The notes under the pieces: generated by a model
Databases searched by the model: none
What the model saw: the letters and a program-made list of their open reading frames with translations, nothing else
Told to the model about the DNA's origin: nothing
From: Chondrosia reniformis
Taxonomy: Eukaryota; Porifera; Demospongiae; Chondrillida; Chondrillidae
Direction of reading: 5' to 3'
DNA: 64,000 nucleotides
NCBI GenBank assembly: GCA_947172415.1
Contig: OX359193.1
Coordinates: 5,388,501 to 5,452,500, forward strand
Shown here: one piece after another, positions 1 to 64,000 of the stretch
How positions within the stretch are numbered: position 1 is the stretch's first letter
How the letters are laid out: each line of letters opens with the position of its first letter
Made by a program: the position numbers and the translations under genes

Positions 1-1790
1 GTTAATGCACAGAAAAATAGGATGTTCATAAGAAAAAGGCCGTCATTGTTCTCTGGTTTCATCAGCCAGCTAATTACTCTAATGAAATAACTTCTCCATG
101 ATTTTTTTGCTTTATATTTGGTAGGTATGTGTAAATTTCTCTGGTGAAATGGTTTAATTATGTGCAATTCTAAGTAGAACAGTATGCCTGTCAATGTGAA
201 AACAAATGAAAATATATTCGACTGTAAGGATAGTTTTAACACTGCAAAAAGCAGTCTCATCAGTAACCTCAGTCCCAACCAGAAACCAAGTGGCCAGCGA
301 TAGGCTCCATGGAATACATCAAGAAAGTGACTGAACCACAAGCTACGAATACAATTCCTCCTCAAGAGGTCTCCAAAGAGTGTGACTACAGTCAGTGGAA
401 TGAGGTAGAAAATAGTAACAACAATAGCTAAGATTCCCAAAACCAAGTGTTTTCCTTTAAAATACTCAAGCTCAGGTTGATAAAGCCAAACCCTATAGCT
501 TATATACTCACAAGAACTATCAGAAAGATGCAAAATAGTAGCAGGATGAAGAGCATCTATTACTATAGCTACCAGACCTGTATAAGTCAATACCATCAAT
601 GTTGCCAGTACTGGTACGGCTCTTTTAGCTATGAACTCAACTTTGAATATTCTGAAATTGAACTTGTGCCCTCCAATAATAATGAGAACCACAAGAATAA
701 GGAGATAAAATGGAAACAAAAAGTGTAGCATACACTTTGCAAACTCATCCATTCCATGGTAAAAGCATGTTTTAAATGGGCTTCCTTGATTCAAAGCAGA
801 AATGACATAATAAAATGGTATATTAGCATATTCTCGCACAATATCAGAGTATAAGAACATTATATTCATATATAGACTGATTCCATTGATAGTTCCTTGT
901 ACAATGGTTAAATTAAATAGGAAGAGCAAGGCTATCACTGCTAATCCAAGAAATGCAACTAGTGGATAATAAGCAATACTGATGAAACTCAGTTGTGTAC
1001 AGTTCATGCAGTTGTGTCCACCAAATGCAGAGCTATATCCTTCTTTACATTTGCCACATAAGATGCCAGTTCTATGGCTTTTGTCCTTACATAATTGATC
1101 TGATGACAAAGGATTTGATTTGTTAATTATTACTCCAATACTTAATTGGTTATTGCAAAAGAAGATTGGACATTCTGAGCTTAGGAGCCAATCTCTTTTG
1201 GCCTCTGAAAATCCAATCCAACAACGGCTAGATTCTTTATATCTATCAAGACTGCAATATTTATTACCCTTTGTTTCATAAAAAGTAACTCCTTTCATAC
1301 TCGTGTTGCACATTGTTCCATTGTACGGAGAGGATGGAACTATTAACATCGGATGCTTCACTGATTCTGAGTCTAGGATGCTACAGCTACCATTATCAGA
1401 GAAATTGTAGTTAACCATGGCCAGTTTAATTATAACTTTTCCACTGCAACTTGCTGTCACTTTCAAGACAGTACTAATGATATGGAACATACTGTAATGA
1501 TCTGATTTTCCTTTAAAAATTAGGTTTCTTTCAGTTTGTATGGTAATTAGTACTCTGAATTTAACCTCATGATCTAGAGATTTGTTCCTATATAGAATCC
1601 AACTAGAATTACCTGTCAGGAAGACACTATGGTTGTCTTTGTAATAATCTTCGATAGTTTTACAAGGTGTTCTGTTATTGCAGCCCTGATCTTCTGGTCC
1701 AATTACCCAAAAGATGTCATTTAGACAAGTCGTCTTAGGACAGATGAGGCTAAAGACAAGTAAAAGCTGAGCGACTACGTATACACTCAT
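1..1790 (-). CDS. Multi-pass membrane protein with short Cys-rich ectodomain (partial, runs off left edge)
   Basis: Reading the minus strand from the ATG at 1790 gives about 596 codons with no stop before the window edge, so the C-terminus lies outside. The start is followed by a hydrophobic signal peptide (MSVYVVAQLLLVFSLI) and an ectodomain of roughly 300 residues rich in N-x-S/T sites and cysteines. A Cys-rich linker follows (CGKCKEGYSSAFGGHNC), then several membrane segments sharing near-verbatim stretches with the two complete paralogues at 33.7 and 42.7 kb, e.g. CFYHGMDEFAK, KRAVPVLATLMVLTY, FHGAYRWPLGFWLGLRLLMR. It lacks their long beta-helix-like region, so the ectodomain is much shorter. 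Family: large uncharacterised invertebrate multi-TM proteins; function unknown, probably a surface receptor or transporter-like protein. It is intact as far as visible and on the opposite strand to its relatives. Confidence 0.8.
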   Translation of the reverse strand, partial: MSVYVVAQLLLVFSLICPKTTCLNDIFWVIGPEDQGCNNRTPCKTIEDYYKDNHSVFLTGNSSWILYRNKSLDHEVKFRVLITIQTERNLIFKGKSDHYSMFHIISTVLKVTASCSGKVIIKLAMVNYNFSDNGSCSILDSESVKHPMLIVPSSPYNGTMCNTSMKGVTFYETKGNKYCSLDRYKESSRCWIGFSEAKRDWLLSSECPIFFCNNQLSIGVIINKSNPLSSDQLCKDKSHRTGILCGKCKEGYSSAFGGHNCMNCTQLSFISIAYYPLVAFLGLAVIALLFLFNLTIVQGTINGISLYMNIMFLYSDIVREYANIPFYYVISALNQGSPFKTCFYHGMDEFAKCMLHFLFPFYLLILVVLIIIGGHKFNFRIFKVEFIAKRAVPVLATLMVLTYTGLVAIVIDALHPATILHLSDSSCEYISYRVWLYQPELEYFKGKHLVLGILAIVVTIFYLIPLTVVTLFGDLLRRNCIRSLWFSHFLDVFHGAYRWPLGFWLGLRLLMRLLFAVLKLSLQSNIFSFVFTLTGILFYLELHIIKPFHQRNLHIPTKYKAKKSWRSYFIRVISWLMKPENNDGLFLMNILFFCAL

Positions 1791-2100
1791 GTTTAGTGAC
1801 GAAACAACAGAATAGCTGTACTTAGAGAGTACATGCAGATGATATATACGTATATATCTATATATAAATACGTGTATATACTGTGCATGGATATTATGTA
1901 TACCTATGTTTGTATAATATTATTCTATATATATATATTATCATCAATTGTGTATGGATTGTGCCCTTTCAGTAAGTCATTCATGTATGCATATTGTATT
2001 GAAATGATATTAATATTGTGTATCTAATTCATATATTCACAATTGTGTTAGTTTTATAATGAGCCATACAAACGACAAAGGTTACAAAAAGGCATTATTG
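1791..2100. other. AT-rich spacer between two divergently oriented family members
   Basis: Dominated by TATATA and TACGTATA runs. No open frame with recognisable coding character. It should hold the promoter of the minus-strand gene starting at 1790, but no specific element is convincing. Confidence 0.5.
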
Positions 2101-3062
2101 AACATTGACCATATGCATGATCCATTTGATATGACACTTGTGTGGTTGTATCAACCTAAAACACATATTTCAAAGGAAAACACTTGGTTTTGGGACTCTT
2201 AGCTATTGCTGTTACTATTTTCTATCTGACTCTTTGGAGACCTCTTGAGAAGGAATTGCATTCGTAGTTTGTGGTGGTTTAGTCACTTTCTTATGTATTC
2301 CATGGAGCCTATCGCTGGCCACTTGGCTTCTGGTTGGGACTGAGGTTACTGATGAGAGTAATTTTTCTAGCTAGCTTTACAAGTTGCAACAAATTTCAAT
2401 ACACTTTACACTATTGTATTTATTATAATTAGTTTCTGCATCTTCTTTATTAATTCTGGAGACATATGTATATATAATTATTGTTAAACCTTTTCACAAA
2501 AGATTTTATGTAACCAGGTTTTCCTTCTAATGAACCCGGAAGGAAGAATTTGAAAACTGGCGGGAACAGTGATAGTTTCTTTGTCCTCAATATTATTATG
2601 TTTATTTCCATTCGTAACACTATCTGCTCTTTAAACTCCAGTGATCAAAATGCTTCGGATTACCGAGAAGTTTTCCTTATCTTCTTAATAGTGGGTGCCA
2701 TCATTCAAATGATTGTAATTGTTGCATTTCATGGATGGATGTATTTCCCTCTTCCTAAATGTGTCAAGGAAAGGTGGCTCAAATGTAAACAACTCTTCAG
2801 GGCCACACTGCCAAGCAAAATGACCAGGAACCATCCACACATTCAGCTGAACACTATATTGACCAGTTTCCATTTCATCACATCCACCATCTTGTAGCAG
2901 GTCTACCAGATGAGAATGAAAGCAGTACTAGTGACGAAGAGGAGACATCTTTATCTGCAGATCAGCTAGCTGCAGAGAGAAGATAGAAAAGGGATCAGTG
3001 TAGAATCTGTGGAAGGTCTAACTGACCAACTACTCCTTAATTTCAGAAATGATCTGATAATT
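2101..3062 (+). pseudogene. Decayed 3' fragment of the multi-TM membrane protein family
   Basis: The segment aligns by eye with the last third of the intact genes at 33673-37479 and 42728-46549, starting near the residues DMTLVWLYQPK and ending with the same acidic tail (ESSTSDEEETS). It is broken by several lesions: loss of about 24 bases encoding IPLTVVTL, extra bases after the residues CIRSLW, a TA-rich insertion near 2460, and a deletion removing the residues LAGTVEWMVNP. Only 2550-2897 stays open in one frame. No 5' portion or ectodomain is present. It is probably a truncated duplicate, closer to the copy at 42.7 kb because it keeps the LLxNFRND ending. Confidence 0.85.
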
Positions 3063-3229
3063 CGTTAAAAGAAGCATGTATTGACATGATGTTACTTTAT
3101 GTCTGAAAATAATTATTTGTAAGAACTATGTTAATCCGGATCCGGAAGATATCGATGGGTATAGGAGGTAGTCTACAGGGTTGGTTCGTTTTATGCACAT
3201 CGACAACTAACGCATAACGCAGGCGGGAG

Positions 3230-5104
3230 ATGGAAGACTTGTTGAAGCAGTCGGAGCTGTTTGCTAACTTACTTTGTGGCTTAATCGAGAGCGCTGAACA
3301 CATCCCGGTCTTTTCAAATTATGAAGAAGAATTTCTGGTAACTGTATTTCCAGTGAACAGCAAATTAGAAGATGTACAATTCCTCCTGAAGCAAACTAAC
3401 AATTCTACACTTACTTTACCCGATTCTACGATTAATAAACCTTTTGCAATTGTTTCAAAGTACCCAGAGAAATTATCACTAAACAACCTTAGTCTTGGAG
3501 ACTTGACGTATGACAGCATTTCGTCTTCACCAGAAGTAGAAAAGAAGAGGACAGCGAGAGAAGAATCTCCGTTGAAAGTTGACTCGCTTCCAGAGAAACA
3601 GTTTTCTTTGTGTGAAAGGCCCTTCTTCCAGTGTGATAATCAGGAGATAGTCAGTCGTTTCACTTCAAGCCTTCTTCCAGATGTCAAATACCAGCCAGTG
3701 TCAGTTCGCGAATCGAGACATTTCCTCACTCTTTACTCACTGGCAGTTCGCCGAGGAGAGAAGCGTTTACTCCCGTATCTTTGCATCATATCAGCAAAGG
3801 ATAAATCCGCTGAAAACGACGTCGGAGATACTGTAAATACCGAAGTTAGTATGTTAGCGTGTAATGCAGAAGGTAGTGGACGGTTGAGGATGACTGCTGT
3901 AAAGTGTCTATCTTCTCGCAAGCCCGCACAGTTCTTTGTGGAACGGGACAGTACGAGCTTACACTGCGAAGCAAGGTATCAAGGAGGTCCTGGAATTAGT
4001 GGTGAAGATGGTGGAACAGAGATTGTTGTTGAATTCGAGTGGACATCTCCAAAATCACTCCTTGCACTTCCATCTCATTCAGCCAGAGCAAATTTGAAAG
4101 TTAGAACCGTTTTTGGTAGTTCTCTTTCGCTGGGGTTGCAGATATTTGATGAGCTAGTACATCTTTCAAAGTGTCTGTCTGGCACAGTCAGCAATGAAGC
4201 TACAGCAGGGGGTGAAGAGAGCAGTTTTTCAGTTAGCCAGTGTGTTCAGAACTATAGGGAGTTGATTACGTCAACCATGCTGAGTGAGTCTGACATGAAG
4301 AGGAAGACCCACTCCAGTGATCCAGTCCCTGCCTTTACTCCACGGGTGTGTACCGATTTCCTTGAGCACCTTTGGACAATAGTTTGTGGTTTTAGTAAGC
4401 CCACCATAAGACAAGCTCTGAGAGAAGTGTTTGCCCTGATTTTTAGTGGCGAGTTGCAACCCTACTTATCCCGTTCTAATACGACCTCTTTGGCTTGTAT
4501 TATTAGGAAGATTTTACTAGGACAGGAAAGAATGCACACAGCTGAGCTAGAGGTGAAGGAAGCTTTAGAAGATACCAACCTTCTGGACCATTTAGCAGAA
4601 GTGGGCATTTTCAAGATTAGCCAAGATCTGAAGCATCTATTCCAGACGTACAAGTTATTGCCCAAAGTCAATATTCAATCGATGATAGAGCTCATGTCAT
4701 CCAAAGCAGAGTGCTTTTCTATTCTTGTTCAGTATTACAAGATCCTTGAACTACTTCTGTCAGTAGACTTTTATTTCCATTTGCCAGAGGTTCATTTAGA
4801 ACCCTTGGTGTCTGCCCTCATAAAGTACTACAGTGATAAAGCAACCCTCTCAAAACACGAGCAGTCACCTGTATTTGTGCTGGCCATAAATGCTCATTCT
4901 TCTGCCATGGAAGCAGCGTGCTCCCACTGTAGCAAACTTCAGCTGGCCTCCTGGAAGGTGACTAACATAGGAAAGAATTCAAAGTTATTTATAATGTCAT
5001 CTTTGCCGCTTCTCTATGGAGAGAATTTTAATATCAATCTGGAAAACACAGATGCTGAAGAATTGGGTCACATTTATGAAGTTGAATCTCAAGTTATTTC
5101 TTAG
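3230..5104 (+). CDS. ZWILCH: ZWILCH kinetochore protein (RZZ complex), single exon
   Basis: A 624-codon ORF with no introns, starting at the first ATG after an upstream region without in-frame coding. Recognised as Zwilch from several conserved blocks: VEFEWTSPKSLLALP followed by ANLKV (residues about 265-290), DFLEHLWTIV and SGELQPYL (about 375-415), LLDHLAEVGIFK (about 460) and YYKILELLL with ALIKYY (about 500-540). Length is close to the usual roughly 590 residues. In animals Zwilch joins ROD and ZW10 in the RZZ complex, which builds the fibrous corona of unattached kinetochores and recruits dynein and Mad1/Mad2 for the spindle checkpoint. The absence of introns contrasts with the neighbouring multi-exon genes. 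It begins only about 170 bases after the pseudogene ahead of it. Family assignment is from remembered conserved blocks, not from a search. Confidence 0.88.
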   Translation: MEDLLKQSELFANLLCGLIESAEHIPVFSNYEEEFLVTVFPVNSKLEDVQFLLKQTNNSTLTLPDSTINKPFAIVSKYPEKLSLNNLSLGDLTYDSISSSPEVEKKRTAREESPLKVDSLPEKQFSLCERPFFQCDNQEIVSRFTSSLLPDVKYQPVSVRESRHFLTLYSLAVRRGEKRLLPYLCIISAKDKSAENDVGDTVNTEVSMLACNAEGSGRLRMTAVKCLSSRKPAQFFVERDSTSLHCEARYQGGPGISGEDGGTEIVVEFEWTSPKSLLALPSHSARANLKVRTVFGSSLSLGLQIFDELVHLSKCLSGTVSNEATAGGEESSFSVSQCVQNYRELITSTMLSESDMKRKTHSSDPVPAFTPRVCTDFLEHLWTIVCGFSKPTIRQALREVFALIFSGELQPYLSRSNTTSLACIIRKILLGQERMHTAELEVKEALEDTNLLDHLAEVGIFKISQDLKHLFQTYKLLPKVNIQSMIELMSSKAECFSILVQYYKILELLLSVDFYFHLPEVHLEPLVSALIKYYSDKATLSKHEQSPVFVLAINAHSSAMEAACSHCSKLQLASWKVTNIGKNSKLFIMSSLPLLYGENFNINLENTDAEELGHIYEVESQVIS

Positions 5105-6838
5105 TCCATTGCATGTCATTTTCATGTAACTTGAATAATATATGTATATTCATGGACCCAAGAGTGTAATTCTATCATTCCTGTGTTAATTTGAACATTT
5201 AAGTTTACTTGATGCATGCACACACTTCAATGTAATTCAATCAATTTACAGAGGGTGAGAGTAGGGTAAAATGAAGGAGGGGTGAAATCTCAGACACAGA
5301 CAACAAAGTTTGTTCATTGATATGGTTAATTAGTTTATTGTCAGGCAAGAGTTTTGCATGATAGAAGAGAGTACTAGTATCTCAAAATTAACTTAAGGAT
5401 TATTGATCAGAATTCTACCTAAGTAGATTGCTTGAGAGCAGCTAATACAGATTTTTCTAATGGTCAGGCATAATATCTCCCAGTTATCATACTGCAATTA
5501 AATATGGCACGGTGAAATTTACAAAATGCTCCATATATCTATAAGCACGCGCATGACCGAACCCCTTTCTCCTCCAATAGTCGTAACGTCAAAAAGAGTT
5601 TCCTCGTTTCCGTTTCCTTTTTTAGGGCCGACCCGTTTTATATGGATATAGAGATACGCCCATCAGTCTGAAGAAGAGTTGTTCTTCCATTTCTCTATAA
5701 TCTATGGTTCTTCCATAAGGCATGGACAAGTACAAATCAGATCGAATACCTAGAAAATATAGTTCGCATTCTTCAGATGTTCAAACTGGATTAGGACACA
5801 AACGTTAGTCCCATTTTCAACTTTTGTCACCCACTGTATTGCCTCCTTCCTAAACATTACAGTAACTGTAAATCTTACTTGTGCAAGCTATAGCTATAGC
5901 AGGTCTAAAAAAGGAAACGGAAACGAGGAAACTCTGAATTTTCTTTTTGACGTTACGACTATTGGAGGAGAAAGGGGTTCAGTCATACACGTGCTTGTTA
6001 GGACAACCAGCTGGGAGGTTGGCCAGGCTAACAAGCTCCCCATAACCTGGCCCTCCTTAATTATTGACTCAAAGCTTAGTGGTGTATGGTATTTGGGAGT
6101 TTCATACCTTACAACGGTTTTAAGGGACACTGCATCGAAAAAAAAGAATCGAGTTTAAATGAATTATTAAATATAGATAATCTTTGTCAATGAGATGAAC
6201 CATCTCAAAGATAGGTTTGGCACACTATCAGTTAGAAGAAATCCCTATGCTACTGAGGTTTTAGACCTTGAGCACAAGGGCTGAAGCTTTAATTTAAACC
6301 ACAAAATGACCTTTTGAACAAGTTATAATATTGGCTATAACCCCAGTAGCCAAGCCATTTATTGTCCCGTCAGTCTGTCTCCACTGCCTGGACAGTTTGT
6401 ATAGCTCTGAACACAAATGTAATTAATATACATACTTAGTACCTGTTATTGAAAGGTCTTGGTTGTTTTAAAATGACCCTGACAACTATTTGCTTGCTGA
6501 TCGTATGCGGTTCATGGACAAAGCATATAATTAATATTTTGAGTTATGGAGGTGTGATGTGCTATAACTACTAGTCCTCCCACAGTGTATGATGGTTGTC
6601 TACTTTTCCACATACACTGTTCATAATAAACATTTAATTTATTGGTATTCATTGCAGTATGTATGTATATATACATATATACTTGGTATATATATATATA
6701 CCTAATTTTAGATACATATACATGTACCTTGTAAATACAACTGTATTATGCCATAACTGCATAAATTTATACATGTATGTACACCAATTTGTAATGTGCT
6801 ATATACAAATTATGTAGTTAATGATTTTATTTGTTCAG
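5105..6838. other. Spacer with transposon debris; possible first exon of next gene not located
   Basis: Contains the inverted-repeat element at 5541-5995 and, at about 6190-6260, a diverged piece related to the repeat at 7980-8045 (shared GTTAGAAGAAATCC motif). The downstream death-domain gene needs an upstream exon that leaves one base over; I could not identify it with confidence here. Confidence 0.4.
5541..5995. mobile_element. Non-autonomous inverted-repeat transposon (MITE-like)
   Basis: Arms at 5541-5625 and 5905-5995 are inverted copies sharing CTCCAATAGTCGTAACGTC and GGAAACGGAAACGAGGAAAC, with a 12-base insertion in the right arm. The internal part of about 280 bases has no credible ORF. 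Target-site duplication not resolved. Confidence 0.75.
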
Positions 6839-9800
6839 GGTTAGCATCACCACCACCACCAATAACCCTTGAGAACCTGATTGACTATACACCAGCCATT
6901 ACTCCTAAATGGTACTGCTTGGGAATTAAACTTGGTCAAAGTAATAAAGTAAAAGAACTATGTAATCGTCAAGAAGAAGAACAGAGAAAATGCTGTCAAT
7001 TGCTGGATAGTTGGATCAATGCCGGTGATGGTTTGAAATGGGAAACCTTACTAGAAGCACTCTCATCAGATGGAGTAGCGCTTCATAATGTAGCCAGAAA
7101 TATTAATGAGGTTAGAATGAACAGTTTAATTTTGCTGTGTCAATGTTAATTGAGCACAATAGAACACTGAAGCTCTTTAGCCTATTTATTAGACACTGCC
7201 ATGAATAAAACTTTTTCTGTGGAAAATATTTCTGGATTTATTAGATAGACGGGGGACTACCAATTCCATTTCTAAAAGGGTAGCCACATAGCCAATTAGG
7301 CAGACATTGCATGTGTTCATTTTAAATATTATACACCAATTTAGTTAACTTATACTGTGTACATATGATTATCAGAACATTATCCTTTCTTGAATGTATT
7401 TTATCTTGTAAATCTTTGTCTTGTTTTAATCATTATTTAATGCTCTAATACTAAAATAATATCTGCATATCAAAGCACCAGTGATTACACTCATTTTGTG
7501 ACATATTATATACAAATAATAATATGAATCTAAACAAAACCATTGTAACAACATTACACTTAAAATGAAATATCCCAAAAACATACAGTACGATTTGGAT
7601 TGGTTGTCTGGACCAGTAATCAATAATATAGGTAATCCCTTCTAGTTATTTCATTTTGGTATGAACGAATGGATGGATAGTCCCAATTGCCTGCAATCTT
7701 CTTGCTTACATCAAGCTAATTAGATATATAGCGGATACCTTCCTGGTGATGCAAAAATTCCCACACCGTTCTCCATCTTTGTAAAGGTTCATCTTTCGAC
7801 TTTGGGAGCGTCTAGAGACGCAGTTTTTTTGACTCTTCTTTCTGCCAAACGTTTCGACTCTGGGGGTCTTCTTCAGTGACTGATGTTGGTCTTCAAGGTG
7901 TCTTCATTTATAGGCATCTTTTCCCGCCATTTTTCGATTACATAATCAGAAAAAACTGCATCTCTAGACGCTCCCAAAGTCGAAAGATGAACCTTTACAA
8001 AGATAAGTTCGATGCAGTTAGAAGAAATCCTTATTCCATTACCATTCTCCATCTTACATTGTCTGAGTATGCTGAGGCTATATGCATGCAATTGTGATAA
8101 TTATTTGCAATTTACTTTCAACATAAGGAAACCAGTAATTAGAGTTAAATATATACTCATGGGGCTGCCACCCTGCACATGAATTACTTATACCTCTAAC
8201 TGTTGTAATCTTTGCAATTCTGCACTTTTAAGTATATATCCTCAAAATTGAAAAAAAAACAATAGGAAAAAGGAAAGAAATTTAGTTCATTTAAGAATCC
8301 TAAACACCACCATTTGCAAATACATTATATATTATGAAGAGTGTAGCAACCAGAAGAAATAATTCAAAGCAAGGGCTACTGCAATAGGCATTTTATGTGC
8401 AAGCCACCCATAGTTGTTACTGTCTGAGTAATAATTCAACTAGTGGCTGTCAATGTAACATTCAAACTGTACTGGTTAAAAATTTTAACCAAGTAGGTGT
8501 ATATGTCAAAGGCTAGAGTCATATTGATTATAGAGTATATGCTCTTTAGCCAGAAATTTTGTTAGGAAGAATATTTGGTGTATGCATGGCATATGATAAG
8601 TTGGGCAAGCCTTAAGTCATAGCAATAAGAATACCTGGTGTTCCATTTCTAAAGAAAAAGTAAATTGGCCGAAGCAATTGAATTGTTTTCAAAAGACAAT
8701 GTGTTAAATTGAAAGACCAACAGTGGCACAGAAGGTTTAAGGATGTCTTCTTCTCGTTAAAAAGATAGATCTTCATATTTCTAAGGGTAACTCTTTTCCC
8801 AACCGATATTGAATAAGAATCAATAATTCAAATTAGTGCTGTTGTCTAATGTTTCGGCCACAATTCTGGGACCTTCTTCAGAGTACAGTAACCCAGTTCA
8901 TTATCAATTGGGAAGAGTTAGAAAATTAATATGATTCATAACAGCCGACCAAGATCATCACAAGGCTCAGTGTCTAAAACACACAGCTGTTGATGTTGAA
9001 CTCTCAAGTTGTATAGGAATTATTTAATAATGATGGCATCATGCTATAAACAGTTTTGCCATTGGAAATGTGGATTATCTTGAAACTACCAATCTGCCAA
9101 ATTTAATTCTCTTCCAATATTTGTGGCCATACTGTAATGACAAGAAATATTAATGCCACACTATAATTACAATTACAATAGTGTAGCTTGTCATGAGCTA
9201 GGCAGTATCTATTGATTTGACTTTTTGCATTAGTTATACACATCAGAAAATGTACTCCAAACGTTATTAATTGTGTTCTTAATCTTTTCATTTTCCAGAA
9301 ATACAATATTGGCTATTCAATCCCTCAAGGTTAGTTATCAGTTTGATTAACTTGATTAACTGTAATAGTGGAAACTGGTTAACAAATACTCCCGCCGAAT
9401 TTATCACATAACAGTAATGCCCAAAGTTGATCTAAAGCTTCAATTGATGCTGCTCTTACAGCAACACTTAAAACATATGTGTTATTAATATTGGTAGGCT
9501 ATTTGGTGTAAGTTACAGGTTTGATAAGTAATTTGTCAGTGAAACAGCCAGGCGGAGCAGAATTGTGAAGTGAAGTGTGTGTATACGTTTTCTGGACAAA
9601 TGAATTCGTTCAATGGATCCGGAATCTTAGGCAGATTAGTAATGTTGGTGGATTATTGAGGTGACACTGTACTGTTATTACAAGTTTAGCATAATATAAA
9701 ATGCTTCTTAAGACAGCTCTATATAGAGTTGAAAATTAATCATTATGTATAGTCTATGTTCTTCATGAAAGTTTCAGCATGAAAAATGTCAATGTAAAAT

Positions 9801-12800
9801 GATAGAATAGTACTTTTATTTCTTCTTTGATTTCATATTATAGCTCACAGGTTAAATCTATAGCTATTCTGTGTGTGTTAGAAGTACATATTCATGTTAA
9901 ACGGTAGCTTTTTGTTTCGAGTTTTGTTTATGTACAAATAGAGCAATAATTTGTCAAAGCTTGTTCAATGTAAGCCAGTGTCCACTGTATATACTTTGTT
10001 GGCATATTTTACAATTGTAAAATCCTCTACATAACGAAACAAAAACCCTTTTATTTACTAATAAAGTATTTTCCTGATATAGAGTAACTTTAAATGTAAA
10101 CTGCTAAGAGATGAATTAATCTGTCATCATTTTAATTTATTTCTAAATACGTACATGCAGATCAAACTACAACCTCCAGTGCTACACTGACAAATAGACA
10201 AGCATCCAGCACTTTAAAAGAGAAATTGGAGATGATTAAAGAAAATAAACTTGGGCTAGTCTGGGCAGATCAAGAAGACAAAGAAAAAAAAATAAAACGT
10301 TGCGTGGATGACTACCTTATGTGTCTTCCAGCAAGTCACGATGACCTAGAAATTCAGGAATTTGATAAAGAGATTGAAAGCCTATACGAAAAAGAATCCT
10401 TGCTAACTGCAAATGTGTATGCCCATGCGAAAAAAAAAATCATTGACCTCCAAAATGCCTCTTCACCGCTTGTAAAGGAAGATACCCATGGTCAACAGAA
10501 AGAGGAAATTCTCTTCTCCAAAGAGAACATATATCATTCACTCATATGCTGTAAAGCTCTGGAGAGTAAAGAAGATGTTAACACCTATTTTAAAATGAAT
10601 TGCACTCAACATAGGTTTGGAAAACTATCAAAGTCTCATGGTCAAAATAGCATTCTTATTGCAAAGAAGGAGACAAGTGTATATATTGCTGCCTTTAGAA
10701 TACCAGAGAAAGCTATGGGTTGTTTTGATTCAGGTGAATTACTGTAGTAACATTTTATGCATTTTATGCTATAATGAGTTTAGGGTATATATGGCATGTA
10801 CCTACGTACGTATGTATGTATGTAAAAGGAATTTTATAATTGAGTAGAACTTCACTCTTTACTACAGATATCATTATGTACTCAGGTAGGGCAAATAGTT
10901 CATGGTTCATGCTCGGTAGTAATATATGTGACCATGCATATCCATATATGTATATACACCAAATTGCTCTATTATATGTGCTTGCATTTGTTTAATAGCC
11001 TTTGAGGTCTGTGATACCTTTCTTCAAGATATCCCCACCAATATGTTTGTCAAGTTACTAAGTGATGATCAACAGCTTGTGCTGACAGGTAGAGATATTT
11101 ATACACACATACACACACACCTAAAGTTATTCATTGTTAATAACATATTACACATTGAAGTACTGTTATATACAAAACTTCTGAAAGAATAAGACTTCAG
11201 TCCTATATTTGATCAGAGCAAACGTTTGATTCTGCATTGTAAACTTAAATGATATACGTATGCACGCAAATTCAATAATCTGTACCTTACATGTCATACA
11301 ATCATCATTAGTAACAAATTTATTACTAAAGTATATAATAAATGAGAAGACTTTAACTTTGGCATAGTAAATTTCCCCTATTTAGAATACTTATACCCAG
11401 CCTATGCATGGTGTCTTTATTTCACACTAATGAGGTATTCCAGAATATGTAGTGACTTCACTAATTTTCAGGTTTGCAGTTATGTACCCTATTTGACCGA
11501 ATAGAAGCCCTGGCTTCTATTTTGTTCCAGTCATTTTTGATCCGGCTTCAATTCGAGCCTGGCTTCCATTCGAACCAGGCTTCTATATAATATTTGTTAA
11601 TTAAAATTTGCATTGGTACAGCTTCTCCACAGTGCACTCCATGGTCTCCAACTTGAAGAAGACATTGTAGGACTTTCGCTTTGACATCGTTACTGCAGTG
11701 GAAACTGGTCAGACGTTGCGACCAGTTTGCACCTCGACCAGCATGTCGATTGGAGAGATTTGGCCGCTATTCGAGACCGGCTTCTATTTAAAAATAGCCC
11801 AGCTGACCCTGTAAATGAGACCTGGCCTTTATTTGAGCCCGGCCTCTATACAGATAAATACAGTAGTAGGCTTATTAAGCAGGGTTACAAACACTTTAAC
11901 CCTTTAAAACTTTCATATCCTGTCAGCCACCTCCAAAGAAATGTTACTATTATAAGACCTAAGGGTAGACCTATGTATATATGTACATGTGTCTTGTAAT
12001 ACATGTGCATTAGCCTATACAAGTCCGATTACTATTTACCCCAACCATTAAATTTTATTTGGCCTACATTCCTTTCATAAAATTTGATTTCATGCATCAT
12101 GTGACTTACGTAGTTAAAACCTCTCACTTTCTGGCTCCAAAATTGTGTATATAAGATTTAGCATAGAGAGTCAAGGATTCACAGAAGACCAAGAAAAAGA
12201 CAAAAATTGCCAGGGTCACTGATGAAGGGTGAAATTCCCAGAAACAGCTGTGGCCCAGTGCATGGAGCAGAAGAAGAAAAGGAGACTCCTGCATGTATCT
12301 TCATCCAAAGCTCTCCAGGTTTAGTTCCCTATAGGCTTTTTAATTCACTACAAATTGGTATGATAGAATGGTATATTAGGTTATTCATGTATGGTATCTC
12401 TTATTTATTTGTAGGATATTCCTTTGGTGGATCACTTGCTCAAGCTGTTTTTGCTAGAATGCTTAAAGGCAACTTGTTTAATCAGGACTTCCTGATCAGC
12501 AATGTTTGCTGTATAACCTTTGGGGAGCCACTTTCCTGTAACTCTTTTTTAGCTGAAGAAATGAGGAAACGTCAAAATCTCATGTCTTGCTTTCATCAAA
12601 TTTACTTAGAGTATGATCTTCACACAATGCAAGATGTGGACCTCCTCTCTCTAGTAAGAACAATATATGAATGCATAATTTTACAATGTAATTTTTGCAC
12701 AATTTATATGTGTAAACTGAGTATACGTAGCTTTTGTATACCTGTATTTTATGACAGGCAAATGATCACGGGAAGGTGTCGAACAGTATGTGTTACATAG

Positions 12801-15800
12801 CTAATACACCTCGCTATGAATCAATGAGCACAAGCCCACTATGGACAGCAATGCGCAAAACAGAATTCTTGGAGATGTTGTTCTGTAGAAAGTATTGTGA
12901 ATTTTTAAGAGAACCTGCAAATGTATGACTTATACATTAAGAGGAGGTATTATATGAGGTTTAAATATGTATGTACTCCTCTACATTTATACAGGTTCAT
13001 TTGGAAGATTATTTCCATGAAATATTTGCAACCTACATTGATCAACCACCAGCTTACATGCTTCCTACAATGAAAGAACAAGGCATTCCTCCCCTAGACC
13101 TTCAGCCTGCTGTGATGTCTGTCGAAATTCATCGCTATGATAAAGAGCTCTGCATTATTGTCAGTGGAAGAAATCTTTGGTTCTCCCGAAAGCTGATTAT
13201 GCCTAGTCTGGAGATTTCTCAGGACCTCTGCATTCATGAGAATACTGGCCTACAATTTCAGCTTCAGGCTGAAATGGAAATATCTGTTGAGAATCATCCT
13301 GGAAAAATTCAGCTCAAACTGGAGAATACCCTTTTTGATACCCTGGAAGTGACTGTGCCAGTTGAAATCAAAGTAGGGGCCTATATAGACTATTCTTTTT
13401 TAACCACTTCACTAAAACCAAAATAGATGGTTAAGATCTCTCTATGTTGTCTCTCTTAGATTTTTGACATGACAGTACGTCAAGTTCAATTAGCCCAACT
13501 CTCTCCAAAAGATCTAACTCAGATTGCCATTCTCTCAGCTGCTTTGGAAAAGCGCAACACCTTGCAATTGATTGAAGGAAGTTGCCCTTCTGTCTTTTCA
13601 AAAAGATATATAGCTGTAAAGGGATTCCTAGAAATAGCGTTAGATGTTGTCCCAATTGAAAGTCTATCCTATGCCATTAATAGTCTTTCTGAATCAGGAC
13701 TAACAGGGCCTGAATATTCATATTGCCTGCAACTTTTGGATTCATGTGGGAGTCAGATACATGATGTACACTCTCATAGCACACCTGTTCGGGTCTATGT
13801 ACCAGTATTCCATAGCAAGGATCTGAATGTTGAGAGTGATGACGAATTTGGCGGACACCCCATGGCTTACCATTATCAAGTTTCTCTACCACCATATGCC
13901 TGGAGAAGGGAGCGTCAGTCTGGCCACAGAGTAAGATTTACTGATCATCCTCGAGTCGGAGTTTCAAAATTGTCTGGAAGAGTTATCAAAAGTCTTTTTG
14001 CTAGTCATCACAAGCTGAATCCCCTTACCTGCCTAGAAGAAGCTAGAGAAAAGTTGAATAGGATAGAATCCAGCTCTGAAAAAAATAAAGGTGTTAACAT
14101 TGCAGTTCTCAAATGTGCTGAATCTGTTAGACAAGATGCAAGTAATTTTGCCACTTTGGTCGATGGGTTCATGGGAACACATATGCAGGTTCCTCTTGTT
14201 CAATCTGAAGAAGACACAGCTAAAGCTCTGGAGTCAGGTGTATCAGCAGGTGTTTGGTACCTGGTTGGATTGAACTTTGGAGACCTTCAGGAGATAGTAA
14301 AAGATAAGCAAATTGTAATTGATGTTACTGAATACCTTGGAAGGTTTTTACAAAGTTACCATGACCAGAAAATGGAAGGCTGGATGTCAACTTACGTTGG
14401 TAAGGTGCAGTTTATGGCCAATGCCATGTCCAACACAGTAAGCTGCAACACTAGCTATGTCAGCTACTCACTTGAACGCCAACTAAAAGAACACTGCACA
14501 ATACAATCCCATACTCCAGTAAAGGATATTGTCAATGAATGGAGCCGCTTCTTCAAAGAGAAGATTCTTTCTTTTGTTGGTGAAGATCACAGGGAAATTA
14601 TTGCTCGCTGGATCAAGTGGATGCTTGCCATTCATGATCTTCGAGAAGCACTTGCCAGTCAAACCACTCTTGGAGTTGTAGGATTGATGAACAGTGGAAA
14701 GTCTAGTCTCATGAACAAGTTGTTTGGGCGAAAAGTAGGTTTATAGAAATTTGACTGGTTCATTTTTGGCATTGACAGTTGTATTAATCCTATTGGTATA
14801 CCTTCACCTTTAGATTCCATCTGGTACTTTGGAATCCAAGAGGACTACTGTTCCTTTTTTGTATAATCTTGGACCAGAAGTAGAGGACATGGATGTAGTC
14901 GACTTTCCTGGAGTGGATGACTGCGACAGTGTTATTCGAGGACTATGCCAAATCCTATTTGGACTGGCCCAGCTGGTCATTTATGTGGTTGATTACAGGT
15001 TTGTAAATTGGGGTAGTGGTATGTTTATTCCAATTACAGTTGATAGTTATATGAATTTCTTTATCTGTTTGTCTATCCTATGTCATACATAGACCTAGGA
15101 AAATGGTGTTTTAGTAGAAACTGCTTACCCCAAAATCGGTTAACACAAAATACTGGTCAGAACAAACAAATGTCTTAACAAATAACCGATGTGTATACAA
15201 AAGACTACTGCAACTATATTTATACATATACATTGCAAATTTAACTCACCTGTGTCCTATACAAATATCTAATTTGAAATGACCAAAAATAGAATACAGT
15301 ACTTTCAGAAGCTGTATAATATCTTTCTTTGATATTAATGTTAAGTACTCTGCTGTGTATAGTTAGTTATGCTATGATTGTATATAGCATCTGTATCTTT
15401 GACATACGTATTTGGTGGAGTACCCCCTTTCAACATTATCAATTTTATCTAGGAAAGCTCATTCCGAGGTTTCAATAAAATGGATGAAACACATAGCCAA
15501 CACAAAAGCTCCAACATTACTGTGCTTATCATTTGGTGACCAACTCTTTGCAGAGAAAATGAAAGGACCTACAGAATACCCAAATGAAGAAGAGATACTG
15601 CAGATTGTTAAAGGCTATCAAAAGGTACAGTTTTATTTTGAAGAAGTCAGATTTCGTACCTAATTAGGTACACTTTTATATTTTCATCTCTCACTGTCCT
15701 GGCAAACATGTGATTGTTTTTCTATATCTTATAAAAGCCCAAGGTTAGTGTTTAGTTGGTTGACAGTTAGCTTGCATTTCGGCTAAATAGAACTCTTGGT

Positions 15801-16485
15801 GTGTGCAAATAATAGAACTATATCTGTAAATCCCTTTATTTAAGCGGAACCAAAAGTTAGCGAAACTGGATTTTACCCCTACATAGCGGAATTTAATATT
15901 AGCGACTTACGAAATACATGGAAGTTTTGTTAGTTAATTACAGTACTCTATTCAGTAGTAATACTATATTTAGCGAACTCTAATTTTAGTAGTAAATGTC
16001 AAATCACTAATATAGCTAAATTTAAAAGCACGCCAATAATAAGGGATTTACAGTATATACTATTTCCATTTGTTATGGTATGTGTTGTTTCCTATGATCC
16101 CATTTATGTAAACTGTGGTCTGCATATATATCCAAAAGATAAACATACTCCCACCTAATTGACCCATGACAATAGACATGCACGAGTCATAGACCTCTTA
16201 GTGTGAATCAGATATATTTGAATTTATATACTGTAGGATTTTGAGGAGAAATATCGAATGCACATTGGCAAGGATCCCCCTGAATGTATGATCTGCAGTA
16301 TTAACACTCAAAATGACTCTGTCCTTTGACTACCTGCTGCTCAAAAGAAACTTGAAGAAGCTAACATTAAATCAACCAAGGATATCCTAGAGTGGATAGT
16401 AAATACTTTGAACAGAAGAGGACAGGTTCCTCTAGCAAATAAGATGAAGGAATTTATGTCCCATCACTCCAAAGCTGACAACTGA
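6839..16485 (+). CDS. Death domain - class 3 lipase - dynamin-like GTPase fusion protein
   Basis: Reconstructed exons: 6839-7110, 9299-9329, 10161-10733, 10999-11088, 12415-12653, 12758-12922, 12995-13372, 13460-14734, 14814-14998, 15453-15624, 16237-16329; every junction is phase-compatible with GT/AG borders. The start exon upstream of 6839 is unresolved. Domains in order: a death domain (WYCLGIKLGQSNKVKEL ... LLDSWI ... WETLLEAL) in the first exon; a class 3 lipase-like alpha/beta hydrolase whose nucleophile elbow TGYSFGGSLAQ is made by joining 11088 to 12415; a beta-rich segment; about 390 residues of mostly helical sequence; then a GTPase with P-loop GLMNSGKSS, switch I SGTLESKRTT and DFPG. 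The G4 motif is non-standard (SFGD). It terminates at TGA 16327-16329, or by readthrough at 16483-16485. Roles are inferred from the domains: death-fold recruitment, lipid cleavage and membrane-associated GTP hydrolysis, perhaps in immunity or cell death. An alternative is two genes split at the stop at 13424-13426. Confidence 0.75.
7786..8006. mobile_element. Short TIR element with internal hammerhead-like core
   Basis: Left and right ends are inverted copies (GGTTCATCTTTCGACTTTGG ... its reverse complement), with the further shared motif GCGTCTAGAGACGCAG. The same element occurs at 50286-50440. It lies in the intron between 7110 and 9299 of the death-domain gene. Confidence 0.75.
7851..7876 (-). 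ncRNA. Hammerhead ribozyme-like core motif
   Basis: On the minus strand: CTGAAGA, a short stem-loop region (GACC...GAGTC), then GAAAC. This matches the CUGANGA ... GAAA core of hammerhead ribozymes, which are known in Penelope-like and other small retroelements. Stems I and III were not verified. Confidence 0.4.
8851..8881 (-). ncRNA. Hammerhead ribozyme-like core motif
   Basis: On the minus strand: CTGAAGA, a roughly 18-base stem II region, then CGAAAC. Same architecture as the motif at 7851-7876 but otherwise different sequence. Intronic in the death-domain gene. Confidence 0.35.
11490..11860. repeat. Degenerate repeats of a GGCTTCTATTcGAGCC motif
   Basis: The phrase CCTGGCTTCTATTyGAGCC and close variants recur at least six times at both ends of the stretch, around a unique core. 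This looks like a small transposon with subterminal repeats. The open frame at 11727-11999 is a by-product. Located in the intron between 11088 and 12415. Confidence 0.55.
12150..12345 (+). repeat. Dispersed repeat family A, copy 1
   Basis: Shares the phrases GGGTCACTGATGAAGGGTG, CCCAGAAACAGCT, GACTCCTGCAT/GACTCCTGTAT and TTAGTTCCCTATAGGCTTTT with copies near 30110-30395 and 60937-61088, all on the plus strand. It sits in the intron just before the exon carrying the lipase nucleophile. Confidence 0.65.
15824..16053. mobile_element. MITE in the last intron of the GTPase gene
   Basis: Terminal inverted repeats CTGTAAATCCCTTTATT (15824-15840) and AATAATAAGGGATTTACAG (16035-16053). The subterminal region repeats short phrases such as AGCGGAA and TAGCGA. 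No coding capacity. Confidence 0.7.
16327..16485 (+). promoter_or_regulatory. UGA-CUA stop context with 51-codon open extension (candidate translational readthrough)
   Basis: The last GTPase exon reads ...AAT GAC TCT GTC CTT TGA CTA CCT..., then continues in frame for 51 codons to the TGA at 16483-16485. The extension has coding character: charged, amphipathic (AAQKKLEEANIKSTKDILEW). UGA followed by CUA is the established strong readthrough context in animals. The alternative is a simple nonsense mutation or assembly error. Confidence 0.5.
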
Positions 16486-16964
16486 GAAATTACTTCTTGT
16501 GTGTATATCTGCACATCTTTTGGACTATATTTATAAAATTTACTTTGAATTTACATAATGTCATGAAATAGTAGGCACAAAACAATATATATATTTAACT
16601 GTAGTTTCTATGAATCACTTCCACTAACTTTCTTTGAGTTAATCAATAAGCCTTCAAATAGTTCCCTGAATTTTACAATAATAGCATAGACTATCTATAC
16701 TACATAGTATATGATAATAGTACACACAAGTTATTTCATATACATATAGGCATACAAAATGAACCAGAGATGTGCAACTCATGTATTTAGTGACATCCAC
16801 TGAGTTGCATGCATCTTATATAGATATAACTGCCTTTGTTTGAATATATAAATGAACACATCCCAATTCATCATATGCATGAACAGTATATACTAGTTTT
16901 AAAATCATGATGGACCGGAATTAAGATTGTTATTTAAAGTAGCCGCACCCGTTACCTTGTAATA

Positions 16965-16965
<1 letters not shown>

Positions 16966-17000
<35 letters not shown>

Positions 17001-17151
17001 GGAAAAAGGATGATGATTGGTGGTAATTAGGGCATGAATGAGGTAACAGGATTAAGAAAAGGCCTAAGTGTCCATATACAATAAAATACTAGATGGAATA
17101 ATACAGGAAACACAAACATTAAATAATATTACATGAAAAGTGAAAAGTGAA

Positions 17152-17200
<49 letters not shown>
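16966..17200. repeat. Two (ATT)n microsatellites
   Basis: Uninterrupted ATT/TTA runs at about 16966-17000 and 17155-17200, separated by unique sequence. The rest of 16486-17360 holds no gene that I can support. Confidence 0.9.
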
Positions 17201-17369
17201 GATTTAAGTGCCTCCCTCATGTGCAGTTGCACACTAGGGCTAAATTTGCCCAATGCAGCACTATATACAATAAACATTGACACCAGTATATGCATATACA
17301 CACAGAAACAGTTCTGATTATCACCCCATACAACAGACAGTTATATATGTCTGTCAATACATCTTCCTC

Positions 17370-17654
17370 TTAGTCCACTACGTAGCCCCAAACCAGCTCT
17401 TCCAGTCTCCAATAATCATGGTGCCATAGTGATTCCGCCTCCACCAATAACTTTTCTGAGCTGTTAAGCTCAAACCACCATATATATTTACCGTTCCTTC
17501 TCTTGAAAAGTCTTTCTACTTTTACCCCCCTTGCTTTGTCAGTACCAATGCAGACACCAACTTCTTTTTGGACCTGATTTACATTTATTAGCCTGCCTGT
17601 CCCCCACAACTTCCTAATTCCCTTCTTTCTTCTTTTGCCCTCTGCTGAATTCAA
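17370..17654 (-). CDS. Hypothetical small basic protein, 94 codons
   Basis: A minus-strand frame with an ATG at 17654 and an unusually Lys/Arg/Trp-rich product (e.g. RLFKRRNGKYIWWFELN). No domain recognised. It lies head-to-head with the coiled-coil gene, about 137 bases from that gene's proposed start, and is flanked by microsatellites. It could be an exon, a transposon relic or chance. Confidence 0.25.
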   Translation of the reverse strand: MNSAEGKRRKKGIRKLWGTGRLINVNQVQKEVGVCIGTDKARGVKVERLFKRRNGKYIWWFELNSSEKLLVEAESLWHHDYWRLEELVWGYVVD

Positions 17655-17665
17655 AGTGCCAATAT

Positions 17666-17681
17666 AAAAATGGCGGCCATG
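17666..17681 (+). promoter_or_regulatory. YY1-like motif upstream of the coiled-coil gene
   Basis: AAAAATGGCGGCCATG matches the animal YY1 consensus (AAnATGGCGGC) and lies about 110-125 bases upstream of the proposed ATG at 17791. Such sites often sit near transcription starts of housekeeping genes. The call rests on the motif alone. Confidence 0.35.
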
Positions 17682-17790
17682 CTAAATTGTTAACGTTACG
17701 TTGCCAAGTGATAAACGATCACGATCAGTTTAGTATCTATATACAAGGTAATCGCATAGGAGCTCAAGTCATTAGAAATATCATCAACTG

Positions 17791-20700
17791 ATGGCAGTCA
17801 CAATATCCAAGCAATTACAGGTAACTTACAAACTTGAAAGACACCGTAAGATATCAAAATTACCAGCTGCAGTATGTATACATGAACGAACGATCGATCG
17901 CGAGTATCAAAATTGTAAACTTTTACTTTGGTTTTTCATTCAAGTATAATTCTTTATTTGGGCATATATATATATATAATGCACACAATATATTATCTAA
18001 GTATATACAGTACGTACTTTTACTTGGATATACAAGCATTTTGTATTCTTATTTGCAGGTCCATCCTATTCTGTCGATATTAGAGGAACTGACTCACATG
18101 TCATCCCTCGAGTTAGATTTACAGAGAAAGACTAAACTTTTAGGTGATCTTAAAATTGAGATGATGCAACTTCTTGATGAACAGAGAGAGAAAGATTTTG
18201 ATTTTGTCAAAATGGAAGAGGCTTTGCAAATGGCTACCTCTCAAATGGATCATATGAAAGGAGAACTACAGAATAAAGTATGCACATAGTGTCCATTTTA
18301 GGCTGTGGTTATTTGAGCCTAAGGGGGGGGGGGGTATTTCACTGATATGACTCCTTAGCCACATGTATGTACGTATGAGGTTCAGAGCATAAATAACACA
18401 ATCAGGTATAAACCCTTAAAATCTTTAATAGCAGCTATTCAGAATTTGCAGCTGTTTCTTGTACAAGTGTATACAGTTTTATATTGAAAGGGTACATATT
18501 TGTATGTACACTTTGTACAAGAAACAGCTGAAAAATGACTCAAATTTTGAATAACTTTTATGTAAGATTTTAAGGGTTTATACCAGATTGTGTTATATGT
18601 ATTAAATGTAATTTTAATTTCTATCCTTTTCCTCATTTTGATGTATTAGGTTGATTGTTTAGAAAAAGAACTGAAAGTGTCCACTAAAAAGATGCTTCAA
18701 AGCGCAGCTGAAGCTTCACAGCTCAGGTTAAGTGTTCAGAGTCTTCAAGACAGCCTGCATAATGAGAAGGAAAGGGTAAAGATTTCAGCTGAAAACATTT
18801 CATTGCTGAAAGGAAACATTGAACTAAAGCGATCATCAGTGCTTGACATGGAGAGAAAAGTAAGAAGGAATTGGATATTAGATGATAGGGGTTTCTTTTA
18901 ACTGCGACAGATTGGTTCAGTCACTAAAGAAGCCCTCAAGGTTAAACTCCTGATTCTAAAAGAACAAACTGCATCCCTAGACACTCAAAAGACTAAAGTT
19001 GTACCATCTCAAAAATAATGAATTGGATATATCATCCTTCTTTTATGTCATCCAGGGTACTTACGTATCTGGCTAAATTCTAGGTCTGGTAATAGTGAAT
19101 AAGTAATATATTATGCATGTATGTACGTATTTAGTTGAATACTGAGAAATTGCATTCAAGGGATCTAAAGAGTCAGTTGGAATCCTCCAGGAAAGCCTTA
19201 GAAGAAAAGGAAGACACTTTAAAAAGATGTAAAACTAAACAAAGTAAAGGAGAAGATCATCAAATTGTTGTAGAAAACAAAAAGGTAGGAACGCCTTTAG
19301 GGAACAAGATACACCATGCACCCCTTTATACAGACCCTCTCTTCCCAATGGGAAAGGACAAGAGAAATGTGGAGAAGTCTCTTTATTTATTATTTATTTT
19401 TTAGTTTGGTGTACATACGTATGTACATTCTCTGTTTGTATGTTATACATTTGTATACTTTTTGTCCTTCTACATATGTATATGTACCAATGTGTACATA
19501 CGTACATACATACATACAGTTGTTTCTAAATACCTACCTACCTACGTACTTAATCTACTTCTAATATTTTGGAGAGAACAGGTCAAATGAAGATCTCTTT
19601 CCATCTTGCCATGATGTACACGTACGTAAACTCCTGACTGATATATATGTACGTATTACTTAGTTAATGCTTCCCACAAAACAGTTGGAATCTTAAATGA
19701 TACGTACATACGTACGACAAAGGGAGTTAATTGCACTAAGCCTGTGCAAAGGCTAAAATGATCAGAAATGATCAGAAATACGTACATACGTACATACGTA
19801 CGCAGGTATATCATCTCTAAGATGCAATCAATGTTCATACTGTATATAAACAAGTACGTATTTACTTACATAAATGTGTAGCTACAAGTTGACCTGAGAA
19901 AGGCAGAGGAAAAACTACAATCATTTCAAAAGAATGAGTCAGCTTTAACTGCAAGACTTTCTAGTTTAGATATGCAGGTACGTATGTACGTAAATGTGTA
20001 TATATGTATATGTACATGATTTGTGATTCATGATACGTAGATATACTTGTACCATATTATGTGTATTGTAATGAAAATATTTTAACAATGAAAATTTTCC
20101 CAAGCTATGTACAGTATATAAATTTCTAACTCCCAAGGAAATGTACATATTTAACTGGTCCTCTTCCATTTGAACCTTTTAGATAAAACTGGTTAATTCC
20201 GAAGTTGCAGCCCTTGCTAGACCGTGGATAAAAGGTGATAATTCTACATCTTCAGCTGATGCTTTAACTTGTGTTAGGGAGATGAATCTCACTTTGAAGG
20301 ATCTGAAACACCAGACAGTGGTTACTGAAGAAAGGCTACAGAATGTAAGTACATACACGTATGTCTATCTATACTATTTGTACTATTTCTTGGAATTGAC
20401 AATTTATGCACATACGTACGTACGTACGTACATATTATTCTTCTAATGTTATGTATTGTAGAAAGCCTTACATTACATATACGTACGTACGTATGTATCC
20501 CATCCATATGTACATATGTGCATATATTAGGTACATAGGTACATACATATACATACGCACGTAGGTACAGAAAGGATACCCATTTTTATCATACGTACAT
20601 CTAAGATGTTCTTCATAAGCAATTCTATGTATGCACTTACTATACATACGTAAATCCACCACATGCCTATATTACGTACATGTTTCCTTATACGTAGGTC

Positions 20701-23700
20701 CTTACACAAAATGTCATTGTGACAGGTCAAATTGAAAAACTTAAGACTACTTTTCAAATAGTTTCTCAGGTGAGGTTTCTATTGTGATAGATTAGAAAAT
20801 GATGCACATACGTACGTACGTACGTACATGTGTATATGCATTCATACATTTGAAAATGGGTAGTTCAAGTACGTATGTATGTATGAGTTTAATGTTATTG
20901 CAAATAACCATACCAATATAGACTATACGTACCTCCTCTCCAATGTAAATAAATTATGAAAGTGTTCTAATGGCTAAGTAGAGGTCATAGAAAATATATT
21001 TGGATCTTTGTATTTGTACATACATATTGTTCTATTGTTTAGTTGTATGTAGATATTGTGTCTCATATACGTATGTACTTAGGACACTGCACCAAGCCCA
21101 GAGTATGTAGATGAAGTGTTGCCTGCCATATTGCAAAACCTCAAACAGATGGGAGATGCTTCCCCCAGCTCAAACTGTAGCACTGAGAGCATCCACAGTG
21201 AAGAGCTTAGTGCTGTTCAGGATGATGAAACACAGTCCAGTCATCTTGCTGATCTAACTACCACTTTATGGACACTCCTTTCTAATGTGAAGGACAGACT
21301 ATTTGAATACAAAGCCCAACAGCTCCAGTTGTGTCTTCAACTTAGGAAGAAATGTGAGGAATGTGGTCTATCCACTGAAGGAACGCCCTTAGACCAGATT
21401 GTGAGATGTTTTGACAGATTGACTACCGTTGAAAGAGATGTTAAAGATCTTTCTGACAGGTACTTTAATTTTTGGTAAAACTACATATACGTACCTTTAG
21501 AAAGTAGCCCTTTGTATGTACATACGTACATACGTACGTTTGTTCCTTTGGTGCAAACAACTAAACACTGCTGTATGCACACAATCATAATCAAAAATAC
21601 TATAGTACTACATACGTACGTACTATATGTATTAATGTATGTAGGTGTAACATAATCTTTGTATTATAGGCTTACCTCTAGCAAACATAATCATGAGATA
21701 TCAATGAGCGCTGCACTATCTGCCTTAAGAAGTGATTCTCAAAAGGATATTCAAGAGGCTGTGGAAAAGACAAGAATGGAAGAGAGAGAGGCAGCAAGGA
21801 AGGAACTCGCAAGACGTGAAGGTGATATTACTGAAAGGCTTTCATCTACTGTAGTTCAAAAGGACAAGGAGATAAGCAACTTAATGCAAGTTTTGGAATC
21901 AGCACAGCAGGTAATGAAGTGGATCACTGGGAGGTGATCATATTTTGCCATTTAATAGGACTTCAGTCCCCCAAACAAGATAAGACGTACCTACGTACGT
22001 AGTTCACTTGGCTGTAGTGATATATTCACTGATACATACGTATGTACGTATACATGTCATTTACGTATCTACGGAAGTCAAATGAAAGATACAACTTTGG
22101 TACAAAAGATTTAGCATGAAAACTAGTAAATTGGCATGCAAATTTACACAAGGACAACAAGTCGTACATACATACTAAGTATTAGATAAGTGGTACGCTC
22201 TTTCACCTGCTAATTTTCCTGGATTTTATATACAATACAATCATATATACATCTACATATACGTACAACAAGATAATTTATTATTATATCTACATATACG
22301 TATGTACGTACATATATTTGGTAGGAATCAAAGTCTTCTTTGGAAAAGGTTGAGACAGATAAAAATCATATTCAAAGACTCCTGCAAAATCTGGCCAACA
22401 AAGATAAAGAAATTGTTAGTGAGCTACAATGGGATGGATGTATGTATGTAGTTCAATACTACAATACTTCGCATGTTAATTCTATCCCCGCTCTCTTTTT
22501 TAATTACATAGTACGTATGACTCAGGTTAGGCCTCTATTTAAATAAATTGCTTTGTTGAATACAATGTTTGATGCATATGTAGGATTTCATAAAGAGCAG
22601 TCTTGCAGTGGTTGAAGGTAGTAAGGAGGAAAGGATTACAGAGCTACTGAGGGAATTGAATGAAGTACAGGTACGTAAGTACATATTCATTTAATTTCTA
22701 TTTATTTTAGTTGTTACGTTCATCATGAATTTGTTACAATTTGAGCATCAGCAACACTTATTATTAATCAAATTATAACTCATCACATATCACCTTCTTC
22801 TACGTACATATAAACTGGTTGTATGCCTTCCTCCTCATTTATTGATGAAGAAGACCTACGGGTCGAAACATCCTAACACTCTGATTAATAATAAGTGTTG
22901 CTGATGCTCAAATTGTAACCAATTTGTAATTACGTACGTATGCACTTAGCCACTCAGGAAAAAAAATAATTTATAGTGTTTCTATACCATGGTATTAAAT
23001 ACAAGACACTTGAGTACCCTACTAACATACGTACATTTACATGTATAGTTCTTTATGCTTATGCTTGCTGTCTGTAGGAAGTGTCCAATCAGCATGCTTT
23101 GACTATAGTAGCAATGGAGCAAAAATTGCTAACTTCTGTTCATCGGATAGCATCCCTAGAAGATAGGCTGGCTGTGCAGAAAGTCAATTCATGGAATGGA
23201 GACTCACCGACTGTGTCACTTGGGTCCAGTCTAGTACACCCCTCCGATGATGAAAAAGGTACCCTCCATTGTGAAGGTGTCACTGAAACTAAAAGAACAG
23301 ACGGTAACCATGAGGAAGAACCTGGTCTGAAAAACATAAAAGCAGATCTGGAAAAGGAGAGAGAAGAGTTGAAGCAAACCATTAGAATATTAAAGTACGT
23401 ATATGTGTATAGTACCCTTAGCATTTCCCTCTTCATGAGCACTTGGGATAAAATGAGTACTTACGTATGTACGTATGTACGTATCTGGAGTGTGTGTACA
23501 TACAGTACTTACATATGTATTTATTATCTAATGGTTTACGTACGTACGTATGTACGTGAATACATGTTACAAATGTTAATTTTTGCTATGTAATGTACGT
23601 CCATACTACGTATGTATAGGAAACAGCATTCCTTGTCATTAGCAGAATGTAGAAGACTAGAGGCTAGAGTGACAGAACTCCAAGAAACCATAAAGTCTGA

Positions 23701-26700
23701 TAATGATACATTTGAGAGTAAATATGGTATGAAAAGCACGACTTAGTCATTTACTATTTTGACATGTGATAAGTACATATGTATGTACATATACAGATTT
23801 CTCTTTACACCAAAATAAGAGCCATGTATGAAGACTCTTGTGCATGTACTGTATGGTCAAATTAGTATTGCTAATTGTTCACATTTTGTTCCTTTCCGTA
23901 GCTCTTATGAATCAGAAGCACGAAAGGGAGTTTGCCGACTTGAACAGGAAGCTCTCCAAACAAGAGGAAGAACTCACTGAAAATTCACAAAAAATGTCTA
24001 CACTGCAAGTGTGTTGAAATGAAGTCTCCATTGAGTGTTATATGCATATACAGATACTATACACATCCAAATGAATATGCAGTATGTTGCAGTGGCACCA
24101 TACATACATACGTACGTATATATGTACATACGTATGTACTTAAAGAGAAGGTATAGAGACCTACTTGTGTTCATCAGTATGCACCCGTTGGAGACTAGCT
24201 TTCATAAATTAACATACATAGTAAGTAGGGACTACATTTGTATTGATATTTATATACGTACGTAGGAGAACCTGAGAAATAAGAATACTCAGATATCTAG
24301 TTTAGAAGATACAATAAGGAGTATACAAGACCAGAAAGATCAATATACTGAAGATTCTGACATCTCTGCTAGCAAGCAAAGAGAAAGACCACACACTTTC
24401 TACTTAAATGGACACAGTGTAAGCTCTTCATTGACTGTATATGTTCATTACAGCCACCTATGAGACGTTTCTGTGTTGATGTAAGTACATCTTTATCCAA
24501 TGTTTTGTAACTGCAGAATTTGTCAGAGGTTGGAGCTGCATGTTTAAGTGAAAGGCATTCTCAAATTATCCAGCAGCAAAAACAAACCTTAAAGGATTTG
24601 CGCTTCAAACTGAAGGAAATTAAAGAGAATAAACCACCAAGTAAGGAACAATGGAGGAACCAGCTGTCCTGGGTTCGATTCCTTCTTTTTCTACTTTCCT
24701 GTTTTTCCCTCTTTATGTTATTTCATTAAAATTACTTGTGGTTTGATTATCACTTTGATTATTCACTCAATTCACAGATCCAAGTCAGTTAGCACTATTA
24801 CAGAAGACCCAAGAGCTTAGTTACAGGCTGAATGCTTACAAGAGTGTCTGTGATACAGAGGACCCTAAAGACCTGTCTGCAGCAAATGGTGTCGACATTG
24901 ACACCCAAACACAACATGGAGTTGATCTTGATAAGATGTCACCCTTGGATTTGCAGGATATACAAAACTCACTTGGGGCTTGTGAATACATGGTACGTAG
25001 TCTGTCATAATGCATGTAATGCAGTTGAGAAGGAGAGAAGGTTTGAATCCCTATATGGCCTTTACTCTAAAGTACGTAGATGTAGCATGTACGAAAAATG
25101 ATTGGTTAGATTATTCCTGTGTATCAGTTTGCACAATCTGTTAGAGGTTGTATAATAGAATCAAAAGTGACCATCACCACTATTGTGACATCTTTGAGTT
25201 TACACTTAACTACATTTCATGTACGCAGCTTATAGAACTGTTGTTCAGTCTAGCAAAGTCACTTTCATATGAACCGGCTCCTCCTAAGGAGACTGTTTTA
25301 CAAGTAACACAATCAGAACGACCAGCTCTCATTAGTGAAAGGAGAAAGGTGTGTGTACTAATTTTATCATGGCCATGTAAATGAGAAATCTGCAGATTCT
25401 TGTGTTTTGCCTATCCATGCATACCACACATACGTACGTATATTCATATCTTATTAAAGTCAATAACACTGTTTTGGTAATATTACCTAAGTGTTGTATG
25501 GAGTATGCTGTATGTATGCAAATATACAAACCTATCAAATTAGTAATTAGTATGTACCACTCCACCTTAAACAAGTATACGTATATCAACTGTACACTGT
25601 ATGCTTCTCTAGTTTGTGAAAGTACTTTCTAGTGAAGTGGACAAGCTGGTAAAGATACTGCATGCTAACAAAAGACTCCTGGAGGGAGCAAGGAAGGAAG
25701 TGGCAAAGTTAAAGTGAGACTTTTTTTAAATAGAATGTGTTGGCCACATGGCTGCAATGTTCTGCTGGTTATCCACCTGTACTCTGCCATTAAACTACAG
25801 TACATACGCGTATGTACATATGATTGCTTCAGGGAACCTTCTCCTGTTTTCCCTTATATTGGTTTTTAAATTTTCAATTGAGGTACGCAACTCAGTGCCA
25901 GTAGCCAGAACAAGCTGGCTGGCAAAAACCCAACCCCTTTTCATGGTCAGGAGCCATCCACTAAACCATTGGCCATCAATCATCTTTTCATGTTGCTTCT
26001 ACGTATACGTAGTTTGATAGGCATTCATGTACATAATACCTGTATGATTGTAGTTGCTGTTGCAGTGTTATTCCATCCGCATTGTATTTACTTAATAGGC
26101 TGTCTGAGAGAGAATGTATGGAAAATACTGCTTCTACTGTGGTGAGTATATATATATTACACTACCTAGTACTGTAGACACAAAAGCAATATACAACAGG
26201 GTCCCTTCTAACTGCATCAAATTTAGCTCTTGGGTGGTACATCCCTGAGGGTTTTCATCAGCAACTGGTGATCGGTTACTGATGAAGACCTTTTGGGTTA
26301 AAACCTTCGAACAAAAGATTGTGTTTTTAGACCCTTAAAGAGTCTAAACATATCATCTAACATTATCTATTAACTCTAATACTCAAAATTATTCTGTTAC
26401 TAAAGTCTTTGGCTGAGGAGCAAACTAAAAGAGTAAGAGATTTGAATGATGAGCTACAAGTAGCACTTGAAGAACTAGATCAACAGAAGAGACTTAATGA
26501 AGCACTTGTTCGGAGACAGGTTTGTGCATAGGTGCATACTTATGTCAGTATTTATGTACGTACCTGCATGTACGTATACTATATCCATTTATTAATGTGT
26601 TAACAATATCATCATCATTGTCATTGAACTCTGGATATTACTCCTCCTCATTGTGCTCCTCAGGGGACATGAGTGGGCAGGAGTAATATCCAGAGTTCAA

Positions 26701-27699
26701 TAATGATCAATGCTTTAAGATCGGCTTTAGATCTCTTAAAGTTCCCCTGTGTCAACAAGTTACTACTTTAAGCCATATCCTGTTCTCAATCCTATTGTAG
26801 CATCACTCAGAAGGTCCTTACAGAGGAAACACTGTTCCACTAAGTCACTCGTGTTTTGTGTCACCAGAAGAAGTGAAACACAAGGTAATGTTCAAGTATG
26901 AATACCTTTAGGACACTGTTATGCAGATGTGGTGTGTTTTAGTATGTACGTACATTGAGCAATAACTTTGCCAACTAAAGGAATATTAATATTATAGGTA
27001 CATGCCTATAGGCCTTTACTCTAAAGTAGATGTAGCAAGAGTATAGGAAAAATGGCGTATTAGACTATTCATACATACATAAGTACGTATGTACGTAGGT
27101 ATGGATGTATATATTATTCCTATTCCATTTGTTGAATATAATTGCCACTTTTAGCCAACAATATGAAAATTTCCCACTTTATTCTGTTGTATATACTAAA
27201 TAACTTATGTATGTCAACAGCTCAGCCATCAACAAAGATCATACAGTGAACAGTTGAAGAAGAAGAAACTTCAAATAAATGGCCTTAAAAAGGTATCCAA
27301 ATATATAGCCAGCCATTATTGTATACGTACGTATGTACATACATATAGTTACGTAGTTCTCATGTTAATTCTAATATACAGTAGTGACATGTGTTCTGAG
27401 TTATAAATATAGTTCATTAGTGACTAAATGGGTGTACCACTCTTATATATATGTACATACATACAGCTAATACAAGTGAGTCTTTGTGAACTAGATAATT
27501 TATTGAAGAATAGGGTCCAATGATGTGAATGTGATTGAAAAAATGAATGAACAGAATCAGATAGTTATAAGTACATTTGTCTGTAGCTAGGTGACAATGC
27601 TCTGATGACTTTGCTTTTCCTTAGGAACTTCATGTGACTTCCCAGAAGCTAGATGCAACCGCAATGAGACTTAAACAGGTTGAGGGAAGAAGACACTAA
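17791..27699 (+). CDS. Large coiled-coil protein, 25 exons, about 1,150 residues
   Basis: Exons placed from splice borders with consistent phase: 17791-17820, 18059-18277, 18650-18859, 18911-18997 (donor uncertain), 19135-19284, 19882-19977, 20183-20344, 20698-20769, 21083-21459, 21670-21910, 22325-22414, 22584-22670, 23078-23394, 23620-23726, 23902-24008, 24266-24418, 24517-24640, 24778-24992, 25229-25348, 25613-25713, 26099-26141, 26406-26519, 26801-26884, 27221-27292, 27625-27699 (TAA). The product starts MAVTISKQLQ-VHPILSILEEL and is almost entirely heptad-rich coiled coil with acidic, serine-rich linkers. One block (GAACLSERHSQIIQQQKQTL, exon 24517-24640) vaguely recalls FHAD1/CCDC27-type proteins, but no FHA domain is present and I do not assign a name. 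A cytoskeletal, centrosomal or ciliary scaffold is plausible. Introns are 50-850 bases and unusually rich in ACGT repeats. Confidence 0.8.
18395..18598. repeat. Imperfect foldback element in coiled-coil gene intron 2
   Basis: Inverted arms share CACAATC(a/t)GGTATAAACCCTT, CCTTAAAATCTT and AGCTGTTTCTTGTACAA; about 75 bases per arm with a few mismatches around a short centre. Confidence 0.7.
22733..22919. mobile_element. Foldback element with perfect 36-bp arms and a hammerhead-like core
   Basis: Arms 22733-22768 and 22884-22919 are exact inverted copies (GTTACAATTTGAGCATCAGC...). The spacer contains TTGATGA at 22842 and GAAAC at 22865-22869 around a GACC/GGTC stem, close to the CUGANGA...GAAA hammerhead core. 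Intronic, between exons ending 22670 and starting 23078. Confidence 0.7.
26623..26701. repeat. Foldback with perfect 23-bp arms
   Basis: ATTGAACTCTGGATATTACT... at 26623-26645 is exactly inverted at 26679-26701. Intronic in the coiled-coil gene. Confidence 0.75.
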
Positions 27700-27869
27700 C
27701 TAAAAGTGCATATACGTACTTTAACATTGCTAATGTAACAAATATACCTATATGTACATTTATGAATGATTTGCAATGTTAAGGACTTGTGTTCTTATAT
27801 AATTATTGGGACAAGCATGAGTGAGACCCCATACTTATTATGACCATACATATATATTGGTTTCTATAG

Positions 27870-27958
27870 AGAATCAATTGGGACTGTTTAGCATGTCCAT
27901 TGTGTGGAGGTTGTCCGCATTTCAGAGTGTCCATTATGGGAGGTTCCACTGTATATAT
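27870..27958 (-). mobile_element. Solitary end of a pogo/Tigger-like transposon
   Basis: Read on the minus strand it begins TACAGTGGAACCTCCCATAA and repeats GGACA/CCTCC phrases, the usual look of pogo/Tigger subterminal sequence. No matching second end seen nearby. The remainder of 27700-28180 is AT-rich with nothing recognised. Confidence 0.5.
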
Positions 27959-28243
27959 ACGTATATATATGAAGTATATATAAATGTATCACAATAGCTA
28001 TCCATGTACAGTACGTATATACTAAAGTAACTTCCTTATAAAGATGCAACACTATGATGCAATGCATTCACATCCAATTATTAGCTTATGTAGATATTGT
28101 GGTTATATAGCTGATGTAAGCATACCTTTATATGAAACCTAACATGTACGGTACTTTCATTAGGACAGCCCCTACTTATAATGGGTGTACACTGGAATTC
28201 ATATCACTCGAATATTCTTTTAGTTAGAACATTGACTTTTATC

Positions 28244-29623
28244 ATGGCCACCAATTTTAGTGGATTAGAAATCGTTTGTGTTGACTGTGATATTATGAAA
28301 GACCAGATAGACACTGTTCATCTTAATTGTCAGGCACATTATATCTGTAAAAACTGTCTTCTCAACAGGTACAGATCTAAAAATGGAGACCCTGAGAACT
28401 GTTTATTTTGCTCTACAGTTACCTCAGTGAACAGAATCTCCATCTATGTGGATAATTCTAATCTTTGGATTGAAGGCAAGAAGGCTTATGCCAGGGTGAA
28501 GGGTCTATCTACCCCAGAAGACCCCAGGGCTCGGTTTGACATTGGTAAGGTTGGTGAAGTAGTGGCTGCAGGCAGGGAGAACCATGTAGATGGAAGGACC
28601 CTTTATGGTTCAAGGCCACCTGAGGCAGACACAGTCTGGAAGAAAATTGAGAAGCACAAATGGCTAGTTGATATAAGTGATAAGAGCTTTCACACAGGTA
28701 AAGAGAAACAAGTTGATGCTAAACTGATTACTGATTTGGTGTCATTGGTTACTAAAAGTGCACCAGGAGTTGTAATTATTGTCAGTGGTGACGCAGATTA
28801 CATACCTCCTATAGAAAAAGCTCTAGAGTGTAAGTGGCAGGTAGAGGTTTGGGCATGGAAACAGGCAATATCTTCAGCCATTAAAAATCATCCAAGCTTA
28901 AACAAGGGTCTACAGGTTCACTATTTGGATGAAAACTTGGATGACATAATGTTTATTAATGATGAATTAAATCCCTCAAAAGCCACCAAGAAGCAACTAG
29001 AGTCAGCCATTATTTTCAACATCAAGCTAGATGGCAGTGCTATGAAGCAGAAAACCTATTGGAAAGTTAAACATGACCTTCAAGAGCTTACTCGTTGGCC
29101 AATTGTGTATTACACTTTACCTTCACAGAAAGATGCATTTGTAGTAGAGGTTTTGGCTATGTTCATGACAGTGAATTCAGAGAGCTACATGTACAACATT
29201 GATAAAGTGCTGAGAGATCTCAAATCAAAATGGAAGAAAACCCTTCACTTAAGCGGTGACCCCCTTCGATTTGACAAGTACTATACTCACCTAGAGGATA
29301 AAGGTGCTTTACACTTTATTACTGATATCTTTCCAAGATGCAAGAATCATGATTCAGAGCAATATGATAATATGAGTGAGATGAGTGATACATCATCCAT
29401 TAAAAGCCGGTCTTCCTCAAAGAGCACAGGTAGAGACTTCAATAGCAAAGATTTGTACAAAACTACTCTCTGTGTACATTTTAATCGCAGCTCGTGTTCC
29501 CGTGGTGACAGTTGCAGATATGCCCATGGATACAAAGATCCAAAAAGCTACTGCACAGTTTGTGAAAAGCCTGGTCATGTGTCTGGATCACCTGGGCAAC
29601 CCTGTGCTTCAAATTATAATTAA
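28244..29623 (+). CDS. RING-like / NYN (PIN-fold) putative RNase / CCCH zinc-finger protein
   Basis: Single-exon ORF. I choose the ATG at 28244 (MATNFSGLEIV) because it directly precedes the first domain; an in-frame ATG at 28181 would add 21 unremarkable residues. Domains: a RING-like Cys/His cluster (CVDCD ... HYICKNC ... CLFC, residues about 10-60); an NYN/LabA-type PIN-fold domain (IYVDNSNLWIEG, VDAKLITDL, VIIVSGDADYIPPI) with the expected acidic residues D-N, D and D-x-D; a low-complexity Ser-rich linker; a C-x7-C-x5-C-x3-H zinc finger (LCVHFNRSSCSRGDSCRYAH); and a terminal Cys pair (YCTVC). NYN domains are metal-dependent nucleases related to Regnase/N4BP1, and CCCH fingers bind RNA, so a regulated RNA-cleaving protein is likely, possibly with E3 ligase activity. 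The RING is short and may be only a zinc-binding fold. No close named homologue is recognised. Confidence 0.82.
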   Translation: MATNFSGLEIVCVDCDIMKDQIDTVHLNCQAHYICKNCLLNRYRSKNGDPENCLFCSTVTSVNRISIYVDNSNLWIEGKKAYARVKGLSTPEDPRARFDIGKVGEVVAAGRENHVDGRTLYGSRPPEADTVWKKIEKHKWLVDISDKSFHTGKEKQVDAKLITDLVSLVTKSAPGVVIIVSGDADYIPPIEKALECKWQVEVWAWKQAISSAIKNHPSLNKGLQVHYLDENLDDIMFINDELNPSKATKKQLESAIIFNIKLDGSAMKQKTYWKVKHDLQELTRWPIVYYTLPSQKDAFVVEVLAMFMTVNSESYMYNIDKVLRDLKSKWKKTLHLSGDPLRFDKYYTHLEDKGALHFITDIFPRCKNHDSEQYDNMSEMSDTSSIKSRSSSKSTGRDFNSKDLYKTTLCVHFNRSSCSRGDSCRYAHGYKDPKSYCTVCEKPGHVSGSPGQPCASNYN

Positions 29624-29974
29624 CTAGCAATGCTACCAAACTTTCTATACTAAAAGGCTATAATATATACATATTTACTGCATGTATATATATATGTATG
29701 TTTTATGTTAAATTTGAACATACGTATGTATAATATATGATGCAAGCTGTACACATAAGTGTGAATTATAATGATTTAAGTGTTATATATAAGTACCAGC
29801 ACATGAAAAATTCATTAGCTGTACATGTTTTTGTTAAGAATTTATACAAAGTCATATGTTGTAACTATCTCTCTCTCTCTCTATGTATATATACGTATAT
29901 ACATTAGACATCTATATAAATATACAACTAATTGCATTTTAAATATATGCATTTAAAAATTGTTCTTAGAGTAC

Positions 29975-29980
29975 AATAAA
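29975..29980 (+). terminator. AATAAA polyadenylation signal
   Basis: Canonical hexamer about 350 bases after the NYN gene stop, within the convergent interval with the minus-strand coiled-coil gene. The interval 29624-30052 is otherwise AT-rich with a short CTCTCT run. Confidence 0.45.
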
Positions 29981-30052
29981 GTGATAGAAACTGTATACAA
30001 CTGTATATTAGTATTCTTCAGTAACTTTGTTACTATACATGCAGTATAAGTG

Positions 30053-32893
30053 TTAGTATTCCACTGATACTTTTGCATTCTCCTTGATTTGCTTCTCAAT
30101 ATTCTCCTTTTCTTTTCGGTTCTAATGAATCACATGACAATGTACATTCACTTACAATCTTATGTATATAAGACCCCTAGATTTACAGCCAAAGATTCAC
30201 AAAAGATCAACAAGAAGACAAAGATTTCCAGAGTCACTGATGAAGGGTGGGGTTCCCAGAAACAGCTCTCTGACCCAGTGGATCAAAAAAGAGAGAAGAC
30301 TCCTGTATCCTCATCCAAAGCTCACTCCAGTTATTAGTTCCCTATAGGCTTTTAAGTTTACAGATTAGGCATAGCATGTAAGAAAATGATGGTGAGTATT
30401 CATACATATTGTACAGTAGTTGTATTCATTACCTGGTGAACTAAAAATCTAATCCTTGCATCTAGGTAATCCTCCCCTTGTTCCTTCTTCTGAGCTTGAT
30501 GCAATAAAGAGATTTGATTTTTTAGAGAAGCTAAAGAGAATATAATTGGAACTATACACTATTTTACACTGTTATATACTTATTATGTGATGAATATTCA
30601 GCTAGGTACGTTAATAATAGGCATAGCCAGGTAAATTCTAATTATAACTTTTGCATGCATATACATATATATATAGTATACCGATTTCAGCTCCATATTG
30701 ATTATGAAGAGATACAATTTCATTTTCCAAGGACTTGATCTATATAATACAATGGAAATTTTTAAGGCAATTCTGTTAAATATTAAATACATACGTACAT
30801 ACAAACTTCAGTAAATGCACATATTATTCAATTAGTCTGGTATGCTATTCCCCACTTCCTATATACCTGCCACCAATAACTGTACAGGGGTGAGAAAGCA
30901 GGGTCTAGCATACGCAGATAATGTCAATACCATACTAATCAGCTTAGCTACTGATTTCACACCAGTAAACGGACACCTACATGGGAAGATGGCTGTCCAC
31001 ACACTCGAGCATATTATTGCTCTCTTTCACACATTTAAGGGCTTCCTTTAGGCACAAATTACAAATTGCTTGGACTCCAAAACAATGTTATATGTAATCT
31101 CCATGAGATAGAGGGATCTATATGCTGTTACCACTGTGGGTGCTTATCCACAAGGTGCGGGCATTTACATTTTCTACTGGACCCTATTTTCTCACCCTTG
31201 CACTAATATATTCAATAAACTTGAATATCGGGTGTTGCTAGTATGACTTACCTTCTGTTGTAAAGTTTTAATTGCATCTGAATGATGTTTGTTTGCTTTG
31301 GAGAGTGTGGTAGTTCCTGCTTCCTCCTGTTGCTTCATTTGGGCTCTTATGCTTTCCAACTCTACTTTTGTAGAAGAAAGCTGCTGGCTGGCTAGAGATA
31401 GCTTACTCTACAAAATTAACCATGATACTTTAATACACATTTTCATATACGTAGATATTATATGTATGAAGAATTAAGGACCTTTAACTTAGACATTTCT
31501 AAAGTAAGATTCCTCCCATCTGTAGTTTTTTGCAAATTTGTCTGTGCAAGTTCTTTTTGCAACTTTTCAGCCATCTTTTTTTCAGTCTCCAACTGTTCGG
31601 TTGTCCTTTTGTTTTTCTCTGTTAATTTAGCATTCTTTTCCACAAGTTCCTTAACCTTTTGTGTTTTTTCATCAAATTGTGCCCGTAAAGAGGACAAGGC
31701 TTCAGTGAGATCCTTTATTTTCAGCTCTCTGTCACATTTAGTCTCATTCAACTGCTGCTGTAATTGAGCTAGTTGTTGTTTTAGATCTGCAATCTACATA
31801 ATTTGGAAAACAATTACACTCTATAAGAGGAACAGCTAATGAATGCAACATTAGTAATAACAAGGATAACTACATGAGGCATATAGCACAGGATCAAATC
31901 TCAGGTTTCAAAGGGTGCTCAAGTATCAATTTCAAGGTCTTCACAGCCCTTTCCAAGTTTTTGAAACCTGGCAGTTCAAAGAGGTTTCATACCCTCTGAA
32001 ACCTGAAATTTGATCCTGTGTATAGCCTGTATCATTTTAGCTTATGGATATCATTTTATACTCTATAGATCTATTGCTGGTATATAACTATATTCATCTG
32101 CTAATTTGATCAGGTATGCACACTAGCTATAAATTGATAAGTAAACTTCAGACGTTTCGACCCAATTCAAAGATAGACACTTTTAAAACTGACAGACAGA
32201 CTTCTTACATTTTTCTCAGCAGATTTTCTTGATTTGGTCTCAGCTACCAAGTCTACACTCATGGAAGACTGCTGCTTCACTAGTGCATTTTCCCTCCTAG
32301 ATAGGTCAGCCAAGTCTTGCCTTGTCTGCTCCAAATCACTTTTCAGAACTGCCAAACGTTTTTCCTCTAAGTTTTTACTCGCGCAAGCTGCTGTTTGAAC
32401 TATTAACGATAGGATGATGTTCAGTAACACTTTCATTCTAATCTTCATTTAATGTGAATCCAAGTTATCCTCTGTAAGCTAAGGTCCCTACAACTGCTAT
32501 CATTTACAATGTATAACCTTTTAGGCAAAACCAACTTACTATCTTTCCACGAGCAATCTAATAATTCCATTATTTTTGCTTCAGCATTCGAAACCTGCAA
32601 AAATTGTTTACATTCGGATTGGACCGACATATACCCACTTCTTTATGTTTTAATTGTGGTTCTATATACGAGTGTAAACCTTATAAATTTCTCACTTCAT
32701 CTGTTAAGTGTCCAATGATACCTTTCACATTCTCTTTAGCAGGATGAATAGAATCTTCAAACTTGCAATTGGGAGCAAGTACTACTTCCTTTTCAATTGA
32801 AGAACTTACAATAGGAGGAAGAAAGTGTCCGCGTGATGAACTGGCAGTTGAAACGCGAGAGTTTGACAAAATTTTGTCGCTGTCAGACGCCAT
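30053..32893 (-). CDS. Coiled-coil protein, 8 exons, about 375 residues
   Basis: Minus-strand exons with matching phases: 32893-32696 (ATG), 32594-32540, 32387-32209, 31793-31482, 31407-31252, 30739-30682, 30530-30433, 30121-30053 (TAA). The N-terminal 66 residues are low-complexity, Ser-rich (MASDSDKILSNSRVSTASSS). The rest is heptad coiled coil (e.g. KSDLEQTRQDLADLSRRENA and EKNKRTTEQLETEKKMAEKL). The donor after the exon ending 31482 (GTCCTT) is weak. Two introns carry foldback elements. I do not recognise the family; a cytoskeletal or centrosomal scaffold is the generic expectation. It is convergent with the NYN gene, its stop lying 430 bases away, and its start lies about 780 bases from the next plus-strand gene. 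Confidence 0.75.
30110..30395 (+). repeat. Dispersed repeat family A, copy 2
   Basis: Same phrases as the copies at 12150 and 60937: GAGTCACTGATGAAGGGTG, CCCAGAAACAGCT, GACTCCTGTATCC, TTAGTTCCCTATAGGCTTTT and AGGCATAGCA(T/G)GTA. It occupies the last intron of the minus-strand coiled-coil gene. Confidence 0.65.
30886..31202. mobile_element. MITE-like element in intron
   Basis: Inverted ends GGGTGAGAAAGCAGGGTCTA (about 30888) and TGGACCCTATTTTCTCACCC (about 31178). Internal sequence resembles no protein I know. It lies in the intron between exons 31407-31252 and 30739-30682. Confidence 0.6.
31878..32021. repeat. Foldback element in intron
   Basis: Inverted arms CACAGGATCAAATCTCAGGT and its near-complement ending ATTTGATCCTGTG, about 28 bases per arm. 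Confidence 0.65.
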
Positions 32894-33672
32894 ATTTGTT
32901 TGTTTACCGTTTCCAAGGTGTTCAGGATGGACTGTCTAAACATAGAGAGTCCATAGTTTCTAGCATCATGTATACAATAATTGATGAACCCTCGGTCACA
33001 GGGGTAATAAAATCATGTAGAGAGCTCGAGAAAACGTATTGTTTTACAATAAAATCATGATATATGTTGTATTAAAAGGTAATTAATGTTTAATATTGCA
33101 TAAAATTACAGTATAGAAATTCTGGAGGTATATAGTCTAAGGGCTTAAGTAAATAACACCTCGCAGTGATAGCGTCCATGCAGGGAATGGTTTTGCCTTC
33201 TAAATGTACCAGTAAATGTAACAATTTTGCTTCATGTAGAAACTTAGCCTACTTCCTAGTTAGGAAGAAATTATGAATAATGACAATTTAGCTAAAGATT
33301 ATTGATTTATGTGTAAAAATTGAATACAGTACACTGAATAGGTGTTTTTCTACCATCCTTTTTGGTATTCAAAACATTCATCTTATTGTAATGACCATGG
33401 CTTCATGATCAATTTCAGTCTTCAAAATCATTGACTATTCAACTGATACATGAGTGTTTGGAATGCTTTCAGTGTAGTTTATAATAAGCAAAACAAATAT
33501 TATATTACGTGAAGATAGGTACGTATACATATGTATATACATATTGGTGTGCAGATGTGTACAATTATCTATAGTATATAAATATATTCACGTTTAACAC
33601 ATTCTTTAATATATAGCTATGTATATATATATGCTGTGATACACATAGTGTGAGATATTTTATAGTGCAGTC
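32894..33672. other. Intergenic region upstream of the first large membrane protein gene
   Basis: From about 33198 the sequence is duplicated at 42184 onward, so it is the conserved 5' flank of both paralogues. TA-rich stretches, no specific promoter element called. Confidence 0.5.
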
Positions 33673-36600
33673 ATGACTATTTTGCCTCAGGTCCTGTTGC
33701 TACTTGTTTTAACCAGCTCCTGTTCCAAAGCTTGCAAGTGTCAGTGCAGAACCTTCTGGGTGACTCCATCTGCTGAACATTGTATATCTATCAACAGCAC
33801 TCCATGTGATACCATTGATGGATACCTCAAACAGAAGAGCAACATCTTTTCAACCTCAAATGCTACCTGGAACTTTCTGGAAGGTACACATCACTTCCTA
33901 CTTAAAAAAAGTCTTTACATTAAACAAGCAAATAATATTAATCTTTATGGAACTGGTCTTGGTTCACAGCTGGTTAACATTACCCTAAGAATTGAAAATT
34001 GCTCTAATGTCAACATCAGCAAATTAAATATATCTCAATCCACAGTAGCTCTGTATAGTGTGCATGACCTTAGTATTAGTACTACCACATTTCAAAGGTC
34101 AGATTTAACCCTGGGCATCCCCAGTGGATCCTGCAAAGTAAAACATTGCAATTTTAGAGATGGAAAGCTTCAGATGTTACAGTATTTGAAATATAACTAC
34201 AATGCATTTTCCCTGACATTGTACTTGCTTATTTATAATTCTACATTTGACTATAATATTGAATCACAACTGGAAATCATTTCTACTTCAATGGTGACAT
34301 ACAATCACACAGAAATAATTGTTGAAAACTGTTCATTAGCAGACACCAGTATTACTACTACCACCAGACATTTAAAAGGTTCTTTATCAATCAAATTATC
34401 CAACTGTCAATTCACCAGTAACAACATTGTTTTCAATTTATTACCTCTTGGAAGTTCAAGAGATATTAAACTAGACATTGCCATTAATAATTGCAAATTC
34501 AAATCAGCAGATGGTAAAGCTGTATTAATAGCCTTCCTAATTTATTACACAGTTGACCACAGTATCTACTTCACACCTAACAACCAACAAAGCTACCAAA
34601 TACCAAATATAACTGTGAACAATACAACTTTTCAAGGAGCAGCAGTACTAGTTAGAAACTTTGCTAATGTGAACCAGAAATCTACATATCCTATGCTGAC
34701 CTTTAACAACTGCACTTTTAGCTCTTATGGGAAAAACAGAATAAAAGAGACCTATATTGGTGCCCACATAACTGAATATGTGCTTGTTTTGTTAAATCTA
34801 TGGTTCCCCGTACTTTTATCAGATGTCAAGTTCACGAATAACGTAGGTGGAGCAATTCACATGTCAATGAGCAGCATTCAATCAAGAGGATACAATGAAA
34901 TATCTGACAATGTATACCAAAAGGGTGGCGATGTGGAATGTAATGGGATAGTGCGTATTTCAGGTCATGGCTCTAGAATCCTTTTGGAGGAAAACTCAGT
35001 TTTTAGTATCACTAACAACAGCGGAAGTAATTATGCATCCCTACTCTATGTTCCACTACAAACTGTCCATGGACACTTTGAAACTTTAGTAACGAATTTA
35101 ATAGGCATTCAATGGGATAACAAATGTTTCATTCAATTAATAAAAGATGGAGAATTCTTAAATAGAAAAGATCTTAATGATTTCAAAGGATCACTTGTCA
35201 TTCATAATACAGAGAGGGGATCACAAAGATCTTTCAACATATTCAATATGCACCTATTTAACTGCCATCTACACACACAAAATGGTGACTATGATCCAAT
35301 AACTATCGAAGAGCTTAAAACTATTATAGATGTAGATTCATGGAATGGAAACAGTGTAGCATCAGTGCCACACATATGTCTTCGTGATGATAAGAATCCA
35401 GATGATCAGTCACTTTGGGATTGTGGTGAGAGCAGCAATTTAACATTATCCCCAGGACAGAATGTCATTCTAAATGTCACCATTCTTAAGGACATAAATC
35501 AGACATACTATAAGAAATTCAAGTTAAAGGCATTCCTTATTAATCAAAAGGTTAAAAAATATACAATAAGTGAAAATTTTTATGTCATTGAAATACCCAA
35601 CAGAGAGATAACGAGGATGACTGAAATCACTTTAAGTATTGATCTGGGTAAACGTAGCCATACTTGCTATGACAGAACCTATGTACCACCGTTCTCCACT
35701 CACCACGTATATGTATTACAATGCCCTATGGGTTTTAAGGGAGATAAGACAACAATGAAGTGTGATTGTTCAACATTCTTAAAGAGAATGGGATTTATGT
35801 GTTTATCGACTGATCAGACAAGTGTCTTCTTCAATAATTCACTTACTTACCGCTGGATTGATTGGCAACCTGATAAAGTACGTATAAATACATATTGCTA
35901 TTACAACTTTTGCAATAGGAAATTGAGATATGGGGGCATAATTATAAAAACTGCCAAACTTGAATCAGCAATTTTCCCACAATGTAAGAAAGAAAATAAT
36001 CGTGTTGGATTTGGTTGTAGTGAGTGTCCAAAAGATTACAGTTCAGTTTTTGGTGGTTACAAGTGCACCAAATGTAAAGGACCTTGGTTTCTCTTTTTCA
36101 TTCCTTTATATGCATCTTTTGGATTACTACTAATAGCCTCACTTTTCCTTTTTAATTTGACCATTGTACAAGGAACCATCAATGGAATCAGCCTTTATGC
36201 CAACATTATGTATTTATATGAAGGCCATTTCTACTTTGATAAAGGAAGGAACTTTCAAAGAATAATATCATTCCTTAATTTTGGAAGTGGATTTGAATCT
36301 TGCTTTTATGATGGAATGGACGAATTTGCCAAAACTATATTACAGTATTTCTTTCCATTTTATCTCCTTCTTCTTGTGGTTCTCATTATTATTGGAGCTC
36401 ACAAGTTTAATTTCAGAATATTCAAAGTGGAGTTCATAGCTAAAAGGGCAGTACCAGTACTGGCAACATTGATGGTGCTAACTTACACAAGTCTCCTTGG
36501 GATAGTTAGAACTTCCCTTGGACGTAACGCTCTTTACACTCTTTATCCAAATGATCAATTTGATATGACACTTGTATGGTTGTATCAACCTAAACTCACA

Positions 36601-37479
36601 TATTTCAAAGGAAAACACTTGGTTTTGGGACTCTTAGCTATAGCTGTTACTATTTTCTACCTCATTCCACTGACTGTAGTCACACTCTTTGGAGACCTTT
36701 TGAGGAGGAATTGCATTCGTAGTTTGTGGTTTAGTCACTTTCTTGATGTATTCCATGGAGCCTATCGCTGGCCACTTGGCTTCTGGTTGGGACTGAGGTT
36801 ACTGATGAGGGTAATTTTTCTAGTTTTACAAGTTGCAACAAAGTTTAATACAGTTTACACTATTGTATTTATCAGTTTCTGCATCTTCTTCATTCTGGAG
36901 ATCCTTATTATAAAACCTTTTCACAAGAGATTTTATGTAAGTAGTTTTTCTAAACCTCAACGGAAGGGCTTGAAAAGTAAACTTGCAGGAACAGTTGAAT
37001 GGATGGTCAACCCAGTGAATAGTGATAGTTTATTTATCCTCAATATTATCATGTTTACTTCCATTCGTAACACTATCAGCTCTTTCCACTCCAGTGATCA
37101 AAATGGTGTGGATTACCGAGAAGTTTTCCTTATCTTCTTAATAGTAGGTGCCATCATTCAAATGATTGTAATTGTTGCCTTTCATGGATGGATGTATTTC
37201 CCTCTTCCTAAATGTGTCAAGGAAAGATGGCTCAAATGCAAACAACTCTTCAGTCGCCACACTGCCAAGCAAAACGACCAGGAACCATCCACACATTCAG
37301 CTGAACACTATATTGACCAGTTTCCATTTCATCACATCCACCATCTTGTAGCAGGTCTACCAGATGAGAATGAAAGCAGTACTAGTGACGAAGAGGAGAC
37401 ATCTTTATCTGCAGAAGATAGAAAAGGGATCAGTGTAGAATCTGCTGAAGGTCTAACTGACCAACTACTCCAAAAATGA
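33673..37479 (+). CDS. Large surface protein: beta-helix-like ectodomain, Cys-rich linker, about eight TM segments (paralogue 1)
   Basis: Intact 1,268-codon single-exon ORF. A signal peptide (MTILPQVLLLLVLTSSC) is followed by about 650 residues of short repeating beta strands with many N-x-S/T sites and patterns such as NNCTFSSYG and VNISKLNISQS, typical of right-handed beta-helix folds. Then comes a Cys-rich module (CSECPKDYSSVFGGYKCTKC, about residue 795) and a C-terminal half with about eight hydrophobic helices starting at LFFIPLYASFGLLL. Conserved family phrases include FESCFYDGMDEFAKT, KRAVPVLATLMVLTYTSLLG and HGAYRWPLGFWLGLRLLMR. The cytoplasmic tail is acidic and Ser-rich (ENESSTSDEEETSLS). 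This belongs to a large uncharacterised invertebrate family; function is unknown, receptor or adhesion being plausible. Nearly identical to the gene at 42728. Confidence 0.85.
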   Translation: MTILPQVLLLLVLTSSCSKACKCQCRTFWVTPSAEHCISINSTPCDTIDGYLKQKSNIFSTSNATWNFLEGTHHFLLKKSLYIKQANNINLYGTGLGSQLVNITLRIENCSNVNISKLNISQSTVALYSVHDLSISTTTFQRSDLTLGIPSGSCKVKHCNFRDGKLQMLQYLKYNYNAFSLTLYLLIYNSTFDYNIESQLEIISTSMVTYNHTEIIVENCSLADTSITTTTRHLKGSLSIKLSNCQFTSNNIVFNLLPLGSSRDIKLDIAINNCKFKSADGKAVLIAFLIYYTVDHSIYFTPNNQQSYQIPNITVNNTTFQGAAVLVRNFANVNQKSTYPMLTFNNCTFSSYGKNRIKETYIGAHITEYVLVLLNLWFPVLLSDVKFTNNVGGAIHMSMSSIQSRGYNEISDNVYQKGGDVECNGIVRISGHGSRILLEENSVFSITNNSGSNYASLLYVPLQTVHGHFETLVTNLIGIQWDNKCFIQLIKDGEFLNRKDLNDFKGSLVIHNTERGSQRSFNIFNMHLFNCHLHTQNGDYDPITIEELKTIIDVDSWNGNSVASVPHICLRDDKNPDDQSLWDCGESSNLTLSPGQNVILNVTILKDINQTYYKKFKLKAFLINQKVKKYTISENFYVIEIPNREITRMTEITLSIDLGKRSHTCYDRTYVPPFSTHHVYVLQCPMGFKGDKTTMKCDCSTFLKRMGFMCLSTDQTSVFFNNSLTYRWIDWQPDKVRINTYCYYNFCNRKLRYGGIIIKTAKLESAIFPQCKKENNRVGFGCSECPKDYSSVFGGYKCTKCKGPWFLFFIPLYASFGLLLIASLFLFNLTIVQGTINGISLYANIMYLYEGHFYFDKGRNFQRIISFLNFGSGFESCFYDGMDEFAKTILQYFFPFYLLLLVVLIIIGAHKFNFRIFKVEFIAKRAVPVLATLMVLTYTSLLGIVRTSLGRNALYTLYPNDQFDMTLVWLYQPKLTYFKGKHLVLGLLAIAVTIFYLIPLTVVTLFGDLLRRNCIRSLWFSHFLDVFHGAYRWPLGFWLGLRLLMRVIFLVLQVATKFNTVYTIVFISFCIFFILEILIIKPFHKRFYVSSFSKPQRKGLKSKLAGTVEWMVNPVNSDSLFILNIIMFTSIRNTISSFHSSDQNGVDYREVFLIFLIVGAIIQMIVIVAFHGWMYFPLPKCVKERWLKCKQLFSRHTAKQNDQEPSTHSAEHYIDQFPFHHIHHLVAGLPDENESSTSDEEETSLSAEDRKGISVESAEGLTDQLLQK

Positions 37480-37998
37480 TTAATGATTCATTAACAAAAA
37501 GCATTGACATCTTACTTTCTGCATGAAGTAAACTATAGCATGTCATATATTGCATGGTGTTCATAATACTTTGAAAGTACTAGTATTTTGTATGCTTGTT
37601 TTGCATCATGCATATGTACAGTATAATATGTTTGGTATTTTTTGATAAGCCATGACATGTACAGCAATTATGACTAAGAGGAATTGACAGGACATATCTT
37701 GTTGTACTGGAAGAGTTGACACTGCAGATTAAGAGACTTTTAATAAGAGTCAGAAACTTAAATATAGCTTCTCCAGACTATAACTTAGCATCTAAAGCAA
37801 ATTACATTCAAAATGTTACTCTCAGAGTGACCAGCTGCAGTTCTATAACAAATGGCAGTTCCAATTAAGAGTAGCCATGTATTTATATATATATAATTAT
37901 AATCAAGTACTACATGTACTACACAGTACAAGTTACAAATTTATGAGGTCCAAGTGACCCATAGGATAATCAGTATTTTAAACAGTACAAGACTTTAG
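37480..37998. other. 3' flank of paralogue 1
   Basis: AT-rich sequence duplicated, with small indels, after paralogue 2 at 46550-47192. No ORF or element recognised. Confidence 0.5.
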
Positions 37999-38266
37999 AA
38001 GGAAGGTTGCCTTCAAGATCACAGAAGCCTCGTCTTCATCCTCTGAAGGTGACAGTCCGGCACAGCAGGTGGAGGGCTCTCAACACCTCACAGTGATGGT
38101 AGACAAGCTGAAGGACTTTGTGGGCAACCCACTCTTCACCAAGGACCGAATGTACGAGAGCACACCACTTGGGGTGGTGATGGGGCTGGCATGGACTGCC
38201 ATAGGAGGCTCTGTGTTATACATCGAAACAGTTCAGTTACCTCGTTATAAGTGGAGTCGACTGTAA
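37999..38266 (+). pseudogene. LONP1: Orphan exon of mitochondrial LON protease (copy 1)
   Basis: After an acceptor-like TTTAG the frame encodes RKVAFKI, then a Ser/Glu-rich linker, KDFVGNPLFTKDRMY and LGVVMGLAWTAIGGSVLYIET. This is the start of the LON proteolytic domain (family consensus PPGVVMGLAWTxMGG). A donor-like GTTCAG follows codon ETV; the frame then reads on to a stop at 38266. No neighbouring LON exons lie on this strand. The PP of the consensus is PL here and PP in the copy at 47193. Best read as an exon copied away from a LONP1 gene before the tandem duplication. Confidence 0.8.
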
Positions 38267-38300
38267 TATGAAAGAGTACAGATTATTTGTCATTGGGTTA

Positions 38301-40148
38301 CATATAACTATAGATACGATTCTTGAGCTTCAGTCATAACTTATTTAAAATAATAGAATGTTTCGACCCATATGTCTTCATTAGCTATAATTTAAATGAG
38401 TTAAATGAGTGGGGTTAGCCTTATTAGTGGTATATGTATGAAGTGTGACAGTTAGTGATTTGTTTACTAATGATCATGAAAGGAGTTGGAAAGAGCTTCT
38501 TTCTAATTGAAAAGTAAATCATCCCGGACTGGATCTAATGTGATTCCCTGGTCCATGTTCATACATCTGCTTCTCCTGATATTTATGGCCTCTTTGATCT
38601 TCCTTTGTTTCTGATTCCTCTCTATATCCATCACTCTTGCCCCTTGCCAGTCTATATGGTGGTCATTAGTGTCAGCGTGTACAGCCAATGAGTTGTTATT
38701 ATCTCCTCTCCTTACTGCTCTTTCATTTTGTCCTTCATTGTCTTGGATGTCTCACCGATGTACACGTCCCCACATTGGCAAGGAATCTTGTAGATGATAC
38801 CTTTCCTGCAATAGGTGTCTTGACCTTCATGAGTCGTGGATCTTCAGGTTCTTGTTGTCTGGTGGATCACTTTAATTTGACCCCAATCGTGTTACAAGTT
38901 CTTTCTATTGCCTTACTGAATCCACTTATGTATGGTAGACATAGAAGAGGTACTCTCTCTGTTTGTGTTCCCATCTGCTGTGGATTGTCTTTGTCTGATC
39001 TTCGTTTCAATATTCTTCTGGTTAGGCTCTCTGGATACCCATTAAACTTGAAACCTCTTTCAAGTATTTTTTTCTCTGGTTAGGTTGTGTTCATTACATA
39101 GATCCTCGGCTCTTCTCTTTAGTGTAGTGATCACTGCAGCTTTGACCCTAGAGTGATGATTGGAATGGAAATTTAGATACCTGTTGGTATGAGTAGGCTT
39201 CCTGTAAACAGATGTTTGCAAGCTGCCATTTGTTCCCTTCTGTACTAGTGACATCTAGGAATGGAAGGGATCCTCCCTCCTCTTCCTCCATTGTATAAAA
39301 CTGTATCTCCTTTTGTTGGTTATTGATGTGCTGGAGGAAGACTTGTATTTCTTGTCGTCCATGTCCCCATATTGCAAATACACCGTCATGCAACATACCT
39401 CAACCAATCCTGGGTTTGTAGATGGTCGATTCTAAGGCAAGTTATTTGTTTGAAGTGTTCCATATACATGTATAAATTTGCTATCACTGGTGATAGCGGT
39501 GAACCCATATCTGTTCCACTAGTTTGTTCACAAGAGTTAGCAAACTGGAAGTAGGTGGAAGATAAACAAACAGTCAATAATTTGACTATACCTACAAGTG
39601 ATGCTCTCCAGATCAATGGACAATAACTGGAGGCTGACAAAACACTTAATGAAAGAACCCCTCTATTACCAGCTAGTTGTATAAATTGATTCTTCACATC
39701 AAAGCTAACAAATAGGTCTTCTGGGTTCACATTGGATTTAGTGATCTTTCTTGCAAAACCTGCAGAGTTTTTGATATGATGTATATATATGTATTGTGTT
39801 TCCATCTAATGGAGAGAGTATTCTGCTGAGTTGGCAAGATTGTAAGTTGGAGATCCAATTGATGATACAATTGGTCCATACATCTGTGTTGGCTTGCAGT
39901 GAGGTGGTGCTAATTGAAGTCTTTCTGTTCTATTAAGGAAGACTTTGTTTACTTTTCAATTAGAAAGAAGCTCTTTCCAACTCCTTTCATGATCATTAGT
40001 AAACCAATCACCAACTGTCACACCGCATACATATATACCACCACCCCATTCAATTCATTTATTGCTGATGAAGACCTATGGGTCCAAACATTCTGTTATT
40101 TAAATAAGTTGTGGCTGAAACTCAAGAATCAATCTATAGTATATAATA
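38301..40148 (-). mobile_element. Degenerate Penelope-like element (copy 1)
   Basis: Minus-strand coding remnants in order: Penelope-type reverse transcriptase (NPEDLFVSFDVKNQF, CEQTSGTDMGSPLSPVIANL, EEEGGSLPFLDV, SVYRKPTHTNRYLNFHS) followed by a broken GIY-YIG endonuclease region (AVHADTNDHHIDWQGA). Frameshifts and stops interrupt it. The ends (38301-38513 and about 39955-40148) are inverted copies of each other, and each carries a hammerhead-like core. The element also lies in the second duplication unit, so insertion predates the duplication. Confidence 0.88.
40065..40089 (+). ncRNA. Hammerhead-like core in Penelope terminal repeat
   Basis: CTGATGA, then GACC-TATG-GGTC stem II, then CAAAC where GAAAC is expected; the inverted counterpart near 38360 keeps GAAAC but has CTAATGA. 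Each copy is thus one base off the core. Penelope-like elements are known to carry minimal hammerheads in their terminal repeats. Confidence 0.45.
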
Positions 40149-40403
40149 ATATAACCAGAATCTCTTTACAAGTACATGTTCAGAGACTTAAATGCACAAT
40201 GTTACGGGTATCATGAGATATAATAGTACGTACATTTACAGACACCACATTTCCTTCACCTACTACATATCAATCCATACTCTCAAACACCAATCATTGC
40301 ACTCCAGGTTTGACTTTAAGCTAAGACTTGGCATAAGAAACATGCATGCTGAACATACACAGTATGATGACATCCTCTTGGGTGTTCCATTGGATGTTGT
40401 GTA

Positions 40404-40643
40404 GATGAACCTTTGCAAAGACATGACAGTTACATTCAAGCTTGGATGGAAAGCATAACATGACAACACTTATTATTGAGAATGAACTCAAAGCTATGAT
40501 TTAAGATGACCATCCACCATCTTCAACTTAATATATACACACATGTACACACATACCTGGAAGTAACTGATATATACAACACAATTAGCCGTGGCAGCTA
40601 TGGCACAATGTATGTATTGTGGATTAGCTGTGCCCTGTATGTA
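40404..40643. repeat. Duplicated spacer also found at 54160-54370
   Basis: Shares CAAGCTTGGATGGAAAGCAT, GATGACCATCCACCATCTTC and GGATTAGCTGTGCCCTGTAT with 54160-54370. No gene. Confidence 0.7.
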
Positions 40644-40757
40644 TCAGAGAGTACGGTAGTACTCTCTAAGTAGGAATGGCAGGAAAACAAATGACCGCCC
40701 TATCCAATGTATTAGCAAGCAACACCTCATAAATCACCAACGAGCGATTTTCGGTTA

Positions 40758-41512
40758 TACAGTGGACTCTCCATTAACGGACTCTCCCAGTAACGATCAG
40801 TCGCTTTACAACGTCCTCCACGCGGTCACGGTTTCTCCCGAGCATGACGTTAATACGTTTTTATCTCCCAAATGCGGACGCTCTCAATACCGTCCAACGG
40901 ACGCTTTAAAGTTCCCGATTGCGAACATTGCGAACAAAATTCTCTCTATGAACGGACACAAAGAAATCAATAAAAGTACCAGAAACGTCTCAAACAACAA
41001 GCAGGCTAGCTTAAATGGGTCAGAAGTTCCTTTGCACGCTGCACGTAACATTTTGGTCCAGTTAGTGTGTAGCAGCAAGGAACCTCCAGACCCAAACCCG
41101 CTCCACGATTGACTCGAGCACCAGTTATGGTTGCCGTGACGGTGTTACACTCCCTTGCTAGAAATGGAGAAAACGTTGGAGCAAGATTAGCAGGAACTCT
41201 TCCGACTATCTCGCCGTCCAGGCAAACAACCACAGCGAATCTGTCCTTTGGATTTAATGGTTCGCGCTGCAGCTGAAGTACCTGCCCTTCAAAAGGTGTC
41301 CAAACAGCTTGATAAATATGATGTAAAATAACTTACTTATTGTGGTCACTGTAGATTGGTGCTTTTGTGATTGTAGCACTTTCATTAATGGATAGTGGTG
41401 TGTTAATTTGCTTATAATATGGTTTTCTAATACTTTCTGAGTTAAGGACATTTCCATACAAAGGACAAATGCTATCGTCCCAGCCCGTCCCTTGGATGGA
41501 GAGTCCACTGTA
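40758..41512. mobile_element. Nested Tc1/mariner/pogo-type element carrying a HIRAN-like exon
   Basis: Inverted ends CAGTGGACTCTCC and GGAGAGTCCACTG flanked by TA on both sides. The empty site in the sister element (AATAACCGAATATAACCG, about 51354-51371) has a single TA, confirming a TA target duplication. No transposase is seen. On the minus strand a HIRAN-like sequence lies inside. Confidence 0.85.
41006..41310 (-). pseudogene. HIRAN-like domain fragment captured in a transposon
   Basis: The minus-strand frame reads AVWTPFEGQVLQLQREPLNP, then DRFAVVVCLDGEIVGRVPAN, LARECNTVTATITG and GLGLEVPCCYTLTG. This is the pattern of HIRAN-like domains widespread in cnidarian and sponge proteins (W-x-P ... 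REP-NP-DR-AV ... VG-VP ... GLEVPC). There is no start codon or neighbouring exons, and it sits wholly inside the nested TA-flanked element. Confidence 0.6.
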
Positions 41513-42727
41513 TTCGGTTATTTGCAGCCATTATTGCACGCTTTCCTAAATACCAAAACATGTTTCGACGCTCTATACGCTCTACAGCGTTCAAAAAGCG
41601 GCTAACCAGAAATAGACCCATTTCCAAAATTCATTTCTTCTTCTTCTTTTATTGAATAGACTAGCGCTAATATGCGAACTTATGCGGGCACGTACTAGTT
41701 ATAAATCGTCATACATATTTCGGAACTAGGGAATAGACAGCCCTAAATCTGAATGCGCTCTACAATAAGCATGTTAATTGTGAAGAGCGAAAATTGTGGT
41801 CTTCTCGGACGCCATTTTTAATTAAGAGATCATGGTTTTCGGCATATTTCTCTTGTCTAAGACGTTATTTTGAGATCTTCGCCAAGAAAACTTTTAAATC
41901 AATTTAAAACAAGTAATATTAAGAGGAAAAAAGGGGGAATACAAGTAAATAAAAAACATTTACAAAAATGATGTTAGAAGTAGTAATGGCAGTGTTCACT
42001 AATGCATCTGCAAAAAGTATCGAAACAAGACACTGATTATATGATAAGCTTTAAGGCTAATCATACAGAAGTTGCATATATACTGAAATTTAAGTAACTT
42101 AACCATACACTTCTGTGTTTGGGCGCACCATTCCTACTTAAGGTTAGTGCGCCCAAACACAGAAGTGTATGATTAAGTTACTTCTAAATGTACCAGTACA
42201 TCTAACAATTTTGCTTCGTGTAGAAACTTAGCCTACTTCCTAATTAGGAATTCAGCTAAAACTTCCATGCAATTAAAAGCTGCGATTGTCCTATTGATGA
42301 TTAACTACTTTTGCGAACGTTGCAGAGTATCAAAACATGTCTTGACATTTTTGATTGCTGATTTATGTGTAAAAATTGAATACACTGAATAGGCGGCCAT
42401 GTTTTTCTACCATCCTTTTTGGTATTCAAAACATTCATCTTATTGTAATGACCATGGCTTCATGATCAATTTCAATCTTCAAAATCATTGACTATTCAAT
42501 TGATACATGAGTGTTTAGAATGCTTTCAGTGTAGTTTATAATAAGCAAAACAAATATTATATTACGTAAAGATAGGTACGTATACATATGTGTATACATA
42601 TTGGTGTGCAGATGTGTACAATTATCTATAGTATATAAATATATTCATGTTTAACACATTCTTTAATATATATATAGCTACGTATATGCTGTGATACACA
42701 TAGTGTGAGATATTTTATAGTGCAGTC

Positions 42728-45700
42728 ATGACTGTTTTGCCTCAGGTCCTGTTGCTACTTGTTTTAACCAGCTCCTGTTTCAAAGCTTGCAAGTGTCAGT
42801 GCAGAACCTTCTGGGTGACTCCATCTGCTGAACATTGTATATCTATCAACAGCACTCCATGTGATACCATTGATGGATACCTCAAACAGAAGAGCAACAT
42901 CTTTTCAACCTCAAATGCTACCTGGAACTTTCTGGAAGGTACACATCACTTCCTACTTAAAAAAAGTCTTAACATTAAACAGGCAAATAATATTAATCTT
43001 TATGGAACTGGCCTTGATTCACAGCTGGTTAACATTACCCTAAAAATTGAAAATTGCTCTAATGTCAACATCAGCAAATTAAATATATCTCAATCCACAG
43101 TAGCTCTGTATAGTGTGCATGACCTTAGTATTAGCACTACCACATTTCAAAGGTCAGATTTAACCCTGGGCATCCCCAGTGGATCCTGCAAAGTAAAACA
43201 TTGCAATTTTAGAGATGGAAAGCTTAAGGTGTTACAGTATTTGAAATATAACTACAATGCATTTTCCCTGACACTGTACTTGCTTATTTATAATTCTACA
43301 TTCGACTATAATATTGAGTCACAATTGGAAATCATTTCTACTTCAATGGTGACATACAATCACACAGAAATAATTGTTGAAAACTGTTCATTAGCAGACA
43401 CCAGTATTACTACTACCACCAGACATTTAAAAGGTTCTTTATCAATCAAATTATCCAACTGTCAATTCACCAGTAACAACATTGTTTTCAATTTATTACC
43501 TCTTGGAAGTTCAAGAGATATTAAACTAGACATTGCCATTAATAATTGCAAATTCAAATCAGCAGATGGTAAAGCTGTATTAATAGCCTTCCTAATTTAT
43601 TATACAGTTGACCACAGTATCTACTTCACACCTGACAACCAACAAAGCTACCAAATTCCAAATATAACCGTGAACAATACAACTTTTCAAGGAGCAGCAG
43701 TACTAGTTAGAAGCTTTGCTAATGTGAACCAGAAATCTACATATCCTATGCTGACCTTTAACAACTGCACTTTTAGCTCTTATGGGAAAAACAGAATAAA
43801 TGAGACCTACATTGGTGCCCACATAACTGAATATGTGCTTGTTTTGTTAAATCTATGGTTCCCCGTACTTTTATCAGATGTCAAGTTCACGAATAACGTA
43901 GGTGGAGCAATTCACATGTCAATGAGCAGCATTCAATCAAGAGGATACAATGAAATATCTGACAATGTATACCAAAATGGTGGTGATGTGGAATGTAATG
44001 GGATAGTGCGTATTTCAGGTCATGGCTCTAGAATCCTTTTGGAGGAAAACTCAGTTTTTAGTATCACTAACAACAGCGGAAGTTATTATGCATCCCTACT
44101 TTATGTTCCACTACAAACTGTCCATGGGCACTTTGAAACTTTAGTAACGAATTTAATAGACCTTCAATGGGATAACAAATGTTTCATTCAATTAATAAAA
44201 GATGGAGAATTCTTAAATAGAAAAGATCTTAATGATTTCAAAGGATCACTTGTCATTCATAATACAGAGAGGGGATCACAAAGATCTTTCAACATATTCA
44301 ATATGCACCTATTTAACTGCCATCTACACACACAAAATGGTGACTATGATCCAATAACTATCGAAAAGCTTAAAACTATTATAGATGTAGATTCATGGAA
44401 TGGAAAAAGTGTAGCATCAGTGCCACACATATGTCTTCGTGATGATAAGAATCCAGATGATCAGTCACTTTGGGATTGTGGTGAGAGCAGCAATTTAACA
44501 TTATCTCCAGGACAGAATGTCATTCTAAATGTCACCATTATTAAGGACATAAATCAGACATACTATAAGAAATTCAAGTTAAAGGCATTCCTTAATAATC
44601 AAAAGGTTAAAAAATATACAATAAGTGAAAAATTTTATGTCATTGAAATACCCAACAGAGAGATAACGAAGATGACTGAAATCACTTTAAGTATTGATCT
44701 GGATAAACGCAGCCATACTTGCTATGACAGAACCTATGTACCACCGTTCTCCACTCACCACGTATATGTATTACAATGCCCAATGGGTTTTAAGGGAGAT
44801 AAGACAACAATGAAGTGTGATTGTTCAACGTTCTTAAAGACAAATGGATTTAAGTGTTTATCGCCTGATCAGACAAGTGTCTTCTTCAATAATTCACATA
44901 ATTACCGCTGGATTGATTGGCAACCTGATAAAGTACATATAAATTCATATTGCTATTACAACTTTTGCAATAGGAAATTGAGATATGGGGGCATAATTAT
45001 AAAAACTGCCAAACTTGAATCAGCAATTTTCCCACAATGTAAGAAAGAAAATAATCGTGTTGGATTTAGTTGTAGTGAGTGTCCAAAAGATTACAGTTCA
45101 GTTTTTGGTGGTTACAAGTGCACCAAATGTAAAGGACCTTGGTTTCTCTTTTTCATTCCTTTATATGCATCTTTTGGATTACTACTAATAGCCTTTCTTT
45201 TCCTCTTTAATTTGACCATTGTACAAGGAACCATCAATGGAATCAGCCTTTATGCCAACATTATGTATTTATATGAAAGCCATTTCTACTTTGATAAAGG
45301 AAGGAACTTTCAAAGAATAATATCATTCCTTAATTTTGGAAGTGGATTTGAATCTTGCTTTTATGATGGAATGGACGAATTTGCCAAAACTATATTACAG
45401 TATTTCTTTCCATTTTATCTCCTTATTCTTGTGGTTCTCATTATTATTGGAGCTCACAAGTTTAATTTCAGAATATTCAAAGTGGAGTTCATAGCTAAAA
45501 GGGCAGTACCAGTACTGGCAACATTGATGGTGCTAACTTACACAAGTCTCCTTGGGATAGTTAAAACTTCCCTCGGACGTAACACTCTTTACACTCTTTA
45601 TCCAAATGATCAATTTGATAAGACACTTGTATGGTTGTATCAACCTAAACTCACATATTTCAAAGGAAAACACTTGGTTTTGGGACTCTTAGCTATAGCT

Positions 45701-46549
45701 GTTACTATTTTCTACCTCATTCCACTGACTGTAGTCACACTCTTTGGAGACCTTTTGAGGAGGAATTGCATTCGTAGCTTGTGGTTCAGTCACTTTCTTG
45801 ATGTATTCCATGGAGCCTATCGCTGGCCACTTGGCTTCTGGTTGGGACTGAGGTTACTGATGAGGGTAATTTTTCTAGTTTTACAAGTTGCAACAAATTT
45901 TAATACAGTTTACACTATTGTATTTATCAGTTTCTGCATCTTCTTCATTCTGGAGATTCTTATTATCAAACCTTTTCACAAGAGATTTTATGTAAGTAGT
46001 TTTTCTAAACCTGAATGGAAGAGCTTGAAAAGTAAACTTGCAGGAACAGTTGAATGGATGGTCAACCCAGTGAATAGTGATAGTTTATTTGTCCTCAATA
46101 TTATCATGTTTACTTCCATTCGTAACACTATCAGCTCTTTCCGCTCCAGAGATCAAAATGGTGTGGATTACCGAGAAGTTTTCCTTATCTTCTTAATAGT
46201 GGGTGCCATCATTCAAATGATTGTAATTGTTGCCTTTCATGGATGGATGTATTTCCCTCTTCCTAAATGTGTCAAGGAAAGGTGGCTCAAATGCAAACAA
46301 CTCTTCAGTGGCCACACTGCCAAGCAAAATGACCAGGAACCATCCACACATTCAGCTGAACACTATATTGACCAGTTTCCATTTCATCACATCCACCATC
46401 TTGTAGCAGGTCTACCAGATGAGAATGAAAGCAGTACTAGTGACGAAGAGGAGACATCTTTATCTGCAGAAGATAGAAAAGGGATCAGTGTAGAATCTGC
46501 GGAAGGTCTAACTGACCAACTACTCCATAATTTCAGAAATGATCAATAA
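42728..46549 (+). CDS. Large surface protein: beta-helix-like ectodomain, Cys-rich linker, about eight TM segments (paralogue 2)
   Basis: Intact 1,273-codon ORF with the same architecture as the gene at 33673: signal peptide MTVLPQVLLLLVLTSSC, beta-helix-like glycosylated ectodomain, CSECPKDYSSVFGGYKCTKC module, about eight membrane helices, acidic tail. It differs from paralogue 1 at some 45-50 residues. Several differences cluster around residues 700-740 (KTNGFKCLSPDQ here, KRMGFMCLSTDQ there) and many change charge or an N-glycosylation site. The C-terminus is LLHNFRNDQ instead of LLQK because of a short indel at the stop. Both copies are open over more than 3.8 kb, so both are probably expressed and under some constraint. 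Confidence 0.85.
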   Translation: MTVLPQVLLLLVLTSSCFKACKCQCRTFWVTPSAEHCISINSTPCDTIDGYLKQKSNIFSTSNATWNFLEGTHHFLLKKSLNIKQANNINLYGTGLDSQLVNITLKIENCSNVNISKLNISQSTVALYSVHDLSISTTTFQRSDLTLGIPSGSCKVKHCNFRDGKLKVLQYLKYNYNAFSLTLYLLIYNSTFDYNIESQLEIISTSMVTYNHTEIIVENCSLADTSITTTTRHLKGSLSIKLSNCQFTSNNIVFNLLPLGSSRDIKLDIAINNCKFKSADGKAVLIAFLIYYTVDHSIYFTPDNQQSYQIPNITVNNTTFQGAAVLVRSFANVNQKSTYPMLTFNNCTFSSYGKNRINETYIGAHITEYVLVLLNLWFPVLLSDVKFTNNVGGAIHMSMSSIQSRGYNEISDNVYQNGGDVECNGIVRISGHGSRILLEENSVFSITNNSGSYYASLLYVPLQTVHGHFETLVTNLIDLQWDNKCFIQLIKDGEFLNRKDLNDFKGSLVIHNTERGSQRSFNIFNMHLFNCHLHTQNGDYDPITIEKLKTIIDVDSWNGKSVASVPHICLRDDKNPDDQSLWDCGESSNLTLSPGQNVILNVTIIKDINQTYYKKFKLKAFLNNQKVKKYTISEKFYVIEIPNREITKMTEITLSIDLDKRSHTCYDRTYVPPFSTHHVYVLQCPMGFKGDKTTMKCDCSTFLKTNGFKCLSPDQTSVFFNNSHNYRWIDWQPDKVHINSYCYYNFCNRKLRYGGIIIKTAKLESAIFPQCKKENNRVGFSCSECPKDYSSVFGGYKCTKCKGPWFLFFIPLYASFGLLLIAFLFLFNLTIVQGTINGISLYANIMYLYESHFYFDKGRNFQRIISFLNFGSGFESCFYDGMDEFAKTILQYFFPFYLLILVVLIIIGAHKFNFRIFKVEFIAKRAVPVLATLMVLTYTSLLGIVKTSLGRNTLYTLYPNDQFDKTLVWLYQPKLTYFKGKHLVLGLLAIAVTIFYLIPLTVVTLFGDLLRRNCIRSLWFSHFLDVFHGAYRWPLGFWLGLRLLMRVIFLVLQVATNFNTVYTIVFISFCIFFILEILIIKPFHKRFYVSSFSKPEWKSLKSKLAGTVEWMVNPVNSDSLFVLNIIMFTSIRNTISSFRSRDQNGVDYREVFLIFLIVGAIIQMIVIVAFHGWMYFPLPKCVKERWLKCKQLFSGHTAKQNDQEPSTHSAEHYIDQFPFHHIHHLVAGLPDENESSTSDEEETSLSAEDRKGISVESAEGLTDQLLHNFRNDQ

Positions 46550-47192
46550 GTTATTAACAAAAAGCATTGACATCTTACTTTCTGCATGAAGTAAACTATA
46601 GTATGTCATATAGTGCATGGCGTTCATAATACTTTGAAGTACTAGTATTTTGTATGCTTCTTTTGCATCATGCATATGTACAGTATAATATATTTGGTAT
46701 TTTTTGATAAGCCATGACATGTACAGCAATTATGACTGATAGGAATTGACAGGACATATCTTTTTGACATATCTTGTTGTACTGAAAGAGTTGACACTGC
46801 AGATTAAGAGACTTTTAATAAGAGTCAGAAACTAAAATATATAGCTTCTCCAGACTATAACTTAGCATCTAAATCAAATTACATTCAAAATGTTCCTCTC
46901 ATAGCTCCATAGGTGATCAGTTGCAGTCCTATATAGTAGTTGCAGTTCCAATTATGAGTAGCCATATATATATATAATACGTATATACAGTATATATATA
47001 TAACTTGTACTGTATATAATTACAATCAAGTACTATACAGTACAAGTTACAAATTTATAGAGGTGACAGTGACTATATAATATTAAAATTACAATCAAGT
47101 ACCAGCTACACACATGCAGTGCAAGTTACAAATTTAAAGAGATCCAAGTGACCCATAGGATAATCAGTATTTTAAACAGTACAAGACTTTAG
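46550..47192. other. 3' flank of paralogue 2
   Basis: Duplicated spacer with TATATA runs and several short repeats of ACAGTACAAGTTACAAATTT. No gene seen. Confidence 0.5.
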
Positions 47193-47460
47193 AAGGAAGG
47201 TTGCCTTCAAGATCACAGAAGCCTCATCTTCATCCTCTGAAGGTGACAGTCCAGCACAGCAGGTGGAGGGTTCTCAACAGCTCACAGTGATGGCAGACAA
47301 GCTGAAGGACTTTGTGGGCAACCCACTCTTCACCAAGGACCGAATGTACAAGAGCACACCACCTGGGGTGGTGATGGGGCTGGCGTGGACTGCCATAGGA
47401 GGCTCTGTGTTATACATCGAAACAGTTCAGTTACCTCGTTATAAGTGGAGTCGACTGTAA
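47193..47460 (+). pseudogene. LONP1: Orphan exon of mitochondrial LON protease (copy 2)
   Basis: Same exon as at 37999 with acceptor-like TTTAG. It encodes KDFVGNPLFTKDRMYKSTPP and GVVMGLAWTAIGGSVLYIET, keeping the consensus PPGVVMGLAWT better than copy 1. Exon-like end near 47424 (ACA|GTTCAG). No flanking LON exons on this strand. Confidence 0.8.
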
Positions 47461-49037
47461 TATGAAAGAGTACAGATTATTTGTTACGGGTTACATAACT
47501 ATAGATATGATTCTTGAGCTTCAGTCACAACTATAATTTAAAATAATAGGACGTTTCGACCCATATGTCTTCATTAGCTATAATTTAAATGAGTGGGGTT
47601 AGCCTTATTAGTGGTATATGTATGAAGTGTGACAGTTAGTGATTTGTTTATACTAATGATCATGAAAGGAGTTGGAAAGAGCTTCTTTCTAATTGATGTG
47701 ATTCCCTGGTCCATGTTCATACATCTGCTTCTCCTGATATTTATGGCCTCTTTGATCTTCCTTTGTTTCTGATTCCTCTCTATATCCATCACTCCTGCCC
47801 CTTGCCAGTCTATATGGTGGTCATTAGTGTCAGCGTGTACAGCCAATGAGTTGTTATTGTCTCCTCTCCTTACTGCTCTATGGTGTTCTTTCATTCTGTC
47901 TTTCATTGTCTTGGATGTATCACCGATGTACACTTCCCCACATTGGCAAGGAATCTTGTAGATGATACCTTTCGTGGCATTATGTGCAATAGGTGTCTTG
48001 ACCTTCATGAGTAAGGATCTTAGGGTTCTTGTTGTCTGGTGGATCACTTTGACCCCAATTGTGTTACAACTTCTTTCTATTGCCTCACTGAAACCACTTA
48101 TGTATGGTAGACATAGAAGAGGTACTCTCTCTATTTGTGTTCCCATCTGCTGTGGACTGTCTTTGTCTGATCCTCATTTCAATATTCTTCTGGTTAGGCT
48201 CTCTGGATACCCATTAAACTTGAAACCTCTTTCAAGTATTTTTTTCTCTCTGGTTAGGTTCTGTTCATTACATAGATCCTCAGCTCTTCTCTTTAGTGTA
48301 GTAATCACTGCAGCTTTGACCCTAGGGTGATGATTGGAATGGAAATTTAGATACCTGTTGGTATGAATAGGCTTCCAGTAAACAGATGTTTGCAAGCTGC
48401 CATTTGTTCCCTTCTGTACTAGTGACATCTAGGAATGGAAGGGATCCTCCCTCCTCTTCCTCCATTGTATAAAACTGTATCTCCTTTTGTTGGTTATTGA
48501 TGTGCTGGAGGAAGACTTGTATTTCTTGTCGTCTATGTCCCCATATTGCAAATACATCGTCATGCAACATACCTCAACCAATCCTGGGTTTGTAGATGGT
48601 CGATTCTAAGGCAAGTTATTTGTTTGAAGTGTTCCATATACATGTATAAATTTGCTATCACTGGTGATAGCGGTGAACCCATAGCTGTTCCACTAGTTTG
48701 TTCACAGTAAGAGTAAGCAAACTGGAAGTAGGTGGAAGATAAACAGACAGTCAATAATTTGACTATCATACCTACAAGTGATGCTCTCCAGATCAATGGA
48801 CAATAACAGGACAAAACACTTAATGAAAGAACCCCTCTATTACCAGATAGTTGTGTAAATTGATTCTTCACATCAAAGCTAACAAATAGGTCTTCTTGGT
48901 TCACATTGGATTTAGTGATCTTTCTTGCAAAATCTGCAGAGTTTTTGATATGATGTATTGTGTTTCCAGCTAATGGAGAGAGTATACTGCTGAGTTGGCA
49001 AGTTTGTAAGTTGGAGATCCAATTGATGATACAATTG

Positions 49038-49236
49038 GGCGTAGGGGGATGTTACCTTGGGCGTAGGGGGATGTTACCTTGGGCGTAGGGGGATGTTAGC
49101 TTGAGTGTAGGGGGATGTTACCTTGGGCGTAGGGGGATGTTACCTTGGGCGTAGGGGAATGTTAGCTTGGGCGTAGGGGGATGTTAGCTTGGGCGTAGGG
49201 GAATGTTACCTTGGGCGTAGGGGAATGTTACCTTGG
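49038..49236. repeat. 22-bp minisatellite, 9 units
   Basis: Nine head-to-tail copies of about 22 bases (GGGCGTAGGGGGATGTTACC plus TT), with variants TTAGCTT and GGGGAATG. Absent at the matching position (about 39865) of duplication unit 1, so it arose after duplication. Confidence 0.92.
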
Positions 49237-49430
49237 GCAGTCCATTCATCTGTGTTGGCTTGCAGTGAGGTGGTGCTAATTGAAGTCTTGCTGTTCTGTT
49301 AAGGAAGACTTTGTTTACTTTTCAATTAGAAAGAAGCTCTTTCCAACTCCTTTCATGATCATTAGTAAACCAATCACCAACTGTCACACCGCATACATAT
49401 ATACCACCACCCCATTCAATTCATTTATTG

Positions 49431-49455
49431 CTGATGAAGACCTATGGGTCCAAAC
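49431..49455 (+). ncRNA. Hammerhead-like core in Penelope terminal repeat
   Basis: CTGATGA - GACC/GGTC stem II - CAAAC. TTATT upstream and AATAA downstream could pair as stem I. One base differs from the GAAA core. Confidence 0.45.
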
Positions 49456-49679
49456 GTTCTGTTATTTAAATAAGTTGTGGCTGAAGCTCAAGAATCAATC
49501 TATAGTTATATAATAATATAACCAGAATCTCTTTACAAGTACATGTTCAGAGACTTATATGCACAATGTCACGGGTATCATGAGATATAACAGTACATTT
49601 ACAGACACCACATTTCCTTCATCTACCTGTACACATCAATCCATACTCTCAAACACCAATCATTGCACTCCAGGTTAGA

Positions 49680-50793
49680 CTTTAAGCTAAGACTTGGCAT
49701 AAGAAACATGTATGCTGAACATACACAGTATGACGACATCCTCTTGGGTGTTCCATTGGATGTTGTGTAGTCCCACTCTTAGCGATGACATTGTACTGCA
49801 GTGCGAGTAGAAGGCTTTGACTCCTACTGGCAACAACACTGTAGGGGTAATTATTCCAGGTCAGGTCATTGGTCTAGATCTGGCACCAGTGGTCTGCCTG
49901 TTTATGGCTGTGCTGGGGACTGAGTGCAGTGAACTTGAACTTCTAGAGTTCATATGCACTTTCAATATACCCTGTGAGCATTATATTACAGTTAAAGCTT
50001 AAAGTGCACTCGTACAGCAAGGAGTGTGTCAGTGCAACTCCTCATCAATGAATGGCACAAATACATTGTACAGGTCATTGTTAAGAGCAGAGGCACTTTC
50101 ACTACCAGTAGCCTCTGGGACCATACTAATTGGTTGTTGAAGCTTCCTTATGCATATGACAGAACCTTTCCACTTGAGTAACTCATGTATGCAGTTATGA
50201 TGAAGGATTCCAAGTGAGGGCTTATCAACAGGAAGAAAGGCATGACAGTCATGGAATAAGGATTTCTTCTAACTGCGTCGAACTTATCTTTATAGAGGTT
50301 CATCTTTCGACTTTGGGAGCGTCTAGAGACGCAGTTTTTATCGATTCTTCTTTCTGCCAAACGTTTCGACCCTGGGGGTCTTCTTCAGTGACTGAGTGGC
50401 GTCTCTAGACACTCCCAAAGTCGAAAGATGAACCTTTGCAAAGACATGACAGTTACATTCAAGCTTGGATGGAAAGCATAACATGACCATAGCAAATGCA
50501 AGTTATCAGTTACTGTTGACCTTTCAAATTTTTGGCTGAGCTAGCGCTTGAGCCGTGCACTTCAACCCAGCAAATTAATAAAGGTGTGACCATGTTGATT
50601 TTACCCTACCTCAATCAATTATTATTACAAGCAGAAATTTGGAGCCAAGGTGCTGTGAAAGAATGTGTACATATATAATCAAAACAATTAGTTTTGATTG
50701 ATTTAGTTGGAGAGTTCTCTCCAAATAGATATTTGATACCTTTGCCAAAACACAATTAACAAACGCTGAAGCCTGTTCAATCCTAGTATACCA
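49680..50793. repeat. Duplicated block D, copy 1
   Basis: Nearly identical to 54812-55700, including the CCCACTCTTAGCGATGACAT and GCACCAGTGGTCTGCCTGTT stretches. It differs by the insertion of the TIR element at 50286-50440. The open frame of 61 codons at 49817-50002, repeated at 54950-55135, is conserved between copies but not recognised. Confidence 0.85.
50286..50440. mobile_element. Short TIR element with hammerhead-like core (second copy)
   Basis: Same ends as 7786-8006 (GGTTCATCTTTCGACTTTGG). On the minus strand CTGAAGA (50388-50382) ... CGAAAC (to 50363). Preceded by GGATTTCTTCTAACTGCGTC, a phrase also seen near 62692 and, inverted, near 8015. Confidence 0.75.
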
Positions 50794-50798
50794 AGCTG

Positions 50799-51477
50799 AA
50801 GTAGGAATGGTGCACCCAAACACAGAAGTGTATGGTTAAGTTACTTAAATTTCAGTATACATGCAACTTCTGTATGATTAGTCTTACCATATAATCACTC
50901 TCTTGTTTCGATACTTTTTGCAGATGTATTAGTGAACACTGCCATTCCTACTTCTAACATCAATTTTGTAAATGTTTTTATTTACTTGTATTCCCCCCTT
51001 TTCTTCTTAAATCTCAAAATAACGTCTTAGACAAGAGAAACATGCCGAAAACCATGATCTCTTATTAAAAAATGGCGTCCGAGAAGACCACAATTTTCGC
51101 TTTTCACAATTAACATGCTTCTTGTAGAGCGCATTCAGATTTAGGGCTGTCTATTCCCTAGTTCGGAAATATTTATGACAATTTATAACTTGTACGTGCC
51201 CGCATAAGTTCCCATATTAACGCTAGTCTATTCAATAAAAGAAGAAGAAAAAATGAATTTTGGAAATGGGTCTATTCCTGGTTAGCCGCTTTTGAACGCT
51301 GTAGAGCGTGTAGAGCTGTTTTAATTTAGGAAAGCCTGCATCAATGGTTGTAAATAACCGAATATAACCGAAAATCGCCTCGTTGGTAATTTATAAGGTG
51401 TTAATTGGTAATACATTAGATAGGGCGGCCTTTTTTTTCGGCCATTCCTACTTAGAGAGTACTACCGTACTCTCTGA
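50799..51477. mobile_element. TIR DNA transposon family C (copy 2, inverted)
   Basis: Inverted relative of 40644-42139 with ends AAGTAGGAATGG and CCATTCCTACTT. It contains the empty target site of the nested element. It interrupts a copy of repeat family B (before 50793, resumed around 51484). Confidence 0.75.
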
Positions 51478-51672
51478 CTATATATGACAAGGCTCCTATA
51501 GCTCACAACACACTCTGCTGATATAGTTAAGGCCCCATAAACTTAATTATTAGATTCTCATCCCCTGCCCGCACCAATTTTTTATGGCCGCTTGGCCTAA
51601 ATATTTATTGGTCACGTAGCTAGCAGCCTGTGCCTCCCCCTCCTTATAAGTGGCTTTCAGTTAGCAGTAGGT

Positions 51673-51948
51673 ATGGTCTTTGTTGTGGTGCAAATTCGTG
51701 CGCGCTGTCGCGTTCTGAAGCCCTGGTATGGATGCGTTGTTGCCGATCAGGGAACCCTTATCGACTTGCACCACAAATACCCCTCTGGGCAGTTGGACAA
51801 CTCCGAAGCCATCTCCAGCGACTATGCGACCGCGATGGTCAACTGCGCGCTTGGATCGAGCAAGCACGAGCTCATTAGAGTCTCCGCCGACGTATTATAT
51901 GAGACCATGAGATGTGGTGATCGACCACGGATGCTTGAAAAAATATAA
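51673..51948 (+). CDS. Hypothetical ORF in a GC-rich island, 91 codons
   Basis: A locally GC-rich stretch (about 51690-51910) unlike its AT-rich surroundings, with overlapping open frames on both strands. The plus frame reads VLKPWYGCVVADQGTLIDLH and later SKHELIRVSADVLYETMR and looks protein-like, but I recognise no family. It may be an exon relic, a captured fragment or horizontally acquired DNA. Confidence 0.3.
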   Translation: MVFVVVQIRARCRVLKPWYGCVVADQGTLIDLHHKYPSGQLDNSEAISSDYATAMVNCALGSSKHELIRVSADVLYETMRCGDRPRMLEKI

Positions 51949-52079
51949 AATATAAATAGCCTCCCGCCTCACCAAGAATTTGAAGACAGGAGGATGATAA
52001 TCTAATAATTGGGACCTAACGGGTAGTAAAAACGTTTTATACAAAAACAAGTCGAGATGTAGGGATAGTGCAGTGTGCC

Positions 52080-52520
52080 TGTGAAAGAATGTGTATGTAA
52101 TGAAAGTAATTAATGTTTTGATTGATTTAGTTGGAAAGTTCTCTCCAAATAGATATTTAATGCCCACCTTTGCCAAAACATAATTAATAAACGCTGAAGC
52201 CTGTTCAATCCTAGTATATATTATTATGACAAGGCTCCTATAGCTCACAATATGTTTAGCCTGTGTAATTTTACATATATATATTATGTGCAAAGGGCTC
52301 TATGCTTTATGTACACCATTGTGTACCTATTACATATCCACTAGCAACATACGTATGCACACTCTAGTGATATAGTTAACGGGTAGTAATACAAAAACAA
52401 GTAGAGATGTAGGGATGGTGCAGTGTGCCTGCATGGAAACACAAACTGGTGGAAAAACTCCAGGAACAAGGAGGGATCCCGTTCCATGCAACAACCCTGG
52501 TCAACATTCTCTGGCTTCAA
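52080..52520 (+). repeat. Repeat family B, copy
   Basis: About 440 bases sharing GATTTAGTTGGAAAGTTCTC, GACAAGGCTCCTATAGCTCA, TACATATCCACTAGCAACAT and GATGTAGGGATGGTGCAGTG with copies at 53330-53790 and 55545-55885, and a 5' part at 50650-50793. Confidence 0.8.
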
Positions 52521-52990
52521 GACGCTTACAGAATATATAGCAAGACTTACCACAAGGGGGGAGAGAATCTTTGTTAGTTCTTTGGCCAAGTTGTAAGTGG
52601 GGGAGTTTATTGAAGCCACAATTGGTATCAGTGGTCTGTCTTCCAAGTGGATCTTTGGTAACCCATAGATCTGTGGTGGTTGGCAATGGGATGGGGCTAG
52701 TTTTAGTCTAGTGTCCCTGTCAATTATTCCTTTCTGTTCAATCTGCTTCATAGCTTGGTTGATCTCTCTTTCAATTTTGGCTGTTGGGATTTCTTTATTT
52801 CTTCTTAGGTGTCCTCTTTGAGTAGATTCTCCATTTTTGTGTGATATTCTGTAGTACTGATGACCACTGTGGCTTTTCATTTGTCGGCAGGTAAGATTTT
52901 GATGAATCATCATTCTGTAGCCTTGCTATAGCCAATTGTTGTAATCTTGGTGTGTGTTGGGTTGTGGTACTCTTGCATGTTTGAGGCATG
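52500..52990 (-). mobile_element. Penelope-like reverse transcriptase fragment
   Basis: Minus-strand frame containing KIEREINQAMKQIEQKGIID, QIYGLPKIHLEDRPLIPIVA and SINSPTYNLAKELTKILSPL, the N-terminal RT region of Penelope-like elements. It is more distant from the copies at 38 and 47 kb and truncated on both sides. Confidence 0.8.
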
Positions 52991-53329
52991 CATTATTCCT
53001 TTCTGTTCAATCTGTCACTTTTGTGTGAACGTTCCCTTCTTCAAGACATCCAAAGCCTCCTGCCTACACTAGCACTCCAAAATCCTTTGTGTTGATAAGG
53101 ACCTTGGAGCAGTGTGGAGACACACAGTGTGTCCATTCAGATCTGGCCTCTATTCTCTGCTTTCTGCGTGTTGTGAATGAATGGGAACCCCGCAAGCATT
53201 CATGCAGTGGACACTCAGTTGGTCATTCAGTTGTAAGATGCCATGGATTTCATTGTGGTAGCTACACTGTTGTGCCAGGTGCAGGCTTGCAGTATATGAC
53301 ATGGCTCCTATAACTCACAATATGTATAG

Positions 53330-53790
53330 CCTGTGTAAGAATGTGTATGTAATGAAAACAATTAATGTTTTGATTGATTTAGTTGGAAAGTTCTCTCCAA
53401 ATAGATATTTGATACCTTTGCCAAAACATAATTAATAAATGCTGAAGCCTGTTCAATCCTAGTATATAATTATTATGACAAGGCTCCTATAGCTCACAAT
53501 ATGTTTAGCCTGTGTAATTTTACATATACGTATTATATGCAAAGGGCTCTATGCTATATGTACACCATCGTGTACCTATTACATATCCACTAGCAACATA
53601 CGTATGCACACTCTGGTGATATAGTTAACAGGTAGTAAAAACGTTTATGCAAAAACAAGTAGAGATGTAGGGATGGTGCAGTGTGCCTGCATGGAAACAC
53701 GAACTGGTGGAAAAACTCCAGGAACAAGGAGGGATCCCATTCCATGCAACAACCCTGGTCAACATTCTCTGGCTTCAAGATGCTTTGGAT
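53330..53790 (+). repeat. Repeat family B, copy
   Basis: Close match to 52080-52520, ending at the same point (TCAACATTCTCTGGCTTCAA). 52995-53330 between the copies shows nothing I can name. Confidence 0.8.
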
Positions 53791-54013
53791 ACGTTTTCAC
53801 CATCCCTACGTACATCGGGCAATAGCGATTGTTGAGTTAACATACACATGCTAGGAAAGTGTTAATATGGAAAGACAAGCAGTTCCAAAATTTCTGTTTA
53901 CAATTTGTCATTGGCAGGAAATTGACCTCTCCTGTCTGTCACTGGTATAGTGTTGAACCCCATGACCATGGACTAATGATTGCCTGTAAAGGTCACCTTT
54001 GGAGTTTGCAATG

Positions 54014-54073
54014 ACAATTATCCATTGACTCATGGGAGATTCATGAATCTCCCATGAGTCAATGGATAATTGT
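54014..54073. repeat. Perfect 60-bp palindrome with no spacer
   Basis: ACAATTATCCATTGACTCAT... to its exact reverse complement; 30-bp arms meeting at TTCATGAA. Confidence 0.92.
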
Positions 54074-54426
54074 ACAGTATGAGTAGTGGCATAGATGTAG
54101 AATTTGAGGCCATGAAAGTGGGATCTCTGGTCAATCCTCCTTAGAAGCCATGCTAATACATGACAGTTACATGCAAGCTTGGATGGAAAGCATAACATGA
54201 CGACACTATATTGAGCATGAACTCAAAGCTTTAGGATGACCATCCACCATCTTCAACTACACATGTACACACATACCTGGAAGTAACTGATATATACAAC
54301 ACAATTATATTAGCCGTGGCAACTATGGCACAATGTATGTATTGTGGATTAGCTGTGCCCTGTATGTATATATGCATACATGATGACATGTGTGACGTGT
54401 GATTGCACAATGACACTGTCACTTAC

Positions 54427-54812
54427 AGCTAGTGTCCTGATGCCTCCAATGGGAAGGACCTGCGCATACACACAAGGGAAGAAGAAGTGGAGGTACGTAT
54501 GTACATGTTGGTTTGTACACAGTACAAGTGTGCATGTGAAGTACTGTAAACTAATGCTATGAACTAATTGCACGCACACACACGCATGCACACACACACA
54601 CACACACACATGCACACACACATTGACAAACGCACATATCCACCACTGCACACAGAGATAACCATGTACTCCAAATACTATATACATAGCACCTGGCACA
54701 CTACCACAAGCACCTTCCCTGTCTGTGATATCTCTCCTGTTATGGCCATCTCCTGTTGCACTGGTTATCCCTGGGCCAGAGACAGCAGGGCAGACGGTGC
54801 AGCCTGCATGCA
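54427..54812 (-). pseudogene. LONP1: LONP1 exon relics (catalytic-core 3' part)
   Basis: On the minus strand, 54812-54714 reads (with a 5-base loss after GGCTGCACC) SALLSLAQG-stop-PVQQEMAI, TGEISQTGK and ends at AAG|GTGCTT. After an intron-like gap, 54459-54427 reads VLPIGGIRTLA between CAG and GTAAGT. This is the LON stretch SAGCT-ALLSLA-PV-AMTGE-SLTGK-VLP-GGIKEK, with a stop codon and loss of the EK pair. Non-functional. Confidence 0.8.
54571..54630. repeat. (CA)n microsatellite
   Basis: Interrupted CACACA run with TGCA breaks; produces a spurious His/Thr frame. Confidence 0.9.
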
Positions 54813-55700
54813 CTTTAAGCTAAGACTTGGCATAAGAAACATGCATGCTGAACACACAAAGTATGACGACATCCTCTTGGGTGTTCCATTGGATGTTGTG
54901 TAGTCCCACTCTTAGCGATGACATTGTACTGCAGTGCGAGTAGAAGGCTTTGACTCCTACTGGCAACAACACTGTAGGGGTAATTATTCCAGGTCAGGTC
55001 ATTGGTCTAGATCTGGCACCAGTGGTCTGCCTGTTTATGGCTGTGCTGGGGACTGAGTGCAGTGAACTTGAACTTCTAGAGTTCATATGCACTTTCAATA
55101 TACCCTGTGAGCATTATATTACAGTTAAAGCTTAAAGTGCACTCGTACAGCAAGGAGTGTGTCAGTGCAACTCCTCATCCAATGAATGGCACAAATACAT
55201 TGTACAGGTCATTGTTAAGAGCAGAGGCACTTTCGCTACCAGTAGCCTCTGGGACCATGCTACTGGGTTGGTGGAGCTTCCTTATGCATATGACAGAACC
55301 TTTCCTCTTGAGAAACTCATGTATGCAGTTATGACGAAGTTTTCCAAGTGAGGGCCTATCAACAGGAAGAAAGGCATATGATTATGACCATAGCAAATGC
55401 AAGTTATCAGTTACTGTTGACCTTTCAAATGTTTGGCTGATCTTGAGCTGTGCACTTCAAGTTTCTGCTTGTAATAATAATTGATTGAGGTAGGGTACAA
55501 TCAACACGGTCACACACACCTTTATTAATTTGCTGGGCTGACCAAGGTGCTGTGAAAGAATGTGTATGTAATGAAAACAATTAATGCTTTGATTGATTTA
55601 GTTGGAGAGTTCTCTCCAAATATATATTTAATACCCACTTTTGCCAAAACATAATTAACAAATGCTGAAGCCTGTTCAATGCTAGTAGATACTATATATG
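54812..55700. repeat. Duplicated block D, copy 2
   Basis: Counterpart of 49680-50793 without the TIR-element insertion. It abuts the LON relic exactly where the GC-rich exon ends, suggesting a rearrangement breakpoint at 54812. Confidence 0.85.
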
Positions 55701-55885
55701 ACAAGGCTCCTATAGCTCACAATATGTATAGCCTGTGTAAATTACATACAGTGTATATTATATGCAAAGGGCTCTATGGTATATGTATACACCATCGTGT
55801 ACCTATTACATATCCACTAGCAACATATGTATGCACACTCTGGTGATATAGTTAACGGGTAGTAAAAACGAAGCCAGAGAATATA
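55545..55885 (+). repeat. Repeat family B, copy
   Basis: Contains GATTTAGTTGGAGAGTTCTC, GACAAGGCTCCTATAGCTCA and GATATAGTTAACGGGTAGTA, as in the copies at 52080 and 53330. Confidence 0.8.
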
Positions 55886-55946
55886 GGCAACGTTGGGGTG
55901 ACCTGAGGGGCCCTATGCATTCGTTTACTCCACCAGTAGTATGCTC

Positions 55947-57323
55947 CATGTGGGCCAGAGACAGCAGGGCAGACACAATGGTGCAGCCCGCGCTTGGGCC
56001 ATCTTTGCGTGTGGCACCCTACAACAAGAGGTGGGGCGAGGGTGATGGAAGTGCAACTGCACACATTATGTATACACAGAACCAGCTAGTACTCCTTAAT
56101 AAATGTGTACAACACAGCATTAACCAGCTGGCACCTCTGATGCTTACCCCACAGACTGATCACACATGGAGTATACTACTGGTGGAGTGAACAAATGCAT
56201 AGGGCCCCCGAGAACCATGCAGGTCACCCCAATGTTGCCTCCTGTCTTGCATGAACCAGACAGAGACTCCAACACAAACCCACACACTGAGCATGTATGT
56301 AGCACTTGATGCTCCTAGTGTGCAGTCTGCTCTGTTGGGTCTATATACTTCTGGCATGTGGAGGTGGATGTTGGCTTGGCAGAAGAAGTCATTTTTACTG
56401 TCATTGGAAGCCAGGAAACCCTGCAAGACAAGTGGAAGAAGACAGGTGCAACCACCAGATCACACACGTGAAACCCACACAGGACATGGGAAATATCATA
56501 GCACACAGCACAGTGAGTGTGTCAGCATCCAACACACACACTTGTATTGTATTACCACTGCCAGAATTGGCTATGTGGACCCCATTTAGGGGTGAGCCAG
56601 AAGAAGGCAACAAGACTGGTGGCCCCGTTGGCAGCGGGGACACCAGCCTCATTTTCCCAGTTGCATGGCCACCTCAGTGCAGTAGGAGTACTCATCTATG
56701 GGCTTGCAAGACCCATGAGATGAGAGAGGTGGGGTATGGCCTTTAGTGACAGCATCAGGATATCTGTCCTGGGTTCTTGGCCATAAGATTTTCCACCTAT
56801 ATACACTGAGTAATTTCTAGGTGGTCAGCATTTGTTGTTACAGTACAATCAGTGTTAAAACACTGGAAAGTGCGCTAGCACCTAAGAGAGTCAATTACAC
56901 AAGTATATACTCTCCCCAGTAGTTAATGGTTCACAAGTGTGACTAGACTTGCAACCAAGCAAAAACCAGCTTTTCAACCTTCCGAATGCTAGACCTGTTG
57001 GCTGCAGATCTGTCACACTTCTGGCCTACTTATTCAGCTTCTGCTCACACTTGGATACACACACACACACACACACACACACACGTACACACACATATAC
57101 ACACACACACAGTTGTTCAAGCAACTCTTAGTCTAACTGGTCAAAAATTAACATCCACAAAGGTGTATATAGCTACCACACGACTCACAACACAGCACTA
57201 TGACAAAAAACAACCTACAAAAAAATTGGCTGCATGCATAGAATGTGTGGCAAAATGTCTGACTTGCCTTTGCAAAAGTGTACGCAATCTGTGTAGATTC
57301 TTTCATCACATCCCTCAGGTGGC
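55947..57323 (-). pseudogene. LONP1: LONP1 exons including the catalytic-serine exon
   Basis: Three phase-compatible minus-strand exons: 57323-57268 (GHLRDVMKESTQIAYTFAK, donor GCAAGT, a GC-AG intron), 56420-56349 (GFLASNDSKNDFFCQANIHL-HMPE) and 56018-about 55950 (GATRKDGPSAGCTIVSALLS). They join to the LON proteolytic core with the catalytic serine in DGPSAG. The reading frame is intact over these exons, but the next expected exon (PV...AMTGE...TGK) is not adjacent; its decayed version lies at 54.7 kb. The preceding exon exists only on the plus strand at 38 and 47 kb. LON is the mitochondrial matrix AAA+ protease. The locus is a fragmented, probably dead copy; a chimaeric transcript cannot be excluded. 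Confidence 0.8.
57056..57112. repeat. (CA)n microsatellite
   Basis: ACACAC run with GTACAC and ATACAC breaks. Confidence 0.9.
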
Positions 57324-57354
57324 CTGTTATATTTAGGAGTCGTATATCTATGGT

Positions 57355-57863
57355 TATACAGTCAGTGAGCCCCGCCCACTCTCCCCTTCCCGCCCCCCTC
57401 GGGCAGATGATGAACTCTCTCATAACGAATTTTGGCTTATAACGAACGATTGTCAAAAAACAATTTCCTGTCCATTCAATTCCTTCTGTTTATAACAAAC
57501 AAACTTCTATTATAACGAACGTGTTAACTTATAATTATGTGTGTGTGAAGCCAAAAACGGCTTTATTTATCAATCTTAAGCCGAAGTTACTGGACGAAGT
57601 GGATAAAGGGACGAAGGAGAAGGGTTTTTGTGACGAATTTTCGGTTGCAAAGTCCACCCTGATTACCATTAATATTTATTTTATGTAATTTTAATTTTGT
57701 AAGCATTCTACAGCTGTTTACTGTATTCACACTGCACTGATGAGTAGTTTATTTGTATAGTTATATACAAATAAAGTATATTTGGTTATAAAGAACTTCT
57801 TTTATAATGAACAATTATGCTGCATGGGATTTTGGTGTTCGTTATATCAGGAGTTGACTGTAT
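57355..57863. mobile_element. pogo/Tigger-like MITE
   Basis: Ends TATACAGTCA and TGACTGTATA, subterminal repeats of CATAACGAA/TATAACGAACG, TA at both flanks; no transposase. It lies immediately upstream of the 57323 LON exon, where the previous LON exon would be expected. Confidence 0.7.
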
Positions 57864-58645
57864 AGCTATTCACACGATTCCAAGTGACTCCTATCTTGGT
57901 CATTATTGAGACACAAAGCCTTCATTCTAATGACCACATATATCTATAGAACAAGGCAGCATACGAGCAGAGTAGTGGGAAAGGGAGAAAAGGTAGAGGT
58001 AGCATTGTATAGTGAACAATCACTGTGCATTGTCAAAGTTTAGGAAGAAGACAAGGAAACTCTGCCTTTACACTTACTATACTGACAGTCTTAAGAAAAG
58101 CAGAGGCAAGTGAATTTATACAGAAGTGTTTGCCATACATGCAGTTGGCAAGCACTGCCTATTCATACTCACAATAATGCAAATGTGTAGCCCACACACT
58201 CCTCTCTCACCAAGTAGGCAGCAGCCACACTACCTGACAGGGTAGCTGGGGTTACTGAGGTCTGTGGCACACATATATCCACTTCCTAAATCGAGGGGAT
58301 GGGTTTCACTTGGTCCCCTACATTCAGCATGCGAATAGCACTCTCAGGCTCAATCAGCATGTTAAACTGAGCGCTACATGTGAATATTTTCAGTGTTGTA
58401 TGGGAATAATAATTTATACTGTATAGCGGAAAATTTGGTGGTCATTTTCATTGGCAGTGTATATACGTATTGTCTCTCTTATTTCATAAGCTCCTACAGT
58501 ATACAGTGCAAACACACACACCGGGTACACAGGTACTAGAGTTACCGCCCACGTGTGTAACACTTGGGGCTTCAAAAATCCATTTAAAAGGAGTGAGGGT
58601 CACAGCCACACAACAATCACTGCAAATGTAAAGTGGTGCTTGTCC
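57864..58645. other. Spacer and 5' region of the protease-like gene
   Basis: No coding feature recognised. An in-frame ATG at 58553 would extend the protease-like protein by 31 residues without signal character. Confidence 0.4.
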
Positions 58646-59743
58646 ATGATCATGAGCAACAAGTTTTTCTTCTTGGTAGGCATCCTAGTGGTGTCCCTTG
58701 TTCTGATAACTGGTGGCACTGGTGAGAGTGATGCAGAGAACAAGACTCTCTCTGAAGAAACCACAACCAGCCAGAGTAGCGTGGTCACGAAGACTACTTT
58801 TGAAGACATCCCCTCTGTTCCTGATGATGACAACTCTTTTGCAACATCTGATGAGGATGAGGAAGTTTACCACTACACTTCGGAAGAGATAGAGAGGAAC
58901 CGCTGGATTTCCTTGAGCCGAGACGGAGTGGAGACAACAGAAACTGATGAAGAAGTGATAAGAATCTTGGAATTTGCTCGGCATGATAATGCAAAAAGCC
59001 ATCTTAGTGAATCCTATAACTTTACATCAGATGACCCAGAGTTATATAACGTGACTAGTAAGGAAAAGAGGGCCATTATAGGCTCTGATAATCGCTATCC
59101 TTATCCTCGCTATGGACTAAGAGGTAAAACCTGTGCAATTGGCATTATGGAAAATGGCTGTACAGCATTCCTCATTGGTCCTCGCCATGCTGTAACAGCA
59201 GGACACTGTGTTTACGATTATACTTACAGAAGGTGGAAACGGGACCTGGGAATCTATTTGGGTCGTGATTGTAACACCTATGGTAGATTTGCGGATTGGA
59301 GTCATGTATGGGTCTTGGATGTTAACGGGAATAGCAGATCAAACATGGCATACATCCGGTTGAGTAGTAGCTTCTACTCTTCCTGCTGGCTTGGATTTGG
59401 ATTCAGAGATCCAATGCCTAGAACACATGTTGAATCATGTGGGTACCATGGCGACAAGAGATCTAATACATACCCCTGCTATTACTGCGATGACTGTTAT
59501 GCCGAACTTGAGGTAACTGGCAGTTGGTGGTCCCGCACAACTCACTACACAAGGATGAGGAGTACCTGTGACATTTATAGAGCTCCAGGTGCTCCAATGG
59601 TGACTGGTGGTGTTCATGCCTGGGGAGTGCACAGCCACGAAAGTAGAAGCTACAACTATGCTGTTCGCATCACCAGGGAAAGATTCTACACTTTATGTCA
59701 GTGGCTTTGCGACAATGGAGGACGCTGCAGTGCTCGTTGTTGA
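58646..59743 (+). CDS. Secreted V8/trypsin-fold serine protease homologue, probably inactive
   Basis: Start set at the ATG (58646) just before a signal peptide (MSNKFFFLVGILVVSLVLIT); a longer start at 58553 is possible. A Ser/Thr/acidic propeptide of about 130 residues ends at SKEKR, a furin-like site, followed by AIIGSDNRYPYP, as at the mature N-terminus of glutamyl-endopeptidase-like enzymes. The domain keeps the histidine motif (AFLIGPRHAVTAGHC) and the CGYHGDKRSNT loop. Where the catalytic aspartate is expected I see RSNMAYIRLS (N instead of D), and at the serine site IYRAPGAPMVTGG replaces the usual GxSGxP, so the nucleophile appears to be proline. C-terminal cysteines (CQWLCDNGGRCSARC) suggest extra disulphides. 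Likely a pseudoprotease acting by binding, as in other inactive serine protease homologues, but the alignment was made by eye. Confidence 0.78.
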   Translation: MIMSNKFFFLVGILVVSLVLITGGTGESDAENKTLSEETTTSQSSVVTKTTFEDIPSVPDDDNSFATSDEDEEVYHYTSEEIERNRWISLSRDGVETTETDEEVIRILEFARHDNAKSHLSESYNFTSDDPELYNVTSKEKRAIIGSDNRYPYPRYGLRGKTCAIGIMENGCTAFLIGPRHAVTAGHCVYDYTYRRWKRDLGIYLGRDCNTYGRFADWSHVWVLDVNGNSRSNMAYIRLSSSFYSSCWLGFGFRDPMPRTHVESCGYHGDKRSNTYPCYYCDDCYAELEVTGSWWSRTTHYTRMRSTCDIYRAPGAPMVTGGVHAWGVHSHESRSYNYAVRITRERFYTLCQWLCDNGGRCSARC

Positions 59744-60177
59744 TGCAACTGTGGTGCATCATTACATGAAACATGTGGCATTAATTAGTTTGTTTTCCTC
59801 TAGGCAGCAAAGCGTGAACATCTTAACTCACAGTATGTAACTTTGACCTTTACATGCACAGACATAATAATGTTGGCTTTTTCATATTTTGCTTTCAACA
59901 TTAGTTACTTGATTGAGTGCAATTAATATAAAGAAAATTTATTACAAGAAATTTAAAGATCCTGGCTTTATTCAATGCACACACCATGCTACCACATGTA
60001 ACGCTATAACAGTGCTGTCAACACATGTACACATGAGTGGTGCACCAAACATACATTTGGAGACAATACTTCACTGAAAAGACATGCCATGGACTAGCTA
60101 TCTCTGAGAAGGGGTTAGGGCTAGGATTAGGGTTTCATTTTTCAAGTGGCCATAGCTCTCAGACTATCTTTATTATG

Positions 60178-60391
60178 AAAGTTAAAACCACGACTACTAC
60201 ATCTATAACTATCACCACCACATACAAACATCACCATTATGTGTAACTTGCAGAAGGGCACACCATTTAACAACTGCAAGCCCTTCCGCAAGTTACAATG
60301 ATTGCTGCATTGGGTACTCCAATAGCACCCATGCTGGTCAATGGTGGTGGTTGTATGTTATAGATGTGGTATATAGTCGTGGTTTTAACTA
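60178..60391. repeat. Foldback element
   Basis: AAAGTTAAAACCACGACTAC at the left is mirrored by GTCGTGGTTTTAACT at the right; inner CACCACCACATACAA / GGTGGTTGTATGTTATAGAT also pair partly. Confidence 0.6.
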
Positions 60392-60936
60392 TGTATAGTA
60401 CTAGGTATAATGGTGACACTTTGTACCTTCAAGTGAATATTGTTGGTCTTAACTCAATGTAGTTTGCCCTGCTGAATGTGCTGCTTCTAATTACTTAGAG
60501 CCTTTAATCAGACATGCATAATAGCTACATCACACACACGCATGCACACACATCCCACCATGAACCACCATGCACCACCAGACTACACACATAAAAAAAA
60601 TCTTTGTTATTTTGGCTAAGTTGTGATATTAAAATTTGACCCATCCAATTACCAGAAATATAATAGCTCTTCTAATTATGCAAAGATGTTTCCCAAAGTA
60701 TTAAATATCGAAATGTCTGTAAATTAAAGAATTTGGTTTCATTTGACTAGTGTACGTGTTATAATTCTTGAGTATACATATATATTCATACTATCTTCAG
60801 TGCAATATATGGCACAAACTAGGGTGAGTGGTTTATATGTGAAATGATGACATAACATATATATACAGTATGTACATACGTATAGCTATACCCGTACCTC
60901 TTTAATAAACAATACCTACTGATGTTTTAACACACA

Positions 60937-61088
60937 TGGCCCAGTGGAGCAGAAGAAGGAAGAGAAGAAAAGAAGACAAAAAAGAAAAGACTCCTGTATC
61001 TTTATCCAAAGATCCAAAGATCTCTCCAGGTTTAGTTCCCTATAGGCTTTGTTACAGAATAGGCATATATAGCAGGTAGGAAAATGGT
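60937..61088 (+). repeat. Dispersed repeat family A, copy 3
   Basis: ATGGCCCAGTGGAGCAGAAG, GACTCCTGTATCT, TTTAGTTCCCTATAGGCTTT and AATAGGCATATATAGCA(G)GTA, as in copies 1 and 2. Confidence 0.65.
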
Positions 61089-62077
61089 GGATTTATTCAT
61101 GATCAGAGATGCAAGATTATGATAAGTTAAAGATTATGACTGGTGCAAGCTTAAAATAAACTATACAACTAAGTTATAGAATTAGCATTTGCATTGTTAT
61201 GTAATATATATGTGTCTGCATGCCATATATCCTTAAAATCTGAAAGCATGGTCTATATATACACTTTCTCTGAGCATACTAAAGCTTTCAACTTATTAGG
61301 AACCACAACTATGTATGTATATACGTACATACCAGTCATACAGTGTATGAATCACACAATTTTCCCATATACTGTACATAATTATCAGGCTAACTAAAGA
61401 GACCATGACAGGATGCTGGCACTAAATTGAATGACTAACTACAAATATACTGGAAAGGTTATTTGGGCAAAGCTAACTACATAATTAATTCTTCTAGTAT
61501 GTTTGATTATTCTGCTCAGTGACCAGGGATCATGTCAACAAATGAAAGTAAACTTTAAGTTAGAAAACCTGTTTAGTTTATCCTGCCGGAAAGTGATTCA
61601 ATGTGAAACATAATTGGGTTACACATAATTTACCAAATTTAATAATTGGGTTCACAGTTGAATTACTAGAGGGATATGTGCTTACCATCAAACCTGCAAG
61701 GATATCCTTTGGGACAGTCTAATTTAATATATTCATAGCATTATTCTAATTAAAAATATAATTGAGCAACTCCTGTACCTAGTAAAAGATCTTTTTGAAA
61801 TCACTATACATACTATTGTTGCTTAATAAGATGTATATACGTACATGCATATACTTACGTCGTATGAGATACAAGATATTGACGTCCTGCAGTATCCTAA
61901 ACATATGTCACATGCACCAGTCATTGAAATGGGTGGTATAATATAACTCTATTACTCAAATACCTCTCTTAACTTATTGGATGGAGCGGTACGTACTCTC
62001 AGTAGCTACCTCTTAATTACAAAAAAATTCTACTAATGTCTTTAACACTCTAAATCCAAGATTCTTTCAGGGATAAC

Positions 62078-64000
62078 CTAAAGATATGATTCAAGCTTTC
62101 CTCTGCGTCTGACATCACAAGTCCAGCAGTGAATACCACCTCCAAGTGAGTAAGCATGGCGGAGAGGAACCTATAAATATTACAAAATTAATCCCATGCA
62201 CAATAATTAATCAATTAACTATATATTATGCATTTTACCCAAGTAACCTGTTTCCTGCATAAAGTCAAATGAGGCACGCAGTAATTTTAATTAAGTTAAA
62301 GATGATGCCTCTACAAGCTCTGTATCTCCACAAAATTAGAAGAAGGAGGAGAACGTCTTTACCCACCATCTTGATACTTTAGACGATTCAATGATTTTAC
62401 TTTGGCTCATGCGAACAAAAATCGAGTTCAAAGTGGAACCCATGGTCAAGTAGCCTGGGTTTGATCCACTTAATGCTGCTGTATGTAAAAAGGATAATAG
62501 AAGTATAACTAATTAGTATATATGAATATAGAGGAAATAATTACTAAGTTATTATGTATAAGAGGGAAGCATGAATGAAATATAGCTGTGACTCAAAGCA
62601 CAAAACTGGCAGTCAAAACTTTGTTCAGTCCCCAAGAATTGCTTTTGTTTTCCATCTTCATAATGTTCGATTATGATTGTAATAGAGTTAGGATTTCTTC
62701 TAACTGCGTCGATATGATTATGATTGTAGTTTGATTATCAATTTGATTAATCGTAGATGAAAATACTGAATCAGATTGACAACATACGCCCTGGTTTAGT
62801 ATACCTTGATGCACTGAATACCCAATTTTTCAAACATTTTTTGTGTTGGAGTTTCCTGTTCTTCAATCACAACTCTCTTCTCATCCAACATCAGTACATT
62901 AATTGATAACCAATTTGTGGAGAACCACATTGGATGGGAGGCTGGGGTAGTTCCATTAGGAGCTTCAAAGATTTTCCAACCTGCATGTACGTATACATAT
63001 GTGTAAACTACACATTATCAAAATAGATTATGCATATGTCTACTTCTATGAATAATCTACACAACAATGTTAACATTTCTGGGCAACTATGAAAGCCAGA
63101 ATGGAACGGAATGGAACCAGGAATGAGAAATGACCTTTTATGGAAATATTTTATTCATAGGCTTTCGTAGTTGCCCAACATTTCCTTATATGGTTGACAT
63201 CAATATTAGCATAATGAATATACACTCCCATAAATTTGTTGCCTAAAAGAATCACAAAATTGTCATTTTGCTATATAGATTATATCTTTTCTAAATGAAG
63301 TGACAGAAACTAGACAAAAACCTAGATGTTAGTGATGAAAGTTTGAAGTTTGTCATTTATTTAAGGATGATACTCGGATCAGCATCTACTTGTTTAATGG
63401 AAGCTTTGGAGTAGAAAGGGCAAAATGATACATTGCTGATTATACTTTGATCCATTTTAATCAAATCATCCATTAGACAAACCAAAGCATTCCAAAATTA
63501 TCAAGTCCTTCGCCATTGAAACCATAATTTTGCCAAGAAGCAATGATACCAAAACCTTAGTTTTCTTTGTATTTTAGAATTCATTTCACTCTCAAAGTAT
63601 GGATAACGAGGACACTAGTTTTGAAAATATACATATAGTCTATTGGGTACTATTGAACAGACTTATTACTTAGGGAAAACCTAATATATGGAATCGGATA
63701 CATATTGGTTATAGCCCAGAGGTGAGAACAGTAGCCACGAAAGTCTCGGTGATGGCCTATACCCTTTGCCTGGCATTCAGCAACCACTTCCTATTATTAA
63801 CTAGTTTGTACTGTCAATTCACGCTGTAAATATCTAGTGTAGAGATACAATGTAGCATCATAAATTGTACAATTTATTGTACACATGAACAATCTAGAAC
63901 ACCATTGTATTTATGCATATACCGGCTTTCTTGAATGTGTCCAGCTGATGGCAGGGATAGTTGGGGTTTACTATCACCAAACCGGGACCAATAACTATGA
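62078..64000 (-). CDS. GATM: Glycine amidinotransferase, mitochondrial (GATM), last three exons
   Basis: Minus-strand exons 64000-63923 (partial, entering from the right edge), 62980-62805 and 62170-62078 (TAG) join in phase. They read [25 protein letters not shown], then WKIFEAPNG ... [36 protein letters not shown], then [30 protein letters not shown]. The matches to vertebrate GATM blocks ([49 protein letters not shown]) are very close. The catalytic cysteine (HC in GGGIHC) is present. GATM transfers an amidino group from arginine to glycine, giving guanidinoacetate, the creatine precursor, in mitochondria. The N-terminal two-thirds lie outside the window. Introns contain nothing coding except unrelated open stretches. 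Confidence 0.92.
63081..63176. repeat. Small foldback in GATM intron
   Basis: GGGCAACTATGAAAGCC (63081-63097) and GGCTTTCGTAGTTGCCC (63160-63176) pair with one mismatch. Confidence 0.6.

Follow-up and report, generated by a model that had tools for sequence, protein, structure and literature searches.

The class-3-lipase-like domains of EDS1, PAD4 and SAG101 of seed plants are the closest solved relatives of a sponge domain that we describe here, and in the accessible part of PMC6377607 the lipase-like domain of the EDS1 family is presented as a scaffold that serves plant immunity without catalysis. A second body of work concerns module mixing in animal immune and apoptotic proteins, which the accessible part of PMC8195603 describes as including Death domains joined to NTPase switches and to further modules. 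That part names alpha/beta-hydrolases together with bacterial Death-like domains and no animal Death-lipase-GTPase protein, and searches of the open-access literature found no published description of this combination.

The window analysed here is a stretch of 64,000 nucleotides from chromosome 5 of the kidney sponge, Chondrosia reniformis. Between positions 6839 and 16485 of its forward strand lie 11 exons with GT/AG borders that form one joined reading frame, encoding about 1,200 residues. As judged from sequence, the product is a Death-like domain, a linker, a class-3-lipase-like domain, two regions to which no fold is assigned, and a TRAFAC-type GTPase at the C-terminal end, and it belongs to a family of three members. 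It resembles the modular animal immune proteins of PMC8195603, in the part accessible, in joining a Death-like domain to a predicted NTPase switch and other modules, and shares with them a genomic setting rich in Death domains. Its likeness to EDS1, PAD4 and SAG101 lies in the lipase-like domain of all three copies; unlike those proteins it has an N-terminal Death-like domain and a C-terminal GTPase, shows no EP domain by Pfam, and comes from an animal.

A three-member gene family

The first exon (6839-7110) carries the Death-like domain at about 6868-7068 and opens at a phase-1 acceptor without a start codon, so that an upstream start exon is expected. A paralogue elsewhere on chromosome 5 has such an exon, 22 nt long and of matching phase, although its counterpart was not fixed within the window, where two weak candidates were located. 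The 31-nt linker exon that follows (9299-9329) is the least certain of the set: its borders are GT/AG and its phase fits, no counterpart was located in the chromosome 5 paralogue, and it was not recovered by alignment of the chromosome 8 paralogue protein. The exon at 10161-10733 supplies the linker and the N-terminal part of the lipase-like domain (46% identity to the chromosome 5 paralogue; dN/dS of about 0.18, with dS near saturation), and that at 10999-11088 the strand before the nucleophile elbow (...QLVLTG). The elbow itself is interrupted by a phase-1 intron common to all three genes, beyond which the lipase core runs from GYSFGG to the ITFGEP strand (12415-12653), with the candidate nucleophile Ser encoded at 12420-12422. 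The domain ends in the exon at 12758-12922, whose phase-0 borders are shared with the chromosome 5 paralogue.

The next exon (12995-13372) is strand-rich by eye and 52% identical to the chromosome 5 paralogue (dN/dS of about 0.13), and no Pfam family scored above cut-off there when the window and paralogue proteins were scanned. It is followed by a phase-0 intron (13373-13459) whose position both paralogues share and which accounts for the interval 13426-13469 where the initial annotation had considered that one transcript might stop and another begin. The exon at 13460-14734, the eighth, spans a middle region and the start of the GTPase, with the P-loop GLMNSGKSS at 14681-14707; an AlphaFold2 model of this exon, built with no alignment, was set aside (mean pLDDT 33.6, pTM 0.19). 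The GTPase continues through the switch region at 14814-14998, an exon of 185 nt in each of the three genes that holds RTTVP (G2) and DFPG (G3, 14901-14912) and is 89% identical to the chromosome 5 paralogue, and through the exon at 15453-15624, with the G4-like SFGD at 15529-15540. The last exon (16237-16329) closes at an in-frame TGA (16327-16329), and behind it lies what was formerly the C-terminal tail (16330-16485; 65% identity to the chromosome 5 paralogue). The proposal of 11 phase-consistent exons thus holds for the borders and the single frame, but has to accommodate this TGA and an exon 1 that has no start codon.

Two paralogues have the same domain order, one lying inverted 30 kb away on chromosome 5 and the other on chromosome 8, and the proposal that the three domains belong to one predicted protein is borne out by this order. 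All nine comparable intron phases are common to the window gene and the chromosome 5 copy. When the chromosome 8 protein was aligned to window positions 6001-17000, the score was 1541 and 14 of 20 splice sites were recovered; two other 11-kb stretches gave 169 and 165, a base-shuffled control 113, and the opposite strand 110. In all ten blocks compared between copies (exons 2, 4 and 6 left out), pN is lower than pS. The GTPase is the most conserved part, and the P-loop, RTTVP and DFPG are identical in the three paralogues except for one S/T change in the P-loop; elsewhere the copies differ considerably. The window protein guided the building of both paralogue models, whose independence is therefore incomplete: the start exon, Death start, linker start and exon 6 borders of the chromosome 5 copy were picked by eye on the same basis, and the chromosome 8 model is provisional at about 7407340-7407596 and has one exon border out of frame. 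The chromosome 5 protein used for the Pfam scan and motif alignment carries about six false-exon residues before the lipase core and is without a stretch of exon 8.

Could the gene nevertheless have been assembled from exons of two or three adjacent genes? Long introns of 2.2 kb and 1.3 kb inside the gene, and joins that are predicted from sequence, would fit such an artefact. Against it, the order is unchanged and all parts share a strand at three loci spread over two chromosomes, intron phases agree, and the control alignments score about one-ninth as high or lower; on these grounds we reject it as highly improbable. Since the paralogues keep order and intron phases and the chromosome 8 protein recovers the splice sites, we regard the gene as a member of a small family and not a chance join. 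A rather more credible, though still doubtful, alternative is that the window gene is a pseudogene in decay within an otherwise working family. Between the in-frame TGA and the ancestral end at 16483-16485 lie 51 sense codons, the tail that they encode is kept in both paralogues (as seen by tblastn across the stop; pN 0.19 and pS 0.93 over 46 codons against the chromosome 5 copy), and the start exon was not identified in the window. Against decay, there is no other stop across 1,156 joined codons, the splice sites are usable throughout, the TGA is downstream of the conserved G motifs, and a haplotype variant or a tolerated truncation would explain it equally well.

The lipase-like domain and its resemblance to EDS1

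Lipase_3 (PF01764; cut-off 22) matches the window copy at 33.3 bits on the separate piece and 30.7 on the whole protein, and at 28.4 bits in the same place in a six-frame search of the whole genome; the chromosome 5 and chromosome 8 copies score 28.0 and 30.0. The lipase elbow read by the initial annotation from GYSFGG is therefore backed by a profile match above cut-off, and G[YF]S[FYL]GGS occurs in all three copies. The oxyanion motif of an active class 3 lipase is of the FRGT type. It is found in none of the copies, which have AFRIPE, ACRVQS and AFHELD instead. The expected place of the catalytic Asp reads D, E and D in the window, chromosome 5 and chromosome 8 copies respectively, and in the window and chromosome 8 copies the Asp sits shortly after the strand following CF. 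The catalytic His cannot be aligned across the three copies. His residues occur nearby in the sequences and, together with the Asp near its expected place in two copies, suggest that hydrolase activity may remain. The suggestion of a membrane-damaging lipase is nonetheless weakened by the loss of FRGT throughout and by a Ser-Asp-His triad that cannot be aligned consistently.

Among solved structures, the domain is by sequence nearer to plant EDS1, PAD4 and SAG101 than to catalytic lipases. EDS1 (8b28_A) is the best match in the PDB to a three-copy lipase profile (E 1.7e-5, with the profile resting on the uncorrected chromosome 5 version) and also to each lipase domain searched singly (E 0.01, 0.14 and 0.062, the chromosome 5 sequence here being the corrected one), the single-sequence matches being weak. 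Fourteen of the 15 profile matches under E 0.1 are EDS1, PAD4 or SAG101, which are close relatives of one another so that their number adds no independent support; the best other lipase-type enzyme stands at E 1.3. Two further Lipase_3 sequences of the same sponge served as controls, a DAGL-like protein that carries FRGT and GHSLGG and a piece from a chromosome 3 cluster that carries GHSLGA. Although they belong to the same Pfam family as our domain, the first matches of each are to other lipases, and EDS1 does not appear among the 37 and 25 matches listed, respectively. The comparison covers PDB sequences, and it may be that, of the divergent intracellular Lipase_3 proteins among them, EDS1 just happens to be nearest. 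The EP domain (PF18117, EDS1_EP) was absent at E up to 1 from Pfam scans of the spliced pieces of all copies; a six-frame genome search for it gave no match, but its controls gave none either. NCBIfam returned no match for the lipase piece, nor PADLOC for three pieces of the protein. Prokaryote genomes and viral contigs yielded no relative by tblastn, in scans of low sensitivity that used two short peptide patterns each.

The GTPase and the Death-like domain

The P-loop GTPase read from GLMNSGKSS and DFPG is confirmed by profile matches and by motifs kept in the paralogues. In the window copy MMR_HSR1 (cut-off 21.9) scores 41.9 bits on the piece and 38.9 on the whole protein, and Dynamin_N (cut-off 27) 36.6 and 30.6; Dynamin_N reaches 27.2 bits in the chromosome 5 copy, 0.2 above its cut-off, and 35.5 in the chromosome 8 copy. 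With Lipase_3, the profiles that the initial annotation had proposed to search for in these two domains are thus present above their Pfam cut-offs. MMR_HSR1 outscores Dynamin_N in each of the three copies, both being above cut-off, Der and Era lead the PDB matches, and of the 13 GTPase models listed by NCBIfam, all below their cut-offs, Der leads. No dynamin stalk family is listed at E up to 1 in Pfam scans of any copy, and the window gene encodes 149 residues beyond the P-loop exon (about 196 in the chromosome 5 copy). The usual G4 motif is [NT]KxD; all three copies have [ST]FGD. The domain therefore shares GxxxSGK[ST], T and DxPG with both Era/Der-type (TRAFAC) and dynamin-family GTPases and differs from them in its G4, in the lack of a listed stalk and in lying at the end of a protein some 1,200 residues long. 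An assignment as dynamin- or GBP-like stands in so far as Dynamin_N is above cut-off, but by sequence scores the GTPase is better described as Era/Der-type than as dynamin.

Pfam Death (cut-off 22.6) is matched above cut-off by the chromosome 5 paralogue (28.0 bits) but not by the window copy (20.4-20.9 bits on single pieces, 15.1 on the whole protein), so that the death domain originally called here reaches Pfam's cut-off in the relative and falls somewhat short of it in the window copy. The chromosome 8 copy scores 15.9 bits, and its second Death-like domain has no Pfam match. The Death type of the window gene recurs at 20 further places in the genome, which has at least 142 Death-domain matches, and 9 of 11 related Death exons match Pfam Death at E up to 0.1. 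A profile of the 11 exons searched against the PDB gave THOC1 (E 0.0038), RIPK1 (0.019-0.038) and FADD (0.098-0.2), and a four-sequence profile found no death domain among its matches. We note that at two places Kelch ORFs adjoin related Death exons and that at a third such an exon is separated by 2 kb from an ORF with weak likeness to a phosphorylase, an arrangement resembling the module mixing described in the accessible part of PMC8195603.

Possible roles of the family

We give about even chances to a reading in which the protein is a signalling hub built around a death fold, its EDS1-like part providing a scaffold or a pocket for a ligand and its GTPase the gate. Through its N-terminal death fold it would recruit other proteins with such folds or be recruited by them; the lipase-type domain would not be a digestive enzyme but would, like that of EDS1, offer a scaffold or a pocket for a small molecule or lipid; the GTPase, as a nucleotide switch or an assembly motor, would set the time at which the complex forms; and the output would be an innate-immune or cell-death signal. 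The immune or cell-death role guessed at the outset gains from EDS1, PAD4 and SAG101 being the closest solved lipase relatives and from the abundance of Death matches, but it is still an inference.

Two other roles seem to us unlikely, and about equally so. The lipase-like domain could be a real phospholipase or acyl hydrolase, released on Death- or GTPase-driven assembly, that damages membranes or makes lipid signals. The intact nucleophile elbow, the well-placed Asp of the window and chromosome 8 copies, and Lipase_3 scores above cut-off in three copies speak for an active enzyme; the replaced FRGT-type motif, the unalignable His and the Glu-Ala-Glu that the chromosome 5 copy has in place of the Asp speak against it, as does a closest solved relationship to EDS1-type proteins, whose lipase-like domain is described in the accessible part of PMC6377607 as non-catalytic. 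Alternatively, the protein might be a house-keeping GTPase of membranes or organelles, with a lipid-binding domain, that serves trafficking or organelle dynamics, its death fold being an interaction module with no part in immunity. The gene upstream encodes the kinetochore protein Zwilch, conservation is highest in the GTPase, and the Death profile finds its best PDB match in THO complex subunit 1, which is no immune or apoptosis protein; yet there are three copies, of which two lie near each other on chromosome 5, all three differ much outside the GTPase, and the Death type is present at 20 further places, which is unusual for a house-keeping gene.

On the signalling-hub reading, an early-branching animal would have an innate-immune signalling protein of a new kind. 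More tentatively, and with the odds against it, sponges or animals more widely could own an EDS1-like module in which a danger signal, either a small molecule or a lipid, is bound by a non-catalytic lipase-type domain that a single protein combines with a death fold and a GTPase switch. If that were true, either a lipase-like hub predates the plant-animal split or class-3 lipases twice independently became immune hubs. Should the combination of an EDS1-like lipase, a death fold and a GTPase hold, it would suggest that lipase-type domains became signalling hubs in animal immunity too, and the gene provides a small system, open to experiment, in an animal that branched early and has many death domains.

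Three loci sharing one order of domains

A search of the Chondrosia reniformis genome with the protein predicted from the window gene covered 15 contigs and 117,379,552 bases, the window being positions 5,388,501-5,452,500 of contig 5; the assembly, odChoReni1.1, is described as 14 chromosomes plus a mitochondrion (PMC12181767). It returned 45 matches, 25 of them in three loci and 20 elsewhere to the Death part alone. All parts of the protein occur in order in the window itself, at a second chromosome 5 locus (5,348.7-5,365.4 kb, minus strand), and on chromosome 8 (7,404.5-7,410.7 kb, plus strand), and this shared order argues for the initial annotation's joining of a death domain, a lipase and a GTPase in one predicted gene.

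The window gene, whose first exon begins at 6839, reads through 1,156 codons in a single frame across eleven GT/AG-bordered exons, as had been proposed, but it ends at an in-frame TGA at 16327-16329, 51 codons short of the end originally predicted at 16485. The 51-codon tail beyond this stop aligns with both the chromosome 5 and chromosome 8 paralogues, and its differences from the chromosome 5 copy are mostly silent (pN 0.19 and pS 0.93 over 46 codons), so that it was probably coding until recently; given its conservation in both paralogues, the stop would reflect either a recent truncation of the window copy or a haplotype variant. Exon 1 opens with a phase-1 acceptor. A start exon of 22 nt with the matching phase exists in the chromosome 5 paralogue; its counterpart in the window was sought and not found.

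The chromosome 5 copy has an open frame, as judged by spliced alignment and inspection, and its intron phases are identical to those of the window gene in all nine comparable introns, some of its borders having been picked by eye with the window gene as a guide. Exon 9 (14814-14998 in the window) is 185 nt long and exon 10 (15453-15624) 172 nt in both chromosome 5 genes, and exon 9 is likewise 185 nt in the chromosome 8 copy, which carries two successive Death-like stretches, the second without a Pfam match. Alignment of the chromosome 8 protein to window positions 6001-17000 scored 1541, with 169, 165, 113, and 110 obtained from the four control stretches; this control is not fully separate, because the chromosome 8 model was itself guided by the window protein. 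Of the 20 splice sites that separate the eleven exons, this alignment recovered 14. Neither border of the 31-nt exon was recovered, nor either border of the intron at 12923-12994; exon 3 was placed with both ends wrong, short false exons appeared in the long introns, and exon 8 (13460-14734) was split once.

In each of the ten blocks compared between the chromosome 5 genes, which exclude exons 2, 4, and 6, non-synonymous change is lower than synonymous. Synonymous change is near saturation: dS is 0.88 for exon 9, 1.9-3.1 for seven other blocks, and not computable for two, so that the ratios obtained for eight blocks (0.06-0.32) are approximate. The most conserved part lies within the GTPase, where the P-loop and switch exons are 82-89% identical and exon 10 is 60% identical; identity is lowest in the Death exon, at 34%.

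Several other features were recorded in the window. Directly upstream of the gene, one long ORF at 3218-5104 matches Zwilch of the RZZ kinetochore complex (E 1.7e-20), and 55-nt inverted repeats, 98% complementary and 120 nt apart, lie at 7775-8004 in the intron past the Death exon and resemble a small non-autonomous transposon. Tandem ORFs of 1,276 and 1,281 residues (33649-37479 and 42704-46549) are nearly identical by eye; the first matches no Pfam family, and fragments resembling them by eye are present at 2014-2986. An ORF at 28136-29623 encodes an NYN domain and a CCCH zinc finger, both above Pfam cut-offs; a minus-strand reverse-transcriptase fragment (48560-49051, RVT_1 below cut-off) lies in a region, 47574-49051, with a further adjoining ORF without a Pfam match; and an ORF at 58490-59743 matches a trypsin-like protease at 22.1 bits, above the cut-off of 20.6.

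Death-like and GTPase domains

Profile searches bore out the lipase and Dynamin_N assignments in the joined protein, whereas Death remained below its cut-off there. Against the Pfam cut-off of 22.6 bits, only the chromosome 5 paralogue exceeds the threshold (28.0), the window scoring 20.4 as a piece and 15.1 in the whole protein, and the chromosome 8 copy 15.9. With a Death profile of four sequences, the PDB search gave three matches, none of them a death domain, the best being RAP30 (E 0.64). A larger profile was built from 11 exons out of the 24 Death-type genome matches, and nine of these 11 exons match Pfam Death. Ten of the larger profile's 11 PDB matches are THOC1, RIPK1, or FADD (E 0.0038 to 0.2), and the eleventh is unrelated (E 0.38); in THOC1 and RIPK1 the matched chains are death domains. 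Death-domain matches number at least 142 in this 117-Mb sponge genome (Pfam, E ≤ 0.001), a lower bound from scoring 150 of 220 candidates.

Six ORFs near related Death exons were scanned, the pairings reflecting adjacency only: two Kelch, one weak phosphorylase, one AAA_11, and two without a family. On chromosome 11, each of the Kelch-repeat ORFs comes immediately after a Death-like exon of this type (stretches L050:211-1736 and L051:2381-3848). On chromosome 12 (stretch L047:645-3848), such an exon is followed about 2 kb on by an ORF that weakly resembles phosphorylases of the PNP_UDP_1 family (16.1 bits, below the cut-off of 25.1), and the AAA_11 helicase-type ORF is about 7 kb from a related Death exon.

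MMR_HSR1 and Dynamin_N both exceed Pfam cut-offs in all three copies, MMR_HSR1 scoring higher in each. The motifs GLMNSGK[ST], RTTVPF, and DFPGVDD are kept throughout, and [ST]FGD stands in every copy at the place of the usual GTPase motif [NT]KxD. Der and Era GTPases lead the PDB matches, and dynamin is absent from the 25 found with E up to 0.1. Because of these PDB and Pfam preferences, we call the domain a putative TRAFAC-type GTPase with a dynamin-like P-loop, and not a dynamin; dynamin-like, the original label, is the second-best GTPase match.

The lipase-type domain

Lipase_3 is above its Pfam cut-off and the nucleophile elbow is present in all three copies. At the sequence level, an FRGT-type motif is absent from all three in the alignment, and the third triad residue is not alignable, the region past the ITFG strand aligning poorly. 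A three-copy profile gave 27 matches up to E 10 among all solved structures: 14 are EDS1, PAD4, or SAG101 (best E 1.7e-5), many closely related to one another; eight are Wee1-type kinases (best E 0.039), taken as chance; and five are a feruloyl esterase and lipases (best E 1.3). Searched singly, each domain matched EDS1 8b28_A first: the window copy at E 0.01 (10 of 10 matches EDS1 or PAD4), the chromosome 5 copy at E 0.062 (14 of 15 EDS1-type), and the chromosome 8 copy at E 0.14 (six of seven).

Two controls from the same genome behaved otherwise. A protein that we take to be DAGL-like, by resemblance, matched 26 lipases or esterases first, with no EDS1 among 37 matches, and a 91-residue piece of a lipase from a chromosome 3 cluster matched lipases and esterases first (20 of 25), again with no EDS1. 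The resemblance thus appears specific within the PDB, which may hold few intracellular Lipase_3 proteins. It concerns the lipase-like domain; the EP domain of the EDS1 family is absent from Pfam scans of the spliced pieces of the sponge proteins, which on that ground are not assigned to the family. The chromosome 3 cluster (8.74-8.90 Mb) consists of Lipase_3 exons on one strand, and those read carry GHSLG[GA] elbows.

A possible signalling role

Scans of prokaryote and viral collections, each with two short peptide patterns, turned up no relative. The initial annotation knew of no described protein with this domain combination. The parts belong to known families, and our searches of open-access papers gave no description of their combination, which occurs here in three conserved copies. 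In the plant EDS1 family the lipase-like domain has been described as a scaffold that lacks catalysis and aids contacts between EP domains (PMC6377607), and EDS1 complexes as binding small molecules produced by TIR enzymes (PMC10952240). With a death fold before the lipase-type domain and a GTPase behind it, the sponge proteins would fit a signalling hub, each step of which we infer: a signal would enter through the lipase-type pocket or the middle regions of unknown fold, switching would be by GTP, and output would proceed through death-fold contacts.
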